Shown here: one piece after another, positions 1 through 63,643 of the stretch
How positions within the stretch are numbered: position 1 is the first letter of the stretch
How the letters are laid out: every line of letters starts with the position of its first letter
IMG/VR virus record: IMGVR_UViG_3300045999_010097
Span: 1-63,643 of that record
Direction: 5' to 3' (one strand)
DNA from: a virus
DNA: 63,643 nucleotides
The notes under the pieces: generated by a model
Told to the model about the DNA's origin: nothing
Database searches by the model: none
The model's input: the letters and a program-made list of their open reading frames with translations, nothing else
Translations under genes and position numbers: made by a program

Positions 1-742
1 GGGCGGCGGCGGCGGCGGCTACGGTGGTGGCGGCGTCGGCGGCTACGGTGGTGGCGGCGGCGGCGGCACGGGCGGCGGCGGCGGCGTCGGCGGCGTCGTC
101 GGCGTCGAGTTGGCCGCGCGTGAAGGCGTCGTCGGCGGCGTCGGCGTAGGCGGCGGCACGGGCGGCGGCGTCGGCGTAGGCGGCGACGGCGGCGTCGGCG
201 GCGGCACGGGCGGCGGCGGCGGCGGCACGGGCGGCGTGGGCGGCGGCACGGGCGGCGGCGTAGGCGTAGGCGGCGGCACGGGCGGCGTCGTAGGCGGCGG
301 CACGGACGTAGGCGGCGGCACGGGCCTCTTCCAGTGTCGTCGCCTGAGCGCACCGATCGGCATGCTCGTGGAGCCCAGCAGCACGCAAGGCAATCGGCAG
401 CACGCGCGTCACCATGCCGAGCGCGATGGCCTGGACCCAGGCCGAGCGGTCAGTGCCTGCGGTGCCCAATTGCGCGAGCGCCAGAGGCAGGAGTGCCTTT
501 GCTCGAGCCTCTGGCGACGACCACGGCGCATCGTTGATTCTGATCGCAAACTCACGATCTGGCTCAGCGACACACGACGGGCGATCGCCGTGAGCCTCAC
601 CCAGAGCGAGGCAGATAGCAGCCTCGACGCAAAGGCTTCCAGCCTTGGCTTCGCCGAGGCCGCTCACGAGGCCGGCGTTGACGATGTTGATGAGTTTCTG
701 GCGAGTTTCAGCGGTTATCTGTGGGGGCGTCGATTTTGTCAT
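1..742 (-). CDS. Ala-rich repeat protein, N-terminal part (gene spans the window ends)
   Basis: ATG at 742, preceded by AAGGAC. Residues 1 to about 145 are an ordinary mixed-composition helical domain (MTKSTPPQITAETRQKL...). From about residue 146 the chain becomes runs of Ala with Arg, Tyr or Asp every fourth residue or so (AAAR, AAAY, AADAA), encoded by GCC/CGT codons. No stop occurs before position 1, and the frame continues into the segment that ends at 63495. Joined directly, the product is 296 residues; the true repeat number may differ because assemblers collapse such DNA. Ala-rich helical phage proteins of this look are common, but their function is unknown to me. Antisense Gly- and Pro-rich frames here are shadows. 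Confidence 0.8.
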   Translation of the reverse strand, partial: MTKSTPPQITAETRQKLINIVNAGLVSGLGEAKAGSLCVEAAICLALGEAHGDRPSCVAEPDREFAIRINDAPWSSPEARAKALLPLALAQLGTAGTDRSAWVQAIALGMVTRVLPIALRAAGLHEHADRCAQATTLEEARAAAYVRAAAYDAARAAAYAYAAARAAAHAARAAAAAARAAADAAVAAYADAAARAAAYADAADDAFTRGQLDADDAADAAAAARAAAAATTVAADAATTVAAAAAA

Positions 743-759
743 GTCCTTGTTCTAGACCC

Positions 760-3432
760 CTACGCAACCGAAGTAAAGTCGAAATTCAGAGAAACAGGAT
801 CTACGCGAGTTGTCTCCGAGTCCCATCCTGCTGGTACCTTACGTCCATAGTGCATATGCAACCGCCCGCCTTGGCCTTTGAGTGCTTGTGGGTTGCGTGC
901 TCGACCGTGTGCTTGAGCAAGCTCAGACTCGGCAGATGCAGCAATGTATCGCAACCAATCGGCGTCATCTGACTTGGGTACCGAGCCAGTCAGCACGCGC
1001 CACTGTAGAGCTAGAGCAGAAAGATTGGTTATGGGGTCACCGAGCGTAATGAAGGTATTGAACCCCTCTTGAAAGAAACGATCGTAGCCTCGTGTATTAC
1101 CGAAGTAACCAACCTCTACTTCAGGCCAAAGGTCTTTAAGTTGTTTGACCTGGTCCATATACGTGAACACAACCACCTTAGCTTTATTGCCTTGTGCCTT
1201 TGCCCAACGAGAAACCGCTGTTTTCGCGTGAGTCACGCATTGTCCGAGACGTTCAGGGCGATGTTTTAGAGATTTACGGTCAAGCCCTGGAAGGTGCTGG
1301 AGATACCGTTCTGTATCTCCCGCGTCAGTGACTCGAAGTGTCACGGGACGAAGGTCTGGACGAAGTCTACGCAATTCAGCAAGATTGGCCGTTGCATCAA
1401 GCACTACACCACCATGTTTTCTAAACAAAGAACCATTAGCCGTCAAAGAAGATATAGAAATGTGATGCGGTTCGAGCACCAAAATAGCGTCTTCTCCCGC
1501 CATGATACCTAGTACCCTCATAATGCGCTCGGCCCTAAGCACCCGTTTCTGAGTATCAGGACGCATACCGTCATAACCAATCTCAGATTGATTCAATCGA
1601 ACTGCGTTTTGAAAACAGGCAATCAAATCGATATTGACGTTGCCTGAAGCTTCTACGCCGGTAGCGTCTCGCGCACGCGCCAGAACAACCAAATTTGTTG
1701 GCGTTTGAGCCCACTTATGGACAACATCTCGCAACAACAGAATGCCTTGCCAATGAGTTCGAGCGAATCTCAAAACTTCAAGTAGGGGCCGTACCGCTGC
1801 ACGATACCGGTCATGGAATAGACGGACGTCTACCATGGCTGTCAATAAAGCATCCATTCCTCTAGGCGGTACAGCTTCTCGGTCGAATTCGGAAATCAAC
1901 CAATCGATGTCCTTAATTGTAAGATTGCCTGTTTCTACCCATTGTGGAGACTCGTCCCACACCAGAAGTGGGTGGCGTCCCCGTTCCAGTAGTTCTTTTG
2001 CAACGGTCGGCATCAAAGCGTGATTCGTCAGTGTCAAAGCACCATCGCCAACGGTAGCATTGTCTCTGGCTGGACAAGTTTCTTTATACTCACAGTGATT
2101 ACACAACAGACGATGAACATTACCACCTGCACTTTGCAGTTGTTTTGCCATCGTCCATTTTTTGCACGCGAAAGAGCCATCGTCGTTTAGAACAGCCAAC
2201 ACACCTGTTCGCCGCATATGAGGTACAGTCAATCGAGGTTCTACCTCACGAAGGAGAGCATTCGTCGGTACTGCCAGTACCGCTGACAAACCCGAGGTGG
2301 ATCGTTCGTTCTCGAACGGAGCCGAGTAGGCGTTCAGATATTCGGCAATAGCTCTCGTCTTACCGGCACCGGTTGATACCTGTACAACAGTTGCATGATT
2401 TTCGATTGCTCTGTTATCTGCTAGTGCCGCTTGCATCGATTCATGGGCTCTCATCACAGATACTTTTGGTTCTGTACGCGACAATTCGATCTTTAGCGGT
2501 GTGATTGTTGCGGCAATGACTTCGGACCTAACCTTTTCAGGTAAATGACCGAGAAACCAAGCTAATGGCTTGCCTTGGCACTTTCCCGCCATACACGAAA
2601 CAACACCGTTAGGGTACAAGTACGTCTTAGACCGGTAATCGTCGCCGTGTCCTACAGGACAAGTCACGTCCCAAGCGCCTTTCGACTCAACCCATTCATT
2701 AACTTCGAAGGCCCCCAGCATCACCTTGGTTTCCGCCGTGGCTTCTGTTCGCGACCTCTTTCGGCGAACTTCGCCTTGTAGCCAAGGAGGAAACATAGCC
2801 GCAAAATCAAGAGCATTAGGCCCCAAATAAGTGTCGGTGGTTACCGGTTCATTGACGCCAGGTCTAGGTGTCATCAAATAACACAATCCCGCCGCTTTGG
2901 TCGTAGCATAGTCGAACGGAATATCGGCGGGGAGAATGCGAGAGGTAAGGGTTGCTTGATGTTCGCGTACCGTGCTGGGGGATTTGACTACCACGGGTTC
3001 TGCGTAAGGCAGAATAAGATGCACCTTGTAGGTTGTTGCCGACTTGCGCCACTGGAAGTGATACGACACACCGCGTTGACGCAGTCCTGTAACAAGACCC
3101 AACAAGGGGGCTAGGTCGGTTACACCTTCGTCTAAGTCGACGACAAGCCCCGTTACCACAGAATCGGGATCGGCCTCGAAGTCTTCATTTCGCCGACGAA
3201 AGTTCTTTGTGAAAGCGGTCATAACGGCAGGCCCCTCGCCTTTTGCGAAGGTGCGCTGGGCGGCTTCCGTGGTCAGGTCAAGTAGAGCTTGGTACGAGTC
3301 GAGCGGTGTACCTACGACACCAAAGCGACCTGCGTAGACAAGCCCCCGCCAAGACTTAAAAGGAGCTATGCCCAAGGAATCCAACGAAGAACTCGCTGGA
3401 TGGTTGCTCGCCGTTTTGGTTTGCGGACCCAT
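760..3432 (-). CDS. Primase-helicase fusion (AEP-like primase plus SF2 helicase)
   Basis: About 890 residues from ATG 3432, which has AAGGACGA upstream; an in-frame ATG at 3522 would add 30 residues inside the previous gene. The N-terminal part resembles archaeo-eukaryotic primases: VVDLDEG (acidic motif, about 98-103), then YHFQW and KVHLILP (125-142). Cys258, His262, Cys280 and Cys285 may form a zinc ribbon. A helicase follows: Walker A STGAGKT at 353-359, DESP box at 493-496, and C-terminal AHGRARNP resembling motif VI. Four Cys (423, 444, 447, 453) lie between the Walker boxes, where XPD/DinG helicases hold an iron-sulfur cluster. The likely job is priming and unwinding at the fork. The helicase call is firm; the primase call is by motif only. 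Confidence 0.8.
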   Translation of the reverse strand: MGPQTKTASNHPASSSLDSLGIAPFKSWRGLVYAGRFGVVGTPLDSYQALLDLTTEAAQRTFAKGEGPAVMTAFTKNFRRRNEDFEADPDSVVTGLVVDLDEGVTDLAPLLGLVTGLRQRGVSYHFQWRKSATTYKVHLILPYAEPVVVKSPSTVREHQATLTSRILPADIPFDYATTKAAGLCYLMTPRPGVNEPVTTDTYLGPNALDFAAMFPPWLQGEVRRKRSRTEATAETKVMLGAFEVNEWVESKGAWDVTCPVGHGDDYRSKTYLYPNGVVSCMAGKCQGKPLAWFLGHLPEKVRSEVIAATITPLKIELSRTEPKVSVMRAHESMQAALADNRAIENHATVVQVSTGAGKTRAIAEYLNAYSAPFENERSTSGLSAVLAVPTNALLREVEPRLTVPHMRRTGVLAVLNDDGSFACKKWTMAKQLQSAGGNVHRLLCNHCEYKETCPARDNATVGDGALTLTNHALMPTVAKELLERGRHPLLVWDESPQWVETGNLTIKDIDWLISEFDREAVPPRGMDALLTAMVDVRLFHDRYRAAVRPLLEVLRFARTHWQGILLLRDVVHKWAQTPTNLVVLARARDATGVEASGNVNIDLIACFQNAVRLNQSEIGYDGMRPDTQKRVLRAERIMRVLGIMAGEDAILVLEPHHISISSLTANGSLFRKHGGVVLDATANLAELRRLRPDLRPVTLRVTDAGDTERYLQHLPGLDRKSLKHRPERLGQCVTHAKTAVSRWAKAQGNKAKVVVFTYMDQVKQLKDLWPEVEVGYFGNTRGYDRFFQEGFNTFITLGDPITNLSALALQWRVLTGSVPKSDDADWLRYIAASAESELAQAHGRARNPQALKGQGGRLHMHYGRKVPAGWDSETTRVDPVSLNFDFTSVA

Positions 3433-3968
3433 GCAGTTAATTCGTCCTTGAATTCTTGGTTGCCGTCGACTGAGATGGTCACTTCTTCGATGAGGTCGTA
3501 AGGGTCTTGGGGCGGCAGCCACTCATCGTCCGGTAGCGAGGCCAACCCTACCACCAACCAAGCTTCTCTGGGTAATGTTTTTTGTTGTTGGATTCCGTCT
3601 CGGGTCGCTTGTAGGGTCATGACCACTCGGTCGGGTCGTAGGTGGTCCCAGCAGCGACGTAGACGCCACAACATCCAAGGACTATCTTCGGTTGGACGTA
3701 AGAGTGACGGTTCGGCTAGAGAAGCCAGAACGGCTTCGGGGTCTTTTGACGACCGGATGATGTGGGCCAAGTCGTACCTACGCACGAACTCGGGGTACTT
3801 ATCGATAGACCAAACCGACATGCCGTCCAGTGTAACCGCTCGGTACGTCGCGTCTAGGGCGAGTACAGGTGACACCTGGTAGCGACTGCATAGTGTACCG
3901 GACACGACCCATGTGTAGTGGTCGCCGCGCCGCCCCGACCCCCCATAGGAAGGGGTCTTGTCTACCAT
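3366..3968 (-). CDS. Unknown protein upstream of the primase-helicase
   Basis: 200 residues, starting MVDKTPSYGG. It overlaps the start of the primase-helicase by 67 bases, so the two are probably co-transcribed. It has no recognisable motif; the composition is soluble, with several Trp and a basic C-terminus (RKPKRRATIQRV). A GGTAGACT box on the minus strand about 32 bases upstream of the ATG resembles the -10 boxes used elsewhere in this genome. The function may relate to replication by position, but that is inference. Confidence 0.65.
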   Translation of the reverse strand: MVDKTPSYGGSGRRGDHYTWVVSGTLCSRYQVSPVLALDATYRAVTLDGMSVWSIDKYPEFVRRYDLAHIIRSSKDPEAVLASLAEPSLLRPTEDSPWMLWRLRRCWDHLRPDRVVMTLQATRDGIQQQKTLPREAWLVVGLASLPDDEWLPPQDPYDLIEEVTISVDGNQEFKDELTAWVRKPKRRATIQRVLRWIPWA

Positions 3969-4017
3969 AGGTAGTGGGGCCTTGTGGCCTCAACCACTAA
4001 AGTCTACCGTTTTGACG

Positions 4018-4068
4018 GTTTCTTGCTCTATCTAATCTAATAGCAGACAGCTCTTTAGAGCAAGAAAC
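4018..4068. repeat. Inverted-repeat element in the divergent intergenic region (copy A)
   Basis: Perfect 13-bp arms, GTTTCTTGCTCTA (4018-4030) and TAGAGCAAGAAAC (4056-4068), flank TCTAATCTAAT. The right half also holds the small palindrome GCTCTTTAGAGC. The same parts, TGCTCTATCTAATCTAAT and GCTCTTTAGAGC, recur inside the large palindrome at 27.4 kb. It lies between divergent transcription units next to the primase gene, so an origin or a shared regulator site is possible. Confidence 0.75.
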
Positions 4069-4146
4069 TGCTTTTTGGGAAGAGAATTGTGGACGCTACT
4101 ATCCCACACACCATAGGTTGTGTGCATAGACCACCACATCTAGTGG

Positions 4147-4161
4147 TAGACTACGCGGGTG
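4147..4161 (+). promoter_or_regulatory. Leaderless promoter -10 box of the nuclease gene
   Basis: GTGGTAGACT places a TAGACT -10 box at 4147-4152, exactly six bases before the GTG start at 4159. There is no Shine-Dalgarno sequence in the gap, so the transcript probably starts at the start codon. The same arrangement recurs at 19569, 27205, 32995, 33199, 35755, 40936 and 48375. Confidence 0.6.
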
Positions 4162-5412
4162 ACACAATCCACCGCTGACGGAACCAATCTGGTTCCCATT
4201 TCTGCATCTCAACTCACCACGTTCGCAACCTGCCGCCGCCTATGGGCTTTTGAAAAGCTCGACGGGTTAGGACGTGCCGAGACCAACGCCATCAACGACG
4301 GGACGGCTATCCACAACGAAGTCGAGTTGTACTTCAAAGTCGGGACCGCTCCACAACGACCTGAGGCTCGTGCTCTGCTTGGTTTGTGTCCTCCCCGAGT
4401 CGACAGCCTCATCCCTGAAGCAGAATTCATCCTGGCATGGCCAGGTGAAGCCGCCCTACTACGTGGCCGGATTGACTTGGTAGACCCGGTAAACCACGTC
4501 GTGTACGACCACAAGACGACATCGAACATCGACCGCTACGCAAAAAGTGAAGAAGAACTTCGGCTCGATGCACAACCTATTGTGTATGGGCTAGCGTACC
4601 GAGCCGTGTTCCACAACACTCATGAAGTTGTGATGCAATGGAACTATGTCAAGCGAGAGCAACCCCGTAACCGACCACCCCAAACAAAAGCGGTACGCCT
4701 TACACAAGATCTGCGTATGTTGCAGGAAGGTCTTGAAAAATGGCAACCTGTCGTGGCGGATCTCGTTCAGATTTCTCGTCGTCGAGGCCGAGCACTTGAC
4801 GTCTTGCCTTCGCCAGGAGAAGCTTGCTTCAAGTACGGGGGTTGTCCTTACCGGGATGCGTGCCCAGACTACGCAGGCAACCAAAAGCAAAAGGAGGTCG
4901 TACCTGTGAACCCAGCAGTCCTAGCGAAACTAGCCGCCCTATCATCGTCCACCCCTGCTCCGCTGCCTGAACCGCGCTTCGAGCCAGAGGCAGCTTTGCC
5001 TCCAGAAGTTCGGCAGATCGCTCCAATTCCGACGGCTCCGGTCGCTCCGACCATGCCGCTGCTTGACTCTGTTCGAATTGCCCTCGACATCAAGCCTGAC
5101 GTTGTGCCACCAGACGCGCAACCAGATGTGTCGCCGATTGACCCACCCCCACCACCTGTAGTGGAAACTAAAAAAGGACGAGGTCGCCCTAAAAAGACGG
5201 CGACTGTGGTTGATGAACCGAGCGTGTCGACTACGGTTGACGAACCAACCACCTTCGCCTTCTCCTCGCCCCCCGCGTCAGACTTGACAACTTCCCGCGC
5301 CCTGATTCAATCCGTTATCGACCAGGCAGCTAACGGCACTCTTGACCAGCGCATCGAGGCGGCTAAGTTGGCGTTGCAGTTGATTCATCTTGACCTGGTA
5401 CTCAAAACTTGA
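4159..5412 (+). CDS. Cas4/RecB-like PD-(D/E)XK nuclease with C-terminal AT-hook tail
   Basis: 417 residues with GTG start. SASQLTTFATCRRLW near residue 17 is the N-terminal motif of the RecB-type exonuclease family. GRIDLVDPVNHVVYDHKTT at about 102-120 gives the D...DxK catalytic core. Cys in CRRLW plus CFKYGGCPYRDAC near 225-237 match the four-Cys iron-sulfur cluster of Cas4/AddB-type nucleases. The C-terminal third is Pro-rich and holds KKGRGRPKK, an AT-hook-like DNA-binding patch, followed by a short helical domain. It probably processes DNA ends during phage recombination and replication, next to the helicase and polymerase. Confidence 0.85.
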   Translation: MTQSTADGTNLVPISASQLTTFATCRRLWAFEKLDGLGRAETNAINDGTAIHNEVELYFKVGTAPQRPEARALLGLCPPRVDSLIPEAEFILAWPGEAALLRGRIDLVDPVNHVVYDHKTTSNIDRYAKSEEELRLDAQPIVYGLAYRAVFHNTHEVVMQWNYVKREQPRNRPPQTKAVRLTQDLRMLQEGLEKWQPVVADLVQISRRRGRALDVLPSPGEACFKYGGCPYRDACPDYAGNQKQKEVVPVNPAVLAKLAALSSSTPAPLPEPRFEPEAALPPEVRQIAPIPTAPVAPTMPLLDSVRIALDIKPDVVPPDAQPDVSPIDPPPPPVVETKKGRGRPKKTATVVDEPSVSTTVDEPTTFAFSSPPASDLTTSRALIQSVIDQAANGTLDQRIEAAKLALQLIHLDLVLKT

Positions 5413-5419
5413 GGTGTTC

Positions 5420-5500
5420 GTGCTTACCGAATATGTGTTCTTGTTGTGCTCCATGGGAGTAATCGCATTTAGCCTTGGATTGCTTATCGGGGACACCTGA
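5420..5500 (+). CDS. 26-residue single-pass membrane peptide
   Basis: GTG start with GAGGTG five bases upstream. The product, MLTEYVFLLCSMGVIAFSLG plus LLIGDT, is almost entirely one hydrophobic helix. Its TGA overlaps the ATG of the helicase gene (TGATG), so it could couple helicase translation. It may be a real micro-protein or a leader; the evidence is reading frame, ribosome site and overlap only. Confidence 0.45.
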   Translation: MLTEYVFLLCSMGVIAFSLGLLIGDT

Positions 5501-7263
5501 TGCAAGTATTCAACGACCCAGAGTTCGACCGCGTATTTGCTCTGCCTAAAAGAAATCCTCCATCTTCTGAGGAACTACAGCAACTCAGCGGTGTCCTGAC
5601 TCAGGCGTTGAAACAACCAACAGGTAGTCAAAAGCTCAAGCCCATTCAGGCTTGGGCTTTAGCCGAGGCGAGCCAAGGTCGCCTCGTAGGGCTTATCGGT
5701 GCCGGTGGTGGCAAGACGCTGACATCGGCGCTACTTCAGCGAGTATTGAAGTCGAAGCGAGTGTTGTTGCTGCAACCCGCTGCCCTGCGTCAGAAGACGC
5801 TCGATGACTTTGCCGCATTGCGCCATCATTGGGTCTTTCCAGCGGCTTGTTTGGCTGATGCTGTGTCAAACGTAGCCCCAGGCGATCCGATCATTCGAAT
5901 CCTGTCTTATGAGTCTCTTTCCACCGTCAACTACGCCACATACATCGAAGAATTCGATCCAGACCTGATTATCGCTGATGAAGCCCATTTTCTTCAGACG
6001 ATGAAATCAGGGCGGTCACGGCGAGTGTTTCGCTTCATAAAGAACAAGCGTAAACGAGGTGGTAAAGTAACCTACGTACCCCTAACCGGCACTGGTTGGG
6101 ACCGTTCTTTGAAGCAAATCGCGCACCAATTAGAGGCGGCTCTTGAGGAGTGGTCACCTCTACCTCGCGATTGGCTTTGCATGGAGCAACTCTCTCAAGC
6201 AATCGACCGCAACGTCCGCGAGGACATGAGGCTACAACCCGGTGCGCTCTTACGTTTGTGTCCCGAGAAAAGCGACCCGTCAATCGACGAGGTCCGCCGT
6301 GCGGTTCGTGATCGAATTGTCAACACGCCTTTCATTGTTACTTCGAAGGAAGTATCCTGCGGGCTCCCGCTTGTTCTTAGACGAAGAGACATAACCGTCC
6401 CCCCTGAAGTTCGCGCAGCAATGGATTCGCTGCGTAAGGACTACGTGTTGCCGTCTGGCGATTCGGTTGAAGCGGGCGTGACATTCTGGAATCACGCTCG
6501 CGAAATCGCCAACGGATTCGCGTATTACATGGACCCGCCACCTCCCCCGGCTTGGCGGCAAGCTAAATCTGCCTGGAACTCTTTCGTGAGAGGAAAGATT
6601 GAGTCGCACGGCAGCGTGCGGTACGACACTCCCCTTCAAGTATGGAACGCAACAGAAGTCGGTACTTTTGGGACAGTGCCCCAGTTCGATGCGTGGAAGG
6701 CTATCAAAGATTCTTTTGTTCCGGTCACTAAGCCTTTTTGGATCTCCGATTACTTGGTTCGAGACGCCGAAGAATGGTCTTTGGCGACAAGCGGTATCGT
6801 GTGGGTGTCCCACTCGACGGCGTACACCGAAGAACCGGACGACGACCGGATCGGTGGTATGTTCACGAAGATTCCGTACTTTGGCGCGGGCGACGAACGA
6901 ATCAAGTCCTACAAAGGCCCCTGTGCGGCATCGGTTCGCGCTCACGGCACGGGTAAGAATCTGCAACAGTGGGATGAAGCTCTGATTATGGGTTTTCCGT
7001 CTGGAGGTAAGACTGTCGAGCAACTTTTGGCTCGGCTGCATCGCGACGGACAAAAATCAGACATCGTGACCTTTCATTTCTACGCCCATTCGCTAGAGAA
7101 CCTCAACGCCATCGAAAAAGTGTTGGGCGATGCGGACTACATCCAAAGTACGTCAGGAGCCGACCAACGTGTGTTGGCGGCCCATTGGCTCGAACCAGAC
7201 GGTCACGCATTCGTGGTAGAAGACTACCGGAGATCACGCCCCACAGATCCGATGTGGGGTTGA
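5500..7263 (+). CDS. Superfamily 2 DEAH-type DNA helicase
   Basis: 587 residues. Motifs in order: Q-like KPIQAWAL (about 47-54), Walker A GAGGGKT (about 67-73), DEAH in IIADEAHF (about 153-156), motif III-like PLTGTG (about 192), and QLLARLHRDGQ near 510 as motif VI. This is the phage SF2 helicase pattern seen beside DNA polymerase genes. It probably remodels forks or supports recombination with the upstream nuclease. The start overlaps the upstream micro-ORF stop. Confidence 0.85.
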   Translation: MQVFNDPEFDRVFALPKRNPPSSEELQQLSGVLTQALKQPTGSQKLKPIQAWALAEASQGRLVGLIGAGGGKTLTSALLQRVLKSKRVLLLQPAALRQKTLDDFAALRHHWVFPAACLADAVSNVAPGDPIIRILSYESLSTVNYATYIEEFDPDLIIADEAHFLQTMKSGRSRRVFRFIKNKRKRGGKVTYVPLTGTGWDRSLKQIAHQLEAALEEWSPLPRDWLCMEQLSQAIDRNVREDMRLQPGALLRLCPEKSDPSIDEVRRAVRDRIVNTPFIVTSKEVSCGLPLVLRRRDITVPPEVRAAMDSLRKDYVLPSGDSVEAGVTFWNHAREIANGFAYYMDPPPPPAWRQAKSAWNSFVRGKIESHGSVRYDTPLQVWNATEVGTFGTVPQFDAWKAIKDSFVPVTKPFWISDYLVRDAEEWSLATSGIVWVSHSTAYTEEPDDDRIGGMFTKIPYFGAGDERIKSYKGPCAASVRAHGTGKNLQQWDEALIMGFPSGGKTVEQLLARLHRDGQKSDIVTFHFYAHSLENLNAIEKVLGDADYIQSTSGADQRVLAAHWLEPDGHAFVVEDYRRSRPTDPMWG

Positions 7264-7353
7264 CGAACAAAATCCGATGCGTATGCTTCGGAAACCAAAC
7301 GGTGGTCAACCACCATGAACTGGGCGAAAGCCCGAGAAGCAAGGAAGTGAAGA

Positions 7354-7893
7354 ATGGCTCTGCTTGATTCGATTATGAATGCTACCGGTGAGTCGACTCC
7401 CAACTACGGCAAGAAGGGCACCTACATCGGTCGCCTTCGCCGCATGCGGTTGCGCGACCCAGCCGAACCTGGGAGCAATCCTGAACTCAAGCCTGGATTC
7501 CGTGTCGATGTGGATGTCATCCATTGCAGCCGCGTTGAAAAGGACTTCAATGCTGGGGACATCGCTACGTTTACCGATCCGTTCAAGTTCGTTGGTACGG
7601 CTCTCGCCCGTGTTCGTCGAGCGGCGGCGAACGCCAAGTCCAGCAAGACGGGCGCACAAGTCTCGGAAGCAGACTTTGGTCTGTCGAAGGGAGAAGGTGA
7701 GTCGGATGATGCGTTTGCTTCGCGTGTCAAGGGGGAGATCAAGCGTCTGCTTGGTCCGGACCAACCGTGTAACGGCGCAGTTGTCAAGATTGTCGCCACT
7801 GAGGGCAAGAACCAAAAAACCGGGTCCCCCTATACGTTGTTCGACCTTGAGGTGCCCACCGAGGAAGACCTCCGGTTGGCTGGCCTGATCTGA
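7354..7893 (+). CDS. Replication-module protein, possibly ssDNA-binding
   Basis: 179 residues with AAGGAAG before the ATG. The sequence alternates short beta-like stretches (GTYIGRLRRMRLRD, FRVDVDVIHCS, CNGAVVKIVATEG, YTLFDLEVP) around a charged central helix region. That is compatible with an OB-fold single-strand binding protein. Its position between helicase and polymerase supports this reading, but there is no diagnostic motif. Confidence 0.6.
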   Translation: MALLDSIMNATGESTPNYGKKGTYIGRLRRMRLRDPAEPGSNPELKPGFRVDVDVIHCSRVEKDFNAGDIATFTDPFKFVGTALARVRRAAANAKSSKTGAQVSEADFGLSKGEGESDDAFASRVKGEIKRLLGPDQPCNGAVVKIVATEGKNQKTGSPYTLFDLEVPTEEDLRLAGLI

Positions 7894-7908
7894 GTTCAAA
7901 AACGTGTG

Positions 7909-7966
7909 TTGTCGAGCGTATAAGGTGCGGCTCCTATCACCCCGCTGACTTGAGGCGGATCGACAA
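7909..7966 (+). ncRNA. Predicted three-way-junction RNA upstream of the tRNAs
   Basis: A closing stem of TTGTCGA (7909-7915) with TCGACAA (7960-7966) encloses two smaller stems, GGTG/CACC and CCGC/GCGG. The region has no open frame and lies between a stop codon and the tRNA pair. It could be a structured RNA, a processing signal or an attenuator. I could not match it to a known ribozyme or riboswitch core. Confidence 0.4.
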
Positions 7967-8000
7967 TAAAAAGTGACGCGAGGGAGAGACCTCGAAGTAT

Positions 8001-8083
8001 GGCCGGATGGCGGAATTGGTAGACGCACTGGATTTAGATTCCAGCGGTAAACCGTGAGGGTTCGAGTCCCTCTTCGGCCACCA
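8001..8083 (+). tRNA. tRNA-Leu (UAG), CCA encoded
   Basis: Acceptor GGCCGGA pairs with TTCGGCC, followed by A and encoded CCA. The D-arm reads TGGCGGAATTGGTAGACGC, typical of tRNA-Leu. The anticodon stem CTGGA/TCCAG holds loop TTTAGAT with anticodon TAG. A long variable arm and the T-loop TTCGAGT are present. It likely supplements decoding of CUA/CUG leucine codons in late genes. Confidence 0.93.
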
Positions 8084-8086
8084 TAT

Positions 8087-8174
8087 GTGGTGTAGGCTAC
8101 TGTTGGTTGGTAGCACGAGACTGTAACTCTCCGACCTTCGGGTCACGGTGGTTCGATTCCATCACACCACACCA
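8087..8174 (+). tRNA. tRNA-Tyr (GUA), CCA encoded
   Basis: Acceptor GTGGTGT pairs with ACACCAC, then A and CCA. D-stem GCTAC/GTAGC. Anticodon loop CTGTAAC gives GTA on stem GAGA/TCTC, with a C-C mismatch at the base. The long variable arm GACC-TTCG-GGTC is the class II arm expected of bacterial tRNA-Tyr. The T-arm GGTGG/CCATC carries loop TTCGATT. It lies three bases after tRNA-Leu, so the two are one transcript. Confidence 0.93.
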
Positions 8175-8330
8175 AGCAGGGTGAAGCTAGAAACTAATGG
8201 TACGACGCAGGTTTATCTGAACAGACCGGTCTGCTTAGGATGAATACCACGTCGGTCGCGGCGAAACACCAAGGCCCCTGCGCCAAATTGACCCCTAGAC
8301 GTAGCCCCAGATCGGGGCTACGTTACTTTC
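8175..8330 (+). other. Non-coding stretch after the tRNAs with palindrome and hairpin
   Basis: No plausible gene. It holds the 12-bp palindrome CAGACCGGTCTG (8222-8233), a possible long-range stem CGCAGG (8206-8211) with CCTGCG (8277-8282), and the hairpin listed separately at 8299-8323. The enclosed 77 bases have tRNA-like length but no T-loop or anticodon stem. Confidence 0.5.
8299..8323 (+). terminator. Strong hairpin, likely terminator or attenuator
   Basis: Ten-bp perfect stem ACGTAGCCCC (8299-8308) and GGGGCTACGT (8314-8323) with a five-base loop, followed by TACTTTC. It sits eight bases before the next start codon, so it may end the tRNA transcript or attenuate the polymerase operon. 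Confidence 0.6.
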
Positions 8331-8549
8331 ATGACGAACAACCGCGAAGCCGCTCTTCTCGAAGCCTTCAACACACATCTTCCGGTCATGACCCCTAAGG
8401 GTCAAGGAATCATCACGTGCTGGAATCGCTTCTACGCTCATCCTGGTCTTTTGGATGAGGATGATGTAGCCGACGATATTGAAGTGCGCCTGGAGAACGG
8501 CGAGGTGTTCGCCACTGATACCTGGACCGACCTCACGGTGATTGCATGA
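8331..8549 (+). CDS. Small acidic protein upstream of DNA polymerase
   Basis: 72 residues, MTNNREAALLEAF..., rich in Asp and Glu toward the C-terminus (DEDDVADDIEVRLENGEVFA). Its stop overlaps the polymerase ATG by four bases, indicating translational coupling. No clear ribosome site is visible because a hairpin ends eight bases upstream. I do not recognise it. Confidence 0.6.
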   Translation: MTNNREAALLEAFNTHLPVMTPKGQGIITCWNRFYAHPGLLDEDDVADDIEVRLENGEVFATDTWTDLTVIA

Positions 8550-10489
8550 TCTTTCGGTTCGACACGGAAACCTTTCCACTTCGCCCTGGTCGCCAGGCTC
8601 CGAAGTTGGTTTGTTTACAGTACGCTTTGGATGTCGACGGTGCTACCGCCCAGAACGGCCCCGTACAGGTCGTTCTGCGCGACACGGCTCGGGACGTGCT
8701 GACCGAAGTCCTTGATGGGGATGCCCTGCTTGAAGCCCATAATGGCGCCTTCGACCAAGTCGTAACGTGTGCGGCGTTTCCCGAACTTACTCCGAGGTGG
8801 TTTCGTGCTCTCGGACAGGGTCGAGGGCGCGATACGATGTTGCGAGATCAACTAATTCACATCAAAAACGGGTCATTGCAGGACCGTCAGCCAAAAGGAC
8901 ATTTCTCGTTGGCCGGGCTTGTCAAACGTAAGCTCGGCAAGGACTTGGATAAGTCTGAGGACACTTGGCGGCTGCGGTATGCCTTGTTGGATGGCGTCCC
9001 GGTAGATCAGTGGCCCCGTGCCGCCTACCAGTATGCCTACGACGATGTCGACTATCTTCGTCAAGTCTCGCGTGCCTTGACGGAAGAATTCGCCCCAGAA
9101 GATGAGTGGCTTCAGGTCGCCTCGGCGTTTTGTTTGAACCTTGCTCAGACTTGGGGTTTTCGTGTCGACCCCGAGCGGTGGCACTGGGTCAACGTGGCTT
9201 TGTTGACTCAAAAGCAAGAATCGGAACGTCTACTAGAGGAAGCCGGTCTATTCAAAGACGGTGCAATGCGTCAAGACGTTGTCCGTGCTGCCGTCGAACG
9301 GGCGTGTGCTCGGGCAGGGCGACCCGTACCGAAAACAAAACCATCGAGCAAGTTCCCTCTCGGGCAAACAAAAGCCGACGCCGAGACTTGCGAAGAACTC
9401 GTGGAATTCGACCCTGTACTTACTCAACTAGGAGTCCACACCACCGCAAACAAGATGATGTCGACTTACTTATCAGGCATGGCCTTCGGGATGACTTATG
9501 CGTGCGGTAGCCGCCCCAATGCTCTGGTTGCGTCTGGTCGAACCTCGTGGGGCGGATCTAAGTTGGACCAGCATAACCCTTGGTGGCCTACTCTGCCCGA
9601 GGGATTTGAATACGAGAAGGTCGAAGAACGAGTTGGTACCAACCTACAGAACTTCCCGCGAGAGGAAGGTATTAGAGATCTCATCAAACCTCGCGAAGGC
9701 AATTGGTGGCTTTCGGTAGATTACGACTCTCTTGAATTGCGTGCTTTGGCTCAGGTGACGTTGTGGATCTGCGGCGAATCCAATCTTGCAGCACGTTATC
9801 AAGAAAACCCTAATTTCGATCCGCACACAGAACTCGCCGCCACCTTGATGGGAGTATCCGGCGCCGAAGCTCTACAACTCAAGAAGATAGGCGACAAAAG
9901 GCTTAAGCACTTCCGCCAACTCGCTAAGGTCGCGAACTTTGGTTATATGGGAGGACTCGGCGCGAAGCGTTTTGTCGAATACGCTAAAGGGTCTTATGGA
10001 GTTGTCGTTACTCAAGACGACGCTTATCGCCTCAAAGATGCGTGGTTTGAAACGTGGCCTGAAATGCGTAAGTATTTCGAGTACGTTGCTTACACCTCTG
10101 AAGTTGGCGAACCCGTCCGACAGTTCATGTCGAACCGCATTCGCGGTGGCGTTGGGTTCACGGATGGGTGTAACACGCGAGTGCAAGGTTTGGCTGCCGA
10201 CGGAGCCAAGCGAGCCCTGTTTGCCGTGTCGCGTGCGTGCTACGTCGAACCGGGCGATGCGTTGTTTGGATCGCGAGTCATCACAATGATCCATGATGAA
10301 TTGTGCCTGGAAGTCCCATCGCAGTTGGCTCACGAGGCTGCTATTTCTTGTGTAGACCACATGGAGCGCGAGATGCGTGTTGTTCTGCCGGACATCCCAG
10401 TCAAGGCTACCCCTGCCTTGTCTACTGCTTGGATCAAGGCAGCCGAACCTGCCTATGATTCTACGGGTCGCTTGATTCCTTGGGGTTGA
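8546..10489 (+). CDS. polA: DNA polymerase family A with 3'-5' exonuclease
   Basis: 647 residues. The exonuclease domain begins with FDTET (residues 3-7) and continues HNGAFDQ (about 66) and YAYDDVDYL (about 163). Polymerase motif A is SVDYDSLELRAL near 390, motif B RQLAKVANFGYMGG near 456, and motif C MIHDELCLEV near 581. All catalytic Asp residues are present. There is no 5'-3' exonuclease domain. This is the phage replicative polymerase, working with the primase-helicase encoded at 0.8-3.4 kb. Confidence 0.95.
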   Translation: MIFRFDTETFPLRPGRQAPKLVCLQYALDVDGATAQNGPVQVVLRDTARDVLTEVLDGDALLEAHNGAFDQVVTCAAFPELTPRWFRALGQGRGRDTMLRDQLIHIKNGSLQDRQPKGHFSLAGLVKRKLGKDLDKSEDTWRLRYALLDGVPVDQWPRAAYQYAYDDVDYLRQVSRALTEEFAPEDEWLQVASAFCLNLAQTWGFRVDPERWHWVNVALLTQKQESERLLEEAGLFKDGAMRQDVVRAAVERACARAGRPVPKTKPSSKFPLGQTKADAETCEELVEFDPVLTQLGVHTTANKMMSTYLSGMAFGMTYACGSRPNALVASGRTSWGGSKLDQHNPWWPTLPEGFEYEKVEERVGTNLQNFPREEGIRDLIKPREGNWWLSVDYDSLELRALAQVTLWICGESNLAARYQENPNFDPHTELAATLMGVSGAEALQLKKIGDKRLKHFRQLAKVANFGYMGGLGAKRFVEYAKGSYGVVVTQDDAYRLKDAWFETWPEMRKYFEYVAYTSEVGEPVRQFMSNRIRGGVGFTDGCNTRVQGLAADGAKRALFAVSRACYVEPGDALFGSRVITMIHDELCLEVPSQLAHEAAISCVDHMEREMRVVLPDIPVKATPALSTAWIKAAEPAYDSTGRLIPWG

Positions 10490-10530
10490 CGACCGGAGCG
10501 TCGTGTTTCTAGTGTAACCAGGAGGTCCAA

Positions 10531-11445
10531 ATGGCAGTCAAATCCTACCCTTCTTTGTACACCATCGGGCACAAAGGTATCGGTGACATTTTCGATGGTG
10601 ATGTTGTCGTGCAGGAGAAGGTGGACGGGTCGCAATTTTCGTTTCAAATCCGCGACGGCGAAGTAGAGATTCGCAGTAAAGGAGCAGAGCTTAATTTGGT
10701 GGCCCCAGCCAAGATGTTCGCGGCTGGCGTGGCTGCCGTAAAAGCAATCGCTCATTTACTTCGTCCTGGCTATATCTATCGTGGTGAATACCTCCGTGCG
10801 CCGAAGCACAATACCCTAGCTTACGACAGGATTCCAAAAAACCACGTAGCTCTTTTTGATATCGAAGATACCAATAAAGGAGATAGTTACTTTCTCAGCC
10901 CAGAGGAATTGGTTGCTGAAGCTGACAGATTGGGATTTGATGTTGCTCCGGTAATTTATGTCGGTTGTATTAAATCAGCCGACAGGTTACACGCTATGTT
11001 GGACCGTGTGTCTTTGTTGGGTGGCGCAAAAATTGAAGGTGTTGTAGTAAAGAACTACGCCAGATTCACGCAAGACAAGCATGTGATGATGGGTAAGTTT
11101 GTTTCTGAAGCGTTCAAAGAAATCCACGCTGGTGAATGGCGAAAGAACAACCCTACTCAAAGCGATATTCTGAATCAACTTATCGAACGCTACCGAACCC
11201 CTGCTCGATGGGCTAAGGCGGTTCAGCATCTACGCGAAGACGTCAAAATTACAGACACACCTAAAGATATTGGTTTGCTCGTCAAAGAAATCGGAGATGA
11301 TGTTGAGCGAGAATGTGCGGCTGAAATTAGAGATATTTTGTTTGCTCACTTCTGGCCAAACATCCGTCGTGGTTTGATGCGCGGAATGCCTGAATGGTAC
11401 AAGGAGCAAGTTATGACCCTGTCCTTCCAGGGAGAAGACAAATGA
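10531..11445 (+). CDS. RNA ligase / nucleotidyltransferase
   Basis: 304 residues after a strong AGGAGG. EKVDGSQ at about 28-34 is the nucleotidyl-acceptor motif KxDGS, with Lys29 as the adenylated residue. Downstream, GEYLRAP (motif III-like), VALFDIED, KIEGVVVK (motif IV, near 168) and VMMGKFV (motif V) complete the ligase fold. The pattern matches the RNA-ligase family of phages rather than DNA ligases with OB domains. It may repair cleaved tRNAs, fitting a phage that carries its own tRNAs. Confidence 0.85.
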   Translation: MAVKSYPSLYTIGHKGIGDIFDGDVVVQEKVDGSQFSFQIRDGEVEIRSKGAELNLVAPAKMFAAGVAAVKAIAHLLRPGYIYRGEYLRAPKHNTLAYDRIPKNHVALFDIEDTNKGDSYFLSPEELVAEADRLGFDVAPVIYVGCIKSADRLHAMLDRVSLLGGAKIEGVVVKNYARFTQDKHVMMGKFVSEAFKEIHAGEWRKNNPTQSDILNQLIERYRTPARWAKAVQHLREDVKITDTPKDIGLLVKEIGDDVERECAAEIRDILFAHFWPNIRRGLMRGMPEWYKEQVMTLSFQGEDK

Positions 11446-11687
11446 AATACTCCGTAAACGATTTCAATAAGGCAATGACCTCGTTGGATACGTCGGTCGT
11501 TGAACAGAATCGTGCTGTCGAACAGATGAACTACGACGTAGTCGATATCGTGAATCAAGTCATTGCGGCTGATGAACCTAGTGCGACTATCACTCGGATT
11601 CCGTTGAACACACCACAAGATATCGCTTTTGTGATGGCTCAAGTGGCTGCACGCATGCGAATTCTCTTGGCGAAAAGGAGGCAGTAA
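11442..11687 (+). CDS. Small protein between ligase and methylase
   Basis: 81 residues from ATG 11442, overlapping the ligase stop (ATGA) and ending in a TAATG overlap with the methylase. The sequence looks helical (FNKAMTSLDTSVVEQNRAVEQM). The internal AKRRQ end carries the ribosome site of the next gene. Function unknown. Confidence 0.6.
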   Translation: MKYSVNDFNKAMTSLDTSVVEQNRAVEQMNYDVVDIVNQVIAADEPSATITRIPLNTPQDIAFVMAQVAARMRILLAKRRQ

Positions 11688-12196
11688 TGGTCGCTCATCT
11701 GAACGCCGGACATTTTCAAGCCTGGCGCACACCCAAAAGAATCTACGAACAACTCTCCAAAGAGGCGGGTGGCTACTGTGCCGACCTATTCGCCGACAAA
11801 GACAACGCGCTGCACTCAAAGTTCTTCACTGAGAGCGAAGACGCCATCATGCAACAATGGGCTTTCCCTGGTGAAGTAGCCTTCGCCAACCCTCCTTACG
11901 GAGGACACTTTCAAGAAGAGGCTCTTGCTAAGGCCATCACCGAAGTACGTACTGCTAAGCGTCTTCGCGGTGTTGACCTGCTCGTTCAAGCCAGCGTCTC
12001 CACGAAGTGGTTTTTGCGAGCTGTGAAGGAATGCGATGTACAACTCTTTCATGGTCGCATCCAGTTTGACGTTCCTGTTGGCATGGACAACCCCCGTCGC
12101 CCTTCGTTCAGCAACGCCTTGATTCAGGTTAGGGACCGTCGCGGTAAAGGCGTTACGGGCATGCGCTCGGCTAAGACCGGTGCTATCATCCCATGA
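11687..12196 (+). CDS. Phage DNA N6-adenine methyltransferase (Dam-like)
   Basis: 169 residues. WRTPKRIYEQLSKE near the start and FANPPYGG at about 66-73 (the DPPY-type catalytic motif) match the compact phage N6-adenine methyltransferase family. VDLLVQASVSTKWF and CDVQLFHGRIQFDVP follow as in relatives. It probably methylates phage DNA against host restriction. Recognition site unknown. Confidence 0.85.
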   Translation: MVAHLNAGHFQAWRTPKRIYEQLSKEAGGYCADLFADKDNALHSKFFTESEDAIMQQWAFPGEVAFANPPYGGHFQEEALAKAITEVRTAKRLRGVDLLVQASVSTKWFLRAVKECDVQLFHGRIQFDVPVGMDNPRRPSFSNALIQVRDRRGKGVTGMRSAKTGAIIP

Positions 12197-12714
12197 TGGT
12201 CCATACACTCCTCGCCGTCGATCCCGGTAAGTCTGATGCTGGGGTCGCCTTCTTCGTCGACAACATCCTCACCGATGCACACTTTTTGGAGGTTCCGTCA
12301 GGGTCACCTTACGAAGTGGCCAAGATCGTGGCTGCCTGGGCGAGGCGCTGCATGATGAACCTGGGCGACCCTGATGGACGCATCACTCATCTAGTGGTCG
12401 AGGGGCAGCAAATCTATCGAGGGGACCGCCGTGACCCCAACGACTTGATTCCGCTGGCGCAGACTGTCGGAGGCGTGATGGCCCGAGTCGACGCTTTCGA
12501 GCGGGAGGTCATTCTTCCTCGAATCTGGACCGGAGGTATCCCGAAAGAGGTCCGGCAGCGCCATTTTCTAGCTGCGGCTTCTGAATGGGAGCGTGATATG
12601 TTGATGGCGATCCGCCCAGCCAAGAAAAGGCACAACGCTATTGACGCTGTTATGTTGGGTGCCTATGTCTTGGGCAGACTACCTACCGAACCCGAAGGTG
12701 GTTATGTCCAATAG
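12193..12714 (+). CDS. RuvC-like Holliday junction resolvase
   Basis: 173 residues with RNase H fold cues: LLAVDPGKSDAGVAFF (first catalytic Asp, residue 9), LVVEGQQIY (Glu, about 72), and KKRHNAIDAVMLG near 150-162 (last acidic residue). The order matches RuvC-type resolvases. It likely resolves recombination and replication branches before packaging. A four-base overlap with the methylase start region indicates one operon; start could be either of two adjacent ATGs. Confidence 0.8.
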   Translation: MMVHTLLAVDPGKSDAGVAFFVDNILTDAHFLEVPSGSPYEVAKIVAAWARRCMMNLGDPDGRITHLVVEGQQIYRGDRRDPNDLIPLAQTVGGVMARVDAFEREVILPRIWTGGIPKEVRQRHFLAAASEWERDMLMAIRPAKKRHNAIDAVMLGAYVLGRLPTEPEGGYVQ

Positions 12715-12722
12715 GAGCGACT

Positions 12723-12911
12723 GTGACTTTACTCGCCATCACCGTAACAGCTTTGTTCACATTGGCGTTATTCGCCTTGGTGACTGCCGCTGTACAGAAA
12801 GACAAGGATCTTCTTATCAACGCGCTTCTAACCATCGTTAGCGGTGTAGTTTTGCTATCTATTCCGTTCGTGTATCGTGGTGTGCTTTTTCTTGTGAGTG
12901 GTGAACAATGA
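12723..12911 (+). CDS. Small two-helix membrane protein
   Basis: 62 residues from GTG, preceded by AGGAG. Two hydrophobic segments, LLAITVTALFTLALFALVTA and LLTIVSGVVLLSIPFVY, with a short charged loop QKDKD between. It overlaps the next gene by four bases. Possible inner-membrane protein; no family recognised. Confidence 0.6.
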   Translation: MTLLAITVTALFTLALFALVTAAVQKDKDLLINALLTIVSGVVLLSIPFVYRGVLFLVSGEQ

Positions 12912-13471
12912 TTCGCACAAACGACGACGAACGAGTTGCAAGCAATGTGTCTCTTTTCAAAACACGAGTAGAACAAACGACCTCCGTCGGTTCTATGGCT
13001 GAGTATGTGCATCTCGCCAAGTCCCTGGTCGAGTTGCGTCGTGCCAAAGACTATGTCAAAGCACGCAAGGAGCAAATCACAGCGCCTGCTAAGGCTTTGA
13101 CCGACACAGCGAAAGAGTGGTTCGGCGCTACTGAAAAGGCTATTGACTCTACAGAGAAGCGTCTCAAGGATTTGCTTGAAGTTTTCATCGAGACACGAGC
13201 GGATACAGCACAAGGTGAGTCAAAAGCTGCCCTTGATGCCGGTGACGTTCAGAAGTCGATCGCATTAATGACGATCGTCCCTGACGTTGAGGGGTTATCG
13301 ATCCGCAACGAAGTCGCGTTTGAGGTCATCGATTACAACGCGGTGCCTGACGAGTTCTTTGAACGAACTATTCGCACGTCTGCTATCAAGACAGCCCTCA
13401 AAGCAGGCGAACAAATCCCCGGCATCGTCCGCAAGGACCGTGTTCAGATTGCCATCTCAACTAAGGATTGA
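12908..13471 (+). CDS. Coiled-coil phage protein of unknown function
   Basis: 187 residues. A long charged helical segment (VELRRAKDYVKARKEQITAPAKALTDTAKEWFGATEKAIDSTEKRLKDLL, about 38-95, read in two parts) recalls phage proteins found beside recombination genes. The C-terminal part is compact (EGLSIRNEVAFEVID...). Position suggests a recombination or replication accessory role; not provable from sequence alone. Confidence 0.6.
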   Translation: MIRTNDDERVASNVSLFKTRVEQTTSVGSMAEYVHLAKSLVELRRAKDYVKARKEQITAPAKALTDTAKEWFGATEKAIDSTEKRLKDLLEVFIETRADTAQGESKAALDAGDVQKSIALMTIVPDVEGLSIRNEVAFEVIDYNAVPDEFFERTIRTSAIKTALKAGEQIPGIVRKDRVQIAISTKD

Positions 13472-13474
13472 AAA

Positions 13475-14242
13475 ATGGACATCGTAATTCCGGCCTATGG
13501 CAACCTCGACATTACTTCTCGTGCTTTTTTCGGGTGCGCCCTGAACGCCCCCAAAGGAGCAAAAATCACGTTGGTTGACAACGGTTCTGGCGACGTCCTC
13601 ACCCCACTGAAGCCGGTTGTTGAGTCGCTGGGACATCGGTTTCTGAAGATCGAGGTCAACGTCGGCCCCTACGGGGCTGTGAATGCCGGTCTGGCTGAAG
13701 GTAACCACGACGTGGTGGCTGTTGTGTGCAACGACGTCGTTCCACTCCCATACGCTCTAGATCGTTTGCGCTCAGGTCTTGAGCGGTTTTCTATTGTTGG
13801 TGCTGTTGAACTACAGACATCACCGTACTGCACGGACGACTTGATCCTCGAAGCCGAAAACAAAGGGCTCTACAACCAGGAGAAGTTCACTCCTGGCGTG
13901 TTCTTCTCTTGTTTCGTCACCACCCGAGCAGTTTTTTCTAAGGTCGGGATGTTCGACAGCCGTTTCAAGCTGACCTTCGGTGACACTGACTGGGAACAAC
14001 GAGCAGCAGACGCCGGTTGTGCCTACATGCGGGCCAATCACGCCCCTGTGTTTCATGGGTCGTCAGTCACCCGCAAACGACTCGGTTTGGATGCTGACAT
14101 GCGTGTCGACACCGCTGACCACAAGGTGTTCTTGGAGAAGTGGCAGCATCGCCCCGACGTCGTAGCCAAACACCCCCTCGAAAACCCCGACTTCAAGAGA
14201 GCGTTTGTTAAGAACGAGTGGTCCTATCGGGGAGAAACATGA
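13475..14242 (+). CDS. Glycosyltransferase family 2 (GT-A)
   Basis: 255 residues with AAGGA before the ATG. MDIVIPAYGN, ITLVDNGSGD and NVGPYGAVNAGLAEG are the nucleotide-sugar binding strands of GT2 enzymes; VVCNDVVPLP stands where the DxD metal motif lies, as NDD-like. FGDTDWEQRAADAG near 167-180 fits the acceptor-site ED/ExxW region. It opens a four-gene sugar/nucleotide cluster and overlaps the next gene by four bases. The target may be phage DNA, virion proteins or the host surface. Confidence 0.85.
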   Translation: MDIVIPAYGNLDITSRAFFGCALNAPKGAKITLVDNGSGDVLTPLKPVVESLGHRFLKIEVNVGPYGAVNAGLAEGNHDVVAVVCNDVVPLPYALDRLRSGLERFSIVGAVELQTSPYCTDDLILEAENKGLYNQEKFTPGVFFSCFVTTRAVFSKVGMFDSRFKLTFGDTDWEQRAADAGCAYMRANHAPVFHGSSVTRKRLGLDADMRVDTADHKVFLEKWQHRPDVVAKHPLENPDFKRAFVKNEWSYRGET

Positions 14243-14856
14243 TCGATCTCGTCATTTTTGATATGGACGGTGTTCTGGTAGACCTCTGCCACGCCCACAG
14301 GGCTGCCTTCAGAGCCGCATTGGACGAGGTTACAGGGCATCATCTTGACCACGCTACAGAAAGATTCCTTGAAGGGCTGCCCACAACGGAAAAATGTCGG
14401 ATTCTGGGATTGCATAGCGACGTCACAGCAGCCGTGAACAAGCGCAAACAGGAACTCACAGGTCCTTTTTGTGAGAACTTGCGCCCCAACCAGAACCGTT
14501 ATGATGCTGTGCTCGCCGCTGCGGAGGATCATCAGGTCGTCTGTTACTCGAACTCCCTCCCCAGCACGGCTTTGGTGGCGTTGAGGCAGGTACGACTGCT
14601 CGACCTGTTGGCCGGTGTCTACGGTTCTTCTGATGTGCCGGTGCCAAAACCCAGCCCTGAAGGGTACAACAAGATCATGCGTGACTTCAATGTCCAACCG
14701 GACCAGGTTCTGGTTTTCGAGGATTCCCCTCCAGGGATACAAGCCGCAGCAGACGCCGGTTGTTTTGTTGTACCCACTTCCCTAGAATTCATCACAGCAG
14801 CTAACGTGCGCTTTGCGATCACCCAGACCAATGAGATCATCCGATGCAACTACTGA
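14239..14856 (+). CDS. HAD-superfamily phosphatase (beta-phosphoglucomutase-like)
   Basis: 205 residues from ATG 14239 (ATGA overlap with the GT2 gene). LVIFDMDGVLVDL gives the nucleophile motif DxD, CYSNSLPS the Thr/Ser motif, PKPSPEGY the Lys motif, and VFEDSPPGIQAA the acidic motif. A helical cap lies between motifs I and II. The likely substrate is a sugar phosphate, given the neighbouring nucleotidyltransferase. Confidence 0.85.
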   Translation: MIDLVIFDMDGVLVDLCHAHRAAFRAALDEVTGHHLDHATERFLEGLPTTEKCRILGLHSDVTAAVNKRKQELTGPFCENLRPNQNRYDAVLAAAEDHQVVCYSNSLPSTALVALRQVRLLDLLAGVYGSSDVPVPKPSPEGYNKIMRDFNVQPDQVLVFEDSPPGIQAAADAGCFVVPTSLEFITAANVRFAITQTNEIIRCNY

Positions 14857-15521
14857 TTCCAGCCGCCGGTCTTGGCAGCCGCTTTACGACTGCCGGTTAC
14901 ACAACGCCGAAGCCCCTGCTCCCGGTCGACGGTGTTCCTATGATCCGTCGGGTGGTCGACGACTGTGTTGCTGCCTTTGGTCAGTTCAGCCGAATCACGA
15001 TTGCCGTGTCCTCCCCGCGTCTTGAGTCTTTCAAGAATGCTTTGCGAGGCATGGACATACACTTCGTACTCATTGATGAGTTGACCCGAGGTGCGGCTGA
15101 GACAGCTTTGTTTTGTCGGGAGCACTGTCTTGCAGAACAACCTCTGGTTGTGGCAAACTCGGATCAGGTGTTCTCTGTTCACAGCAGAGTTGATACAGCA
15201 ACCAACGGATGCCTTGTATTCCCCAACGACGGACAGACGAAGTGGTCTTTTGTTCGTGAAGGTAAGGTCATTGAGAAACCCCCTTCCGTGTTCGTTGATG
15301 ACGTACCGACTTGTGGGGTGTATTGGTGGAAGTCTTCGCAGGAGTTCTTCGACGCGGCTGCGGACGCCATTGCGAGTGACGAGCGACACGGTCCCAACCA
15401 AGAGTTCTACATCGCGCCGCTGTTGAACCGGTCTACCTTTCGAGTCGAGCAGGTCCGTCATTTCGCTGGTTTGGGCACTCCGGAAGATTACCAGACGTAT
15501 CTCTCGTCAAGGAGCAAGTAA
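14844..15521 (+). CDS. Sugar-1-phosphate nucleotidyltransferase
   Basis: 225 residues overlapping the phosphatase gene by 13 bases. LIPAAGLGSRF at the N-terminus is the NTP-binding loop, PKPLLPVDGVPM the conserved Lys motif, and VVANSDQVF near 95 the metal site. The fold resembles GlmU/RmlA-type enzymes without an acyl-transferase tail. It probably makes the activated sugar used by the glycosyltransferases of this phage. Confidence 0.85.
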   Translation: MQLLIPAAGLGSRFTTAGYTTPKPLLPVDGVPMIRRVVDDCVAAFGQFSRITIAVSSPRLESFKNALRGMDIHFVLIDELTRGAAETALFCREHCLAEQPLVVANSDQVFSVHSRVDTATNGCLVFPNDGQTKWSFVREGKVIEKPPSVFVDDVPTCGVYWWKSSQEFFDAAADAIASDERHGPNQEFYIAPLLNRSTFRVEQVRHFAGLGTPEDYQTYLSSRSK

Positions 15522-16295
15522 ATGGCCAAGCAGAAGAAGGTCTTGATCGTCAGCGATATTCATTTTCCCAACCACGATCCCAAAGCTGTGGTCACGTTCC
15601 TGACGTTCCTGCGTCACTTCAAACCCCACAAAGTCATCCTGAATGGTGACATCCACGACTTCAAGGGCCTGTCCAAACACGACGACGCCGCGACGAACAT
15701 GTCTCGCGTGCAGTCAGAAACCACGATGGTGGCCGATTTCCTCGATGGCATCCGCCGCGAAGGCACACGGGGTATGGAGATCGATCTCCACGAAGGTAAC
15801 CACGACCAGCGTCTGACGACCTACGTCGCGCATCGAGCGCCTCACCTTGATGGGCTCATGTCTCTGCCGAGCCTGCTTGACCTTAAAAGGCGTCGTGTTA
15901 GTTGGATGAACTATTCGGCGGACAATGTCAACTTCATTAGCCCAAAGCTCGGTGTCACACATGGCACACTCCACGGTACAAACTACGCCCGCGACTACCT
16001 CTACAAGTACGGTGTGTCCTTGATCGTGGGTCACGCGCATCGACCGCAGTATGCATCTGTCCCCGTCGTCTCCCGCGACGGGCAACACACCAGGGCCTGT
16101 TGGGGACTTGGCTGCCTTGTTCCTGTTCAGCACGTCTCCTTCCCCCGTCATCCATCGGGCTGGACTCAGGGCTGGGGGATTGCCCTCATCGATGAGCGGG
16201 ACGGGGACTTTGATGTCCATCAGATCAACCTGACCCGAGGTCGGGTGCGCTGGGTTGATGGTAAGACTTACGGTCCGAACGGAAAGGTAGGTTGA
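15522..16295 (+). CDS. Calcineurin-like metallophosphoesterase
   Basis: 257 residues. All metal motifs are present: SDIHFPN (12-18), NGDIHDF (about 46), EGNHDQR (about 94), GVTHGTLHG and VGHAHRP (near 170). Such phage enzymes act on nucleotides or RNA ends; the substrate here cannot be told. It follows the sugar cluster directly after a TAA stop. Confidence 0.85.
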   Translation: MAKQKKVLIVSDIHFPNHDPKAVVTFLTFLRHFKPHKVILNGDIHDFKGLSKHDDAATNMSRVQSETTMVADFLDGIRREGTRGMEIDLHEGNHDQRLTTYVAHRAPHLDGLMSLPSLLDLKRRRVSWMNYSADNVNFISPKLGVTHGTLHGTNYARDYLYKYGVSLIVGHAHRPQYASVPVVSRDGQHTRACWGLGCLVPVQHVSFPRHPSGWTQGWGIALIDERDGDFDVHQINLTRGRVRWVDGKTYGPNGKVG

Positions 16296-16296
16296 C

Positions 16297-17166
16297 ATGG
16301 AATCCGTCGCTAAGATTATCTGTGATTCAAAGCACTTCAACGGCGGTCGCTTAACGACAATGGAACTCGACGTACCGACGTGCGTGCTTGCTCAGTTCAA
16401 TACACACCGGATGTTCTCTCGTAACGCGGCTTCCATGAGAGCTATTCCGACCAAGCGTATTATTTCGGCTGTCAAGGCTGAAGCCTACGAGCCTGAGTGG
16501 CTTTCCAACAAGGCAGGTATGCAAGGTGGCGAACCCATCAAGCACCCTCGACTGGCCAAAGTCGTTTGGCAAGTGGCTTTGCTTACCTCTGCTTTTTTCG
16601 TCACTCTGCTCGCTCGATTGGGACTCCATAAGCAAGTTGTCAACCGCCTCTTGAGTCCTTGGTCATATACCAAGGTTGTGGTGACTGGCACGGACGAAGC
16701 CTGGGCCAATTTCTTGGCCCTTCGTGCGGAGCCTCACGCAGATCCGGCACTACAGCGTGTTGCTCGGGCGGCTGCCTATGCCTTGGCGCACTCTATTCCG
16801 CGTGTTTTGCAACTAGGTGAGTGGCACTTGCCTTATTGGCATCAAACCTCGACGCGAGGCCCTTCAGGCCCGAAACAAGGCATCATTCAGTCTGTAGCGA
16901 GGTGCGCTCGGGTGTCTTACGCCACTTTTGACGCGCCTGAGACGATCAGCAGCTTTGAAAAAGATCTGGATTTGTACAAAAAACTGCTTGAAAACGATCC
17001 AAAACACAGTTCTCCAGCAGAACACCAGGCATGCGCAGTTCTATCGGCTGATCAGGGCGGAAATCTCGGTCCAGGTTGGATGCAATACCGTAAAACCTTG
17101 GCCAGCGAAGCCAATTTGGACCTGAACCACGAGTTCGTTCGTCTAGGCTACGAACCGACCCCTTGA
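16297..17166 (+). CDS. thyX: Flavin-dependent thymidylate synthase
   Basis: 289 residues. FNTHRMFSRNAASMRAIPTK at about 34-53 is the ThyX signature RHRxxSxNxxSxR with Thr in the first position. HQTSTRGPSGPKQGI and later AEHQACAV continue the family pattern. It makes dTMP from dUMP with FAD and methylene-tetrahydrofolate. Together with the B12-dependent reductase downstream it supplies deoxynucleotides independent of host ThyA and oxygen-dependent enzymes. Confidence 0.9.
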   Translation: MESVAKIICDSKHFNGGRLTTMELDVPTCVLAQFNTHRMFSRNAASMRAIPTKRIISAVKAEAYEPEWLSNKAGMQGGEPIKHPRLAKVVWQVALLTSAFFVTLLARLGLHKQVVNRLLSPWSYTKVVVTGTDEAWANFLALRAEPHADPALQRVARAAAYALAHSIPRVLQLGEWHLPYWHQTSTRGPSGPKQGIIQSVARCARVSYATFDAPETISSFEKDLDLYKKLLENDPKHSSPAEHQACAVLSADQGGNLGPGWMQYRKTLASEANLDLNHEFVRLGYEPTP

Positions 17167-17211
17167 CGCCTTTACGGATCGGCTTAGATTGCTCGTAACA
17201 GGAGCAAAAAC

Positions 17212-17451
17212 ATGCTGAACATCATCCTCGTCTCGCTTGTCGGTAGTTTCGTTGGTACGATTGTTGGTTACACGGGTATGACGCTGGTTTTGGGTGTCAT
17301 GGCCCAGCGAGAAGCTAAGCGCCGTTCTGACAAGGTTAACGCTGAGTTGGCTGCCCTGCGCGAGGAAATGCAGACGCGGGTGTATGCGGCGTTGGCCTCA
17401 GAAGCGCTTCAGGACGCGACTGAAACCGGCCATATTCGTGCAGAAGCATGA
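17212..17451 (+). CDS. Single-pass membrane protein with cytoplasmic helix
   Basis: 79 residues with AGGAGC before ATG. One hydrophobic segment (IILVSLVGSFVGTIVGYTGM, residues 4-23, extending to about 32) is followed by a charged helix (QREAKRRSDKVNAELAALRE). The stop overlaps a following ATG. Function unknown. Confidence 0.6.
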   Translation: MLNIILVSLVGSFVGTIVGYTGMTLVLGVMAQREAKRRSDKVNAELAALREEMQTRVYAALASEALQDATETGHIRAEA

Positions 17452-17482
17452 ATTCAGTGAAAAACTAAGCAAATTATTGGTC

Positions 17483-17551
17483 GTGAGTCCAATAATTTTC
17501 TTTTTGTGCCTGGGTGTGTACGCCTGTCTTTTAGCGGAAGTGCTAGACTAG
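17483..17551 (+). CDS. 22-residue hydrophobic peptide
   Basis: GTG start, MSPIIFFLCLGVYACLLAEV plus LD. Almost wholly hydrophobic, like the micro-ORF at 5420, but with no ribosome site, so low confidence. A TGCTAGACT box overlaps its end and probably drives nrdJ. Confidence 0.25.
   Translation: MSPIIFFLCLGVYACLLAEVLD
17540..17548 (+). promoter_or_regulatory. Extended -10 promoter upstream of nrdJ
   Basis: TGCTAGACT matches the TAGACT boxes elsewhere in this genome. Here a leader of roughly 27 bases with AGGGAC follows before the ATG at 17582, so this would be a leadered transcript. Confidence 0.4.
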
Positions 17552-17581
17552 GCGGTCCCACCTCAGCCTTAGGGACAAAGC

Positions 17582-19552
17582 ATGTCGTCATCGGACCCTC
17601 GTCAGGATCTCGCTCAATTCGTTTTCCTCAAGAACTACGCTCGTTTCCGCCCCGACCTCCAACGACGCGAAACGTGGGATGAGGCTTCGAAACGGGTTGT
17701 AGATATGCACCGACGTAAGTACGGGGCATTGCTTGACGACCTCACCTACGATGACATCGAGACGGCTCTTAAGAATAAAGAGATTCTACCGTCGATGCGT
17801 TCGTTTCAATTCGGTGGTGACGCCATTTTGCGCAAAAATATGCGCATTTTCAATTGTTCCTATTCATTCTTCGACCGACCTCGTTTTCTCGCCGAAGCCG
17901 TGTGGTTGCTGTTGTGCGGTACAGGTGTTGGGTTTTCGGTTCAGAAGCACCACATCGCTAAATTGCCCCGTCTCATCGGTCCGAATCACGACACCATCAA
18001 GCACGTTGTTGACGACTCAATCGAGGGCTGGGCTGATGCCTTCGACGTGTTGTTGCAGTCCTATATCGCGGGCTCTGCGGTGGTTCGGTTCGACTACTCC
18101 AAGGTCCGCCCCGAAGGTGCGGCGTTGTCCTCGTCGTCGGCCAAGGCCCCCGGTCCCAAGCCGCTGCGGGACTCGCTTGAAGCCGTGCGGGCGTTGCTTG
18201 AGCGTGTTGTGGGGTTCGGTGGAGTCATCGCCCCCATCGACGCCTATGACATGGTCATGCACGCTGCCCTGTGCGTCCGTGCCGGTGGTGTGCGCCGTTC
18301 AGCGACGATTGCGTTGTTCTCGCCCGATGACGAAGCCATGATGCAGGCAAAGACCGGTGATTGGTTCGTCACCAATTCGCAACGTCGTCTAAGCAATAAC
18401 TCGGCGCTGCTGGTCCGGGCTACCGCCTCACGCGATGAGTTCGCCAAGCTGCTGGGTTTTACCCGCGACTTCGGCGAACCTGGATTCTTCTTTTCGAATT
18501 CAACCGAACACGGGACTAATCCGTGCGCGGAGATCGGACTTTACCCCGTCGACGAGCGAACTGGCACGACGGGTTGGGCCATGTGCAACCTAACCTCGGT
18601 AAATGTCGCTGCTTGCAAAGACCTAGACTCGTTCTTGGATGCTTGCGGCAACGCAGCGGTGCTTGGCACCCTGCAAGCGGGGTATACCAATACGGATTAT
18701 CTCGGCCCGACTTCGCAGTACATCATCGAGCGTGATGCGTTGCTTGGTGTGTCATTGACCGGTATGGCGGATAATCCTAGTCTGGCTTTCGATACCGATG
18801 CACTTCGATACGGTGCGCAACGTGTTAAGACCGTTAACATCGCGGTGGCTCGTTATATCGGTATCCGTTCTGCCGCTCGACTCACCACGGTGAAACCAGA
18901 GGGCACGGGGTCACTCGCCCTCGGTGTCGGCAACGGCATTCACCCGCATCATTCGCGTCGTTATTTGCGACACGTCGAGGGCGGAAAGTTGACCGACCCG
19001 TTGGTGGCCTTCATTAAGAAACACATCCCTGAAGCAGTCGTACCGTCGGCTTATACTCGTGACGAGTACAAGATTGTGTTTCCGGTTGACCTCGGGGAAG
19101 GACCGTTGTGGTTGAAAGCCGAGACTTCTGCGGTGGAACATCTTGGCAAGGTCAAATTTGTTTACGAAAACTGGGTGCAACCAGGCACTACACGTGGCGA
19201 TTTGACACACAATGTCAGCAACACTATCGTGGTGCGCCCCGAGGAATGGGCAGCGGTCGGCGAGTTCGTGTGGGAGAATAAGCAATCCTTCGGCGGTGTA
19301 GCAATGTTGGGCTCGTCGGGAGATCTCGACTATCCCCAGGCCCCCTTCGTTGAAGTGCTGGACGAGTACCAGATTCGCGAGAAGTATCCGGACGATGTTG
19401 TTCGTGCCACCAAGGCGTTGTGTGTCCTTGAGGACTTCCGTCAACTTCGAGCGAAGTGGGTGGCTTTGCCTTGGTCGGCGCTTCGCGAAGACCATGACGA
19501 AGCCGGTGGTGTCGAAGTCGTGGCCTGTGCGGGTGGTGCCTGCACATTCTAA
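17582..19552 (+). CDS. nrdJ: Class II (adenosylcobalamin-dependent) ribonucleotide reductase
   Basis: 656 residues. PSMRSFQFGG and IFNCSYSFFDRP (first redox Cys) lead into CGTGVGFSVQ; GTNPCAEIGLYP near 313 carries the thiyl-radical Cys; MCNLTSVN holds the partner Cys region. The end VACAGGACTF is the swinging redox Cys pair typical of monomeric RTP reductases such as that of Lactobacillus leichmannii (739 residues). It reduces ribonucleotides using B12. A phage copy implies that the host makes or imports cobalamin. Confidence 0.9.
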   Translation: MSSSDPRQDLAQFVFLKNYARFRPDLQRRETWDEASKRVVDMHRRKYGALLDDLTYDDIETALKNKEILPSMRSFQFGGDAILRKNMRIFNCSYSFFDRPRFLAEAVWLLLCGTGVGFSVQKHHIAKLPRLIGPNHDTIKHVVDDSIEGWADAFDVLLQSYIAGSAVVRFDYSKVRPEGAALSSSSAKAPGPKPLRDSLEAVRALLERVVGFGGVIAPIDAYDMVMHAALCVRAGGVRRSATIALFSPDDEAMMQAKTGDWFVTNSQRRLSNNSALLVRATASRDEFAKLLGFTRDFGEPGFFFSNSTEHGTNPCAEIGLYPVDERTGTTGWAMCNLTSVNVAACKDLDSFLDACGNAAVLGTLQAGYTNTDYLGPTSQYIIERDALLGVSLTGMADNPSLAFDTDALRYGAQRVKTVNIAVARYIGIRSAARLTTVKPEGTGSLALGVGNGIHPHHSRRYLRHVEGGKLTDPLVAFIKKHIPEAVVPSAYTRDEYKIVFPVDLGEGPLWLKAETSAVEHLGKVKFVYENWVQPGTTRGDLTHNVSNTIVVRPEEWAAVGEFVWENKQSFGGVAMLGSSGDLDYPQAPFVEVLDEYQIREKYPDDVVRATKALCVLEDFRQLRAKWVALPWSALREDHDEAGGVEVVACAGGACTF

Positions 19553-19561
19553 ATGGTAGGC

Positions 19562-19571
19562 TATCAGGGTG
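19562..19571 (+). promoter_or_regulatory. Leaderless promoter -10 box of terS
   Basis: ATGGTAGGCT followed by ATCAGG and GTG places a TAGGCT box six bases before the start at 19569. Same spacing as at 4159; no Shine-Dalgarno. Confidence 0.55.
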
Positions 19572-20186
19572 ACCAATAAAACTCACCCTGTTAGTGCTCC
19601 CCCCGCCGTCGTGGCTGAACTGGCCTCGGCGGCGGTTGCCGTCGCAAGACATGATGCCGACCCCTTGGCGCCTGTGGCTGCGCTCGCCCCGATTGATTTG
19701 AGTCCTTCCGGTGTACCCGTACCCATCGAAATGGATGACGAGGTATATGCGTTACACATGGCAGGTTACACACCGAGCCAAGTAGCCCATCATTTCACCA
19801 AAGTCACTGGTCGACGTTGGACCGTCGAGGATGTGGACCTTTCCATTGGCAGAGTTGCTCAAGCCAATATCGGTCGGACGCAGGCCCAACTCACGTTCGC
19901 GGCTCAGCTCGAACTCGATCGTATGGATGCTGCGCTAAAAGCAATCTGGCCTTCGGTGCAGGACGGCAACCTACAGGCGATGGACCGCTGGTTGAAGTTG
20001 TCGGCGGAACGCCGGAAAATGCTGGGTCTGGACGCCCCCGACGTGCAGGTTCAGCTTCGCCTCGGTGCTGGTGGTGACGTAGACTATTCGACTCTCAGCA
20101 CGGACGAATTGAAAACTCTACAAGCCCTGCAACGTAAAGCCTCTTCAGCATCACGTCAAAAGGTGGTTCGTGGTAGGCAGGAATGA
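19569..20186 (+). CDS. Terminase small subunit-like protein
   Basis: 205 residues from GTG. MDDEVYALHMAGYTPSQVAHHF near 56-77 is a helix-turn-helix. The C-terminal half, LDRMDAALKAIWPSVQDGNL and RWLKLSAERRKMLGLDAPD, closely resembles the oligomerisation part of many phage TerS proteins. It would bind the packaging site and hand DNA to TerL. It lies 13.6 kb from terL, the island and minus-strand block having come between. It overlaps the next gene by 17 bases. Confidence 0.7.
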   Translation: MTNKTHPVSAPPAVVAELASAAVAVARHDADPLAPVAALAPIDLSPSGVPVPIEMDDEVYALHMAGYTPSQVAHHFTKVTGRRWTVEDVDLSIGRVAQANIGRTQAQLTFAAQLELDRMDAALKAIWPSVQDGNLQAMDRWLKLSAERRKMLGLDAPDVQVQLRLGAGGDVDYSTLSTDELKTLQALQRKASSASRQKVVRGRQE

Positions 20187-20859
20187 CTTACCGAGTCACC
20201 TTCGAGCCGAGGTGACGTTATGGGAGGATTACTTCCGGTCTAAGGGCCAAGACCCTACTCGTGTGGAGTACCCTGATTCGGAGTACTTCGTATTCGATGT
20301 GCTTGCGTCTCGCTCGTTGACGGTCAGATTGTCCTGCCTCAATGCCATCAATGAATGGTATGAACGCCATCTCGATCGACCGGGGCCGTTTCGCCAAAAT
20401 CCTTGGGGCTACCCGTTACTCACTCGGTTTTTGCCGGTCACGTTCGGCGAGGCGTTTCAAGCCATCGCAGCCCTGCCCGACCCGGATCGAGGTTATATGG
20501 CGTTGGTTTTGGTGTGCCGTTTCTCGGCAAAGGACGTTGTCGCTTGGAACGGCTTCGCGCCGCAACGCCCTAATCTGGTTGAACACGATGACCTGCATGT
20601 ACCGGTTACCGATACGGTAGTGAAGTGGCTAACACCGTGGCGTCGTCCGGATAAAAAACGCCTAAACGCAGCACTGGCACAGGTTCCATGGTCCGTTACG
20701 GATTTGCATGGGGCTTTGTTCGCTGAACTCGAACGACGTCAAGTACCTGAAGTGACGCGAGCTTCTTTATACGGACGTTGGTCGGCCATGAAGTTTCAAT
20801 CCGCTACCAAACGAGTGGGTTTCTTTAGGGGGCCTTTACCTGGGATCGGTCCAAATTAG
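20170..20859 (+). CDS. Unknown protein coupled to terS
   Basis: 229 residues from GTG with AAGGTGG upstream. It looks like a helical N-terminal domain (residues 1-90) plus a second domain. A faint resemblance to tyrosine recombinases is visible (core-binding-like helices, then RGYMALVLVCRFSAKDVVAWNG), but the catalytic R...HxxR...Y set is absent, so I do not call it an integrase. It could be a DNA-binding partner in packaging. Confidence 0.5.
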   Translation: MVGRNDLPSHLRAEVTLWEDYFRSKGQDPTRVEYPDSEYFVFDVLASRSLTVRLSCLNAINEWYERHLDRPGPFRQNPWGYPLLTRFLPVTFGEAFQAIAALPDPDRGYMALVLVCRFSAKDVVAWNGFAPQRPNLVEHDDLHVPVTDTVVKWLTPWRRPDKKRLNAALAQVPWSVTDLHGALFAELERRQVPEVTRASLYGRWSAMKFQSATKRVGFFRGPLPGIGPN

Positions 20860-21133
20860 TCGGCCAGGGGACCCAGGGGGTCCCATTCAGATCCGCTGGG
20901 AAAATGACTTTGTTTTGGAGCCCCTAGCGTAATAGTTCGAAGACGTACTCAAAAACCGAGACGAAACGATTTGGGTTTTTTGATGGGTTTTCCCACAATT
21001 CTTCAGCGAAAGTTTCAAGTTTTACGCCGAGTTTCGCGCCGAGTTTTTATTGAAAAGTCCGCCAAACTTTCTAAGTAATTCAGTTGAGTTCGTCCTACTT
21101 TACGCGGCATTTTTATTGGATGTTTTTGTTGGA

Positions 21134-21181
21134 ATTGCGCCAAAGATTGCGCCAAAGATTGCGCCAGATTGTTGGCGCAAT
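21134..21181. repeat. Three direct 12-bp repeats plus an inverted copy
   Basis: ATTGCGCCAAAG at 21134-21145 and 21146-21157, a truncated ATTGCGCCAG at 21158-21167, and the inverted TTGGCGCAAT at 21172-21181. Regular 12-bp spacing suits repeated protein binding on one DNA face. Confidence 0.7.
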
Positions 21182-21454
21182 TCGGCGGTTTTGTCTTAGT
21201 TTTTATATTGTTTTGGGTTGGAAAAGTAGGGGCGGTTTTGTATTTTTTCTCGGTTGCTTTTTTATGACCGGAACGGTCCTGAGAGCGAGTTTGGCTGAGC
21301 CAGGCCAAAAATTTTGGTTGGCCGAGCCGCATCGGTTGGCTTTGGCGGGCAAAAATTTTTTGGGCCTATAGGAACTTTTTGAGGGGGTCTGGGGCGCTGT
21401 TGGTCACTTCGGGCATCCCGAAGTCACCCCCTGCAAACCCCGTGCCAAGCGCCT

Positions 21455-21480
21455 AAAATGGCTTTGCAAAGCCATTTTTT
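21455..21480. terminator. Perfect palindromic terminator
   Basis: Arms AAAATGGCTTT and AAAGCCATTTT around GC, followed by further T. The A-run on one side and T-run on the other make it usable in both directions, so it insulates the CGATCG island from the structural and replication operons. Confidence 0.75.
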
Positions 21481-21789
21481 CGTGTTTTTGACGGTGCGCA
21501 AGGCCCGGTTTTCGGCATCGCCCACGGCATCGCCCACGGCATCGGTTAGTGTGCGGTTTGACACTGTGCCAACGTACACACTGGGCGAAACCACACTAGG
21601 GCGAAAACGCACACTACGGATCGGGCAGTGGTTGGATCGTGCGGCATATTGCCGCGTGATCTCCCGATCGGGCCTAAGTGTGTAGATCTCCACAGATCTG
21701 TCGTCGCACGAACAAAACACTTGACGCGATCGCGATCGTGCTTCATGCTCGCGCCACAATCGACAACCCGCACACTAGGAGCCGCTCGA

Positions 21790-22221
21790 ATGCCTATCTT
21801 CATCGCCGTCATCCTCGCACCGATCGCCACTATCCTTGCCGTCGTCGCTGCTATGTCTCCGATCGCCTATGCCGTCGCCGTCGGCATCGTTGGCGTTGCC
21901 TTGTTCGCTACGTCGTCGTCGTCGCCCACGGCCTATCTTACCGATACGGGTCCGATCGTCGACTCCGTCGCTACACCGATCGGTGTAGCGGCCGTCCGAG
22001 CCGACCGCGTCGTCCGCGTCGGGGGACTGTCGGTTCGCATTGCGGCGCCGGTTTGGGCCGACGCGGACGACGTGGCGATCGCCCGATCGGCGTTGTTGCG
22101 CGAGTTGGCTCACCTGGAATCGTGCATCGAAAACGCGCGCCGATCGCGGCATCGCACGCGGTGCTCGCAATATCTCGGCCGCTATGCGGCGGTATCTGCC
22201 CGATTGGACGCTTTGCAATGA
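21790..22221 (+). CDS. Membrane-anchored small protein of the amidoligase cassette
   Basis: 143 residues from ATG 21790, with CTAGGAGCC upstream. Residues 2-46 form two hydrophobic segments (MPIFIAVILAPIATILAVVA and AYAVAVGIVGVALFAT), followed by a soluble Arg/Asp-rich part ending in a helix (RSALLRELAHLESCIENARR). It shares the CACACTAGGAGC leader with the next gene, so the three genes form one unit. It may anchor the modification system at the membrane; no family recognised. Confidence 0.65.
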   Translation: MPIFIAVILAPIATILAVVAAMSPIAYAVAVGIVGVALFATSSSSPTAYLTDTGPIVDSVATPIGVAAVRADRVVRVGGLSVRIAAPVWADADDVAIARSALLRELAHLESCIENARRSRHRTRCSQYLGRYAAVSARLDALQ

Positions 22222-22231
22222 CACCGATTGA

Positions 22232-22259
22232 CCCTAACCCCTAACCCCTAACCCCTAAC
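22232..22259. repeat. Telomere-like CCCTAAC heptamer repeat
   Basis: Four perfect tandem copies of CCCTAAC, continued by CC, between two genes of the island. The complementary strand has five runs of three or four G separated by TTA, so a G-quadruplex can form just upstream of the amidoligase ribosome site. Confidence 0.9.
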
Positions 22260-22283
22260 CCGTACACACTAGGAGCCAATACC

Positions 22284-23993
22284 ATGCCTACCGACACCGA
22301 TACGACCGACACCGATACCGCCGACACCGCTACCGCTACCGCCGACACCGCTACCGCTACCGCCGACACCGCTACCGCTACCGCTACCGCTACCGCTATC
22401 CCGACGACGCCGCGTGTCAATCGGAAAGTGTGCCAAAAATGCGGCGCAGAATGCGAGCGTCGATTTTGGGTTCACACATCCGCCGACAATCACTCACACC
22501 GTGAACTCTGGTGCTCGTCGTGTCTCGCATCGGACGCGATCGCGTGCTCTCACGCCTATCCGTCACAGCGATGGGCTCGCAGTGTGAGTGTGCGGGCCGC
22601 GTCCGGTGGCACGGCATCCCCCCGTGCGATCGCGGCGTGTGGTTGGGTGCCTTGTCGCGGATGCGGTGCATACCATTATCCATATGACGCGATCGTGGCG
22701 CTCAGCGCCGACGATGTAGTGCATGACGCGTGTGATGGATGTGTCGATTGCTACGTGCCTCGGACGTATCGCGTGCCCGTGGGGTTGCCTCACGGTGGCA
22801 TCGTCCAGGCCGATCGGCGTCATCCGATGATCCGATCGGTCCGGACCGCTAGCGGGGGCACGTCGCAATGGCGATACGACCCGATCGTCCGATCGTGCCC
22901 CGGATGTGGCGCCGAGTGGCTCGCAGCGGCTTGCTGGGCGACGTCGTGGCGTCCATTGCCGCTAGACTCCGACGACGTGACCCACGGACCTCGTGAGGTC
23001 GCGGTCTGCCCGGCGTGTCATACGAATGCGACGGCGGGTGACGGAGGCGATCCGATCCTGGGGTACGGGTCGTCCTTTGGACGCGTGCATCCGATCGGTT
23101 CCGTCGATGGTAAATTGACGCAACGTGGAACGGATCCGAAACGCGCTAAGGCCGATCGCGGTTATACCGTGCCGCTGTTGTTTGGCGTAGAAGTGGAAAT
23201 TGCGTGCCCTGATTCCACGCCTACACCTGAGCACGTGAACAGACACGCTAGGTTGTCGCTTGGCACGGTATATGCTGAGGGGAAACGTGACTCAAGCATC
23301 GCACCGCGTGGTGTGGAAATCGTGACGCATCCGGCGACGATCGGCGCGCATCGTATCGCGTGGGGCAATTGGCGCCCACCGGTGGGCGCCGTCGCGAATG
23401 AGTCTTGTGGCTTGCACGTACACATCTCCCGATCGGCGTTGACAACCGGGCAGATCGATCGGCTTGCCTACTTGCTCTCACGGCGTCACGACCTTAGTCG
23501 ATGGTCCACCATTTTCCGTCGACAACCGAATAGCTACGCCAAAGCCATGCCCGTCGGTTCGTTTCCGCGTCGACGATGGAAAGACGTGGCGTCGGACCGG
23601 TACCACGTGCTCAATTTGGCCGGACGTGAGACGATAGAGATCCGATGGCCGCGCGGGACGGTTCGCGGTGACGTCATTTTAGCAACAATCGAATTAATGC
23701 ACATTATGTGCCACTATGTAGCGGCGGGGAATCCGGGGGGGTCGCATACATCGTCGGCGTTGTGTCTGGACGCGCTGTTGCGTTGGATCACGACGTCGCC
23801 GTGGGCGAGGTCGGAGACCCGAACATTGCGACCGTATCTGGTAAGCCGTGGCATTTTGCCGCAAGAAAAGAACGCCAAACCGACAACTTCCGCCGTCGAC
23901 GACGGCACTGAAGCGCACGGGACGACGGGCCCGCTACTCGGGTCACGATCGGGCTGGTCGGCGTTGCGGGATGCTCTCGCTGATACACACTGA
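22284..23993 (+). CDS. Zinc-ribbon amidoligase
   Basis: 569 residues after CTAGGAGCC. Residues 1-40 are a Thr/Asp/Ala low-complexity tail encoded by ACCGCTACC-type repeats. Then come several CxxC pairs (CQKCGAEC, WCSSC, PCRGCGAYH, RSCPGCGAEW, VCPACH), probably three or four zinc ribbons. From about 295 the amidoligase fold appears: LFGVEVEIACP, DSSIAPRGVEIVTHP, NESCGLHVHIS, RYHVLNLAGRETIEIRWPRG. These match the glutamine-synthetase-like amidoligases of viruses and bacteria, which join an amine to a carboxylate with ATP. Substrate unknown; a protein or peptide tag is likely. The partner amidotransferase is next. Confidence 0.8.
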   Translation: MPTDTDTTDTDTADTATATADTATATADTATATATATAIPTTPRVNRKVCQKCGAECERRFWVHTSADNHSHRELWCSSCLASDAIACSHAYPSQRWARSVSVRAASGGTASPRAIAACGWVPCRGCGAYHYPYDAIVALSADDVVHDACDGCVDCYVPRTYRVPVGLPHGGIVQADRRHPMIRSVRTASGGTSQWRYDPIVRSCPGCGAEWLAAACWATSWRPLPLDSDDVTHGPREVAVCPACHTNATAGDGGDPILGYGSSFGRVHPIGSVDGKLTQRGTDPKRAKADRGYTVPLLFGVEVEIACPDSTPTPEHVNRHARLSLGTVYAEGKRDSSIAPRGVEIVTHPATIGAHRIAWGNWRPPVGAVANESCGLHVHISRSALTTGQIDRLAYLLSRRHDLSRWSTIFRRQPNSYAKAMPVGSFPRRRWKDVASDRYHVLNLAGRETIEIRWPRGTVRGDVILATIELMHIMCHYVAAGNPGGSHTSSALCLDALLRWITTSPWARSETRTLRPYLVSRGILPQEKNAKPTTSAVDDGTEAHGTTGPLLGSRSGWSALRDALADTH

Positions 23994-24023
23994 CCCCACA
24001 CAACCACGATAGGAGCGGAACCA

Positions 24024-24935
24024 ATGTGCCTCATTGTTGACCAACACAAAAACACACCGCTAACCGATGAAGAATTGCGATCGGTATACCGTAAGAATTC
24101 CGACGGCATGGGGGCTGTGTACACTGAACGCGGCCGCTTGAAGGCATGGCGATATGTGCCGAAAAATGCCGACGACGCGATCGCGGCGTACCGCGTCACG
24201 CTGGACCGGGCAGACGATCGCGTCGTCTGGCACTGGCGCTTCGCAACACACGGCGTGGTGTCCGTGGCGATGTCGCACCCTTTCGGGTTGCCGTTTGGGG
24301 CTTATCTTCTACATAACGGCGTCCTAGGGGCCTGGGGGAATCGTGCCGCGTCGGGTGAATCGGACACGGCTTGCCTAGCGCGACATATTGCCGCAATCGC
24401 GACGCACGCGAGCACATATGACGATCCTAGGTTTCGGGCATGGTTGGCGCGGGAAGTGCAAGGGTCCGCTGTCTTAATCGTGCGACGATCGCCCGATGAC
24501 GGGCGAATGGTGGTCGACCGATACGGTAACGAGGGGATCCACCATGCCGATCGTTGGCTGAGCAATACCTATGCCGGACCGTCGAGTCTGTATCCTCCTC
24601 CGGTCTGGACGCCGCGCCAATGGTCCCCCCCGTCGTCGGGGCTGCGCCTTGACAGGCCGGGTATACCATGGGGCCCCGGTACCGTGGCTGAGCTTGCGTC
24701 GACGATCGCGGCAACAGGGTGGCATGGTAAATGGGCCCTGGAGTCGGATGACGTCGACGTGGTGAGGTGGGGTATCGGCGAATGGTGCTCCGAGCAATCC
24801 GCCGATGGTCTAACCGTCGCTGTACGCGAATGCCACGGCGGACGGGTCATGCTAACCGTATCGGGCGATGCTTGGGTCGCTTGGGTCAATCGTCGTCGCC
24901 AGCTTGCCCGATCGTCTTGGGCTTGGGGGGATTGA
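24024..24935 (+). CDS. Class II glutamine amidotransferase (Ntn hydrolase)
   Basis: 303 residues with ATAGGAGCGG before ATG. The start MCLIVDQH exposes Cys2 as N-terminal nucleophile once Met is removed. SDGMGAVY, VWHWRFATHGVVS and SHPFGLPFGAYLLHNGVL are the oxyanion and substrate strands of class II amidotransferases. It would release ammonia from glutamine and pass it to the amidoligase. The C-terminal 100 residues are less conserved-looking. A terminator follows at 24973. Confidence 0.8.
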   Translation: MCLIVDQHKNTPLTDEELRSVYRKNSDGMGAVYTERGRLKAWRYVPKNADDAIAAYRVTLDRADDRVVWHWRFATHGVVSVAMSHPFGLPFGAYLLHNGVLGAWGNRAASGESDTACLARHIAAIATHASTYDDPRFRAWLAREVQGSAVLIVRRSPDDGRMVVDRYGNEGIHHADRWLSNTYAGPSSLYPPPVWTPRQWSPPSSGLRLDRPGIPWGPGTVAELASTIAATGWHGKWALESDDVDVVRWGIGEWCSEQSADGLTVAVRECHGGRVMLTVSGDAWVAWVNRRRQLARSSWAWGD

Positions 24936-24972
24936 CCGAGGTCGACCGAAACTAGGTCGACCTAGACTTAGA

Positions 24973-24999
24973 CCGGACCCATAAGGGTCCGGTTTTTTT
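24973..24999 (+). terminator. Rho-independent terminator ending the amidoligase cassette
   Basis: CCGGACCC (24973-24980), loop ATAA, GGGTCCGG (24985-24992), then seven T. Classic form. Confidence 0.9.
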
Positions 25000-25101
25000 G
25001 TGTGGTATGATATGGTTGCAAATTCCATGCCAATAGCAATAATCGTGCCACGATCAAACAGGGCCGCTATAACGGCATTATGTCCGCTATAACAGACACA
25101 C

Positions 25102-25353
25102 ACGGCGCGGCATTATGCCGCACCGATCGGGCATTGACACGGTCCTGTGGTCTTGGTAGGATCGCGGTCGAGGCGACTAGGCTCCGATCTAGATCGGTTC
25201 CAATCGGAACGGCACCATCGGATCCGCTACAACGGTCGGCCCCGTACCGTATCGCGTTGACATAATGCGGTTTAAATCGGGGGATGACCCTCCGATGCCA
25301 AACCGATCGGATCCGATCGGTTTGGAATTGCTACGGCGCGGCATTATGCCGCA
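25102..25353. repeat. Two identical copies of a palindromic 21-mer
   Basis: ACGGCGCGGCATTATGCCGC plus A occurs at 25102-25122 and 25333-25353, each holding the perfect inverted repeat GCGGCATTATGCCGC. Separation is 231 bp (about 22 helical turns). Confidence 0.8.
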
Positions 25354-25454
25354 TGGTCTTATGTGGGGGGTAGATCTACCTTGACAAAAAATTGCGCAAG
25401 GTGGGGGGTCCCGGAATCGGATGGGTCGCTATCGGATTTCCCCTGATCCCCGAA

Positions 25455-25494
25455 CCATCCAAGCCCGTCCAAGCCCATCCAAGTCCGTCTAAGC
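25455..25494. repeat. Four tandem 10-bp repeats
   Basis: CCATCCAAGC, CCGTCCAAGC, CCATCCAAGT, CCGTCTAAGC in register. The period equals about one helical turn, as in operator or iteron arrays. Confidence 0.75.
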
Positions 25495-25629
25495 CCAGGG
25501 GTGTCTTTTTAAACCCCACCCCCATGAAAATAGGGTCCCTAGTCAGGGCATACCCATTTCACAGCTACGGTATCGGGACCGATAGGTCTCGTGATGAGCT
25601 GACATTTGGCGTAGTGCATAGCCACAACC

Positions 25630-25884
25630 TCAGTCGGATTCAGAATAAGGCGAAGCAGGAAAGCGAGGATCAGCACGGTACACTCCACGCACCAGGCGGT
25701 CCAATTCGCGATGTACGAATTGATTTGCCTGCTCCATAGAGCTTACCGTAAACACGAAAATACCATCCGTCAAGATCCTGGCGGTCCCGTCTTTTTGTCG
25801 GTTGCAAGCGAAGTCGGTTCCCGTGCGAATGAGTCCTGGTACCGCTACCGGTAGGCACGGTTCAGCGAGGGATTCGGTTGCCAT
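25630..25884 (-). CDS. Small unknown protein
   Basis: 84 residues from ATG 25884; ATG 25905 would add seven. The soluble sequence includes TGTDFACNRQKDGTARILTD and MEQANQFVHRELDRLVRGV. It ends the minus-strand operon that starts at 27205. It has no clear ribosome site and overlaps the upstream gene, so translation may be coupled. Not recognised. Confidence 0.5.
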   Translation of the reverse strand: MATESLAEPCLPVAVPGLIRTGTDFACNRQKDGTARILTDGIFVFTVSSMEQANQFVHRELDRLVRGVYRADPRFPASPYSESD

Positions 25885-26116
25885 CGGCGTCGAAGTAGGT
25901 GACATCTTTTTTAGCCAGTTTCTTCACTAGGAGTTCGGAGGATTCTTGTTCGGCGGTTCCGTCCAAGTCGGACCAGCCCCACCAACGACGTACTTCAATT
26001 CGCCACGGGTAACTCCAATTGACGCGAGGCAGATATCGAATTCGATATCGGGCTTCGGGTCGAAGGCTGCCGTTGAAAACGGCCATGGACGTGTTTGGTT
26101 GGTCAGAGGTCGTCAT
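25862..26116 (-). CDS. Small basic Trp-rich protein
   Basis: 84 residues; AAGGA before ATG 26116. The core YRIRYLPRVNWSYPWRIEVR with RWWGWSDLDG looks like a small beta-barrel. It overlaps the preceding gene by 14 bases. Function unknown. Confidence 0.6.
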   Translation of the reverse strand: MTTSDQPNTSMAVFNGSLRPEARYRIRYLPRVNWSYPWRIEVRRWWGWSDLDGTAEQESSELLVKKLAKKDVTYFDADGNRIPR

Positions 26117-26270
26117 GAGCTTCCTTGATAGCCTTGGATTTATGTCGTCGGATAGCTCGCCTCGTTAGGCGTTTGACATGGCGTCGGGCTCGTGGCGAGC
26201 CGTTGCAGTACCGGCACAGACACGCCGCGAAACCTTTCATATTTGCTTCCGCTCGACTTTTGGCGTCCAT
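26103..26270 (-). CDS. 55-residue Cys- and Arg-rich protein
   Basis: Start at ATG 26270 (two bases after the upstream TGA). ACLCRYCNGSPRAR supplies three Cys, followed by a strongly basic tail (RRHVKRLTRRAIRRHKSK). A nucleic-acid-binding role is possible. The longer frame to 26360 runs through the upstream gene and is less likely. Confidence 0.5.
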   Translation of the reverse strand: MDAKSRAEANMKGFAACLCRYCNGSPRARRHVKRLTRRAIRRHKSKAIKEAHDDL

Positions 26271-26271
26271 G

Positions 26272-26520
26272 TCAAACCACTTCGCCCAAGATATCCACCG
26301 ATTGTACGACACACTTGTCATGGGTCGGAGACACCACCAACCATGTTTCGCCACCAGCATGGGTCACCAACACTTTAGGTCCGGATACGGCTTTGACCGT
26401 CCCGTCCAATGGAAAGAAATGACCCTTGAGTTGAAAGCGGAAGCGAACATCCTTTCCGACATAGCGGCGGAAGTAGGCTGGGCCTTGGGTCGCTTCGAGG
26501 TTCTTCTTCAAGATTCGCAT
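26272..26520 (-). CDS. Small unknown protein, beta-rich
   Basis: 82 residues from ATG 26520 with a clear AGGAGG. Sequence YVGKDVRFRFQLKGHFFPLD followed by GTVKAVSGPKVLVTHAGGE suggests a small SH3- or KOW-like barrel. The upstream in-frame extension to 26598 overlaps the next gene and lacks a ribosome site. Confidence 0.55.
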   Translation of the reverse strand: MRILKKNLEATQGPAYFRRYVGKDVRFRFQLKGHFFPLDGTVKAVSGPKVLVTHAGGETWLVVSPTHDKCVVQSVDILGEVV

Positions 26521-26563
26521 TCGAGCCTCCTGGCCTGAAGGATAGCCACGGTGAAGGGGCCGT

Positions 26564-27205
26564 CTAGCGTCGTTTTGCCCAGCGGTCTCGTGCCGCACAA
26601 GATCGACACCAGGCTTCGTACTTGGTGGGGTCGAATCCTTTGCGGCGTAGGGCCACCAAAAAGGCGGGGTCGGTGGCTACTTTAGGTCGGATAAAGACCT
26701 GCTCGGGTTTGCCCGTCAAGTCGATTTGACATTGGGAGCACTTGGACGAATCGACCTGGTGCCGTTTGTTGGCACGAATATTGCTGTTGTGTTGGGAATC
26801 GTTCCGTAGTGGGGCGACCACTCGCGCAATCCACAGGTCTGCGTCTGGTCCGTCCAGTCGGCCGGTTGCGGACAGCCATTGCAGCACCGACCGTTCCGGT
26901 AGGTCGTAGATGCTACTCGTTTCGGTCATCGGTTTCGGTGTGTAGCGGCGAAGCACCCCGATGGATTCGAGATGGTCACACATGACCCGATAGTTCGTGA
27001 ACACGGTTCCTTTGTACTTACAGGGCCAATCAGCATCCCATTTCGGGAGTCCGTCCGATGGATTGATGTCGAATGGTTCCATAGCGACCTTCATCGGGTC
27101 GTCCCCGGCTTGGAGACGGGCGTAGTAGAGGTCGTATGGAATCCCGGCCCGCATCAAGAAGTGGTTGTGCGATTCGTAACCGGGTGGCGGGTTTGAAGCG
27201 ACCAT
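26564..27205 (-). CDS. Unknown protein with C-terminal zinc finger
   Basis: 213 residues, leaderless start: GTGGTAAACT, then six bases, then ATG. The N-terminus (ESHNHFLMRAGIPYDLYYARLQAGD) resembles a helix-turn-helix. The C-terminus has CSQC and CRSC pairs about 46 residues apart, typical of a zinc-binding, HNH-like fold but without the HNH residues. First gene of a minus-strand unit; possibly regulatory or nuclease-like. Confidence 0.55.
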   Translation of the reverse strand: MVASNPPPGYESHNHFLMRAGIPYDLYYARLQAGDDPMKVAMEPFDINPSDGLPKWDADWPCKYKGTVFTNYRVMCDHLESIGVLRRYTPKPMTETSSIYDLPERSVLQWLSATGRLDGPDADLWIARVVAPLRNDSQHNSNIRANKRHQVDSSKCSQCQIDLTGKPEQVFIRPKVATDPAFLVALRRKGFDPTKYEAWCRSCAARDRWAKRR

Positions 27206-27238
27206 ATGGTGAGTTTACCACGGTTGAACACTGTTCAA
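27206..27238 (-). promoter_or_regulatory. Leaderless promoter with a perfect 15-bp operator
   Basis: On the minus strand TAAACT (27217-27212) lies six bases before the ATG at 27205. Just upstream, TTGAACACTGTTCAA (27224-27238) is a perfect palindrome placed over the spacer/-35 zone, as expected for a repressor site. Confidence 0.55.
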
Positions 27239-27316
27239 TGGGCGGGGCCGATTCGCTGTTTAGGTGTGGGATGATGTAGGTTCGGGGGCTAGTTAACGTG
27301 GGCTTTTTGGTTGTTT

Positions 27317-27539
27317 GCGGTGACAGGTGTATTTTTCGGTCAAAAACGAGGCTGTTTTTACCGCATTGCAACGCGAAATTTCCGAAATTCCGGAAAAATG
27401 CTCTATCTAATCTAATCCCATAAGATCCGGATGTTATTAGATGTGCTCTTTAGAGCAGTTTTCCGCCAAAATGGAAATTTCGCATTGGGATGCGGTAAAA
27501 ACGGGGTGTTTTTGAGGGTTGGAGTACACCTGTCACCGC
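27317..27539. repeat. 223-bp imperfect palindrome (copy B of the inverted-repeat element)
   Basis: Outer arms GCGGTGACAGGTGTA (27317-27331) and TACACCTGTCACCGC (27525-27539) match perfectly. Middle arms TTTTTACCGCAT (27355-27366) and its complement (27490-27501) continue, with further matches around GCGAAATTTCC. The centre is ATCCGGAT at 27425-27432. TGCTCTATCTAATCTAAT (27399-27416) and GCTCTTTAGAGC (27445-27456) are shared with the element at 4018. No gene is encoded. Origin, hairpin-forming or regulatory DNA are the options. Confidence 0.85.
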
Positions 27540-27650
27540 GCAGGGGTATCCAATGAACAACCCGTCGCATCCGGACGCCATCGGACGTCTTGAGCGGCGG
27601 GTCGTGGGTAGCCGGTCGCTGCCGACCGGCTCTTACAGGTTGGATGGCGG

Positions 27651-28595
27651 CTAGATGAGTAAGGAATCCCAACCCAATAGAGCCGCCGTGGCCGTTCGCC
27701 AGGACGGGATGTGGTCGGCTGTCACACCTTGCATCGTAGCCTGACCGGACAGGACCGCCAACAGGCCCTCCTCAAAAGACGAGGACGTGAACCGATAGCC
27801 ATGGCGAACGGTCGTGGCCAACCCACCGGACGGGACGACGATCGGAGTACATCCCGCTGCTTGAGCCTCGGCAGCCGCCAATGAGAACAACTCGCGACCT
27901 ACACCGGGATGCACCCAAAAATCAGATTCCGCCAACAAATCCCGAACTTGTTGGTCGCTGGTCGCCCGATCGCCATAAGTTCCGGTTACCAACCGATAGC
28001 CGGTTTCCTGTTCGATGTCGCAACGGTCCCACAACGCCTGTAGCTTCGCCAGACCGCGATCCGGACTGGATGTGAATGCCACCTGCCGTTTCCGGATTTT
28101 ATTGCTTGTAGGCGAATACAGTGCGTGGTCGATCCCGTGAGGGACGACTCTTGCTCCTAGATTTGGCGGCATCAGGTTCTTAGCCGCAGACGAGATAACA
28201 ACCAGATCATCCGTGATTACGTCAACTGAATCCAACCAGTCGAAGTAGTAGTCCGGATGGTCGAAGAAGAAATTCGTCCAGATGCGAACCGATCCGGTGT
28301 GTCCCACAATATCCAGATTGGACCGAGGATTCATCAACCAGACCTCGGCGGCATCCGGACAGGACCGGTCGTGTTGGCTGCGGTTCTTGTAAACAACTCG
28401 ATTCACTTCTCTAGTGGGACCGTCGTAGACCACGACGACTTCTCGACCCAACGAAGTCGCTTCCTCTGCCGTCCGCACATAGAAGCGGTCCGTGCCGCGA
28501 ATCGGACAGGACGGGTCCCAACGGAAATGCGGCGGCAATTCCTCGGTAATGAAGTACGTGATGGTCGACGAGATTTCTTTGTTGAGGCGAGTCAC
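27651..28595 (-). CDS. Glycosyltransferase, GT-B type
   Basis: 314 residues from GTG 28595, which has AGGAGG five bases upstream; the ATG at 28613 would add six residues that contain that ribosome site. ARVVPHGIDHALYSP, VAFTSSPDRGLAKL and HPGVGRELFSLAAAEAQAAGCTPIV are the nucleotide-sugar binding end of GT4-like enzymes (the last holds the E-x7-E-like motif). The N-terminal domain is short. It is next to the larger GT fusion, so both may build one glycan. Confidence 0.75.
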   Translation of the reverse strand: MTRLNKEISSTITYFITEELPPHFRWDPSCPIRGTDRFYVRTAEEATSLGREVVVVYDGPTREVNRVVYKNRSQHDRSCPDAAEVWLMNPRSNLDIVGHTGSVRIWTNFFFDHPDYYFDWLDSVDVITDDLVVISSAAKNLMPPNLGARVVPHGIDHALYSPTSNKIRKRQVAFTSSPDRGLAKLQALWDRCDIEQETGYRLVTGTYGDRATSDQQVRDLLAESDFWVHPGVGRELFSLAAAEAQAAGCTPIVVPSGGLATTVRHGYRFTSSSFEEGLLAVLSGQATMQGVTADHIPSWRTATAALLGWDSLLI

Positions 28596-28614
28596 AACTT
28601 CCTCCTGACCCATC

Positions 28615-28650
28615 GGGTCGCATGTCGGGTCGCATGTCGGGTCGCATGTC
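28615..28650. repeat. Three tandem 12-bp repeats in a glycosyltransferase leader
   Basis: GGGTCGCATGTC occurs three times in perfect register immediately upstream of the glycosyltransferase start. Each copy supplies an ATG on the minus strand (MRPD repeats) in a frame different from the gene. Confidence 0.8.
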
Positions 28651-28725
28651 GGATGATGTAGGTTGAGATGGGTTCGGTCAGGATGACCAAATAGAAGACG
28701 ATACAGCCCGCGATAACGCGATGCG

Positions 28726-28902
28726 TCATTGGCTGCTATCGTAGGTAATCACGACTTCGATTTTTCGTTCCGAGGGCGAGCTGGCAACGAGTCGCATGTG
28801 GTCTCGACAATGACGACGAATGAACTCCTGGTATGACTCCTCGTCTCGAAGAACAACCGTTGAGATGATGTGGCTCGGGGTGAGGACCTGTTTTTGTTCC
28901 AT
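28726..28902 (-). CDS. 58-residue unknown protein
   Basis: ATG at 28902 with AGGAGC nine bases upstream. The product MEQKQVLTPSHIISTVVLRD continues to EVVITYDSSQ and ends at TGA 28726. Mixed, soluble composition, not recognised. It lies between the two glycosyltransferase genes. Confidence 0.5.
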   Translation of the reverse strand: MEQKQVLTPSHIISTVVLRDEESYQEFIRRHCRDHMRLVASSPSERKIEVVITYDSSQ

Positions 28903-28951
28903 CGATCGGCTCCTGTTGGGATTACCGTAAGCAACCTCGAAGAAAAAGTAA

Positions 28952-28969
28952 AGGGGGCCGAAGCCCCCT
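28952..28969 (-). terminator. Terminator of the large glycosyltransferase gene
   Basis: On the minus strand AGGGGGC, loop TTCG, GCCCCCT, then TTACTTTTTCT. Strong stem with a stable tetraloop and T-rich tail, six bases past the stop codon. Confidence 0.85.
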
Positions 28970-28974
28970 CTAGA

Positions 28975-31284
28975 TCAAGCACCTGTCGGTTTCTTGGGCA
29001 AGACGGTCCAGACCTCCGAGAACCGTTTAGCCACCTCAAGCCAGTCGAACTTCGCGACCGCATCCTTGGCCAGACGAAGCCTGTCTTCGGACGACATCGG
29101 GTTTTGAATGGCTGCGATAAGGGCATCCGCGTAGTTGACTGCCTCAGGTACGAAAGTAGCGTCCGGCGCGACTTCCGGAAGGGCACCGTTCGGAGCGGTC
29201 AAAACGTGACACCCGATCGCGGTTGCCTTTACAGCCGAGATACAAAATGTCTCAACATCGGTGCTCTCGTAATGCGAATAGGCCCACACGTTCGCGTCCG
29301 ACATGGCTTCGTATAGCTCTTGATGGCCAACTCCACCGTGATGATGGACGTCAAGATGCCGAACTGCCTCATAATGAGACATAACATCTTGATAAACAGC
29401 CGGTTGGAATCGTTGCAACATGGACCAATCGTAGTAGATATCCAGATAGGCGTCTGGACAGGCTTGTTTCACTTTGGGCCAAGCCTTCAGCAACGTTCGA
29501 AGACCACGAGACGGACACGACGTGTACACAATCTTGTTTGCTTTTTTAGGCAACGAAGCCATCAGCGGCGTCGGGTCCGCAGCTTCACCAAAACCGAAGT
29601 CTTTTCCAACGATTCCGTTCGCCAACTTGACGAATTTCACATTGTGTTCGGACGGTAAACTCCGTTCGATGCACTTTTGGTGATGGTCCGACAAGACAAT
29701 GACGCTCGAAACACCTTTCAAAATGGCGTTTGCAGTGCGCGGATCGGACACACCAACAGACATATCGTGCAGCCAAAAGGAAGAATTTCCGATTCCAGCG
29801 GGGGCAAAAGCAGCCTCGTCACCTTCCTTTTTTGCCTTCAAACGGCGAATTTGAGTCTCAATTAGGTGCTTGACAAGCCCAGTCGCACGCCAAATGACCA
29901 ATACACCGTGCTCATCATCGACGTCGAAATCCTTGAAGTCTCGCCACTCGACTCCCCAAGGATCAATCCCTCCCAGAGAAGTTGGGGGCAGGATTCCATA
30001 GACGCGGACGTTACGTCCTAGTTGCGCCAAGGCCCGCGTCAAGTAAACAACAGCCTCCTCGGAACCGCCCAACATCGTATTGGTGGATGACCAGTCGAAC
30101 GGTTGTGGTGTATGCGGCACCAAAATCGTGATGCGGTCGATGTGCTTACGAATGGACATGACGGCATCGCCGACCGCTTTATGCGTTCGCAGATCGCCCC
30201 GCACGGAATTAATCACCTTTTCGATACCACCTGCGGGATAATCCAGATGAGCGGCGGCATCAGCCATGCAAATCGGAGCAAAAACCTTTTCAAACAGAAA
30301 CCCCTCATGTGTGGTTTGTTGTCCCGCAACCGACGACTTGGTCGCGGCTTCAATACACTTGACCCATTCGCCCATGGCGTGATACACAATAGCCTCATAG
30401 GCAGGGCCAGCCAATTTCGCATACTTCAAAGCGGAGTGTAGGTTGCCGTCGTTCGCTTCGAGTCGACTAAGGTCCGAATAGGCGTGACGTCCCTCAGGTA
30501 GAGTCGGATACGTGTCTCCAACCTCTTTGAGGTAGGGTCGACACTCGGCAAACTTACCGTCCAACTTCAATTCCATTGCAATCGTGCGAGCGAGGCGGGC
30601 CTTATATTCTTTATCCGTAGTGGTCTCGTAGTCCCTACGAGCAATAACGGCATTACGTCGCAATGCCCGATCCTTATCCTCTTCGGATTTTCGTCGATGC
30701 TTCACACAAAGAGTGTCTTTGTTCTCAATATTGGCGAGAGCGTTATTCGGCAATGGTTTATTGGACACAAGACGTTCATGAATGGCGTCGGTCCAATTCC
30801 AATGACTACCCCACTTCAACAAGCGGAGCGTAGGTAGCTCCTCCAGAACGTCGTAATCGTAGGAGATGAACAAGCCCTCGACGTAAGGGTGTTCCTTCTC
30901 AGTTTTTTCAATCAAAGATCGGAGGTTATGACCACCGACGAGAACGTCATCCGTATCGAGGAAGAAGCGCCACTTGCCGGTGGCGGCCTTGAAGTTTGCG
31001 TTGCGCGCCTTAGCAAAGTCATCACACCAAGCGAAGTCGGTCAGTACGAATGCCTTTCCTCGCTCGCGGACAAGCTCACCGAACGATTCTAGGATCTTAC
31101 GAGTGTCGTCTTTACAACCGGTATCGGTAAAGACGAACTCGTCGAAATGGTCGACAACGGACTCTAGCAACGGACGGATTGTGTCCTGGTTATCTCGGAA
31201 GATCACACACAACGACAGAAACGGTTTTGGTGCTCGGGCAGTAAGATCTTTCAAGGGGCGAGTAATAGGCCGGATCGGTTTCAC
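28975..31284 (-). CDS. Two-domain glycosyltransferase (GT-A/TPR/GT-B fusion)
   Basis: 769 residues from GTG 31284 (AGGAGA upstream; four-base overlap with the previous gene). Residues about 20-240 are a GT2 domain: FLSLCVIFRDNQ, DEFVFTDTGCKDDT, FFLDTDDVLV (DxD). About 250-400 looks like TPR helices (KEYKARLARTIAMELKLDG...). About 410-769 is a GT4 domain: NTMLGGSEEAVVYLTRALAQ, NGIVGKDF, YTSCPSRGLRTLLKAWP, VWAYSHYESTDVETFCISAV. Two transferase activities in one chain suggest building a di- or oligosaccharide, on virions or DNA. Confidence 0.85.
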   Translation of the reverse strand: MKPIRPITRPLKDLTARAPKPFLSLCVIFRDNQDTIRPLLESVVDHFDEFVFTDTGCKDDTRKILESFGELVRERGKAFVLTDFAWCDDFAKARNANFKAATGKWRFFLDTDDVLVGGHNLRSLIEKTEKEHPYVEGLFISYDYDVLEELPTLRLLKWGSHWNWTDAIHERLVSNKPLPNNALANIENKDTLCVKHRRKSEEDKDRALRRNAVIARRDYETTTDKEYKARLARTIAMELKLDGKFAECRPYLKEVGDTYPTLPEGRHAYSDLSRLEANDGNLHSALKYAKLAGPAYEAIVYHAMGEWVKCIEAATKSSVAGQQTTHEGFLFEKVFAPICMADAAAHLDYPAGGIEKVINSVRGDLRTHKAVGDAVMSIRKHIDRITILVPHTPQPFDWSSTNTMLGGSEEAVVYLTRALAQLGRNVRVYGILPPTSLGGIDPWGVEWRDFKDFDVDDEHGVLVIWRATGLVKHLIETQIRRLKAKKEGDEAAFAPAGIGNSSFWLHDMSVGVSDPRTANAILKGVSSVIVLSDHHQKCIERSLPSEHNVKFVKLANGIVGKDFGFGEAADPTPLMASLPKKANKIVYTSCPSRGLRTLLKAWPKVKQACPDAYLDIYYDWSMLQRFQPAVYQDVMSHYEAVRHLDVHHHGGVGHQELYEAMSDANVWAYSHYESTDVETFCISAVKATAIGCHVLTAPNGALPEVAPDATFVPEAVNYADALIAAIQNPMSSEDRLRLAKDAVAKFDWLEVAKRFSEVWTVLPKKPTGA

Positions 31285-31598
31285 TTGTCGTTCTCCTGTT
31301 GCTCGGGGGAGGTTATCACGGACGTGGCGATGGTGAGTGTCATATTGACACCCGCGTCGGGCGGACACCGGTCGAAAGCGGCCATGAGGCAGTCGCCCAT
31401 GCGAGCAACGTGACTCAAGAAATCAGGGGATTTCTTCCCAAGATCCCGTTGTATAAGACCCGACAGTGGGGTTTGCTCAGGGAGCAGAGTACCGTCAGCT
31501 TGGATGATCACGACGCGCCGGTTACCTAGAGCAATTCCAACGCCGACGAAATCGTCGTCAGCATTGACATACAAGATAACCTCTCCACGATTAGTCAT
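31281..31598 (-). CDS. Unknown 105-residue protein
   Basis: ATG 31598 with AAAGGAACC. Sequence MTNRGEVILYVNADDDFVGV then ALGNRRVVIIQADGTLLPEQ, and AAFDRCPPDAGVNMTLTIAT near the end. GC-rich segment begins here. A C-terminus of the same flavour (AAFDTVPGDE) survives out of frame at about 61.66 kb. Function unknown. Confidence 0.6.
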   Translation of the reverse strand: MTNRGEVILYVNADDDFVGVGIALGNRRVVIIQADGTLLPEQTPLSGLIQRDLGKKSPDFLSHVARMGDCLMAAFDRCPPDAGVNMTLTIATSVITSPEQQENDK

Positions 31599-31630
31599 TT
31601 GATGGTTCCTTTCGCCTTGGCGATGGCGGA

Positions 31631-31924
31631 CTACTCCCCTCGGAGCCAGCGCCAAACGCGCACGGCGTCCTCGGGAGGGTCGACTCGGTACAAAGTGTTG
31701 ATGTCGGTGTTCATGTTCGGGCCAGAGACACGAAGCACCTCGACCTCGAAGCCGCGCACGAACACGGTCAAATTGCGGTTGCCTCGCCACCACTCAAGCG
31801 AGATTTCTTCATCCGTCCCGCCGACGTGCGGCGGATACCAAGGCAGACCGGCGGCCTCGATGGCCGAGCGGAAGCCGCGCAGCCATGCCCCCGCGTCTTT
31901 GTTGACGGGTGCCTTTCGGGTCAT
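31631..31924 (-). CDS. Unknown 97-residue protein
   Basis: ATG 31924 with AAGGAT upstream. MTRKAPVNKDAGAWLRGFRS then EEISLEWWRGNRNLTVFVRG and VDPPEDAVRVWRWLRGE. Small phage proteins of this type, with a short beta sheet (EISLEWW..NLTVFV), occur in many phages; role unknown. Confidence 0.6.
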   Translation of the reverse strand: MTRKAPVNKDAGAWLRGFRSAIEAAGLPWYPPHVGGTDEEISLEWWRGNRNLTVFVRGFEVEVLRVSGPNMNTDINTLYRVDPPEDAVRVWRWLRGE

Positions 31925-32118
31925 GGCGTATCCTTCGGCAAGTGCCCCACGCGCCAGCACATGAACGCGTCGATGTCGACGCGCCCGCACTCGGCGCACG
32001 CCTCATAGGCAGCTTCGTACAACTCGTCCAAGCGGCGCGCTTGTTCTACGGCGTCGTGCAGAGCTTCTTCCCGCGCCGTCTCGATGTTCCAGTCATCTTT
32101 GCGATGTTCACGATTCAT
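31921..32118 (-). CDS. Small Cys-containing phage protein
   Basis: 65 residues, MNREHRKDDWNIETAREEAL; CAECGRVDIDAFMCWRVGHL may bind zinc (CxxC...C...H). Overlaps both neighbours by four and eleven bases. Confidence 0.55.
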   Translation of the reverse strand: MNREHRKDDWNIETAREEALHDAVEQARRLDELYEAAYEACAECGRVDIDAFMCWRVGHLPKDTP

Positions 32119-32341
32119 AGCTGGCCTTTTTCAGCGTCACCTTGACGTCATACTCAAGGTACTGCGAAGTCTTTGCCTCGATCAGCGCGCAGCGCGAGCA
32201 GCGCGGACCGCCGTGGTCTTCGTAATCGTTGACGGGGTTCTCGTCGGAGCAGTAGCCACGATACAATCTGGCCCGTGAATCGTGTTTGCGCCGCTTATTT
32301 TCCACGGCCCATTTGTGTGCTTGCTCATCGTGTGCCTCCAT
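32108..32341 (-). CDS. Small protein with CxxC motif
   Basis: 77 residues, MEAHDEQAHKWAVENKRRKH; single CSRC pair and an early GYCSDEN Cys. It ends in a Lys/Ser tail. Overlaps the next gene by eleven bases. Unknown function. Confidence 0.55.
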   Translation of the reverse strand: MEAHDEQAHKWAVENKRRKHDSRARLYRGYCSDENPVNDYEDHGGPRCSRCALIEAKTSQYLEYDVKVTLKKASYES

Positions 32342-32350
32342 GTTGACTTT

Positions 32351-32965
32351 TCATACATCACCTACCCAAGCCGCCACTTTGGAGCTACCACCTGTCGCAC
32401 AATTAACAACTCGGGTGCCGTGAGGCAGCACCACTTCGCCATGAGCCTCATGGATGTGCCCGTGCAGATGTAGTTTTGGTCGAATGCGGGCAATAGCATC
32501 ACCCAAATGAGGGCATCCCGCCTGGCCTCCATGATGCACGGTATCCAGGATACCCCGTGATGGTCCGTGTGTGATCAACACGTCGATGTCGGATGGCAGG
32601 GCACCCCAAAGATTGATAGCGGCTCGCCAATCGTACATAAAAGCCCAATTACCAAACCTAGGTGTCCATGGAGCACCGAAGAACTTGACCCCCTCGATCA
32701 CGACAGAGGAATCACGTAGGTACTCGACGTCATAGCCAAGATCCGAGGGGCCTGCGAAGCCGTCTTCAAATGACAGATCGTGGTTACCTGCAATTACGAT
32801 CTTGTGTTCGTAAGGTAACTCACGAAGCCAACTTGAGAAGCGGGCAATCTCCCCTGGCCTACCGTAGTTAGTAAAGTCCCCACAATGGACGAACACGTCT
32901 CCTTCGGGCATGCTTTTGGCATCTGGATGGTTACCATGAGTGTCGGAAATAGCAACAATACGCAC
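32351..32965 (-). CDS. Calcineurin-like metallophosphoesterase
   Basis: 204 residues from GTG 32965 with AGGAGG. Motifs ISDTHGN (6-12), HCGDFTNYG (about 27), AGNHDLSF (about 59), LITHGPS (about 131) and LHGHIHEAHG (about 165) are complete. It is closest in pattern to the small bacterial phosphoesterases with DTHG start. Second such enzyme of the genome (other at 15.5 kb), with a different substrate likely. Confidence 0.85.
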   Translation of the reverse strand: MRIVAISDTHGNHPDAKSMPEGDVFVHCGDFTNYGRPGEIARFSSWLRELPYEHKIVIAGNHDLSFEDGFAGPSDLGYDVEYLRDSSVVIEGVKFFGAPWTPRFGNWAFMYDWRAAINLWGALPSDIDVLITHGPSRGILDTVHHGGQAGCPHLGDAIARIRPKLHLHGHIHEAHGEVVLPHGTRVVNCATGGSSKVAAWVGDV

Positions 32966-32982
32966 GAAACCTCCTGGTCCGG

Positions 32983-33036
32983 TAGACTGTATTCATGGGG
33001 CGAGACAAGTCAAGACAAAACCGGACATGCGGGTGA
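32983..33036 (+). promoter_or_regulatory. Leaderless promoter with a 13-codon leader peptide
   Basis: GGTAGACT at 32981-32988 lies six bases before ATG 32995. The frame MGRDKSRQNRTCG stops at TGA 33034-33036. It is divergent from the phosphoesterase gene and precedes the glycosyltransferase remnant, with which it shares frame phase; a nonsense mutation could have created it. Confidence 0.45.
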
Positions 33037-33078
33037 TTTCGCTCGGTCTTCTCGACGAGAAGAGCGAATGTTTTCTCC

Positions 33079-33189
33079 GTGAACCAGATCACCCGTGCCC
33101 AGCAGCCGTTCCTGTCGTTGTGTGTGATCTTCCGAGACAAGGTAGAGATCGGTGTCACGAAGTCTCATGTCGGCCTCCTAGTGGGATAG
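33079..33189 (+). pseudogene. Remnant of a second glycosyltransferase gene (N-terminus)
   Basis: GTG 33079 opens MNQITRAQQPFLSLCVIFRD, then KVEIGVTKSHVGLLVG and TAG. The segment PFLSLCVIFRD is identical to the start of the GT2 domain of the 28975-31284 gene, and the DNA matches closely over about 40 bases; homology ends abruptly after FRD. This is a truncated copy in the opposite orientation to the intact gene, next to a homing endonuclease. Confidence 0.65.
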
Positions 33190-33201
33190 ACTGTAAACAT
33201 G
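33187..33201 (+). promoter_or_regulatory. Leaderless promoter of the homing endonuclease
   Basis: GGGATAGACT puts TAGACT at 33187-33192, six bases from ATG 33199. No Shine-Dalgarno sequence. Confidence 0.55.
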
Positions 33202-33855
33202 TCGGGGATGAAGACAAGCGGCATTTACCTGATCCGCAACGAACGAACAGGTAAAGTCTATGTAGGCCAGTCCACAAACATTCACAGGCGGCGGCAGAGT
33301 CATGTGCGCCTGCTCTCAAGGGGGGTCCATCATTGTGCCCCTTTGCAGTATTCTTGGAACAAGTACGGAGGTGAGGTCTTCTCATTTATTGTGTTCTGTC
33401 AGGCCGCGTCAGAAAAGCTGAACGACTATGAAATTTGGGCGTTCGGGCTAATCCCGCCTCATTGGCGCTACAATGTTGGAGCCCCGGGGGCTTCAATGCA
33501 GGGTAGGAAGCATTCCGAAGAGACAAAAGCGCAGATGGCCCTCTCTCGGAAAGGAAGAACCGTCCCGGAGGATGTTCGCGCTAAGATCAGAGAAACTTTG
33601 TTGGGCCATGTTGTTGCGGAAGACACCAGAAGCAAGATCAGGGCAGCAAAAAGAGGCAGCTCTCTGTCCGAGGCCACCAAAAAGGCTATGCGAAAGGCAC
33701 AACAAAATCGCACGGAAGCCCATCAGAAAGCCATCGCTGAAGGACATCGAGGCTTGAAGAGGTCGCCAGAAACGAAGAAGCGTATTGCAGATGCCATAAG
33801 AGAACACTGGAGTAAACGCCGTGCGTCGCAAGAACATCAAAACAGCGCCCACTGA
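33199..33855 (+). CDS. GIY-YIG homing endonuclease with NUMOD3-type repeats
   Basis: 218 residues. SGIYLIRNERTGKVYVGQST at about 7-26 is the GIY-YIG core; Arg30/32 (NIHRRRQSH) and Glu near 78 (NDYEIW) complete the site. From about 100 on, short repeats RKHSEETKAQMALSRKG, RAKIRETLLGH, RSKIRAAKRG, SPETKKRIADAIRE are NUMOD3-like DNA-binding modules. It overlaps terL by 35 bases, so insertion at the terL 5' end is likely. A freestanding, SegA-like mobile gene. Confidence 0.9.
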   Translation: MSGMKTSGIYLIRNERTGKVYVGQSTNIHRRRQSHVRLLSRGVHHCAPLQYSWNKYGGEVFSFIVFCQAASEKLNDYEIWAFGLIPPHWRYNVGAPGASMQGRKHSEETKAQMALSRKGRTVPEDVRAKIRETLLGHVVAEDTRSKIRAAKRGSSLSEATKKAMRKAQQNRTEAHQKAIAEGHRGLKRSPETKKRIADAIREHWSKRRASQEHQNSAH

Positions 33856-35419
33856 CTTAGTCGAGGCGGCAATCGAAGCCGAGTTGGTCCGCCGCGACGC
33901 GGAGACCCTCCCGCAAGACTTCTATGCTTTTGTGCGAGCCGCTTGGGACGAGGTCGAACAGTACCAATTCAAAGACGGTATGCATGTCCGAGCCATTTGT
34001 GCTCATCTGCAAGCTGCCGCCGAGCGGCGTATCAAAAATCTTTGCATCAACGTCCCACCGCGCCTAGGCAAGAGTACTCTGTGCTCCGTGATATTCCCTG
34101 CTTGGGTGCTCACACGGTCTCCCAAAGAAACATTGTTGTTCGCGTCCTATTCACAGACGCTTGCTAATCGGGATTCCGTAAAGACTCGTGCTCTTGTTGA
34201 AAGTGACTGGTACCAAGCCCGGTTTCCGTTTGTCAAGATTCGGGATGATTCAAACCTCAAAACAGCATTCGTTACCACCGAAGGAGGTGGTCGGCAGTGT
34301 ACCTCCGTGGGGGGTACCGTTACGGGACTTGGTGGTTCGTTCTTGTTGCTGGACGACCCGCTGAATGCTATGGATGGGGAGTCTGCTGTAGTCCGCGAGA
34401 CGGCGAATCAGTGGTTTCAGGAGGCGTGGATGTCCCGCGTCGCTGGCGATCCGAACCAAGCCGTGCGAATCGTCATCATGCAGCGACTTCATGCCCGCGA
34501 CGTCAGTGCTTTGTGTAAAGACGCAGGGTGGGACATGCTAATCCTACCCATGGAATACGAAGGTAAATCCGACCCGACGGCTTTGGCCTGGACTGATCCT
34601 CGAACCGAGTTCGGTCAGCTACTTTGGCCCGAACAATGGGGGCGCGAAGCAGTCGACCGCATGAAAGTAACGCTCGGCAGTTATGCCTACGCCGGGCAGT
34701 ACCAACAACGCCCCGCCCCCCGAGGCGGCGGTATTCTCAAGAGGCATTGGATTCGCTATTGGTACGACCCGACAGTGCTGGCCAATCCGGACCCGGTTCA
34801 GGTCCAACTGCCTGACGGCGAATGGGTCGAAGCTGTGCAGGAACCATTGACTATTCAACCGGATATGCGGACAGAAGCCTCGTGGGACTGTTCCTTTAAG
34901 GGAGGCGTCAAAAACGACTATGTCGTAGGTCAAGTTTGGCACAAAGATAAAGCCAAATTTTACTTGCTTGACCAATTCAGGGCTAAGGCCGACTTTCCAG
35001 AGACGGTTGCCGCTGTTCGACAAATTGCTAATACATGGAGACCTTTGCCTATCATGATCGAAGGCAAAGCCAATGGACCAGCGGTCATCTCTGCCTTGCA
35101 AGGTGAGATCTCAGGCATCTTAGAAATTAACCCCGCAGGGGGCAAAGAGTCCAGAGCTTCGTCGATCGCTCCGCTATTCGAAGCCGGAAATGTGTACCTG
35201 CCCCATCCCCAAATGGCTGCCTGGGTAGAAGAATCGATTCAAGAGATTACGATGTTCCCCCGAGCCCCGCACGACGACGTCGTCGACGCTATGTCACAAG
35301 CGCTCGTCCATATGCGCGATCGACGAGTCGAAGTCGTGGATATGGACGCGACGTATTCTGATGGGCGGGGGAGCACAACGCAGATAGACCTGGTCGGCGA
35401 GTCGTATTGGGCCAATTGA
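33821..35419 (+). CDS. Terminase large subunit
   Basis: 532 residues from GTG. NVPPRLGKST (about 76-85) is Walker A, GSFLLLDDPL (about 171-180) Walker B, followed by the coupling region. SWDCSFKGGVKNDYVVGQVW near 354 starts the RNase H-type nuclease with its first Asp; IEGKANGPAV and HDDVVDAMSQAL supply later acidic residues. Full-length terminase that cuts and pumps DNA into proheads. The class alone does not decide between headful and cohesive ends, but the circular closure favours circular permutation. Confidence 0.93.
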   Translation: MRRKNIKTAPTDLVEAAIEAELVRRDAETLPQDFYAFVRAAWDEVEQYQFKDGMHVRAICAHLQAAAERRIKNLCINVPPRLGKSTLCSVIFPAWVLTRSPKETLLFASYSQTLANRDSVKTRALVESDWYQARFPFVKIRDDSNLKTAFVTTEGGGRQCTSVGGTVTGLGGSFLLLDDPLNAMDGESAVVRETANQWFQEAWMSRVAGDPNQAVRIVIMQRLHARDVSALCKDAGWDMLILPMEYEGKSDPTALAWTDPRTEFGQLLWPEQWGREAVDRMKVTLGSYAYAGQYQQRPAPRGGGILKRHWIRYWYDPTVLANPDPVQVQLPDGEWVEAVQEPLTIQPDMRTEASWDCSFKGGVKNDYVVGQVWHKDKAKFYLLDQFRAKADFPETVAAVRQIANTWRPLPIMIEGKANGPAVISALQGEISGILEINPAGGKESRASSIAPLFEAGNVYLPHPQMAAWVEESIQEITMFPRAPHDDVVDAMSQALVHMRDRRVEVVDMDATYSDGRGSTTQIDLVGESYWAN

Positions 35420-35755
35420 TTACAGTAAAAACCCCTTGGGTAAGGAGCCTTCGGCGACCCATTTACGAGCAGCATCAATCCCTACGCAATACACCGTATT
35501 GAAATTTGGATGGCGACAGACAGCTTTTGATTCATGTTCCGTATCCAGAAAAAGGAACCACTCGTCGGTACGCATGTCGTTGCAATGAGCACGTCTAGTT
35601 TCCGTGCCGCCAGGACGAGAGGTCCATATGATTCCGTGGGGTGGCGTAAACATGGCGTTTACTTCTCCCCAACGAGAAATCTGAGACCCATCAGATGGGA
35701 CCTTTGGAGGGCACATATCCGGCCAAAAGCTGAGTTGTTCTGCTTGATTTACCAT
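35420..35755 (-). CDS. Unknown 111-residue protein, convergent with terL
   Basis: Leaderless start: TAGAAT, six bases, then ATG 35755 on the minus strand. The sequence contains WTSRPGGTETRRAHCNDMRT and DEWFLFLDTEHESKAVCRHP. Isolated minus-strand gene among head genes, so probably a moron acquired separately. Not recognised. Confidence 0.55.
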   Translation of the reverse strand: MVNQAEQLSFWPDMCPPKVPSDGSQISRWGEVNAMFTPPHGIIWTSRPGGTETRRAHCNDMRTDEWFLFLDTEHESKAVCRHPNFNTVYCVGIDAARKWVAEGSLPKGFLL

Positions 35756-35796
35756 AGGCGCATTCTAATCTGCCCTAAGACAGCGTCAAGGGGTGG

Positions 35797-35813
35797 TACT
35801 ATAGGACATCATG
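35797..35813 (+). promoter_or_regulatory. Promoter -10 box before the portal gene
   Basis: GGTGGTACTAT gives TACTAT at 35797-35802, eight bases before ATG 35811. The strong TGG extension matches the other boxes; no ribosome site. Confidence 0.45.
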
Positions 35814-37265
35814 TCTCGAAAAAACTCCAAAGCCCTACCACCGCAAGCGGCTGCGGTATCTACTGTTCAGATCGGCACTCCTGGGCTCGACACCTCCGGT
35901 GGGTGGGTGATGGAGGAGAAGCATCCTCGACTGCGCGGCCGATTGGCGGCGCGGGTCTACGAGGAGATGTCCCAGAACGACGCCGCCCTATCGGCAGCCC
36001 TGTATTCGATTCAGGGCTTTCTTCGGCGCATGAAGTGGCGGGTTACGCCTGCCTCAGGTGAAGACCAAGCCAAGGTCGAAGCCGATTTTGTCAAGTCCTG
36101 CATGGACGATATGGACCAGCCTTGGTCGGATGTTGTTTCGGACATCCTATCTATGTTGATCTACGGGTACTCCCTTCACGAAATTGTATATAAAATCCGC
36201 AAAGGGCCGGGTAAGGTACCTCGATTTCGATCGAAGTTCAACGACGGTCGTGTAGGTTGGCGCAAGATCGACCTACGTGCTCAAAATACTGTAGACCGAT
36301 GGGATATCGCCGAAGATGGTGAGATTCTGGGAGCGTGGCAGGTCACTGACGGGGGTGACTACTACTTGCCCATGAATCGCTGCGTGTTGTTTCGCACGCG
36401 ATCCTACAAGAACAATCCAGAAGGCTACTCTGTGCTACGCGGCGCGTACCGCGCCTGGCATTTCAAGAAGCGCCTAGAAGAAACCGAGGCTGTGGGCCTA
36501 GTTCGGTCCTTGGTCAATCTGCCGAAGATGGAAATCCCGGCTAGATTCATGTCTCCGAGTGCTTCCCCGGCTGAGAAATCGGTTCGTACCCAGTTTGAAA
36601 AAATTGTATCGTTGGTATCGAAGGACCAACTTACGGGACTGGTGCTACCCGCAGAACGAGACGAGCAGGACAAACCCACTGGGTATAAGTTCGAGTTGAT
36701 CGGTGCCGCAGGCAATCAGATGCCTATTGACCCGGTCATTCGCCGATACGACTCGCGAATGCTCATGTCCCTCGCCGCCGAATTCGTATTGCTCGGTACG
36801 GAAAAGACGGGGTCGTTTGCTCTGGCTGCCGAGAAATCCTCGAACTTCACGCGGAGTCTCGAATGGTATGCCGACGTCATTGCTGATGCGTTCAACACCA
36901 CGGTCATTCCTCGCTTGATGGAAGCTAACGGAATCGACCCTATGTACTGGCCCAAGTTGACGCATGACCCCATCGCAGAAGTTGAAGTCCGCGACCTAGG
37001 TCTGTTCTTGAGCCAGGCGGCAGCCGGTGGCTTCATTACGCCAAGTCTCGCGACAGAGAACCGAATTCGCGAACGCACCAACCTGCCTCTGCTCTCGGAA
37101 GAAGAATACGAAGAAGCTCGTGAAGGGGTTTTGGAGCAGCAGAACGGTAATATGGTGCCCTCCGAAGACGAATCGGAAGACGAATCGGAAGACGAATCGG
37201 AAGACGAATCGGAAGACGAATCGGAAGACGAATCGGAAGACGAATCGGAAGACCCTGCCGTGTGA
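35811..37265 (+). CDS. Portal protein (DUF935-like)
   Basis: 484 residues. LRGRLAARVYEEMSQNDAAL, GFLRRMKWRVTPAS and SDILSMLIYGYSLHEIVYK are the typical start of the DUF935/portal family; RKIDLRAQNTVDRW and NRCVLFRTRSY follow. The last ~35 residues are a (E/D)SED repeat from 12-bp tandem DNA. It forms the DNA-conducting ring and connects TerL to the capsid. Confidence 0.85.
   Translation: MSRKNSKALPPQAAAVSTVQIGTPGLDTSGGWVMEEKHPRLRGRLAARVYEEMSQNDAALSAALYSIQGFLRRMKWRVTPASGEDQAKVEADFVKSCMDDMDQPWSDVVSDILSMLIYGYSLHEIVYKIRKGPGKVPRFRSKFNDGRVGWRKIDLRAQNTVDRWDIAEDGEILGAWQVTDGGDYYLPMNRCVLFRTRSYKNNPEGYSVLRGAYRAWHFKKRLEETEAVGLVRSLVNLPKMEIPARFMSPSASPAEKSVRTQFEKIVSLVSKDQLTGLVLPAERDEQDKPTGYKFELIGAAGNQMPIDPVIRRYDSRMLMSLAAEFVLLGTEKTGSFALAAEKSSNFTRSLEWYADVIADAFNTTVIPRLMEANGIDPMYWPKLTHDPIAEVEVRDLGLFLSQAAAGGFITPSLATENRIRERTNLPLLSEEEYEEAREGVLEQQNGNMVPSEDESEDESEDESEDESEDESEDESEDESEDPAV
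37171..37254 (+). repeat. Seven 12-bp tandem repeats in the portal C-terminus
   Basis: GAATCGGAAGAC repeated seven times, coding ESED. Copy-number change keeps frame, so tail length can vary without breaking the gene. Confidence 0.9.
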
Positions 37266-37279
37266 TAGGATCAATCACG

Positions 37280-38935
37280 ATGCCTCTAACGCCCTCACCT
37301 AACATGTGTCTAAAACCTTCGGCAGCGGTTGTCGGAGAATATGACCTTATGGTGCATGGAGATATTGGCGACTCTTGGTCGGGCGAATCTGTCACAGCAA
37401 AAAAAGTCGTCGAGCAACTACAGAAGTTGCCCAAAGCAACCAAGAAAATCAATATTCGAGTTAACTCGTTTGGTGGTTCTGTAGCGGACGGTTTGGCGAT
37501 TTACAACGCCTTGAGAGAATCCAAAGTCCGAAAAGTAACCATCATCGACGGCGTAGCTGTGTCCGCAGGTTCCCTTATTGCTATGGCAGGGGACGAGATT
37601 CAGGCACCAAAGACTGCCTTGCTGATGATTCATGGCCCCTGGACCACGGTCCAGGGCAACGCCATTGAAATGCGACAGCACGCAGATATCCTCGACAAAT
37701 GGGCAGACGCTATGGTGTCTGCTTACGTGCGTAGGCCAAAGGCGCCTGTCCCGACCGCAGCTATCGACCTGTCGCCTCCGGAAGGTGTTCAGGCCGAGTG
37801 TGCCCGAGGACTGCAATGGCTTGAAGAAGGGCATGGCGGGGACGGTTTGGTTCAGGCCACTATCGATTGGGCGCGTAAACTGGCGGCTGGCCAAAACATT
37901 ACTCCGGAAAAAGCTCGCAAGATGCGAGCATGGTTGGCTCGTCATGAGGTCGACCTTACTGCCGAAGGGGCAAAGCCTGGCGAAAAAGGCTATCCCTCCC
38001 CTGGTCGAGTGGCCTGGGCACTGTGGGGTGGTGACCCTGCTGTGACTTGGTCCGATAAAATCGTGCGTGCCCTAGAGGCCGAAGAAGACCAGGCAAAAGC
38101 CGCCATTCGGTCAAAAACCGAAGAAGAAATTCGGCGTATGCTAAAAGACGGGCAAGATCATTGGTATACTGCTGAGGAAGCCCTTGCGGCTGGTTTTATC
38201 GATTCTTTGATCGAAGAGGACCTCCCGCAACCCGCAAAAGCATGGCTTGAGCGGGCACCAGTTGGATTGCGTGCCGCCGCCATGGCTGCCTTTAGTCGTT
38301 CTGCCCTTTCTCAAACCAAGGAAAACTCTGTGCCCGAAGAACAGAACACCCCGCCCCTCGCCGCGCCTCAGGCGGACGAGCCTGTGACCGAACCCGTTCC
38401 GGAGACGGTGGTTGAAACCCCGGCAGTTGAACCTCAGGTCGTTGAAGCCAAGGTTGACGTTGCGGTGGAGGCCAAGGTCGACATTGACGCCATTCGCGCC
38501 AAGATTGAGGCTGAGTTCCAGGCTAAACTAGCGGCTGTCGAGGCTGAAAAAGTCGAAGCTCAGGCGCGCCTGGCACAGGAAATCGAAGCCAAGGAAGTGC
38601 GTGCCGCTGTTGCAGAGGCCGCTTCGATCTACGCCAATCTTCCCGGCAAACCCGAGGAGATGGGTCCGGCAATTCGAACTTTGCGTAAGACCGCCCCCGA
38701 GGCAGCGGCTGTGCTTGAGGCTACGCTCAAAGCGGCCAACGGGCTGTTGGTTCAGCTTATCGAGCCCCGTGGCGTTACCCAAGCCGAAGGTCTAAGCCCT
38801 GTGCAGGAAGTCGACCGTCTAGCCAAAGGGCTAATGGCGGCTAACCCAAATCTCACCATCGAGCAGGCCCGCACGAAGGTGTATACTGAAAACCCGAAGA
38901 TGCTTGCCGCCGTTCGCGGTGAGAATGAGGTCTGA
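37280..38935 (+). CDS. ClpP-like prohead protease with inserted domain and scaffold-like tail
   Basis: 551 residues from ATG 37280 (TAGGAT box eight bases upstream; GTG 37262 adds six residues). The Ser-protease fold shows RVNSFGGSVADGLAIYN, GVAVSAGSLIAMAG (catalytic Ser) and LMIHGPWT (His). At about 150-260 an extra domain is inserted (QAECARGLQWLEEGHGGDGL ... RAWLARHEVDLTAEGAKPGE ... SPGRVAWALWGGDPAVTWSD); relatives of it occur in other phage head proteins. The ClpP fold then ends with YTAEEALAAGFIDSL. From about 335 on a Glu/Ala/Val coiled-coil tail may be the scaffold. Confidence 0.85.
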   Translation: MPLTPSPNMCLKPSAAVVGEYDLMVHGDIGDSWSGESVTAKKVVEQLQKLPKATKKINIRVNSFGGSVADGLAIYNALRESKVRKVTIIDGVAVSAGSLIAMAGDEIQAPKTALLMIHGPWTTVQGNAIEMRQHADILDKWADAMVSAYVRRPKAPVPTAAIDLSPPEGVQAECARGLQWLEEGHGGDGLVQATIDWARKLAAGQNITPEKARKMRAWLARHEVDLTAEGAKPGEKGYPSPGRVAWALWGGDPAVTWSDKIVRALEAEEDQAKAAIRSKTEEEIRRMLKDGQDHWYTAEEALAAGFIDSLIEEDLPQPAKAWLERAPVGLRAAAMAAFSRSALSQTKENSVPEEQNTPPLAAPQADEPVTEPVPETVVETPAVEPQVVEAKVDVAVEAKVDIDAIRAKIEAEFQAKLAAVEAEKVEAQARLAQEIEAKEVRAAVAEAASIYANLPGKPEEMGPAIRTLRKTAPEAAAVLEATLKAANGLLVQLIEPRGVTQAEGLSPVQEVDRLAKGLMAANPNLTIEQARTKVYTENPKMLAAVRGENEV

Positions 38936-38938
38936 ATC

Positions 38939-39343
38939 ATGGCAGTTGGTTACAAGAATCTCCACACCAAGTCTTTCACCGCTGCTTCGGCGATGTCGGC
39001 GGCTTCGGCGCAGTTCTGTGTCGTGAAGCTTGTCGCCACTGGCGTGGCCCCGTGTGATTCCAATACGGATGTTCCTCTTGGTGTTCTTCAAAACAGCCCC
39101 GCGCTAGGCGAGCCCGCGCTCGTCGCTCTGTCGGGAGAAACCAAGCTCCGTGTCGGTGCCGCTGATATCGCTCGCGGTGCTCGCGTGGCGGCGGACTCGA
39201 CCGGTCGCGCTATCGCGGTGGTGGCCGGAACGTCGACCGGGTTCTACCCGATCGGTACGGTTCTGTCGATCGACGCGGCGGACAACGACGGGGCTCTGGT
39301 GAGTGCCGTTGTTGATTGCACCAACACCCACCGAAACCTCTGA
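38939..39343 (+). CDS. Head decoration / DUF2190-like protein
   Basis: 134 residues, Ala/Val/Gly-rich beta protein (VVKLVATGVAPCDSNTDVPL, GVLQNSPALGEPALVALSG, KLRVGAADIARGARVAADST). This matches the small capsid decoration proteins placed between protease and major capsid protein. Confidence 0.7.
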   Translation: MAVGYKNLHTKSFTAASAMSAASAQFCVVKLVATGVAPCDSNTDVPLGVLQNSPALGEPALVALSGETKLRVGAADIARGARVAADSTGRAIAVVAGTSTGFYPIGTVLSIDAADNDGALVSAVVDCTNTHRNL

Positions 39344-39374
39344 ACTAACCACCTGAGTTCCTGAAAGGACCCAC

Positions 39375-40337
39375 ATGTCTCAACCCAATCGTACCCAGAC
39401 TCATATCGACCGTCCGTTGACGGACATGTCGATCGGGTTTCTCCAGAACCCCGGTGACTTCATTGCTCGGCGCGTGTTGCCGATCAAGACCGTTGCCAAG
39501 CAATCGGATCGTTTCTTCAAGTTCGTCGCGGCGGACTTCGCCCGTGACGATGCCCAACTCCGCATGGCGGGCGAGGAGTCGAACGGCTCGGGCTTCACCC
39601 TGTCGAACGACACGTACTTCGCTGAGAAGTACGCTCTGCACGTCGACCTGTCCTATGACGAGCTAGTCAATCAAGACGAAGCCGTTGAGCTAGAAGCGAA
39701 CTCGGTTGAGTTCCTGGCTCACCAGATGCTCATCAAGCACGAGCGCCTCTTCGCAGCGGCTTGCTGGGCGACGGGTGTTTGGGCTGAGAACGTGACCGGC
39801 GCGGCCACCACGAAGTGGGATGACTACACGGGATCCAACCCGATCCAGGTCATCGACCGAGCCAAGCGCAACGTGCATCTCAAGTCCTTTAAGACGCCGA
39901 ACAAGCTGATTCTTGGTCATGATGTGTACCTCGCCCTGAAAGAGCACCCCGATCTGGTCAGCCGAGTCCAGTACACCTCGGACGCTTCGATCGACACGAC
40001 CCTTATGGCTCGCCGTTTTGGTGTCGATGAGGTCATCGTTGCTAAGGGTGTGCTCAACTCGGCTTCGGAGGGCAAGGACGCCACCATGGGTTACCTGCTT
40101 GACCCGAAGTCGGCCCTGCTGCTGCACAGCCCGCCGTCGGTTGGTCGTATGACCGCTGCCGCTGCCGTGTCGTTTGCGTGGACCGGTGCGCCGAACCTCC
40201 CGCGCCCCATGGGTGTGGTCAGCCGTCGGTTTGAGATGGACGAGCTTCAGTCTCGCCGCATCGAGACTGAGATTGCTGTTGACGTCAAGATCACGGGCGC
40301 GGACCTCGGTGTGTTCTTCGCCGGTATCGTTGACTGA
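39375..40337 (+). CDS. Major capsid protein
   Basis: 320 residues; AAAGGACC before ATG. RPLTDMSIGFLQNPGDFIAR, RVLPIKTVAKQSDRFFKF and the later NKLILGHDVYLALKEHPDL with SVGRMTAAAAVSFAWTG match a phage major-capsid lineage with HK97 fold. Position after protease and decoration gene agrees. A strong terminator follows, as for a highly expressed gene. Confidence 0.85.
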   Translation: MSQPNRTQTHIDRPLTDMSIGFLQNPGDFIARRVLPIKTVAKQSDRFFKFVAADFARDDAQLRMAGEESNGSGFTLSNDTYFAEKYALHVDLSYDELVNQDEAVELEANSVEFLAHQMLIKHERLFAAACWATGVWAENVTGAATTKWDDYTGSNPIQVIDRAKRNVHLKSFKTPNKLILGHDVYLALKEHPDLVSRVQYTSDASIDTTLMARRFGVDEVIVAKGVLNSASEGKDATMGYLLDPKSALLLHSPPSVGRMTAAAAVSFAWTGAPNLPRPMGVVSRRFEMDELQSRRIETEIAVDVKITGADLGVFFAGIVD

Positions 40338-40345
40338 GCATACCG

Positions 40346-40377
40346 TCCGGGCCTGTGAAGGCTCACTCGGACGGTGT
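40346..40377. terminator. First hairpin after the capsid gene
   Basis: ACCGTCCG pairs with CGGACGGT around a 16-base loop, 10 bases after the capsid stop. With the next hairpin it makes a tandem terminator. Confidence 0.6.
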
Positions 40378-40380
40378 TTA

Positions 40381-40408
40381 TAGGAGCCGGGAGCAATCCC
40401 GGCTCCTA
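40381..40408. terminator. Perfect 12-bp hairpin between convergent genes
   Basis: TAGGAGCCGGGA, loop GCAA, TCCCGGCTCCTA, then CCTTTT. It separates the capsid gene from the convergent gene at 40414 and may serve both directions. Confidence 0.85.
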
Positions 40409-40413
40409 CCTTT

Positions 40414-40872
40414 TCAGCACCACCAAGTAGGGACACTGGTCTTCCATGTAGCGAAGCGAGCCTTTTCCCCACGGTAGAAAGCTCTGTAAGCAGCAACAGG
40501 GTCCACCTGTCGATATTGGTCAGGCATAGCTTGAGCGAAACAAGGCATTTCGCCAGAAGGCAGTTGCAAAGGCAGGCTTGCAATTTGCTCGATGACATCC
40601 TTGCTTTTGTGCTCCTTACCGTATCTAACACGGTATTCTTCGCACAAAGCCAGGCCATGCACAACTAACCATTCAAAGGCTCGTTTGGTTGAACCCGCCC
40701 AAATAGTACATGGGTGATTCTTGTGCGTCATACGATAGGGGGCTGTAAAACCGTTGACGAGGGCGACTGTACACAACATTTGTGCCGACTCTAAGGGCAT
40801 CTTAACTACGTGTTTATCACATTGGTCCTGAGCGGCGACGATAGGGTCTTGGTTGAGAACGAAGATGTTCAC
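40414..40872 (-). CDS. Phage protein related to pyrimidine-dimer glycosylases (putative)
   Basis: 152 residues from GTG 40872, which has AGGAGG five bases upstream; the frame to 40935 is an extension without a site. MNIFVLNQDPIVAAQDQCDK, HVVKMPLESAQMLCTVALVN, APYRMTHKNHPCTIWAGSTK and EEYRVRYGKEHKSKDVIEQI are typical of a phage family sometimes annotated as pyrimidine dimer DNA glycosylase. The glycosylase activity itself is not shown by a catalytic motif here. Confidence 0.6.
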   Translation of the reverse strand: MNIFVLNQDPIVAAQDQCDKHVVKMPLESAQMLCTVALVNGFTAPYRMTHKNHPCTIWAGSTKRAFEWLVVHGLALCEEYRVRYGKEHKSKDVIEQIASLPLQLPSGEMPCFAQAMPDQYRQVDPVAAYRAFYRGEKARFATWKTSVPTWWC

Positions 40873-40927
40873 GGGACCTCCTTTCCTGTTAGTAACCACG
40901 CAAAGACCTGTGACAAGGCGTGGTATC

Positions 40928-40938
40928 ATGAACACATG
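40928..40938 (+). promoter_or_regulatory. Leaderless promoter for the head-tail genes
   Basis: GTGGTATCAT ends in TATCAT, six bases before ATG 40936. It starts the long rightward block that runs to 60081. Confidence 0.55.
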
Positions 40939-41139
40939 AAGTTCTCTGTGCTACGCGAAGCGAAGTTGGACGGACTGGTTCGTCGCCGTGGGGAGGTTAT
41001 TGACCTCGAACCCACCCTTAAGACGCAGCAACTCGTCGACCTACGCTACATTCTTCCGGCCGACGATACGGTTGCTTCCGTTGCTGGCCCCACTGATACC
41101 CCTAAGCGTGGTCGTTTGGCCACGAAACAAAAGGATTGA
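40936..41139 (+). CDS. Small basic protein at the start of the neck block
   Basis: 67 residues from the leaderless ATG, MKFSVLREAKLDGLVRRRGE then PKRGRLATKQKD. The frame upstream of this ATG is antisense to the neighbouring gene. Such short proteins after the capsid gene often bind DNA or act at the neck; not recognised. Confidence 0.55.
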   Translation: MKFSVLREAKLDGLVRRRGEVIDLEPTLKTQQLVDLRYILPADDTVASVAGPTDTPKRGRLATKQKD

Positions 41140-41142
41140 CCC

Positions 41143-41610
41143 ATGGGTGTGACTCGTATTTCCAAGGGCCGTGTGGCCGCAGGTACCGTTGATGCTGACG
41201 GTCTCTCCGTTCGTTCGCTTCGTATCCCGCTGCGCCCCACGGCGAATAACAGCCAAGTTACTACGGGTAAGAGGGTTCCGAGGAACTCGGCGATCCTAAA
41301 TGCCTACGTCAAAATGACGAGCGGTGCTTCGGCGGCGACGCTCGGGGCGTCGCTTTTGAATGTGGGTATTACTACCGCTACGATTGGGTTGCTGAACAAC
41401 CTCAACATTGCCACGGCGGGTATCAAGCTCGGCTCGCTAGCGAGCGCTGTTACGGTGACGCAAGGTGCCTTTCTACAAGAAGTCACGTCTTCGGGACCGG
41501 CTCCGAAGCCGTATGCGGTTGATGCAGACGTCGAAATTACGTATGCTACGCTGGCCCCCAGCCCGAACCTTAACGGTGAATTGATCATCGAGTATCGCGT
41601 GCTGGGGTGA
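41143..41610 (+). CDS. Virion structural protein, Ala/Thr-rich
   Basis: 155 residues, MGVTRISKGRVAAGTVDADG, PLRPTANNSQVTTGKRVPRN, then a beta-rich body with IEYRVLG at the end. Composition and place suggest a capsid-surface or fibre protein. Confidence 0.6.
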   Translation: MGVTRISKGRVAAGTVDADGLSVRSLRIPLRPTANNSQVTTGKRVPRNSAILNAYVKMTSGASAATLGASLLNVGITTATIGLLNNLNIATAGIKLGSLASAVTVTQGAFLQEVTSSGPAPKPYAVDADVEITYATLAPSPNLNGELIIEYRVLG

Positions 41611-41613
41611 CAT

Positions 41614-41754
41614 GTGATTATCATCCTCGATTCGACTGGTGAAGAAATCGAGCGAGTTGAGGATGTGTCGGTGGAGCCTGTCGTCGATTTACGATGGCAG
41701 GCTCTATCCTTGTCACTAGATACACATAGTTTAACGAACCCAGACGAGGATTAA
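41614..41754 (+). CDS. 46-residue acidic peptide
   Basis: GTG 41614 to TAA 41752-41754, MIIILDSTGEEIERVEDVSV then EPVVDLRWQALS. Its TAA lies one base before the next ATG. No strong ribosome site; coding is plausible from spacing and codon use. Confidence 0.4.
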   Translation: MIIILDSTGEEIERVEDVSVEPVVDLRWQALSLSLDTHSLTNPDED

Positions 41755-41755
41755 T

Positions 41756-42157
41756 ATGGCTGTCCGAATCGCTAACAGTGTCCGTAACACCCGAGTAGAC
41801 GCAATCCGCACAGCTATCGACGCTGGCGCAGGCGCGGGTCTTCTGCGTATCTACTCGGGCACCAAACCGGCGAAGGGCGGCACGCCAGCGGGCACCTTGC
41901 TCGCTGAGCTGACGTGCGCCGACCCATGCGGGTCGTCGTCGTCTGGCGTGCTGACGTTCACCGTGCCTTTCTCGGACACGTCGGCGAACGCCACGGGCAC
42001 GGCGGCGTTTTTCTACCTCGTCGATTCGACGGGCACCTTCGTGTGCGACGGCGATTGCGGCACCTCGGGCAGCGACCTCAACTTGACGACGCTGTCAATC
42101 GTCTCGGGACAGCCGGTTCAGGTGACCAGCTTGACCATCACCGACGGGAATAACTGA
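41756..42157 (+). CDS. Phage structural protein
   Basis: 133 residues. MAVRIANSVRNTRVDAIRTA, LLRIYSGTKPAKGGTPAGTL and LLAELTCADPC are typical of a widespread small virion protein of unknown detail. GC-rich segment with many GTCG words starts here, unlike the capsid gene, so this block may have been exchanged as a unit. Confidence 0.65.
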   Translation: MAVRIANSVRNTRVDAIRTAIDAGAGAGLLRIYSGTKPAKGGTPAGTLLAELTCADPCGSSSSGVLTFTVPFSDTSANATGTAAFFYLVDSTGTFVCDGDCGTSGSDLNLTTLSIVSGQPVQVTSLTITDGNN

Positions 42158-42573
42158 TGCCTGACAATGTCGGATACACACCGGGATCGGGCGCCACGAT
42201 TGCAGCCGATGACGTCGGTGGCGCACTGTATCAGCGCGTCAAGCTCGCGACGGGCGCCGATGGGGTTATCGAGGGCGACGTCTCGCCCGCGAATCCTATG
42301 CCGATTCAGGAAGTCAGCGGGGCCATGTCGTGGCTGCGCCGTATCTTCGATCGGCTCTCGTCGCCGCCTGCCTACGACAGCTCGCTGGACCGCTCGCGCG
42401 GTACGGTCGTCGTCGAAAGTGGCACCGTGACGACGGTGAGCACCGTGACGACATGCACAACGGTCACGACGGTGGCCGGACTCACCAACATCGACGGCCG
42501 CAGCGGCGCAATGCTGATCGACCAGACCAACCTGTCGGCGTGGGCAAATTGTCACCGCGCACGAATCACCTGA
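42157..42573 (+). CDS. Structural protein, Thr/Val-rich C-terminus
   Basis: 138 residues with TGATG overlap to the preceding gene. GATIAADDVGGALYQRVKLA is followed by SWLRRIFDRLSSPPAYDSSL and a Thr/Val run (TVTTVSTVTTCTTVTTV). Relatives in other phages occur with the next gene as head or tail ornament proteins. Confidence 0.6.
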   Translation: MPDNVGYTPGSGATIAADDVGGALYQRVKLATGADGVIEGDVSPANPMPIQEVSGAMSWLRRIFDRLSSPPAYDSSLDRSRGTVVVESGTVTTVSTVTTCTTVTTVAGLTNIDGRSGAMLIDQTNLSAWANCHRARIT

Positions 42574-42582
42574 GGAAACGAC

Positions 42583-44196
42583 ATGGCCAACACGTTCAAA
42601 AAAGTCATCGATCGCATGATCTGGGCGCAGATTGCGCCCGCGCCAAACGCGCACGCTGCTGGCTCGTCGATGTGCTGGGACATGAGAAACGACGCCAGCC
42701 GAAATCCGTTCGTTTACAATCTCATCTCGGCGACGGTGTTGAACCGGCTCAATATCGTCACCAAAGCGTGGCAACTTGCTGTCTCTCCCAGCGTCTCGGC
42801 CGTGGCTGCATCGTCGACGTCGTGCTTTGTTCCGTCGTTCGGCGCGGTCGGCACGATCGCGGCCGGCGCCACGACGACAAGCGTTGTCCTCTCGACGGCA
42901 CTGGCGACGGCTCCCGGCGTCAACATGTTGGCCAATCGTGGCGGGTCCGGCGAACTCGGCTTCAAACTTCGGATCATCGATACGGTAGCGGGCAAAACAG
43001 AAGAGCGATGGATCGTCGCCAACACGGCATCGACGACGCCGACGATTCACGTCGATGCAGCTTTCACCTTCACTCCGTCGACTGGCGCACGCTACGAGAT
43101 CCTCGGTGGCCGTGTGTTCATGCTCGGGTCCGGCGCAATTGCGGCGACGTCGTGGCGTATCTTCGAGGTGATGACAAACTCGTTGACGAACGGCGGCAAC
43201 ACCAACTTGCCGACGATCGCGACTGATTCAGCGCTCCTCGTCATGGACGAGCAATACGTTCCCTACGACCACAAACCCGGCGAAGGCATGGTCAAAGGCG
43301 CCACGGTCTACGACGCCTCGCCAGCGGGCCAAGGGCTCGTCGCGTTGCTTGCGACGGCGTCGGGTGCGTCGACGATCACTGGTCAGGCGACGGGCGGTGA
43401 CGCCGTCGTCGCGATCAACGAATATCGCAATTTCCAGGTCCGCATCGTCGCTGACCCGACGACGCCGGGAAGCGTTGGTCAGCGCCGAATCATTGCCAGC
43501 CACACGGCGGGACCATCGGCGGTCTACACGCTTGGCGCCGCTTGGACGACACAGCCGTCGTCGTCGGCGCGTTTCGTGATTGAGCAACCAAACCAAATCG
43601 TGTTGCGCACGGCGGGCAACACGACGACCTACACATACAACTACACCGACGCCACGCAAAACAACGGTACGAACTCAATCGCCGCAAACGCGTGGTCAAC
43701 GACGTATTTTGCCGTCGGGCCAGCGGTCAACGCGATCGGGTGCATGTGGATGCCTAGTTTTGGTATCCAGCCCGATGTGGCGCGCCTTGCGCGACACAGT
43801 CACAATTTTTTCTGGCGCGGCAACGCGACAACGATCGACCTCCTCGACATCGCTGGGAGCACGACAGGCACATGGACCGGCGGCGTTACCTACGATGGCG
43901 TTTCGCTTGCGCCTGCTGCTGGCTCGACGTCGTGCTACGCCCCTTACGACCAAGAGGGGCGCTTCAGCTACGTCAACATCTACGTCGCCAGCGCCATCAA
44001 TCAAATCTTCCGATTTGACGCCAAAAACCGCGTTCTGTCGCCGTATACGCCGACAGGATTCATCCAAGCCGGAACGGCGACACAGGGCGGGCGCATGGCG
44101 TCGTATTGCGCGATCGACGGCACTGACAAGTACAGCGTCGTGCTGTTGCAGTCGCACCTCTCCACAATCAGCCAAGAGCTTATCCCCCTCGTGTGA
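42583..44196 (+). CDS. Large virion surface protein (putative head fibre)
   Basis: 537 residues. Gly/Ala/Thr-rich beta protein with two similar stretches (FKLRIIDTVAGKTEERWIVA and FQVRIVADPTTPGSVGQRRI), each followed by an AAFTFTPSTGARYEI- or AAWTTQPSSSARFVI-like strand. These look like tandem Ig-like or jelly-roll modules. It is probably an exposed capsid fibre. Long antisense frames are shadows of its GC3 bias. Confidence 0.6.
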   Translation: MANTFKKVIDRMIWAQIAPAPNAHAAGSSMCWDMRNDASRNPFVYNLISATVLNRLNIVTKAWQLAVSPSVSAVAASSTSCFVPSFGAVGTIAAGATTTSVVLSTALATAPGVNMLANRGGSGELGFKLRIIDTVAGKTEERWIVANTASTTPTIHVDAAFTFTPSTGARYEILGGRVFMLGSGAIAATSWRIFEVMTNSLTNGGNTNLPTIATDSALLVMDEQYVPYDHKPGEGMVKGATVYDASPAGQGLVALLATASGASTITGQATGGDAVVAINEYRNFQVRIVADPTTPGSVGQRRIIASHTAGPSAVYTLGAAWTTQPSSSARFVIEQPNQIVLRTAGNTTTYTYNYTDATQNNGTNSIAANAWSTTYFAVGPAVNAIGCMWMPSFGIQPDVARLARHSHNFFWRGNATTIDLLDIAGSTTGTWTGGVTYDGVSLAPAAGSTSCYAPYDQEGRFSYVNIYVASAINQIFRFDAKNRVLSPYTPTGFIQAGTATQGGRMASYCAIDGTDKYSVVLLQSHLSTISQELIPLV

Positions 44197-44204
44197 GGTC
44201 TTCC

Positions 44205-44369
44205 ATGTCGATTGAAGAGTTGATTGAGCTTGTCAGACGCAAGCTCACGTCGCTGAGCGGGGCACGATCGCATGCGTACCTCATCGGCGATATCGAGGCT
44301 GTCGTCGATCTGGACGCCAAAATTGAAACCACACAGACATCGTTGGACCAACTTCTAACGCTGGTGTGA
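44205..44369 (+). CDS. 54-residue helical peptide
   Basis: ATG 44205, MSIEELIELVRRKLTSLSGA then IEAVVDLDAKIETTQTSLDQ, TGA 44367-44369. It is helical with a heptad-like tail and could be a small oligomeric linker. Gap of eight bases from the previous stop and four to the next start. Confidence 0.5.
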   Translation: MSIEELIELVRRKLTSLSGARSHAYLIGDIEAVVDLDAKIETTQTSLDQLLTLV

Positions 44370-44373
44370 CGAC

Positions 44374-45198
44374 GTGCTGCTAACGCTGCTTTCTGGCGTT
44401 AGCTTTGCGGGCGTGAGTGCCTCGGGCACGATCACGCTCGATAGCGTCGGCGTCGCTGGCGACGGCACACAGACGCATATCGCGACGGGGGGTATCACCC
44501 TCGACGAAGTCACGGTAGCAGGATCGGGAACCGTCGGTTCTGGCGTCGACGCCACGGGTGCCATCACTCTTGACAGCGTGACCTTTGCGGGCTCTGGTCA
44601 GCAGACCCACGTTGGTACGGGCGCCATCACCCTCGACGACGTGGCGGTCATCGGCGCGGGCGATGTCGGCTCGGCAAGCGTTGACGGCACCGGCGCAATC
44701 ACTCTCGACAGCGTCACGGTTGCAGGGTTCGGCTCACCGGTTGTCGACGTAACTGGCGCCATCACGCTCGATACCGTCACGGTTGACGGGTCCGGAACAC
44801 AAACCCACATTGCCACAGGGGGCCTTACCCTTGATGACGTTGGCGTATCCGGTAACGTAGCCGAGGTTGTTTTTGGTACCGGGTCGCCGATTCTCAGTGA
44901 TGCTACTGTAATTGGTTCGGGTACGCAAACCCACGTTGCTACGGGGTCTATCGCTCTAGATTCGCTTAGTTTGCAAGCAGACGGCACTCTGACTCTACTG
45001 GGTCAAGGCGCGGTTTTGTTGGATGCTGCTGTTCTTACCGCATCAGGGTCTCAACCTGCTATTTTCGACGTACCGACAAGATTTCGTTTTCGCGGCGAAG
45101 AGGTTCTTGTTCTACCGGCGCGGACGACGCTGCACACAGCCTCCACAGGAGTGGGTGTGCGCATCGAAATCGTTTCGGGCCGCACAACAGTTCTTTAG
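44374..45198 (+). CDS. Beta-repeat structural protein
   Basis: 274 residues from GTG. About eight repeats near 28 residues long with core GAITLDSVTVAGSGTQTHIA; the spacing of Asp, Val and Gly implies stacked beta strands. A non-repeated C-terminus follows (FRFRGEEVLVLPARTTLH). Likely a fibre or spike stalk. Repeat number may vary between relatives. Confidence 0.65.
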   Translation: MLLTLLSGVSFAGVSASGTITLDSVGVAGDGTQTHIATGGITLDEVTVAGSGTVGSGVDATGAITLDSVTFAGSGQQTHVGTGAITLDDVAVIGAGDVGSASVDGTGAITLDSVTVAGFGSPVVDVTGAITLDTVTVDGSGTQTHIATGGLTLDDVGVSGNVAEVVFGTGSPILSDATVIGSGTQTHVATGSIALDSLSLQADGTLTLLGQGAVLLDAAVLTASGSQPAIFDVPTRFRFRGEEVLVLPARTTLHTASTGVGVRIEIVSGRTTVL

Positions 45199-45202
45199 GG
45201 GG

Positions 45203-45216
45203 TATAATCAGGCATG
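45203..45216 (+). promoter_or_regulatory. Promoter -10 box TATAAT before the neck genes
   Basis: GGGGGTATAAT then CAGGC and ATG 45214. Consensus -10 five bases from the start, with no ribosome site. Confidence 0.5.
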
Positions 45217-45510
45217 GCCTTTTCTCCCAAAACACCAACCGAAATTGTTCGCTACGGATTCAATTTCGGGGCGCTCATTCAACACGGAGAAAGTGTTGCC
45301 ACTTCGACGTGGAGTATTGTAACTTCAGGGGCCTCGCCGGTTTCGGCGGCCTCCATGTTGTTTGGCAGCCCTATCGTCGATTTGTCCCCTGTAGTACGGC
45401 ATTTAGTGCAAGGGGGACAGAACGGCACGACTTACATTGTCGGCTGTCGCATCACCACTAGCGAAGGTCAGATTCTTGAGACGGCCACGACGTTGGGAGT
45501 AAGTCAATGA
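45214..45510 (+). CDS. Small virion protein, possible fibre-tail adaptor
   Basis: 98 residues, MAFSPKTPTEIVRYGFNFGA ending TYIVGCRITTSEGQILETAT. An Ig-like beta protein seen in phages beside head-tail connector genes. Overlaps the next gene by four bases. Confidence 0.6.
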   Translation: MAFSPKTPTEIVRYGFNFGALIQHGESVATSTWSIVTSGASPVSAASMLFGSPIVDLSPVVRHLVQGGQNGTTYIVGCRITTSEGQILETATTLGVSQ

Positions 45511-45992
45511 CTTGGACATATATCCCTCAGTTGTTGACGTCGACGGCGACCGTTGCATCTCTAATGAAGGTGCGCTTAGTCATTGGCGACACGGATAGCA
45601 CTCGTCCGCAGCTTCAAGATGAAGAGATCTATTTTGTCCTTTCCGCGCAATCTATCATCAATTACGCCGCAGCGGATTGTGCGGACCTGCTTTCGGCTAA
45701 GTACGCCTTTCAGGTGAACACCGAAAACTCCTTGCTTCGGATTTCAGCCGCGGCACGGCATAAGCATTATGCAGATCTAGCCAAACGGCTTCGATCTGCC
45801 GGGCCTGGTGTTACTCCTGGTGGTGAAGGAGCAGGGTCGGTTCTGGCCACCGGATATGCCGGGGGCATCTCTGACACGGCAAATCAATCTCTCAGAGACG
45901 ATGCAGATAACATCCTGGCGCCAGCTTCCGTGGGACAGGATGACTTCCCCGACGTTCAGGACAATCCGGCCGATTATTTCGGCGAGGGCTGA
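45507..45992 (+). CDS. Head-tail connector (HK97 gp6-like)
   Basis: 161 residues. MKVRLVIGDTDSTRPQLQDE with EIYFVLSAQSIINYAAADCA and a helix-rich C-terminus is the pattern of the HK97 gp6 adaptor family. It would form the ring below the portal. Confidence 0.75.
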   Translation: MTWTYIPQLLTSTATVASLMKVRLVIGDTDSTRPQLQDEEIYFVLSAQSIINYAAADCADLLSAKYAFQVNTENSLLRISAAARHKHYADLAKRLRSAGPGVTPGGEGAGSVLATGYAGGISDTANQSLRDDADNILAPASVGQDDFPDVQDNPADYFGEG

Positions 45993-45995
45993 TTC

Positions 45996-46331
45996 ATGGA
46001 CCATGTGCTGAAGGCGCAACTGAATCACGTCATCGGCTACGCGAGCGCAGCCTCATTGGATTTTTCTGGGCAAGTACAGGTTGGATCTCTAGCTACTTGT
46101 TGGGGGCGGTTCGAGCCCTATTATCGTGAGATTCCCGTGGGGTCTGATTCGATCGATGAACGCACTCGCCACATGCTCATTTTGGACGAGAGTTTTCCGC
46201 TTCCGGAAGCTGCGACACGCAGCGCGTGGTTTTACTTACCGGGTCTTCCGGATCAGCCTCGGCGACCTAAAAACGTACAATACTGCTATGATGAAAATGC
46301 CAATCTCTACCATATTGAGATTACCCTATGA
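45996..46331 (+). CDS. Head closure / connector protein
   Basis: 111 residues between the gp6-like and gp10-like genes, the usual place of the stopper protein. LATCWGRFEPYYREIPVGSD and PRRPKNVQYCYDENANLYHI; overlaps the next gene by four bases. Identity rests on order. Confidence 0.65.
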   Translation: MDHVLKAQLNHVIGYASAASLDFSGQVQVGSLATCWGRFEPYYREIPVGSDSIDERTRHMLILDESFPLPEAATRSAWFYLPGLPDQPRRPKNVQYCYDENANLYHIEITL

Positions 46332-46786
46332 GCAAGCATTTCATCATAAAAGGAGCAGACGAGATTATCAGCCGTTTTCGGAGATATCCTAAGGATTTCC
46401 TGGACGCCGCGGCAGTAGGGGAATACAACGCCGCTCAAGATGTCATGGCTCTATCTAAAACGCGAGCCCCCTATGAGCACGGGGATTTGGAAAAAGCCGC
46501 CTTTGTGGAGGTGCCTAAGTTCACAACCCATTCCGTGCTCGTCGAAATCGGCTATTCGGGCATTCCATATATCGCCCGACAGCACGAAGATCTTTCTTAC
46601 AATCACCCCGGATTGGGTAGCAAGACCTCAAACCCAGGCCGAGCGAGCCAAGGGCAAGCTAAATTTCTCGAAACGGCTGTACGAGACAGGCTCAAAGAAA
46701 GCCGCCAAATCGTTGCCGCAGCAATCAATTATTTCATTCGTACCGGTAAGTTGCCCGCCATGAAAGGTAGCATCAAAGGCCGATGA
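46328..46786 (+). CDS. HK97 gp10-like neck protein
   Basis: 152 residues. MSKHFIIKGADEIISRFRRY, ALSKTRAPYEHGDLEKAAFV (the gp10 P-x-x-T/G-L-x-x signature) and YIARQHEDLSYNHPGLGSKT fit the HK97 gp10 family. It completes the tail-to-head joint. Confidence 0.8.
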   Translation: MSKHFIIKGADEIISRFRRYPKDFLDAAAVGEYNAAQDVMALSKTRAPYEHGDLEKAAFVEVPKFTTHSVLVEIGYSGIPYIARQHEDLSYNHPGLGSKTSNPGRASQGQAKFLETAVRDRLKESRQIVAAAINYFIRTGKLPAMKGSIKGR

Positions 46787-47217
46787 GCGTTGAACTCGAC
46801 GTCCGAAACTACTTGACCGGACCAGCGTTTAGCCGGTCGGGTTGTTCCTCGTCGTTCACGTTTGTCGGTCCCATGCGCCCCGGTAAGGCTCCTTTTCCCA
46901 TCGAAGCCGTTGTGGTTCAGGAGTACGGAGGTCCGCAGCCCAACGGCTTTTTAGACACTCGTGGGCAGACCTACCATAAAGTCGACGTACAAGTTCGCAT
47001 GCGAGGTCCGATCGGGTCCTATCTCCGCATTAAGGAGCGAGCGGACGCCGTTTGGGCCGCCTTAAATCGAGTGTCGACGGGGTCGATTTCAACAGGGTCT
47101 AGAGCCTATGTGAGAATCGAACCGCTCCAATCCGGTCCGTTGTTTATTGGCGAGGACGACCAAGAATGCCCTGAGTTCACTGTGAATGTTCGTTTGGAGC
47201 ACTACACCGGGACGTGA
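46783..47217 (+). CDS. Tail terminator / minor tail-completion protein
   Basis: 144 residues. Order (gp10-like, this, tail tube) and the sequence PFPIEAVVVQEYGGPQPNGF with VDVQVRMRGPIGSYLRIKER fit tail-terminator proteins. Stop is shortly before a TTG-started tail-tube gene. Confidence 0.65.
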   Translation: MSVELDVRNYLTGPAFSRSGCSSSFTFVGPMRPGKAPFPIEAVVVQEYGGPQPNGFLDTRGQTYHKVDVQVRMRGPIGSYLRIKERADAVWAALNRVSTGSISTGSRAYVRIEPLQSGPLFIGEDDQECPEFTVNVRLEHYTGT

Positions 47218-47254
47218 TACCATAGAAGCGTTCCTCCTACCCTAGAGGTGTACC

Positions 47255-47680
47255 TTGGCGATTGCTGGTTTTGACATGACGGTTTCCCTTGCGACCGGCG
47301 CGAGCGCAACTTACGCGGAAATGGATGGCGCGATTTCGATCAGCCTCTCGGATGGGCGAGATGCCTTGGACATCACCGACTTCCGTGACAGCAATCTGCG
47401 CCGCCGCATCATGGGTCTGCGGGATCTATCGGCGAGCATCGACGGCGACCTTGAAATCGGCGATACCGCGCTGGCCCATCTTCGGCACTGTTACACGAAT
47501 GGTTTGCCGATTATCCTGCGCCAGACTGTGGTTATCTCGGGCGCGACTCACGGCTTGGCTGCGTCAATGCTGGTCGAGTCGTTGGAGCGGTCGGCATCGG
47601 TCGACGGTAAGGTTGAGATTTCGGTCAGTCTTCAGCACGAGGGCGCCTTCGACCCGATCGTCATCGGTTCCGGCATCTGA
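47255..47680 (+). CDS. Major tail tube protein (first copy)
   Basis: 141 residues from TTG with GAGGTG upstream. ISISLSDGRDALDITDFRDS, LRRRIMGLRDLSASIDGDLE, ESLERSASVDGKVEISVSLQ are the strands of TP901-type tail tube proteins. See the next gene for its paralogue. Confidence 0.75.
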   Translation: MAIAGFDMTVSLATGASATYAEMDGAISISLSDGRDALDITDFRDSNLRRRIMGLRDLSASIDGDLEIGDTALAHLRHCYTNGLPIILRQTVVISGATHGLAASMLVESLERSASVDGKVEISVSLQHEGAFDPIVIGSGI

Positions 47681-47705
47681 CGCTGGCATCTGACGAGGAG
47701 GTTCT

Positions 47706-48362
47706 ATGGCTCGCGCAGGGTTCCAATGTGCTATTCGACGTGGTGGTATTCCAACCACCATGACTGCCGAGGCCACGACTGCGTTGGCTTCGACGCAGTT
47801 TCGCGTAACGGCGGCCGCGAGGCGCTGCATCGACCCTTCTTTTCCCTGGCACATTACCGTGTCGGGGGCCACGCTAGCCTATTCGAACATCACCTCGTTC
47901 GACTTTTTGTTCGGCGAGTTTACGGTTACATCGCCGCTGGCGGCCATCCCGACCATTACTGGCACGTTTGTCCCTCTGACTACAGCCTCCGAGTTCATCA
48001 GCGAAGTCGTTGGGCATACGTTGTCAGAAACCACGGATATGCTGGATGTGACGGTTTACACGTCAACTAGCCCCTTCCGGCGCCGTATCGACGGTCTGTC
48101 GGACGCCACGCTCAGCCTGGATATGTTGCTGAACCCGGCTGACATGGCTCGGTTGGCGACGTTGCAGTTCCGAGGCGATGACGTGTTTGTTGAGGTCAAC
48201 AGCGGATACAGCCCTCTGTTCCGTGGAGTTGGTAAAGTCACCTCAATCGAACGTTCGGGGTCGGTGGACGGTCTTGTGGAAGCGTCCGTTGAGTGGGTAC
48301 TGTCGGCGTCACGAGACGACCGCACGGGGCGCATCGCAGGGTATTCAGAGCGAAATCTGTGA
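47706..48362 (+). CDS. Second tail-tube-fold protein
   Basis: 218 residues, with AGGAGG before ATG. The C-terminal half repeats the tube pattern: FRRRIDGLSDATLSLDMLLN parallels RRRIMGLRDLSASIDGDLEI, and IERSGSVDGLVEASVEWVLS parallels LERSASVDGKVEISVSLQHE. The N-terminal 75 residues are extra. Either two tube proteins alternate or this one is a specialised distal ring. Confidence 0.7.
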   Translation: MARAGFQCAIRRGGIPTTMTAEATTALASTQFRVTAAARRCIDPSFPWHITVSGATLAYSNITSFDFLFGEFTVTSPLAAIPTITGTFVPLTTASEFISEVVGHTLSETTDMLDVTVYTSTSPFRRRIDGLSDATLSLDMLLNPADMARLATLQFRGDDVFVEVNSGYSPLFRGVGKVTSIERSGSVDGLVEASVEWVLSASRDDRTGRIAGYSERNL

Positions 48363-48374
48363 TAACCTTGCGAC

Positions 48375-48734
48375 ATGTCAAACACCAAAGCCCTTCGTCA
48401 ACGTCTACTCGATCAGTCTGCTAAAGCCATTCGGCGCTCCATCGTTGAGATCCTCGACGGTGAGGAACGGATCGCCGTCGAAGTCCGCAGCCCTACGCTC
48501 GCACAGGCATCGTTGTTTGCCAAGGCAAGCGAAGCTGACGCGGGAGCCCAGGCTAAAATGATGGCGCAAATCGTCATCCAATGCGCCCACGACCCCGCCA
48601 GCGGCGCGCCCATCTTCGACGTTGCCGACGAAGCTGTTCTCTTGGAACTGCCTGCTCAGGGCAGCTTCATCGACCCCATCGTGACCGCCCTAACGGCTCT
48701 GATGGGTGAGGCGAAGAACGCCGCAAAAAACTGA
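48375..48734 (+). CDS. Tail assembly chaperone, G product
   Basis: 119 residues, leaderless start (TAACCT, six bases, ATG). MSNTKALRQRLLDQSAKAIR, AVEVRSPTLAQASLFAKASE and QIVIQCAHDPASGAPIFD match the TAC-type chaperone before a tape measure. Translation terminates at TGA unless a -1 shift occurs at 48725. Confidence 0.85.
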   Translation: MSNTKALRQRLLDQSAKAIRRSIVEILDGEERIAVEVRSPTLAQASLFAKASEADAGAQAKMMAQIVIQCAHDPASGAPIFDVADEAVLLELPAQGSFIDPIVTALTALMGEAKNAAKN

Positions 48735-48910
48735 AAGGCGACAAGGAGTTACAAAGTCAACTCCTTGTCGCTGAACACATCGGCGTCACCCTAGACGTGG
48801 TACGATCCATGTCTGTGGAAGAGTTTTTTCTTTGGCTCGAATGGCTGAAGATTAAGAACAAAAAGGAATCGGACGCCATGTCGCGCCGCGACCGTCGATC
48901 TATGAGGTGA
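48375..48910 (+). CDS. Tail assembly chaperone, G-T frameshift product
   Basis: Zero frame to 48731, then -1 frame to the TGA at 48908-48910, about 178 residues. The added T part starts LKGDKELQSQLLVAEHIGVT and contains EEFFLWLEWLKIKNKKESDA, a common ending of GT proteins (the W-x-x-W-helix). The extended product binds the tape measure. See the shift signal entry. Confidence 0.8.
48725..48770 (+). promoter_or_regulatory. Programmed -1 frameshift signal
   Basis: Slippery heptamer A AAA AAC (48725-48731) in the correct phase, stop TGA next, seven-base spacer, then a perfect 12-bp stem CGACAAGGAGTT (48739-48750) and AACTCCTTGTCG (48759-48770) with an eight-base loop. All elements of a stimulated -1 shift. 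Confidence 0.9.
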
Positions 48911-48914
48911 TTTT

Positions 48915-51455
48915 GTGGCTACGAATACTGACCAGATTATCACTCAACTCGTAGCCGACACCAAAAAGTTCGACGGGGCCATGAACGGCTCCATTCAGGT
49001 CTTGAAGCGGTTCAATAAAGCAGGAGAAGAGATTGGGTCTCGTGTGCGTGTAGTTACACGCCACATGACGGACGCATCAAAAGAAACTGATGGGTTTCGC
49101 GTAACGATGACTCGCCTTTCGCGAGACATCAAAGTAGCCGGAACCATCTTCAACACACTCGAAGCGGGCATCAAAAAAGCCTACTCAGCGGCTTCGGAAG
49201 GGGCCAAGATCATGGCTGCCGAGCAGTTCTTCAAGAACGCCGGTAAGTCCATCGCTGAATATCGTAAGGCAACGAACGGCATGGTATCGGATGCCGAACT
49301 CATGAAGAAGGCCAACTTGGCCGACTCGATGGGCATCGACGAAAAGACCTTTAAAAAGTTGGTAATGGTAGCCGAGGCGAGCGCTCTAAAGACAGGGCAA
49401 TCCTTCGACTACATGTTCAATTCGATCATTGTCGGTACTGCGCGTTCATCTAGGTTGTTGCTTGATAACTTGGGTATCATTGTCTCAGTTGGTCAAGCCA
49501 ATGAGTCCTATGCAAAAAGTATCGGCAAGACGGTCGAACAACTAACAGACCAAGAAAAGCAACTCGCCTTCGTCGCGGAGGTTGCTCGCAAATCTCAAGG
49601 CACTCTGGACGAATACGCAAAGACAACTGACCGCACAGCCGAATCGTTCGCTCGATTTGACGCAAGCGTGGATAACCTAGCAAATACTATAAAGGTGTCC
49701 TTGGCAAAAGCGTTTGCGGACCTTATGCCCAGCCTTACATCTTTTGTGCAAGAACTGATTACTGCTATTGAACGTGGTCAATGGGCAGATGTAGGGCGTT
49801 CTATCGGCCTACGTATCATCCAAGGCTTGAGCAGCGCTTTTGCTAAGGTAGACCCGCAAGGACTGGGAGGTACCAGTTTTTTCACAAAGGTTAGCGAAGC
49901 TGCGGGGAAACAAATCGACTTGAATAACTACGTTACTCGTATGGATATTCAGGCCGAAAAGACGAATAATCTATTAGGTCTTACCTTAGCGCAAAAAGAA
50001 ATCGAGAAGATGACCAGTGAGTCACTTCCGACATTAATTCGTCGTTTCGATACGATGAAGACTACAGGGTCAGAGGCCCTAGATAACGCTATCTCAGACC
50101 TATTGAAATACAACAAAGCGTTAGAAGATTATCTTGATCTTGCAAAATTGTTTTCTTCTCGCCCAATAAAGCCTGTTGAGATGCCCTCGAAAAGCGGAGG
50201 AGGTCGGGGCGCGGCCATTGATTCTTTTCTTCGCAAAACCGAGCGGAATGAAGCTGGTGACAGAGTAACAGAGATAGAGGACGAGGAAGAAGCCGCTGCG
50301 AAAGAACGAGAAACCGGGCTAAAGGCGGCTGAGTACGCGAGTGACCAATACAATAAAATGGCCAGTCTTGTAGAGAGCGGCCCTAAGTTTGCAGCCCCGT
50401 TCAATAGTGGTGTTGTGCAGTTCGGTAGGAACGCTGAACAATTTAACGACTATCTAAAGGATAACGCGAAGAGGCAAAAAGAAATCTTTGATGATTGGTT
50501 GTTGCGCTTCGGTCAAGTCATGGGGTCGTCTGTTGAACAAATCATGACCGGACAAGGTCTAGCAAAACCCCTCGCCACCATCGCTACGGGGGGTGACCTT
50601 GCTGGTGGGGTTATGGATATGCTTGGGTCGGCTTTGTCCGGAACTACCTTGGCCCCCATGTTGGCTACTGTGGGTGCCCCTGGCGGGCCGCTCGGTATGG
50701 CTATTGGTGCCATTGTTGGCGTGCTCCTTGATTTAGTTGATAGTCTAAAGCCGGTAATGGATTTGATTGGTGGCATTCTAAGCGGAATTACACAACTAAT
50801 CGGCAACGCCTTGTTAGAATTCTTGACTCCGTTGTCTATGCTCGCAGGACCCCTTAACGATTTGCTTGCCGCAATTGGACTTGTGGTTGGTTCTGCCCTT
50901 CGGCCTTTTGTTGCAATCTTCACGGTTGTCGTTGGTGTTGTTAGTGTCGTCGTACAAGCTTTCACATTCTTGATTACAGTGCTATCTCCATTTGTTGAGG
51001 CGTTCGTTTGGATCATCTCTATGATTCTTTCGAGCGGACTTCAATTGTTTCCCCTGTTCATGGATCTTGCGGACACAACAAAAGCTATTACAGATGCTAT
51101 GAATACAGCTATAGGCGTTATGTTGAGTGCCGCAATAGGTCTAAACAATGCCATTGTCAATTTTATGCGAAACACTTTGAAAATCAAAGGCTTCGGCAAA
51201 TATTTGAAACCTAGTGATTTCAAAGGACCGGCTGATGAAGATGAAAACAAAGACGCCCTAAACGAGAACACCAAAGCTCTTAAAGATTTCACTCGCGAAT
51301 TCCGCAATCTTCCCCAATCCTACAAGGGAGGAGGCACTATCTATGCGGCACAAGATAGGGAGCGAAGTCGTGTGATTCCTGGAATGACTCACCGTTACAA
51401 TATCGGCATAGACCCTGTGATATCTGCAAACGCAGGCATGCGTTGGAGGTCTTGA
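48915..51455 (+). CDS. Tape measure protein
   Basis: 846 residues from GTG. Helical, with repeated coiled-coil segments in the N-terminal 500 residues and several hydrophobic stretches at about 555-780 (for example GGVMDMLGSALSGTTLAPML, AIGAIVGVLLDLV, ALRPFVAIFTVVVGVVSVVV). At roughly 0.15 nm per residue the tail would be about 125 nm. Its place after GT and before the distal tail genes confirms the call. The hydrophobic region likely acts in DNA entry. Confidence 0.9.
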   Translation: MATNTDQIITQLVADTKKFDGAMNGSIQVLKRFNKAGEEIGSRVRVVTRHMTDASKETDGFRVTMTRLSRDIKVAGTIFNTLEAGIKKAYSAASEGAKIMAAEQFFKNAGKSIAEYRKATNGMVSDAELMKKANLADSMGIDEKTFKKLVMVAEASALKTGQSFDYMFNSIIVGTARSSRLLLDNLGIIVSVGQANESYAKSIGKTVEQLTDQEKQLAFVAEVARKSQGTLDEYAKTTDRTAESFARFDASVDNLANTIKVSLAKAFADLMPSLTSFVQELITAIERGQWADVGRSIGLRIIQGLSSAFAKVDPQGLGGTSFFTKVSEAAGKQIDLNNYVTRMDIQAEKTNNLLGLTLAQKEIEKMTSESLPTLIRRFDTMKTTGSEALDNAISDLLKYNKALEDYLDLAKLFSSRPIKPVEMPSKSGGGRGAAIDSFLRKTERNEAGDRVTEIEDEEEAAAKERETGLKAAEYASDQYNKMASLVESGPKFAAPFNSGVVQFGRNAEQFNDYLKDNAKRQKEIFDDWLLRFGQVMGSSVEQIMTGQGLAKPLATIATGGDLAGGVMDMLGSALSGTTLAPMLATVGAPGGPLGMAIGAIVGVLLDLVDSLKPVMDLIGGILSGITQLIGNALLEFLTPLSMLAGPLNDLLAAIGLVVGSALRPFVAIFTVVVGVVSVVVQAFTFLITVLSPFVEAFVWIISMILSSGLQLFPLFMDLADTTKAITDAMNTAIGVMLSAAIGLNNAIVNFMRNTLKIKGFGKYLKPSDFKGPADEDENKDALNENTKALKDFTREFRNLPQSYKGGGTIYAAQDRERSRVIPGMTHRYNIGIDPVISANAGMRWRS

Positions 51456-51458
51456 CCT

Positions 51459-52385
51459 ATGGCTTTCCTACGTATTGACGGTTATCCAGTCGACGTGCTA
51501 ATTGATAACTTCGATGTTGACGATGTCAGTATTGAATCGTATTCTCGTGGGGCGTTTACGGATGGACTTGAAGGGCTGACTTATTCCAAAAAGAAACGCC
51601 TTACATTCGAGACGCCTCCTTTGTCTGTCGAGGAAGCCGCCGCGCTAGAGGGTTGGGTACGGGGTGAAGGTCATCGATGGTCATTTTCACGCAGCATTAG
51701 ACCAGGTGGGCCATTACTCGGCACGACAACTGTTACCTTTAGTCGGACGTCGGCTGATTCCTCTTACACACTCACCGGGGCCTCCAATTTTGGCTCGACC
51801 GTAAGTACCTTGTGGGCGAATCAAGCCTTCTCTTTGGGGCTCGTGCCGGGCGCAACTTCAACCGTGACGGTATTGTTTGGTTCCGAAGGGAATTGGACAA
51901 TCTCCGGTTATCACATCGCCGTGTCCGGTAGTGCTGGTTGGCAGCCATTCGTGGTTAAATCCTACAACGGTGTGGTTCGGTCCTACACGAGCGGTGCGTC
52001 TGTAGCCTCCATTCCGTATTTGGCCTACACCGCAGCCAGCGGTTTTTTGTCCGCACAGGTACAAGGCGAAACTGTTACGGGAACGACCGCCACGGCACAA
52101 TACGCCGCCTTGTCTTTGGACCGCTTTGCCTGGACCGAAGAGATGATTCTATCAGCGGCGACTCCCGCTTTAGGTTTGGCCAGCACCGGCTTTGCACGCC
52201 GCCCTTTTGTCGTGGTCACGGGGGATGCACTACAGGGACGATACGTGCCGTGTAATGGAGCGAACGAGTTCGGTCCGATGGTATGCAAGGGGTACACTGA
52301 AAGTTTTTCAGCGCGGCCGGTGGTAGTCGACAATGTCTTCCGCTACAATGCTCGTGCGGTACGAGTTGTACTAGAGGAGAAGTGA
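51459..52385 (+). CDS. Distal tail / tail-tip protein
   Basis: 308 residues directly after the tape measure. MAFLRIDGYPVDVLIDNFDV and KKKRLTFETPPLSVEEAAAL look like a tail-tip N-terminal fold; a central inserted beta domain (FGSTVSTLWANQAFSLGLVP ...) may bind carbohydrate. Identity by position and the beta-rich architecture. Confidence 0.65.
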   Translation: MAFLRIDGYPVDVLIDNFDVDDVSIESYSRGAFTDGLEGLTYSKKKRLTFETPPLSVEEAAALEGWVRGEGHRWSFSRSIRPGGPLLGTTTVTFSRTSADSSYTLTGASNFGSTVSTLWANQAFSLGLVPGATSTVTVLFGSEGNWTISGYHIAVSGSAGWQPFVVKSYNGVVRSYTSGASVASIPYLAYTAASGFLSAQVQGETVTGTTATAQYAALSLDRFAWTEEMILSAATPALGLASTGFARRPFVVVTGDALQGRYVPCNGANEFGPMVCKGYTESFSARPVVVDNVFRYNARAVRVVLEEK

Positions 52386-52388
52386 CCC

Positions 52389-55300
52389 TTGCGGACGCTA
52401 CGTAGCCCCTATCAAGGTTTCATGGCCGATCACGACATGATCGCCTATTATCCCGGCTGGGTATCGTCCACGGCTACTATTCGCAACGAAACAACCACTC
52501 TCGGGGTATTGGGTAGCAACCCTCGCCATCTGATTGCCATCAACGGCAGCACGATGCCAACGGAAGTGGGTTCGCTGTTTAACCCCGAGCGCCCTTTAGG
52601 AGGGTGGTCTTTCACGGGTAACGGGGCCGTGGCAACAGCGAGTAGCACCCCCAACGACTCAGGTTATCTCTCAAACAGTAGCGTCGGCTTTACTATTGCT
52701 TTTTGGCATAGGAACATTAGCGCGGCCACAACGGTTATTCTGGAACGGTCGGTAACCCCTGGCGGGACGGGTACGTCAGGTGTTCTTTTTCAACTCATTC
52801 GTCAGGCGGACCGCCGTTTCGCCGCTATTGTTCGAAACGGCTCAGGCGGGTTAGTTACTTTCGTAGCGACTTCACCCAACACGCAAGGTTTTTTCGGTCT
52901 TGTTATTGAAGGCTTGAGCACACCTTCCAGCACTACTAGGGCCTTTCAGTTTTACGATTCTTTTGGAAGACCCGATAACAATATTGTCTGGTCAACAGGA
53001 ATCTCCTCAGTCGCCGCAACTGCTTCATCTGCGCGCTGGGTTATTGGTGGGTCAATCGCCAATGTCTCCGGAGGCAGTTATGCAAGTTTTCCAAGTAACC
53101 TACTGAATGGTGAAATTGGCGAGATTGGCATGTGGCGTCGAGCTTTGAATAGCTCGAAGATCCGTAATCTCTATGCGGGTAGTGTCCAGCCTTGGGACGA
53201 TAATGTTCTTTTGCAATCTGAAAATTATGAGGTTCGTACTCGTGTTTTGATTGCGGACAGCAACGGTGTTTTTCAAGACCTTACTGATATTGATGGGCAG
53301 GATCTTGTTCAGTCAGTGGAGAGGACCGAATCAGTTGAGGCTCTTGGAGCGACTGCCAAAATCACCCTATTGCGTCGTGTCGGGCTGTTGGCCGACCTAT
53401 CACCACTCAATGTGGGGGGCCTCTTTCCGTATTCCACCTTGTTGGCTTTGCGCCGACGAGTCATTATTGAACGAGCTATCACACCTCCTAATTGGAACCA
53501 CACTGGTTGGGAATGGCAACCAATCTTTGAAGGATCGATTGACTCGTGGGATGTCAACAACGAAAGCGTCAGTATAAGCTGCTCGGATAACTCCGCTTCG
53601 TTGAAGGACGTATTCATCCTCGAAAATAGGTCCTACAACTATTACAACCCCAATAAGTTGATGGAGCAAGCCCAACAACAAATCATCGACGATTTTGAAC
53701 CAAAATTACGCAGCGGTCTTGTCCAACCAGTAGGTTACAAGAACATCAAAAAACCGACTGTCTTTACACCAGCCGGTACAACTTCGACGCCACTGTTTGA
53801 AAACAGCGCCCTGATGATGCGCTACAACGACGTGGCTTCAGCCCCCGTAATGGAAGCCATCACTACGTTGTCCGACCAAATTGGTTTTGGTACCGGGTTC
53901 AACTACCATGAACCGTGGGCAGAATTTCGTCTCACAACGTACTCTCCAGCTAGAACTCGGCGCCTTAGTCATGAGACCTACCAGAGACTTTCTGGCACTA
54001 CGGCTTTGATTGAGTTTCGAGAACCGCACGGGCTATCCCCAGGCGTGCCCTTAAACGTCGCAGGGTCTACTTTAGGCGCAACAGTCAATCGAAACTACAG
54101 CGTGGCTTCCGTTCTCGATTTTTATCGAGTTCATGCTGAAATTCTTCCGGTCACCGGTACGGTAATCACATCCGGCGCTAGTTTTGGGGCGTCGTCCGCG
54201 AGTATCGCTTTTACATATCATTACGAATTGCCCGCAGCTTCTATTATGGAAATGGGCAATCTTGCTTCGAATGTTTCTGAAATCAGAAACCACGCTATCG
54301 TTCGTTTCAATCGAAACGACTCGGTAGCTACTCTTTCTGTTACCAGCGTCGACGTCGATGTCAGCGGGCTCATCGGGGTACAAGTATCTTCTCCGCTGCC
54401 TAACCTGGACCCCACTAATCAAGGCATCTCCTTCTCTCTTGAGGGGGCTACGGGGGCGGCTGCGTTTCTGAACGGCTCTTATTCTGGGTACGTCAATCAA
54501 ATAGACACAACAGGGGTCTACTCTGACGTTCCTCTAACATCGTTTACGGCAGGCATATACACGACAAATTTGCCTTTTTTTGCCTGCACACATCTTACCT
54601 ACAGAGAAATCTCTTCGACGGCAACCAGTTCCTTAAACGAATTCGGCTATTTGCCGGTGGCTGTTTTTGAAGGCAGTAATCTAGCCATCAATACGGAAGC
54701 TGAAGCCGTAAGGCTGGCAAACAATCTTGTCAGTGACCTGGCTAGCCCGACAGCCAATTTCAGTGTCACTACTAAGGTAAAACCTTTTACCTTAAACGAC
54801 TGTATCAATTTTCCGGACGATACCTTACGAGGACACTGGACAGGATCGGCCACAAACGGCAGTATCACAGAAATCACAGAGATTTACGAGAGCAATAACT
54901 GTAACGCCGTCTACAATATCCGGTTGGCAAATCCGACGCGAGGTACCGGTTGGGCGAGTGCCATTGCCGTCGGTCCTGGGCGACCTGCCTTGGCAGGCAA
55001 CTACTCCCTCGACACGATGGCTCAGAGTAATAAATGGAATCTTAACGAGAATATCTCGCGGAGTGCGCGACAGTACGATTTCTTTTTCGACCCGTCCATG
55101 GCTCGTCAAGAAATGGGTCTTCGACGGGACCAGACAATAGTTTGGATGTCGCCAACACCAAATTTCATCCCTTCTCCTCTAAATAAGGTAGGTACCTTCA
55201 AGAGTGAACGGTTCAGCATTACCCACGAAGCCAACGGTCAAAGGCTGTCTGCGGGCACCCGATACTACGTGCGCTTTGGTGAGATGGATGTCTTCGGCAA

Positions 55301-55877
55301 TGTGTCTGCTATCTCCGGTTTAGGTATTGCTTCAGCCGCCACGCTGCCTTCATTCATCCCTCGTTTCGCCGATGAGACCGCTGGTTGTTTCGCTGTTAGC
55401 ACCAGTGGGGTTACTCAAACATTCGGCAGCGGTGTGCCTTGGGCCAGAGCCAGTCTCTTGAATATCGATAACGGCACGGACGCAGGAGCCCTTTCATACG
55501 ATAGATTGGGCTTGTATTCCACGGCGAGTCATTTCTTTACCGCGCCTTGCGACGGTATGTATCTATGCAATCACGCGTCTTCTTGGATTGGTGATTCGAC
55601 TAAAGTACCTGTGTCAGCCACCTGGACTATGTTGGCCGGATGGCTACACACCCGAGGAGGTGTTACTTTAGGTTTTCACGGGGTATCGGGTGTTGAAGGA
55701 ACCGGAGCCTCCGTACCTTACCGATTGACTGCCACGGCGCAAATTTCATGCTCCTCTGGTGATAGGCTTACGCTCATGTGGCGACAGCAATCAGCGACAG
55801 AGATCTTCAATATGGCTGAAGCAACAACCGGTATTCATTACGGGTATGTTTCTTATGCTTTGGGGAATCAACGATGA
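52389..55877 (+). CDS. Large tail-tip protein with LamG-like domain
   Basis: 1162 residues from TTG (GAGGAG 9 bases before; ATG 52422 region possible). About 20-230 resembles a laminin-G/concanavalin sandwich (GWSFTGNGAVATASSTPNDS, FTIAFWHRNISAATTVILER, NGEIGEIGMWRRALNSSKIR). About 280-560 is tail-hub-like (DLVQSVERTESVEALGATAK, EGSIDSWDVNNESVSISCSD). Later parts are beta modules ending in a C1q/TNF-like fold (ARASLLNIDNGTD ... FFTAPCDGMYLCNHASS). It is the likely baseplate hub and first receptor binder. Confidence 0.75.
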   Translation: MRTLRSPYQGFMADHDMIAYYPGWVSSTATIRNETTTLGVLGSNPRHLIAINGSTMPTEVGSLFNPERPLGGWSFTGNGAVATASSTPNDSGYLSNSSVGFTIAFWHRNISAATTVILERSVTPGGTGTSGVLFQLIRQADRRFAAIVRNGSGGLVTFVATSPNTQGFFGLVIEGLSTPSSTTRAFQFYDSFGRPDNNIVWSTGISSVAATASSARWVIGGSIANVSGGSYASFPSNLLNGEIGEIGMWRRALNSSKIRNLYAGSVQPWDDNVLLQSENYEVRTRVLIADSNGVFQDLTDIDGQDLVQSVERTESVEALGATAKITLLRRVGLLADLSPLNVGGLFPYSTLLALRRRVIIERAITPPNWNHTGWEWQPIFEGSIDSWDVNNESVSISCSDNSASLKDVFILENRSYNYYNPNKLMEQAQQQIIDDFEPKLRSGLVQPVGYKNIKKPTVFTPAGTTSTPLFENSALMMRYNDVASAPVMEAITTLSDQIGFGTGFNYHEPWAEFRLTTYSPARTRRLSHETYQRLSGTTALIEFREPHGLSPGVPLNVAGSTLGATVNRNYSVASVLDFYRVHAEILPVTGTVITSGASFGASSASIAFTYHYELPAASIMEMGNLASNVSEIRNHAIVRFNRNDSVATLSVTSVDVDVSGLIGVQVSSPLPNLDPTNQGISFSLEGATGAAAFLNGSYSGYVNQIDTTGVYSDVPLTSFTAGIYTTNLPFFACTHLTYREISSTATSSLNEFGYLPVAVFEGSNLAINTEAEAVRLANNLVSDLASPTANFSVTTKVKPFTLNDCINFPDDTLRGHWTGSATNGSITEITEIYESNNCNAVYNIRLANPTRGTGWASAIAVGPGRPALAGNYSLDTMAQSNKWNLNENISRSARQYDFFFDPSMARQEMGLRRDQTIVWMSPTPNFIPSPLNKVGTFKSERFSITHEANGQRLSAGTRYYVRFGEMDVFGNVSAISGLGIASAATLPSFIPRFADETAGCFAVSTSGVTQTFGSGVPWARASLLNIDNGTDAGALSYDRLGLYSTASHFFTAPCDGMYLCNHASSWIGDSTKVPVSATWTMLAGWLHTRGGVTLGFHGVSGVEGTGASVPYRLTATAQISCSSGDRLTLMWRQQSATEIFNMAEATTGIHYGYVSYALGNQR

Positions 55878-56608
55878 ACGTCATCGAAGCTCTCCTCCGT
55901 CGCGTGGACGCTCTTGAAAACCCACCGGTTGTGTTTGTTCCCTATCTTAACGGGCTTCCGGCTATTGGGAAAAATTGGACGAAGCAAACCTCAACCAGCA
56001 CAGCTCTGACAGCAGACCGGACCGGTGCCGGTACTGTGCTTGGGACGGCTACCGCGTACAATACCGGGTTTTCTGCCGTCAACTATGCTACGGCAGCCGT
56101 CCTGAATGACGAGGCAGGGTTTCAGGATACATCGTTTACTGTAGAAGGTCACAGTAACCCTGTGTTTTCTTGTACCTTTTCTCTTAGTGACGTAGGGGCA
56201 AATTGCCGATTTCATGTTGGGCTAAATAGCTCGACGGCTCCTATGACTTATCCGGCAGCGGCTCAAGCGGCTTTCATACGATATGACGTGTCTGCTGGAG
56301 ATAGCACCTCTACCGGCTTTCGGGTACTGGTCAATACGAGCGGAACAAGCTACCCCGCTGTAGAAAATCAGGTAATCGTACCTGTTGCGAATACGGTCTA
56401 CCGCTTTATGATGGAGTTCGTTTCTGGCGGAAATCGCATGCGAGCCTGGTTGGCTGTTGGAAACGATGATCCGGTGCTCATTGCCAACACAAATAATGCT
56501 CAACTTCCGGCTGTTGGAAGCGAGATGTACATGACCGCTCGCTACAGAACTAACTCGGCCGCCAGTCGAGCCATACGTATTCAGAGTATGTTTGCTGGTC
56601 GTAGATGA
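55874..56608 (+). CDS. Tail fibre-like protein
   Basis: 244 residues, overlapping the hub gene by four bases. A short N-terminal helix MNVIEALLRRVDALENPPVV, typical of trimerising fibre starts, precedes a beta-rich body (FEVSGGNRMRAWLAVGND-like strands). Probably a trimeric tip fibre. Confidence 0.65.
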   Translation: MNVIEALLRRVDALENPPVVFVPYLNGLPAIGKNWTKQTSTSTALTADRTGAGTVLGTATAYNTGFSAVNYATAAVLNDEAGFQDTSFTVEGHSNPVFSCTFSLSDVGANCRFHVGLNSSTAPMTYPAAAQAAFIRYDVSAGDSTSTGFRVLVNTSGTSYPAVENQVIVPVANTVYRFMMEFVSGGNRMRAWLAVGNDDPVLIANTNNAQLPAVGSEMYMTARYRTNSAASRAIRIQSMFAGRR

Positions 56609-56629
56609 TAGAATACGATTGAGGTGCCT

Positions 56630-57109
56630 ATGTCCTACCGTCTTATCTTTCTCGTGCTTTTGATCCCTCTTGCGGCCTACGCGGCTCCTACTGTAGAACG
56701 GCTTCAGTACGCCATTGATGGCCCGCTCGTGCTAGATCCTGTACGAGACAATGACGCGGTTGGCCTAACACCCGTAGCGGCTGTAAGCACTGAAAATTTG
56801 AAAAAGACACGGGACGATATTCAGTTCTTCACAGTCGTGAACACACATCCTACGAACACGGCTGATTTGTGTTTTGGCACGGTTTCTGCTGTCGGTGCGA
56901 CGTGCAACGACGCTCTATGCGGTACGGCTTCGGCTTGGACGAGTCAGGGTTACGCCGCCATCATGAATTGCACTCACGGCAGTCCTTCGCAGGGCAGCCT
57001 CATTCTGCCTCGGACCTCTCGTACCTTTCGATATGACGGTACTAGATGTGGCTGCATCGTAGGCAACGCTGCCTCTGTTCAGGCGCAAGTTGAACGTATT
57101 GTGCGCTGA
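56630..57109 (+). CDS. Exported Cys-containing protein
   Basis: 159 residues from ATG 56630, with GAGGTG upstream. MSYRLIFLVLLIPLAAYA is a clear Sec signal peptide with cut after AYA. Mature part has six Cys (LCFGT, TCNDALCG, MNCTHG, RCGCIVG), likely disulfide-bonded, and a beta fold. A periplasmic or extracellular role is expected, such as a superinfection or surface factor. Confidence 0.7.
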   Translation: MSYRLIFLVLLIPLAAYAAPTVERLQYAIDGPLVLDPVRDNDAVGLTPVAAVSTENLKKTRDDIQFFTVVNTHPTNTADLCFGTVSAVGATCNDALCGTASAWTSQGYAAIMNCTHGSPSQGSLILPRTSRTFRYDGTRCGCIVGNAASVQAQVERIVR

Positions 57110-57124
57110 CCCAGGGGGTATGAC

Positions 57125-57514
57125 ATGAAGGGCATCGCCGTCATCGTTGCTATTTTGCTATTTAGTGCCTGTCAAAAAACAGGCTATGGTGATTCGTGTC
57201 CCGTGACGCTGCCGGACGCGGTTGACGTCGTCAAGACCGAGATGCCTTGTGCTGTGGCGGTCTTGGATAGAACGGACATTAAATGCAACGAGGCCGATCC
57301 CCTAGACGACGTGGCTTGCGTGTACTGGTGGTACGGGTCCAATATCGCTCGCGGGCGAATGGAAGTTCGCGAGGACCTCGCTGGGCAATGTGTTGTCCAT
57401 GAGGCGATGCACGCCTGTCTGTGGCTGGAAGGCGATGATTGTCGCAACCATGACATGTCTTGCGGCTGGGATGTCGATGAAATCGAGCGTGTCACGGCTA
57501 AGGTGCTCGAATGA
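57125..57514 (+). CDS. Lipoprotein with HExxH metalloprotease-like motif
   Basis: 129 residues. MKGIAVIVAILLFSAC is a lipoprotein signal with lipobox LFSAC and Cys16 as lipidation site. QCVVHEAMHACLWLEG near 92-107 holds HEAMH, a zinc-peptidase signature; NHDMSCGWDVDE follows and could give the third ligand. Six or more Cys in the mature part. It overlaps the patatin gene by four bases. Could be a lysis helper, entry enzyme or exclusion protein. Confidence 0.7.
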   Translation: MKGIAVIVAILLFSACQKTGYGDSCPVTLPDAVDVVKTEMPCAVAVLDRTDIKCNEADPLDDVACVYWWYGSNIARGRMEVREDLAGQCVVHEAMHACLWLEGDDCRNHDMSCGWDVDEIERVTAKVLE

Positions 57515-58362
57515 AACGCGCCAAGCGATATTTCGTCATTGCTGGCGGGGCCTCGCATGGTCCGACCTTGTGGGGCGGCCTCCAGCCTTGGTTGGACCGC
57601 TTTGAGGCTGCGGGCTACGCGGGGGCGTCTATCGGAGCGGTCATTGCTGCCGGTTTGGCTCTTGGGCTAGATCGTCTTTTTCTTGAGACCCAAATGGTTC
57701 GGCTCTTTCAGAAAAACGCTTTGACGGGCGGAAGTAAAGTAATCCGCTTTCACCCACGGCTCGTGTTTACACGCGAAAGCGGAATGCACGACTGGTCGTT
57801 TGTACGAACGGCGCTAAAAGACATTTTTGGTAACGCGAAGATGGGTGATGCCAAAGTGCCTCTGTGCATCGTGGTTGCTGATTGCTACACTGAACGCCCC
57901 GTCTACGTGAGTTCCTGGCAGCATCCCGACGCGGTTATTTGGGAAGTTCTCGCTGCGAGCACAGCGGTGTTTCCTGTCGCGGCGGCTCAGGAGATTCCGT
58001 CTTTGGGTACTGGTAATCGGCTGTACGTTGATGGCGGATGGGGAAACAACTGCCCCCATGACGTTTTTGCCGATAAGCTAGATCCTACGGTCAGCATCTA
58101 TCTGACTCGAAAGGATTCGGACAAGGACGGGCAACCTGACCCTGTAAGACGAGCCGGGTTTGTGCAATTGCTTGAAGCCTGTCTGAATATTGGTTTGTAC
58201 GTCGAACCCAACATCCGTTCTCGTCAGGACGACATTGCTGTCCCCATCGTACCTCAGGGTTCCGGATTGAACTTCAATCTGACTACGGATGAGATTCGAG
58301 CCCGAGTGAGTTCAGGCTTTCGGCAATCGCTAAATGTGCTATACAACTTGACCACCTACTGA
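57511..58362 (+). CDS. Patatin-like phospholipase
   Basis: 283 residues. YFVIAGGASHGPTLWGGLQP carries the oxyanion-type Gly-rich loop, GYAGASIGAVIAAGLALG the GxSxG nucleophile (Ser at about 38), and RLYVDGGWGNNCP the catalytic Asp in DGG. All patatin marks are present. Acyl hydrolysis of membrane lipids by a phage protein next to holin and endolysin suggests a lysis or entry role. Confidence 0.85.
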   Translation: MKRAKRYFVIAGGASHGPTLWGGLQPWLDRFEAAGYAGASIGAVIAAGLALGLDRLFLETQMVRLFQKNALTGGSKVIRFHPRLVFTRESGMHDWSFVRTALKDIFGNAKMGDAKVPLCIVVADCYTERPVYVSSWQHPDAVIWEVLAASTAVFPVAAAQEIPSLGTGNRLYVDGGWGNNCPHDVFADKLDPTVSIYLTRKDSDKDGQPDPVRRAGFVQLLEACLNIGLYVEPNIRSRQDDIAVPIVPQGSGLNFNLTTDEIRARVSSGFRQSLNVLYNLTTY

Positions 58363-58374
58363 TTGCGAGGCTCT

Positions 58375-58725
58375 ATGCACATCCCGCCCGCTCTTACTCA
58401 AAACACTGATGTTGCGCTTACCTCCGCTGCTGGCTTCGGTACGACATTGAGTCTCGCCTCGACAACCCCTGTAGACCCTGCCAATCCTTGGACTTTCTTG
58501 TCGTATATTCCTGCCCTTATCGGTCCTGCGCTCGCTGTGTTGATGAACCGCTGGTTGTCGGCTCAAGCAGCTAGAAAGCAAGCCCGTGCCACCTTTTTGG
58601 CACAGGAAGCCAAACAACTTGAACAAGACAGCGATAAGACCAATGATGGTAAGGCTAGAGAATTGCGTTTAGAAGCCGCTGAGCTTCAGGCCGAAGCAGA
58701 TGCTTTGACACACAAACAAAGGTGA
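58375..58725 (+). CDS. Holin-like membrane protein
   Basis: 116 residues from ATG 58375 (GCGAGG upstream). After a Thr/Ser-rich N-terminal stretch, one hydrophobic helix (PWTFLSYIPALIGPALAVLM, about 39-58) is followed by a long charged helix (KQARATFLAQEAKQLEQDSD). One-TM holins of similar shape exist; position just before the endolysin supports this. Confidence 0.6.
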   Translation: MHIPPALTQNTDVALTSAAGFGTTLSLASTTPVDPANPWTFLSYIPALIGPALAVLMNRWLSAQAARKQARATFLAQEAKQLEQDSDKTNDGKARELRLEAAELQAEADALTHKQR

Positions 58726-58728
58726 ATC

Positions 58729-59187
58729 ATGTCATCAGATGTCATCCGCATCGCTGAGTCTCAAGTCGGTTTTAGAGAAGATCCTAAAGGGTCAAATCGC
58801 GGTGTTGACATCGATAAGTACACCGGAGCCAGGGCCGAACCATGGTGTGCTCATTTCGTTGCTTGGGTGTTTCGCGAAGCAGGCAAACCGATTCCAGGGG
58901 ATATTATCCCCAATAAAAAGAGAGCGAACCCGTTGGCGTCTGTTTCGCACACCGAGCGAGTGTTCGCTGAACACGGATGGCTCGTGCGAGAGCCCGGTCC
59001 AGGGGACGTTGTTTTTTTCAAGACTCGCGGGCAATCTGACCGTGGTCCGGGAAGACATATCGGTATCGTCGTGGGTGTGGACCTAACACACATCGACGTG
59101 GTTGACGGTAACTGGGGCGATCGCGTTTCTAAGCGAAGAATCAGACGGAATGACCCCGAAATCGTCAACTATGGGCGTCGTCCGTGA
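58729..59187 (+). CDS. CHAP-domain endolysin
   Basis: 152 residues. AEPWCAHFVAWVFREAGKPI supplies the catalytic Cys (about 40), GPGDVVFFKTRGQ the usual strand, and GRHIGIVVGVDLTHIDVVDG the His and acceptor strand. A single CHAP peptidase/amidase domain without a binding domain. It cleaves host peptidoglycan at lysis. Overlaps the next gene by four bases. Confidence 0.85.
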   Translation: MSSDVIRIAESQVGFREDPKGSNRGVDIDKYTGARAEPWCAHFVAWVFREAGKPIPGDIIPNKKRANPLASVSHTERVFAEHGWLVREPGPGDVVFFKTRGQSDRGPGRHIGIVVGVDLTHIDVVDGNWGDRVSKRRIRRNDPEIVNYGRRP

Positions 59188-59513
59188 CGGTTCCACCAAA
59201 TACGGACCCAGTCCGTAATGCTGAATACAACGCAGCAAACGTAGACCGTGTTCGCGTAGCTACGTTGAATATGTTGCGTAAGAACGGTTGCATCCTACCG
59301 GACTACGTAACCGAGGCAATCGTCGAACAAGTCCTCGAAGAATCTTTGGCGACTCGAAGACGTATCGGATATATGGTTCACGTCTTTACCGAAGCGTTCG
59401 GTGAGGAATGTACTCCAGAACGTCTTGAGCGGCTTGAGATTTGTGTTTTGCTTCATGAACGCGATGCTGCTAACGGCGTCGTTATGCCAGTCGAGGTTGT
59501 AGACGAGGTGTAG
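59184..59513 (+). CDS. Small helical unknown protein
   Basis: 109 residues from GTG, with a GTGA overlap. A mostly helical sequence (DRVRVATLNMLRKNGCILPD ... RLERLEICVLLHERDAANG). Between the endolysin and a metalloprotease gene; role unknown. Confidence 0.5.
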   Translation: MTVPPNTDPVRNAEYNAANVDRVRVATLNMLRKNGCILPDYVTEAIVEQVLEESLATRRRIGYMVHVFTEAFGEECTPERLERLEICVLLHERDAANGVVMPVEVVDEV

Positions 59514-59514
59514 A

Positions 59515-60081
59515 ATGCACCAAGCAGAAGCTTCCCTAGTCGAGCACGCTGTTTCGAGGCTTGCTGTGGTAAGCGGAGAACTCGTACTCGCCCCTGCGCA
59601 TCGAGTAGGCAACGGGTCTTTAGGTGAGTTCGACGACTCAAGTCGGATGCTTGTGGTTGGGTGCAGCAATGCTGATTGGTCGGCTATTCTTGCCCACGAA
59701 CTCGGTCATGTAGAACAGCTTATCAATGGGACATTCAGCCATGTCGGTGAAGCCCAAGACGTGTTTGAGGCTCATCTGAACGGTAAAACCGTCCCGTCTC
59801 GTAAACTACGTCGCGCTACACGAACTCTGCAAAAAATGGAACTCGACGCTGAGCGGCATGCCGTCCGATTGATTGACTTATTCGATTTGCCTGTGGACCG
59901 CTTGATGTACGTAAAAGCGGCGAATGCCTATGTCTGGTCGTTCGAATGGGCACGAAGACACGGAACCTGGCCTTATTCGGCCTGGCCCCTATGTCCCCAT
60001 AAGTTGATTACCGAGCGCGATTTGTGCCGCCTTAGTCCTGAACTAGAATCTGCGATGGGCTCGAAAAACCCATTCAAATAG
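59515..60081 (+). CDS. HExxH zinc metalloprotease-like protein
   Basis: 188 residues, ATG one base after the previous TAG. AILAHELGHVEQLINGTFSH has HELGH, and MELDAERHAVRLIDLF downstream gives a gluzincin-style third ligand (Glu in DAERH). It lacks a signal peptide. Possible anti-repressor or proteolytic lysis or regulatory factor. Confidence 0.65.
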   Translation: MHQAEASLVEHAVSRLAVVSGELVLAPAHRVGNGSLGEFDDSSRMLVVGCSNADWSAILAHELGHVEQLINGTFSHVGEAQDVFEAHLNGKTVPSRKLRRATRTLQKMELDAERHAVRLIDLFDLPVDRLMYVKAANAYVWSFEWARRHGTWPYSAWPLCPHKLITERDLCRLSPELESAMGSKNPFK

Positions 60082-60402
60082 CTACTTCAGATGCTTGGCC
60101 GGAGTTTTGGCATCGCGAATCTGCTTCAGACGCCGTTGCAGATACCACACAGCCTTCTCAAGGTCTTGCTCCAAGTCAGGTGTTTTCTTACCTGCCCGTG
60201 AGATGTACTTGACCGCGTTGCCGAGACAAAAATCGAGTGCCCACGCCTCAATCACCTTGATCGTCTCGTAAGTAGAGTCTCCCCCGTAGTGAGCGGGATG
60301 ATCGACGGCGGACACTGGGAAATTAATTTTGATATCTCGGAGGTCAGTACATCCTCCACACATGCTGGGTTCTTTACATTGGGGGCCATGCGTCGGTCTC
60401 AT
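60082..60402 (-). CDS. DUF3310-family protein
   Basis: 106 residues. AVDHPAHYGGDSTYETIKVI, CLGNAVKYISRAGKKTPDLE and DLEKAVWYLQRRLKQIRD are diagnostic for DUF3310, frequent in phages; it may join nucleotide metabolism. N-terminal CGGC-like Cys precede it (CKEPSMCGGC). Confidence 0.85.
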   Translation of the reverse strand: MRPTHGPQCKEPSMCGGCTDLRDIKINFPVSAVDHPAHYGGDSTYETIKVIEAWALDFCLGNAVKYISRAGKKTPDLEQDLEKAVWYLQRRLKQIRDAKTPAKHLK

Positions 60403-60764
60403 TTTGTCCTCCTGACGGTTTTTGGTGTGTATTTATCAACAGGCACACCGATATGTTTAGCTACAACATCCAGTGAATGTTCGATCTCAACATAAACCGG
60501 ATCTACCGTTACAGCCATTGACCCTTGTTGAGCCCTAAAGTAGGCCGCTTCGGCAGTAGAATCGATTTGATTCTCCAATTGATGCACTTCAAGACGCCAC
60601 ATATCCGCCCACCAATACAGACGCCAATCCGCATCCGTAAAAGGTTCACCGAGTTGTACCGCTTCGTCTGGATCATCCCGGTAGCCCGGTCGGGCCATGG
60701 CGGCGTCCCACTTCGCATTGGCTCGTTTGAGCCGGTCTAGTAAGCGAGCAGTTTCAGGGCTCAT
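60399..60764 (-). CDS. Small helical phage protein
   Basis: 121 residues from ATG 60764 (an in-frame TTG lies at 60782). MSPETARLLDRLKRANAKWD, then EPFTDADWRLYWWADMWRLE, mostly helical. Unknown function; four-base overlap with DUF3310 and 11-base overlap with its upstream gene. Confidence 0.55.
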   Translation of the reverse strand: MSPETARLLDRLKRANAKWDAAMARPGYRDDPDEAVQLGEPFTDADWRLYWWADMWRLEVHQLENQIDSTAEAAYFRAQQGSMAVTVDPVYVEIEHSLDVVAKHIGVPVDKYTPKTVRRTK

Positions 60765-60936
60765 TGCTTGTCCGAACCTCAATAGAAGTGACTGCTAGAC
60801 CCAAAGCAAGGGACGCAGCATATTGAAATGCCGAGGCAGCTTCCCACTGACGTCGGGTCGATGCTTGTTCTGCGAGTTCCATGTAAGTGGAATACAGCTT
60901 TTGTCGAATATCCACAAGTTGTTTTTCAGCAGTCAC
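60754..60936 (-). CDS. Small helical protein with its own ribosome site
   Basis: 60 residues from GTG 60936, preceded by GGAAGGAGAA. Sequence MTAEKQLVDIRQKLYSTYME to RTSNEP. The frame is open to 61059, but the strong Shine-Dalgarno here suggests that this is the original start and that the upstream 41 codons were fused by recombination. Confidence 0.6.
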   Translation of the reverse strand: MTAEKQLVDIRQKLYSTYMELAEQASTRRQWEAASAFQYAASLALGLAVTSIEVRTSNEP

Positions 60937-61059
60937 GGATTCTCCTTCCACGGAAAACGGCCCATACCCTTCGTTGCAGGCGCTCGTTCTCTGCGAGCAA
61001 GCGCCGCAGACGTCGCAGCCGTCCCACGGGTTGCAGTTGTGGCCGACGTGGAGGGCCAT
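60937..61059 (-). pseudogene. Truncated Cys-rich ORF fused in frame at a module junction
   Basis: ATG 61059 opens MALHVGHNCNPWDGCDVCGA and CSQRTSACNEGYGPF, then runs without stop into the next gene. It lies on the GC-rich side of a composition switch near 60.95 kb. The CDVCGAC motif suggests a zinc or redox protein whose C-terminus was lost. Confidence 0.5.
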
Positions 61060-61673
61060 CACTTTTCCTCCAGCAGCGCAAGGGCGGCAGCGACGTCGCC
61101 GTTGGCGAGGGCCGCACGCACCTGCTTCTTCACGCGCCACGCCGTTTTGTCGTTCGTGTAGTAGTGGACCTCGTCGGACCCGCCGCCACTAGACGACGAA
61201 GTCCGCGTCCACCCGTAGCCCTTCTTGCGCCTGACAGCCTCGTCGATGGCTCCTTCGATGAGGTGCCACCTCTGCGGCTGGTCCTCGACGACCTTGGCGA
61301 AACCCGCAGGCAAGCGCACCGTCACCGAGTCAGGCGCAACATCGGAGACGACTGCGAGGCTTCCGATGATGCTGTTGACGGTGTCCTTCTGCACGTCGAC
61401 GACTTCCGACGTCAGCGCCTCGATCCCGTAGAGGGCTTCGCGCACGCCGCGCAACGCCTTGACGCTCTCGATCTTGAGGTCGCTGGGGCCTGCGTCGCCC
61501 GCTTCGACGGACGAGATAGACCACGCGACGTCGCGCAGCGCGTCGATCACCTTGCCCCACGCCTGCGTGAGCGGGTCGCTGCCACCTCGACAATCATCGG
61601 CGGCTTCGGAAATCTTATAGTGAAAAAACGGCTCAGATCCAAATTCTCTAGACACTTGGTCCTCCCTTTTCAT
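61059..61673 (-). CDS. Unknown protein with helical C-terminal domain
   Basis: 204 residues from ATG 61673, in a TGATG overlap with the truncated gene upstream. MKREDQVSREFGSEPFFHYK, KVIDALRDVAWSISSVEAGD, then QPQRWHLIEGAIDEAVRRKK and VHYYTNDKTAWRVKKQVRAA. No known family recognised; a DNA-binding tail is possible. Confidence 0.6.
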   Translation of the reverse strand: MKREDQVSREFGSEPFFHYKISEAADDCRGGSDPLTQAWGKVIDALRDVAWSISSVEAGDAGPSDLKIESVKALRGVREALYGIEALTSEVVDVQKDTVNSIIGSLAVVSDVAPDSVTVRLPAGFAKVVEDQPQRWHLIEGAIDEAVRRKKGYGWTRTSSSSGGGSDEVHYYTNDKTAWRVKKQVRAALANGDVAAALALLEEK

Positions 61674-61918
61674 CACCCGGCACGGTGTCGAAGGCGGCGA
61701 GGGGCACACTTGTCAAGGGTATTGTGGGCGGCAATGCCGGCCAGCCACAGCACATCGTCGGCAGCGCCGTCCATGTGCGCCGTGTTGCTGTGAGGGATGA
61801 TGGGATACGCCCCTAAGCCTGCGACAATGGCGCCGATCTCCCGTGCGCGGTGGATGTTCTGGTCCACGTCCCACGTCGTCGGCGCGCGATACGGTCCAGC
61901 AATATACACGAGCTTCAT
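61673..61918 (-). CDS. DUF4406-like (deoxyribosyltransferase-like) protein, truncated
   Basis: 81 residues. MKLVYIAGPYRAPTTWDVDQ, NIHRAREIGAIVAGLGAYPI and IPHSNTAHMDGAADDVLWLA match the start of the DUF4406/nucleoside 2-deoxyribosyltransferase-like family. The usual rest (the catalytic ELMRRCDAV region) is missing; the frame instead runs APRRLRHRAG. Likely inactive remnant. Confidence 0.65.
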   Translation of the reverse strand: MKLVYIAGPYRAPTTWDVDQNIHRAREIGAIVAGLGAYPIIPHSNTAHMDGAADDVLWLAGIAAHNTLDKCAPRRLRHRAG

Positions 61919-61931
61919 CACACACCTTCCC

Positions 61932-62207
61932 TCATGGCTTCTCGCCCCTTGCTTTGGCGATGGCTGCTTCGACTTTGCGGAGCGCATCGGTCCACACCGG
62001 ATCGCCCCACGTCGCTGTCGACAGCGACCGAGGCAGCATCGGAGAGATGGCCTCCAGGGCCTCCAGCAGATCGGGCGCGGCGGCGACGAGGTGTCTGTCG
62101 TCGTTCGCGCGCGTGTGGATCTCGCAGATCGTGACGTTGTTCTCGCCGAGAACGATCACCGACGGATAGCCGTCGTCGATCCTCCACGGTCCTTTCGTGT
62201 GGCTCAC
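61932..62207 (-). CDS. Small 'HTxGPW' family phage protein (copy 1)
   Basis: 91 residues from GTG 62207 with GGAGGGAA. MSHTKGPWRIDDGYPSVIVL, RHLVAAAPDLLEALEAISPM. A widespread phage family of unknown function; a paralogue is at 62853-63158. Confidence 0.75.
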   Translation of the reverse strand: MSHTKGPWRIDDGYPSVIVLGENNVTICEIHTRANDDRHLVAAAPDLLEALEAISPMLPRSLSTATWGDPVWTDALRKVEAAIAKARGEKP

Positions 62208-62548
62208 GTTCCCTCCGTGTCGTGCGATGCACGGTTCATAGACGCCGCCGTCGAGAAGCCGTCGGGGTATCGCTGCCAAAGCTTCTCGATGTTTATCGTC
62301 GCGACTCGCGACAGCGGAATCCCGAGGTGCCACGCGGCAACCGCGACGTACCAGAGCACGTCGCCAAGTTCCTTTTCCAGTCTTTCAACGTCGAGCGGAT
62401 GTCCGTGCCCGACGTACTTCTTTATCAGGTCGACTGCCTCGCCCGCCTCTCCAGCGAGCCCGAGGCCGATGACGGCAAGCGCCGTCTTCGGGTCCGCGTC
62501 GCTCGCCGCCGTGCGTGCCGCTTTCGTTTGGTAGTCGTCGAGATTCAT
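62204..62548 (-). CDS. MazG-like nucleotide pyrophosphohydrolase
   Basis: 114 residues from ATG 62548 with AAGGAGACAG. GLGLAGEAGEAVDLIKKYVG and EKELGDVLWYVAVAAWHLGI give the ExxE12-28ExxD metal site. The N-terminal helix MNLDDYQTKAARTA is family-typical. In-frame extension to ATG 62623 would add 25 residues. It may sanitise or limit nucleotides and ppGpp-like signals. Confidence 0.85.
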   Translation of the reverse strand: MNLDDYQTKAARTAASDADPKTALAVIGLGLAGEAGEAVDLIKKYVGHGHPLDVERLEKELGDVLWYVAVAAWHLGIPLSRVATINIEKLWQRYPDGFSTAASMNRASHDTEGT

Positions 62549-62625
62549 GCCTGTCTCCTTGCTGCGTTGAAGACCGTCGTCGCCGCGAAGGCGATCCATC
62601 TCGCGTTTCTCCTTTCTCGTCATCG

Positions 62626-62853
62626 TCACGGCATCTCGCCTTGTGCTTCGCGCATCCACAGCGCGGCGGTCATCATCGCTGCCGTCTCACTTTTCTCGAT
62701 CGCGTTCCTGACTTCGATCCACACCCGCCGCTGCGGGTCGCGTCGACGAAGGCTCGACACGACGAACAATCCGTCGTGTCGATGCCAGACCTCGACTCGT
62801 CGATCTTCGCCGTCGAACAACGCTCGGCGTTGTGCCAGCCGATCTGCGAACAT
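62626..62853 (-). CDS. Small unknown protein
   Basis: 75 residues from ATG 62853, overlapping the upstream TGA. MFADRLAQRRALFDGEDRRV, then HRHDGLFVVSSLRRRDPQRR. Beta-rich; unknown. Confidence 0.55.
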   Translation of the reverse strand: MFADRLAQRRALFDGEDRRVEVWHRHDGLFVVSSLRRRDPQRRVWIEVRNAIEKSETAAMMTAALWMREAQGEMP

Positions 62854-63158
62854 CACTGCCCCCTTGCCTTTGTGATGGCTGCACGCGCTCCGTCTGCCAT
62901 TCGGCAATCCTCGAGCCACGGAAGCAAATCCTCCAGCGCCGCCAGCAAATCGGGAGCGGCGGCGATGAGGTGGGCGTTTGCCTCGACGACCTCTCGGTTG
63001 ATCGGCTGCCCTTCAAGTCCGATGCAGGGTGCGACCGTGGCCGTCAGGTCCGGCCACGTCCCAAGGTCAACGTATGCGACCCAGTACTTGCCGTGACCGT
63101 AAAACTCAGGCGCGACTTCTGCAACGGCCCACGGTCCCGGTGTGTGCTTGCTGCTCAT
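62853..63158 (-). CDS. Small 'HTPGPW' family phage protein (copy 2)
   Basis: 101 residues, MSSKHTPGPWAVAEVAPEFY, then NAHLIAAAPDLLAALEDLLP. The same family as 61932-62207, with a longer middle. Function unknown. Confidence 0.75.
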   Translation of the reverse strand: MSSKHTPGPWAVAEVAPEFYGHGKYWVAYVDLGTWPDLTATVAPCIGLEGQPINREVVEANAHLIAAAPDLLAALEDLLPWLEDCRMADGARAAITKARGQ

Positions 63159-63313
63159 CTCTCACCCTCCTCGTTGATTTTCTTCTCGAGCACCCTCACA
63201 CGTTCAAGCGCCTCGTTGCGCTCATCTTGCATGCGATGCCACACCGATGTAGGCACCACGACGACGTTGACGGTGTCGTCGAGGATACCGAGGATACGGA
63301 ATAGAAAGTTCAT
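63155..63313 (-). CDS. Small protein with coiled-coil tail
   Basis: 52 residues from ATG 63313. MNFLFRILGILDDTVNVVVV with a hydrophobic N-terminal half, then MQDERNEALERVRVLEKKIN. Possibly a membrane-associated small protein. Confidence 0.5.
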   Translation of the reverse strand: MNFLFRILGILDDTVNVVVVPTSVWHRMQDERNEALERVRVLEKKINEEGER

Positions 63314-63498
63314 CGGGTCACCGCCATGAGTTTTTGGACTGCGTCTACTGCCTGCTCTTTGCCTTTGGCGACGACGACGCAATCACCGAGGCCGCGCAAG
63401 TACTCATGCCAATCTTTCTGCTCTTTGCTGACGGTCCCGCCGACGGCACGCATCAACGTGTATGCGTTCTCACAGGATTGCCATTCGTCGCGGGTCAT
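63310..63498 (-). CDS. Small unknown protein
   Basis: 62 residues, MTRDEWQSCENAYTLMRAVG; ATG overlaps the TGA of the Ala-rich gene. It belongs to the same minus-strand operon that spans the circle junction. Unknown function. Confidence 0.6.
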   Translation of the reverse strand: MTRDEWQSCENAYTLMRAVGGTVSKEQKDWHEYLRGLGDCVVVAKGKEQAVDAVQKLMAVTR

Positions 63499-63643
63499 TG
63501 GTGTCTCCCTTCTGCGGCGTAAGCGTCGAGCGCGACTTGCACCGCGACGTTGAGGATCTCGTCGGCGGCGTCGTCGGCGGCGGCACGGGCGGCGGCACGG
63601 GCGGCGGCACGGGCGGCGGCACGGGCGGCGGCGGCGGCACGGG
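63495..63643 (-). CDS. Ala-rich repeat protein, C-terminal part (continues from position 1)
   Basis: The frame entering from position 63643 reads repeated Arg-Ala-Ala-Ala units, then DDAADEILNVAVQVALDAYA and a short tail, and stops with TGA at 63497-63495, overlapping the ATG of the neighbouring gene at 63498. The frame matches the open frame leaving position 1, whether the ends abut or overlap by the shared GGG. This is the main evidence that the molecule is circular or circularly permuted. Confidence 0.75.
   Translation of the reverse strand, partial: RAAAAARAAARAAARAAARAAADDAADEILNVAVQVALDAYAAEGRHQ

Follow-up and report, generated by a model that had tools for sequence, protein, structure and literature searches.

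What reaction is catalyzed by a phage cassette that encodes a small membrane protein, an amidoligase, and a class II glutamine amidotransferase (GATase) in succession, and at which target is it directed? This question is raised by a 63.6-kb viral record (referred to as the window, meaning the whole stretch of DNA analyzed), for which an earlier note had proposed such a cassette from the sequence alone. The record represents a tailed phage, as genes for terminase, portal, protease, capsid, and tape-measure proteins were matched. Matches of its terminase reach at most about 37% identity and are found across unrelated hosts. Upstream of the cassette lie genes for a DNA polymerase A, a ThyX-like protein, and a ribonucleotide reductase. 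Glycosyltransferases and a Dam methylase are also encoded in the window.

Organization of the cassette

In the ORF list of the record, three co-directional ORFs are present on the + strand exactly where the cassette had been proposed (Table 1). Of the five + strand copies of the word TAGGAGC in the 63.6-kb record, three are the leaders of the cassette genes. Only two exact copies exist of a longer leader word, ACACTAGGAGC, and both are located in the cassette (gene 1 leader and position 22266). This anatomy, with one leader in front of each gene and an intrinsic terminator behind the last, makes the cassette a single transcription unit. The ORFs, the TAGGAGC leaders, and the single terminator of the earlier description have all been borne out, and a sister phage keeps both the gene order and the locus.

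Table 1. Features of the cassette and its surroundings in the window
Feature	Position	Strand	Basis
CGATCG island, 33 sites, including intergenic flanks	21665..25319	.	Site counts
TAGGAGC leader of gene 1, Shine-Dalgarno-like	21776..21782	+	Sequence; within exact ACACTAGGAGC copy
Gene 1, small membrane protein, 143 aa	21790..22221	+	ORF, hydropathy, positional counterpart L029:2322-2738
TAGGAGC leader of gene 2	22270..22276	+	Sequence
Gene 2, amidoligase, 569 aa	22284..23993	+	PF12224, PHROG 16683 and 2443, GS-superfamily fold match
Low-complexity Thr/Ala/Asp N-terminal tail of amidoligase	22288..22397	+	12-21-nt repeats (D1, D2)
Cysteine-rich region of amidoligase, six CxxC pairs, residues 50-245	22431..23018	+	Motif search
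GS-like catalytic core, residues 300-456: FGVEVE, DSS, GVEI, CGLHVH, RR, TIEIR	23181..23651	+	Invariant alignment columns
TAGGAGC leader of gene 3	24010..24016	+	Sequence
Gene 3, class II glutamine amidotransferase, 303 aa	24024..24935	+	Invariant Cys2, H70-x-R72, and H97-N98-G99; model/PDB match
Intrinsic terminator, 11-bp stem and T run	24970..24995	+	Hairpin search

The amidoligase and the amidotransferase

Gene 2 matches the Pfam family Amidoligase_2 (PF12224) at 1.6e-7 with 31.9 bits against a curated cut-off of 22, and the same family is matched by all 22 aligned relatives. Matches were also obtained with PHROG 16683 and 2443, one of which is named amidoligase. The AlphaFold model has a mean pLDDT of 64.5 and is better in the core, where confidence is mostly 74-96 per 10-residue block and lower at residues 421-440. 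Its best PDB matches in Foldseek belong to the GS superfamily only (GS, GmaS, YbdK, Dop, and PafA). The TM-scores are low, and the fold assignment leans on E-values, on probability, and on the agreement of all matches; the low scores probably come from the badly modelled fingers and tail. Invariant in the 22 relatives are G301, D336, S338, G343, E345, C375, G376, R413, and T450 as well as the residues of the GS-type ExE, HxH, and ExR motifs (E303 and E305, H378 and H380, E452 and R454). With a profile match above the cut-off, a GS-superfamily fold, and intact catalytic residues, the previous designation of gene 2 as an amidoligase is upheld. The low-complexity tail has a parallel in the amidoligase of the sister phage, which contains ATETP repeats of its own.

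The protein encoded by gene 3 begins with Met-Cys, a start found in 103 of 105 amidoligase-GATase pairs, and H70-x-R72, T75, H97-N98-G99, and T115 are kept in 18 relatives. On its own, it stays below Pfam reporting and matches PHROGs and NCBIfam weakly, which is ascribed to its divergence. GATase_4 is matched by 14 of 18 aligned relatives, and the family profile matches GlmS at 3.4e-13. The structural model, in turn, matches GlmS, EgtC, and PurF in the PDB. Model confidence is mostly above 88 in the Ntn domain (residues 1-185), and the C-terminal part (residues 186-303) is poorly predicted. The fold match, the intact signature residues, and the GATase_4 matches of relatives agree with the proposed Cys2 class II amidotransferase.

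Distribution and linkage of the pair

A scan with an alignment of three phage amidoligases as query yielded 188 confirmed bacterial loci and 11 viral loci. From the bacterial set, 80 of 188 loci were kept, mostly from Oscillospiraceae and with one clear member of the Bacteroidota. A diverse alignment of nine sequences had no stretch conserved enough to serve as a scan query, and single-protein scans of viral contigs with either the amidoligase or the GATase gave no matches. The GATase is present in 94 of the 97 amidoligase loci fetched, a number that includes four re-fetched or identical copies, and one of the three loci lacking it ends at a contig edge. A scan with the GATase only, blind to the amidoligase, led to seven viral loci including that of the sister phage, all seven with an amidoligase directly upstream. 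The order of the two genes is kept in about 95 pairs elsewhere. Amidoligase and GATase distances correlate with r = 0.94, compared to a permutation maximum of 0.21. Because of this correlation the two genes appear to be inherited jointly; shared ancestry alone suffices for it, so that contact between the proteins is not implied. The earlier note had named two refuting outcomes, the lack of a profile match for either enzyme and unlinked neighbors in all relatives. Neither occurred, as profile matches were obtained and the genes stand together in relatives.

The pair occurs chiefly in phages and in mobile elements of Oscillospiraceae. In gut Bacillota, resolvase-, relaxase-, and integrase-like genes lie near the pair. 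A tree of amidoligase cores groups the sequence of the window with those of the sister phage and a further locus (L033) with support (100/99), at a great distance from phiEco32 and UFV-P2; long branches make its deep placements unsure.

Relation to known systems

Pairs of an amidoligase and a GATase have been reported for the phages phiEco32 and RIO-1 and for LUZ24-like phages (PMC5498523) and, in the case of UFV-P2, in PMC3890496. Together with the pair of Mycobacterium phage Marvin, these reports confirm that the pairing as such was already known, and they contradict the view that its phage context is unusual. The phiEco32/RIO-1/LUZ24-type cassettes resemble that of the window in combining an Amidoligase_2 protein with a class II GATase in an early-gene cluster of a tailed phage, and the central step of the phiEco32 and RIO-1 cassettes works alike. 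In contrast to these cassettes, the window has an additional membrane gene, and its amidoligase is placed on a branch distant from those of phiEco32 and UFV-P2. In addition, neither a gamma-glutamyl cyclotransferase (GGCT, PF06094) nor a RimK-like ATP-grasp ligase (PF08443) was detected in the record, which is possibly incomplete, while the controls were positive in 9 and 13 genomes, respectively. A COOH-NH2 ligase (PF14395) had no match in the record, nor in any control genome. Since GGCT and the RimK-type ATP-grasp ligase were not found, the cassette is not assigned to the phiEco32/RIO-1 type. The finger-rich branch without detected ATP-grasp ligase and cyclotransferase of the phiEco32 cassette is new.

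In Marvin, a cysteine-rich amidoligase is followed by a class II GATase and preceded by a small gene (gp105-gp106 and gp104). However, gp104 has no clear TM segment, both Marvin enzymes contain CxxC motifs, and identity to the window proteins is low. In the OM43 phages MEP401 and MEP402 (PMC10580990), the amidoligase also adjoins the GATase, but the CxxC motifs number only two, no gene for a membrane protein was seen, and the small upstream gene is a different one. The pairs from Oscillospiraceae elements (L040-L117) share the gene order, usually six CxxC motifs before the core, and the Cys2 GATase. They differ in having a soluble gene product of ~94 aa, found in front of the amidoligase in 47 bacterial loci, and resolvase-, relaxase-, and integrase-like neighbors instead of a TM protein and phage genes. 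MurT/GatD comprises an unrelated ligase fold and a class I amidotransferase, and the window pair is not a member of that system. It can nevertheless serve as a working analogy of a ligase and a glutamine amidotransferase that amidate cell-wall peptides (PMC3267633). A classification as a known anti-phage defence system was rejected, as PADLOC gave no match for the three proteins.

The putative zinc-finger region

All six CxxC pairs of gene 2 (C50/53, 77/80, 124/127, 150/153, 205/208, and 242/245) are located N-terminal of the core and are compatible with three zinc-ribbon/LIM-like fingers. LIM-like fingers are protein-binding modules. Gene 2 itself has no match to a finger family in Pfam, and the respective region of its model is of low confidence; a Pfam LIM match was found in 7 of 22 sampled relatives. 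Among genome pairs, 78 of 82 have at least four CxxC motifs in front of the amidoligase core, compared to 9 of 23 pairs from phages or viruses; these frequencies are biased upward since the kept loci were ranked by similarity to finger-bearing queries. Most of the relatives found carry the putative zinc-ribbon fusion, and its description as unusual does not hold.

The position of the CxxC region varies. In phiEco32 and UFV-P2, it resides at the C-terminus of the GATase with none on the amidoligase, whereas the window shows the reverse arrangement, and both proteins bear CxxC motifs in Marvin and in two further loci (L037/L038). This shift between the partners suggests that a zinc module may belong to the working amidoligase/GATase complex.

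The membrane protein

The hydropathy of the gene 1 product exceeds 1.6 in windows that begin between residues 1 and 26 and peaks at 2.84, which is consistent with two predicted TM segments at the N-terminus (about residues 1-44). The C-terminal part is Arg-rich and soluble according to its sequence. Searches of Pfam, PHROGs, NCBIfam, and PADLOC gave no profile match for this protein. Its counterpart in the sister phage shares 30% identity, which is not significant by BLAST. Position, length, and topology are nevertheless kept, since the N-terminus of the small sister protein is likewise hydrophobic. Apart from these two phages, a membrane partner was found in one further phage lineage (L035/L036) as a shorter peptide. 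In L035, the gene for a hydrophobic peptide of 50 aa overlaps or abuts the amidoligase start, resulting in the order membrane peptide, amidoligase, GATase, and terminator-like hairpin. In the neighbor survey of amidoligase loci, the membrane gene was absent from most relatives. As the small upstream partners differ between loci, the membrane partner is lineage-specific. Of the three traits that had been called unusual, the zinc-finger fusion and the phage context are not, whereas the membrane partner is rarer and does not belong to the pair in general.

Divergence and proposed exchange of the cassette

The sister phage (IMGVR_UViG_3300036398_002960) has a terminase that is 86% identical to that of the window phage. 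At the matching locus, it encodes the trio at 2322-2738, 2790-4499, and 4533-5597 of L029, and a hairpin with a run of T residues lies behind the last gene. Genes 1, 2, and 3 share 30, 46, and 48% identity with their sister counterparts, in contrast to 76-91% for many core neighbors. Correspondingly, dN is about 0.46-0.59 in the cassette versus 0.085-0.18 in many core neighbors. Saturation of four-fold sites affects every gene (0.52-0.81), so that rates do not separate fast evolution from replacement and do not date a swap.

The cassette lies within an island of CGATCG sites, whose density is 8.8/kb (33 sites in 3.7 kb) versus 0.52/kb elsewhere (31 sites in the remaining 60 kb). When this region was simulated with a first-order Markov model, the mean was 5.1 and the maximum 10 sites. 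The observed numbers also exceed the maxima of synonymous-codon shuffles in the amidoligase (13 versus 9), the GATase (7 versus 6), and gene 1 (7 versus 6), and six sites of the island are intergenic. The sites GGATCC and GGGCCC also appear in the island, while hardly any are present elsewhere in the window. Assignment of the island to the cyanobacterial HIP1 signature was rejected because the flanking bases vary (C_G 10, G_C 5, and others). Nor is richness in CGATCG shared by the whole lineage, since the sister cassette contains no such site. The cassette DNA had no match in the phage collection. Since the island is sharp in the window and missing from the sister cassette, it can be inferred from this composition that a recent exchange at this locus brought the cassette in from another genome, and the CGATCG island may serve as a marker of such an exchange.

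Proposed function and alternatives

In the literature searched, neither a biochemical test of any family member nor a demonstrated substrate was found. By what is established on class II amidotransferases and GS-like ligases, the two enzymes would take ammonia from glutamine and join it, or an amine, to a carboxylate in an ATP-driven reaction. Genes 2 and 3 very probably encode such a paired amide-forming enzyme. Conserved residues and predicted folds strongly argue for a sequence in which the GATase would free ammonia from glutamine via its N-terminal Cys, and the GS-like amidoligase would activate a peptide carboxylate with ATP and form an amide with the ammonia or with an amine. The zinc fingers of the amidoligase might then offer a docking site for the substrate or keep the complex assembled, and the gene 1 protein with its two predicted TM segments might recruit the complex to the inner membrane. 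Action at the membrane is suggested by the TM character of gene 1, and the chances that this protein recruits the enzyme complex are about evenly balanced. The likeliest target would be an envelope peptide, i.e., peptidoglycan or a lipid-linked precursor, whose modification would block competing phages or conjugating elements from entry or lysis.

An exclusion function fits the distribution of the pair, since it is found in phages and beside conjugation-type genes, and both kinds of element gain by excluding others. An envelope target and exclusion have also been reached by published reasoning on phiEco32 and RIO-1 (PMC5498523). There, the cassettes of this type were proposed to alter cell-wall peptides against superinfection, which is a hypothesis in that source, too (PMC5498523; Iyer 2009 as cited there). 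The partners pointing to peptidoglycan chemistry in phiEco32 and RIO-1 were not found here, which counts against an envelope target. Further points against the proposal are that most relatives lack the membrane gene, that gene 1 is weakly similar to its sister counterpart, and that the model of the finger region has low confidence. As a whole, a membrane-associated, glutamine-dependent amide-forming system that modifies the envelope is put forward tentatively, a little short of an even chance, and its final element, the envelope target with an exclusion role, is marginally more tentative still. A role in phage-host or phage-phage conflict, as envisaged in the earlier note, is plausible and agrees with the published speculation.

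The same enzyme could instead amidate or aminoacylate side-chain or C-terminal carboxylates of host or virion proteins, with the fingers recognizing the protein. Although PafA and Dop, which act on proteins, are among the fold neighbors and relatives have LIM-like fingers (7/22), the fold is no nearer to PafA and Dop than to GS or YbdK, and no conserved small substrate protein adjoins the pair across phages; a protein substrate is considered rather unlikely. If the module instead produced an amidated metabolite or peptide that is small and diffusible, or inhibited a host defence or cytosolic process, this would be in line with the occurrence of the pair in phages, in one Bacteroidota genome, and in many mobile elements of Bacillota, and the soluble ~94-aa protein of the 47 loci could be a substrate or regulator. 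This protein is replaced by the membrane protein in the window, however, recurrent neighbors include no transporter or peptidase gene, and there is no PADLOC match, which makes this explanation unlikely. A role in nucleotide metabolism or DNA base modification, in which a carboxylated base or nucleotide is amidated and the fingers bind DNA, is very unlikely. The ThyX-like and ribonucleotide reductase genes in front of the cassette and the glycosyltransferases and Dam methylase would suit it, but hydroxylase, base kinase, and preQ0 pathway enzymes were not found among the annotated ORFs, and the module also occurs in non-phage mobile elements, for which DNA modification is not expected. Chance neighborhood or decay of genes without joint function is extremely unlikely despite the very fast divergence of the cassette proteins, as both phages have three intact reading frames, the catalytic residues do not vary, and the order of the genes is widely kept.

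Beyond the membrane-associated envelope modification proposed for the window, the finger-rich pair with its interchangeable small partners might represent an exclusion or conflict module of its own that has so far gone undescribed and is shared by phages with conjugative or mobilizable elements. Location or target would then depend on the small partner, and entire cassettes would be exchanged between elements, as the CGATCG island suggests; this generalization is rather doubtful at present. The conserved catalytic residues and the compact three-gene operon make the function accessible to direct tests. If this branch amidates envelope peptides, phages and other mobile DNA would share a chemical system for the exclusion of superinfection or entry, and new amide-forming biocatalysts could be drawn from it.

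Palindromic words and repeats in the cassette

Within the window, strong enrichment of the palindrome CGATCG is confined to the amidoligase cassette and its flanks (21665-25319), and GGATCC and GGGCCC are likewise strongly enriched in this region only. The CGATCG enrichment is absent from the cassette of the sister phage IMGVR_UViG_3300036398_002960. Judged from this island, the cassette looks to have been acquired from another genome in a recent exchange. The two phages also differ in the gap between genes 1 and 2, where the sister carries ACACC repeats instead of the CCCTAAC type.

In a further phage lineage (L035), CTCGAG palindromes seem very frequent around the amidoligase cassette, e.g. 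at 5500-5560 and 8030-8270 of the locus; the CGATCG island may thus have a counterpart there.

Features of the window and of two other phage loci
Feature	Sequence	Coordinates	Strand	Remark
Leu(tag) and Tyr(gta) tRNA genes	window	8001-8174		neighbouring
Glycosyltransferase	window	13475-14242	+	
Calcineurin-like phosphoesterase gene	window	15522-16295		
CCCTAAC heptamer-type repeat	window	22231-22261		intergenic, genes 1/2
Glycosyltransferase	window	27651-28613	-	
Glycosyltransferase	window	28975-31368	-	
UFV-P2 GATase	L130	4085-5545		CxxC at C-terminus
phiEco32 GATase	L132	4494-6524		CxxC at C-terminus

Other loci of the window

The calcineurin-like phosphoesterase stands at 44% in comparison with the sister phage, a divergence like that of the cassette genes; its gene is a second variable locus. 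The glycosyltransferases, one of which is a large two-domain protein, possibly function in surface or DNA glycosylation.

Related amidoligase loci

In phiEco32 and UFV-P2, CxxC motifs are located on the GATase, while the amidoligase is devoid of them. In 47 bacterial loci from among L041-L117, a conserved soluble protein of ~94 amino acids is encoded just upstream of the amidoligase, and resolvase-, relaxase-, and integrase-like genes are found near this gene pair. These loci possibly represent an undescribed mobile-element module.
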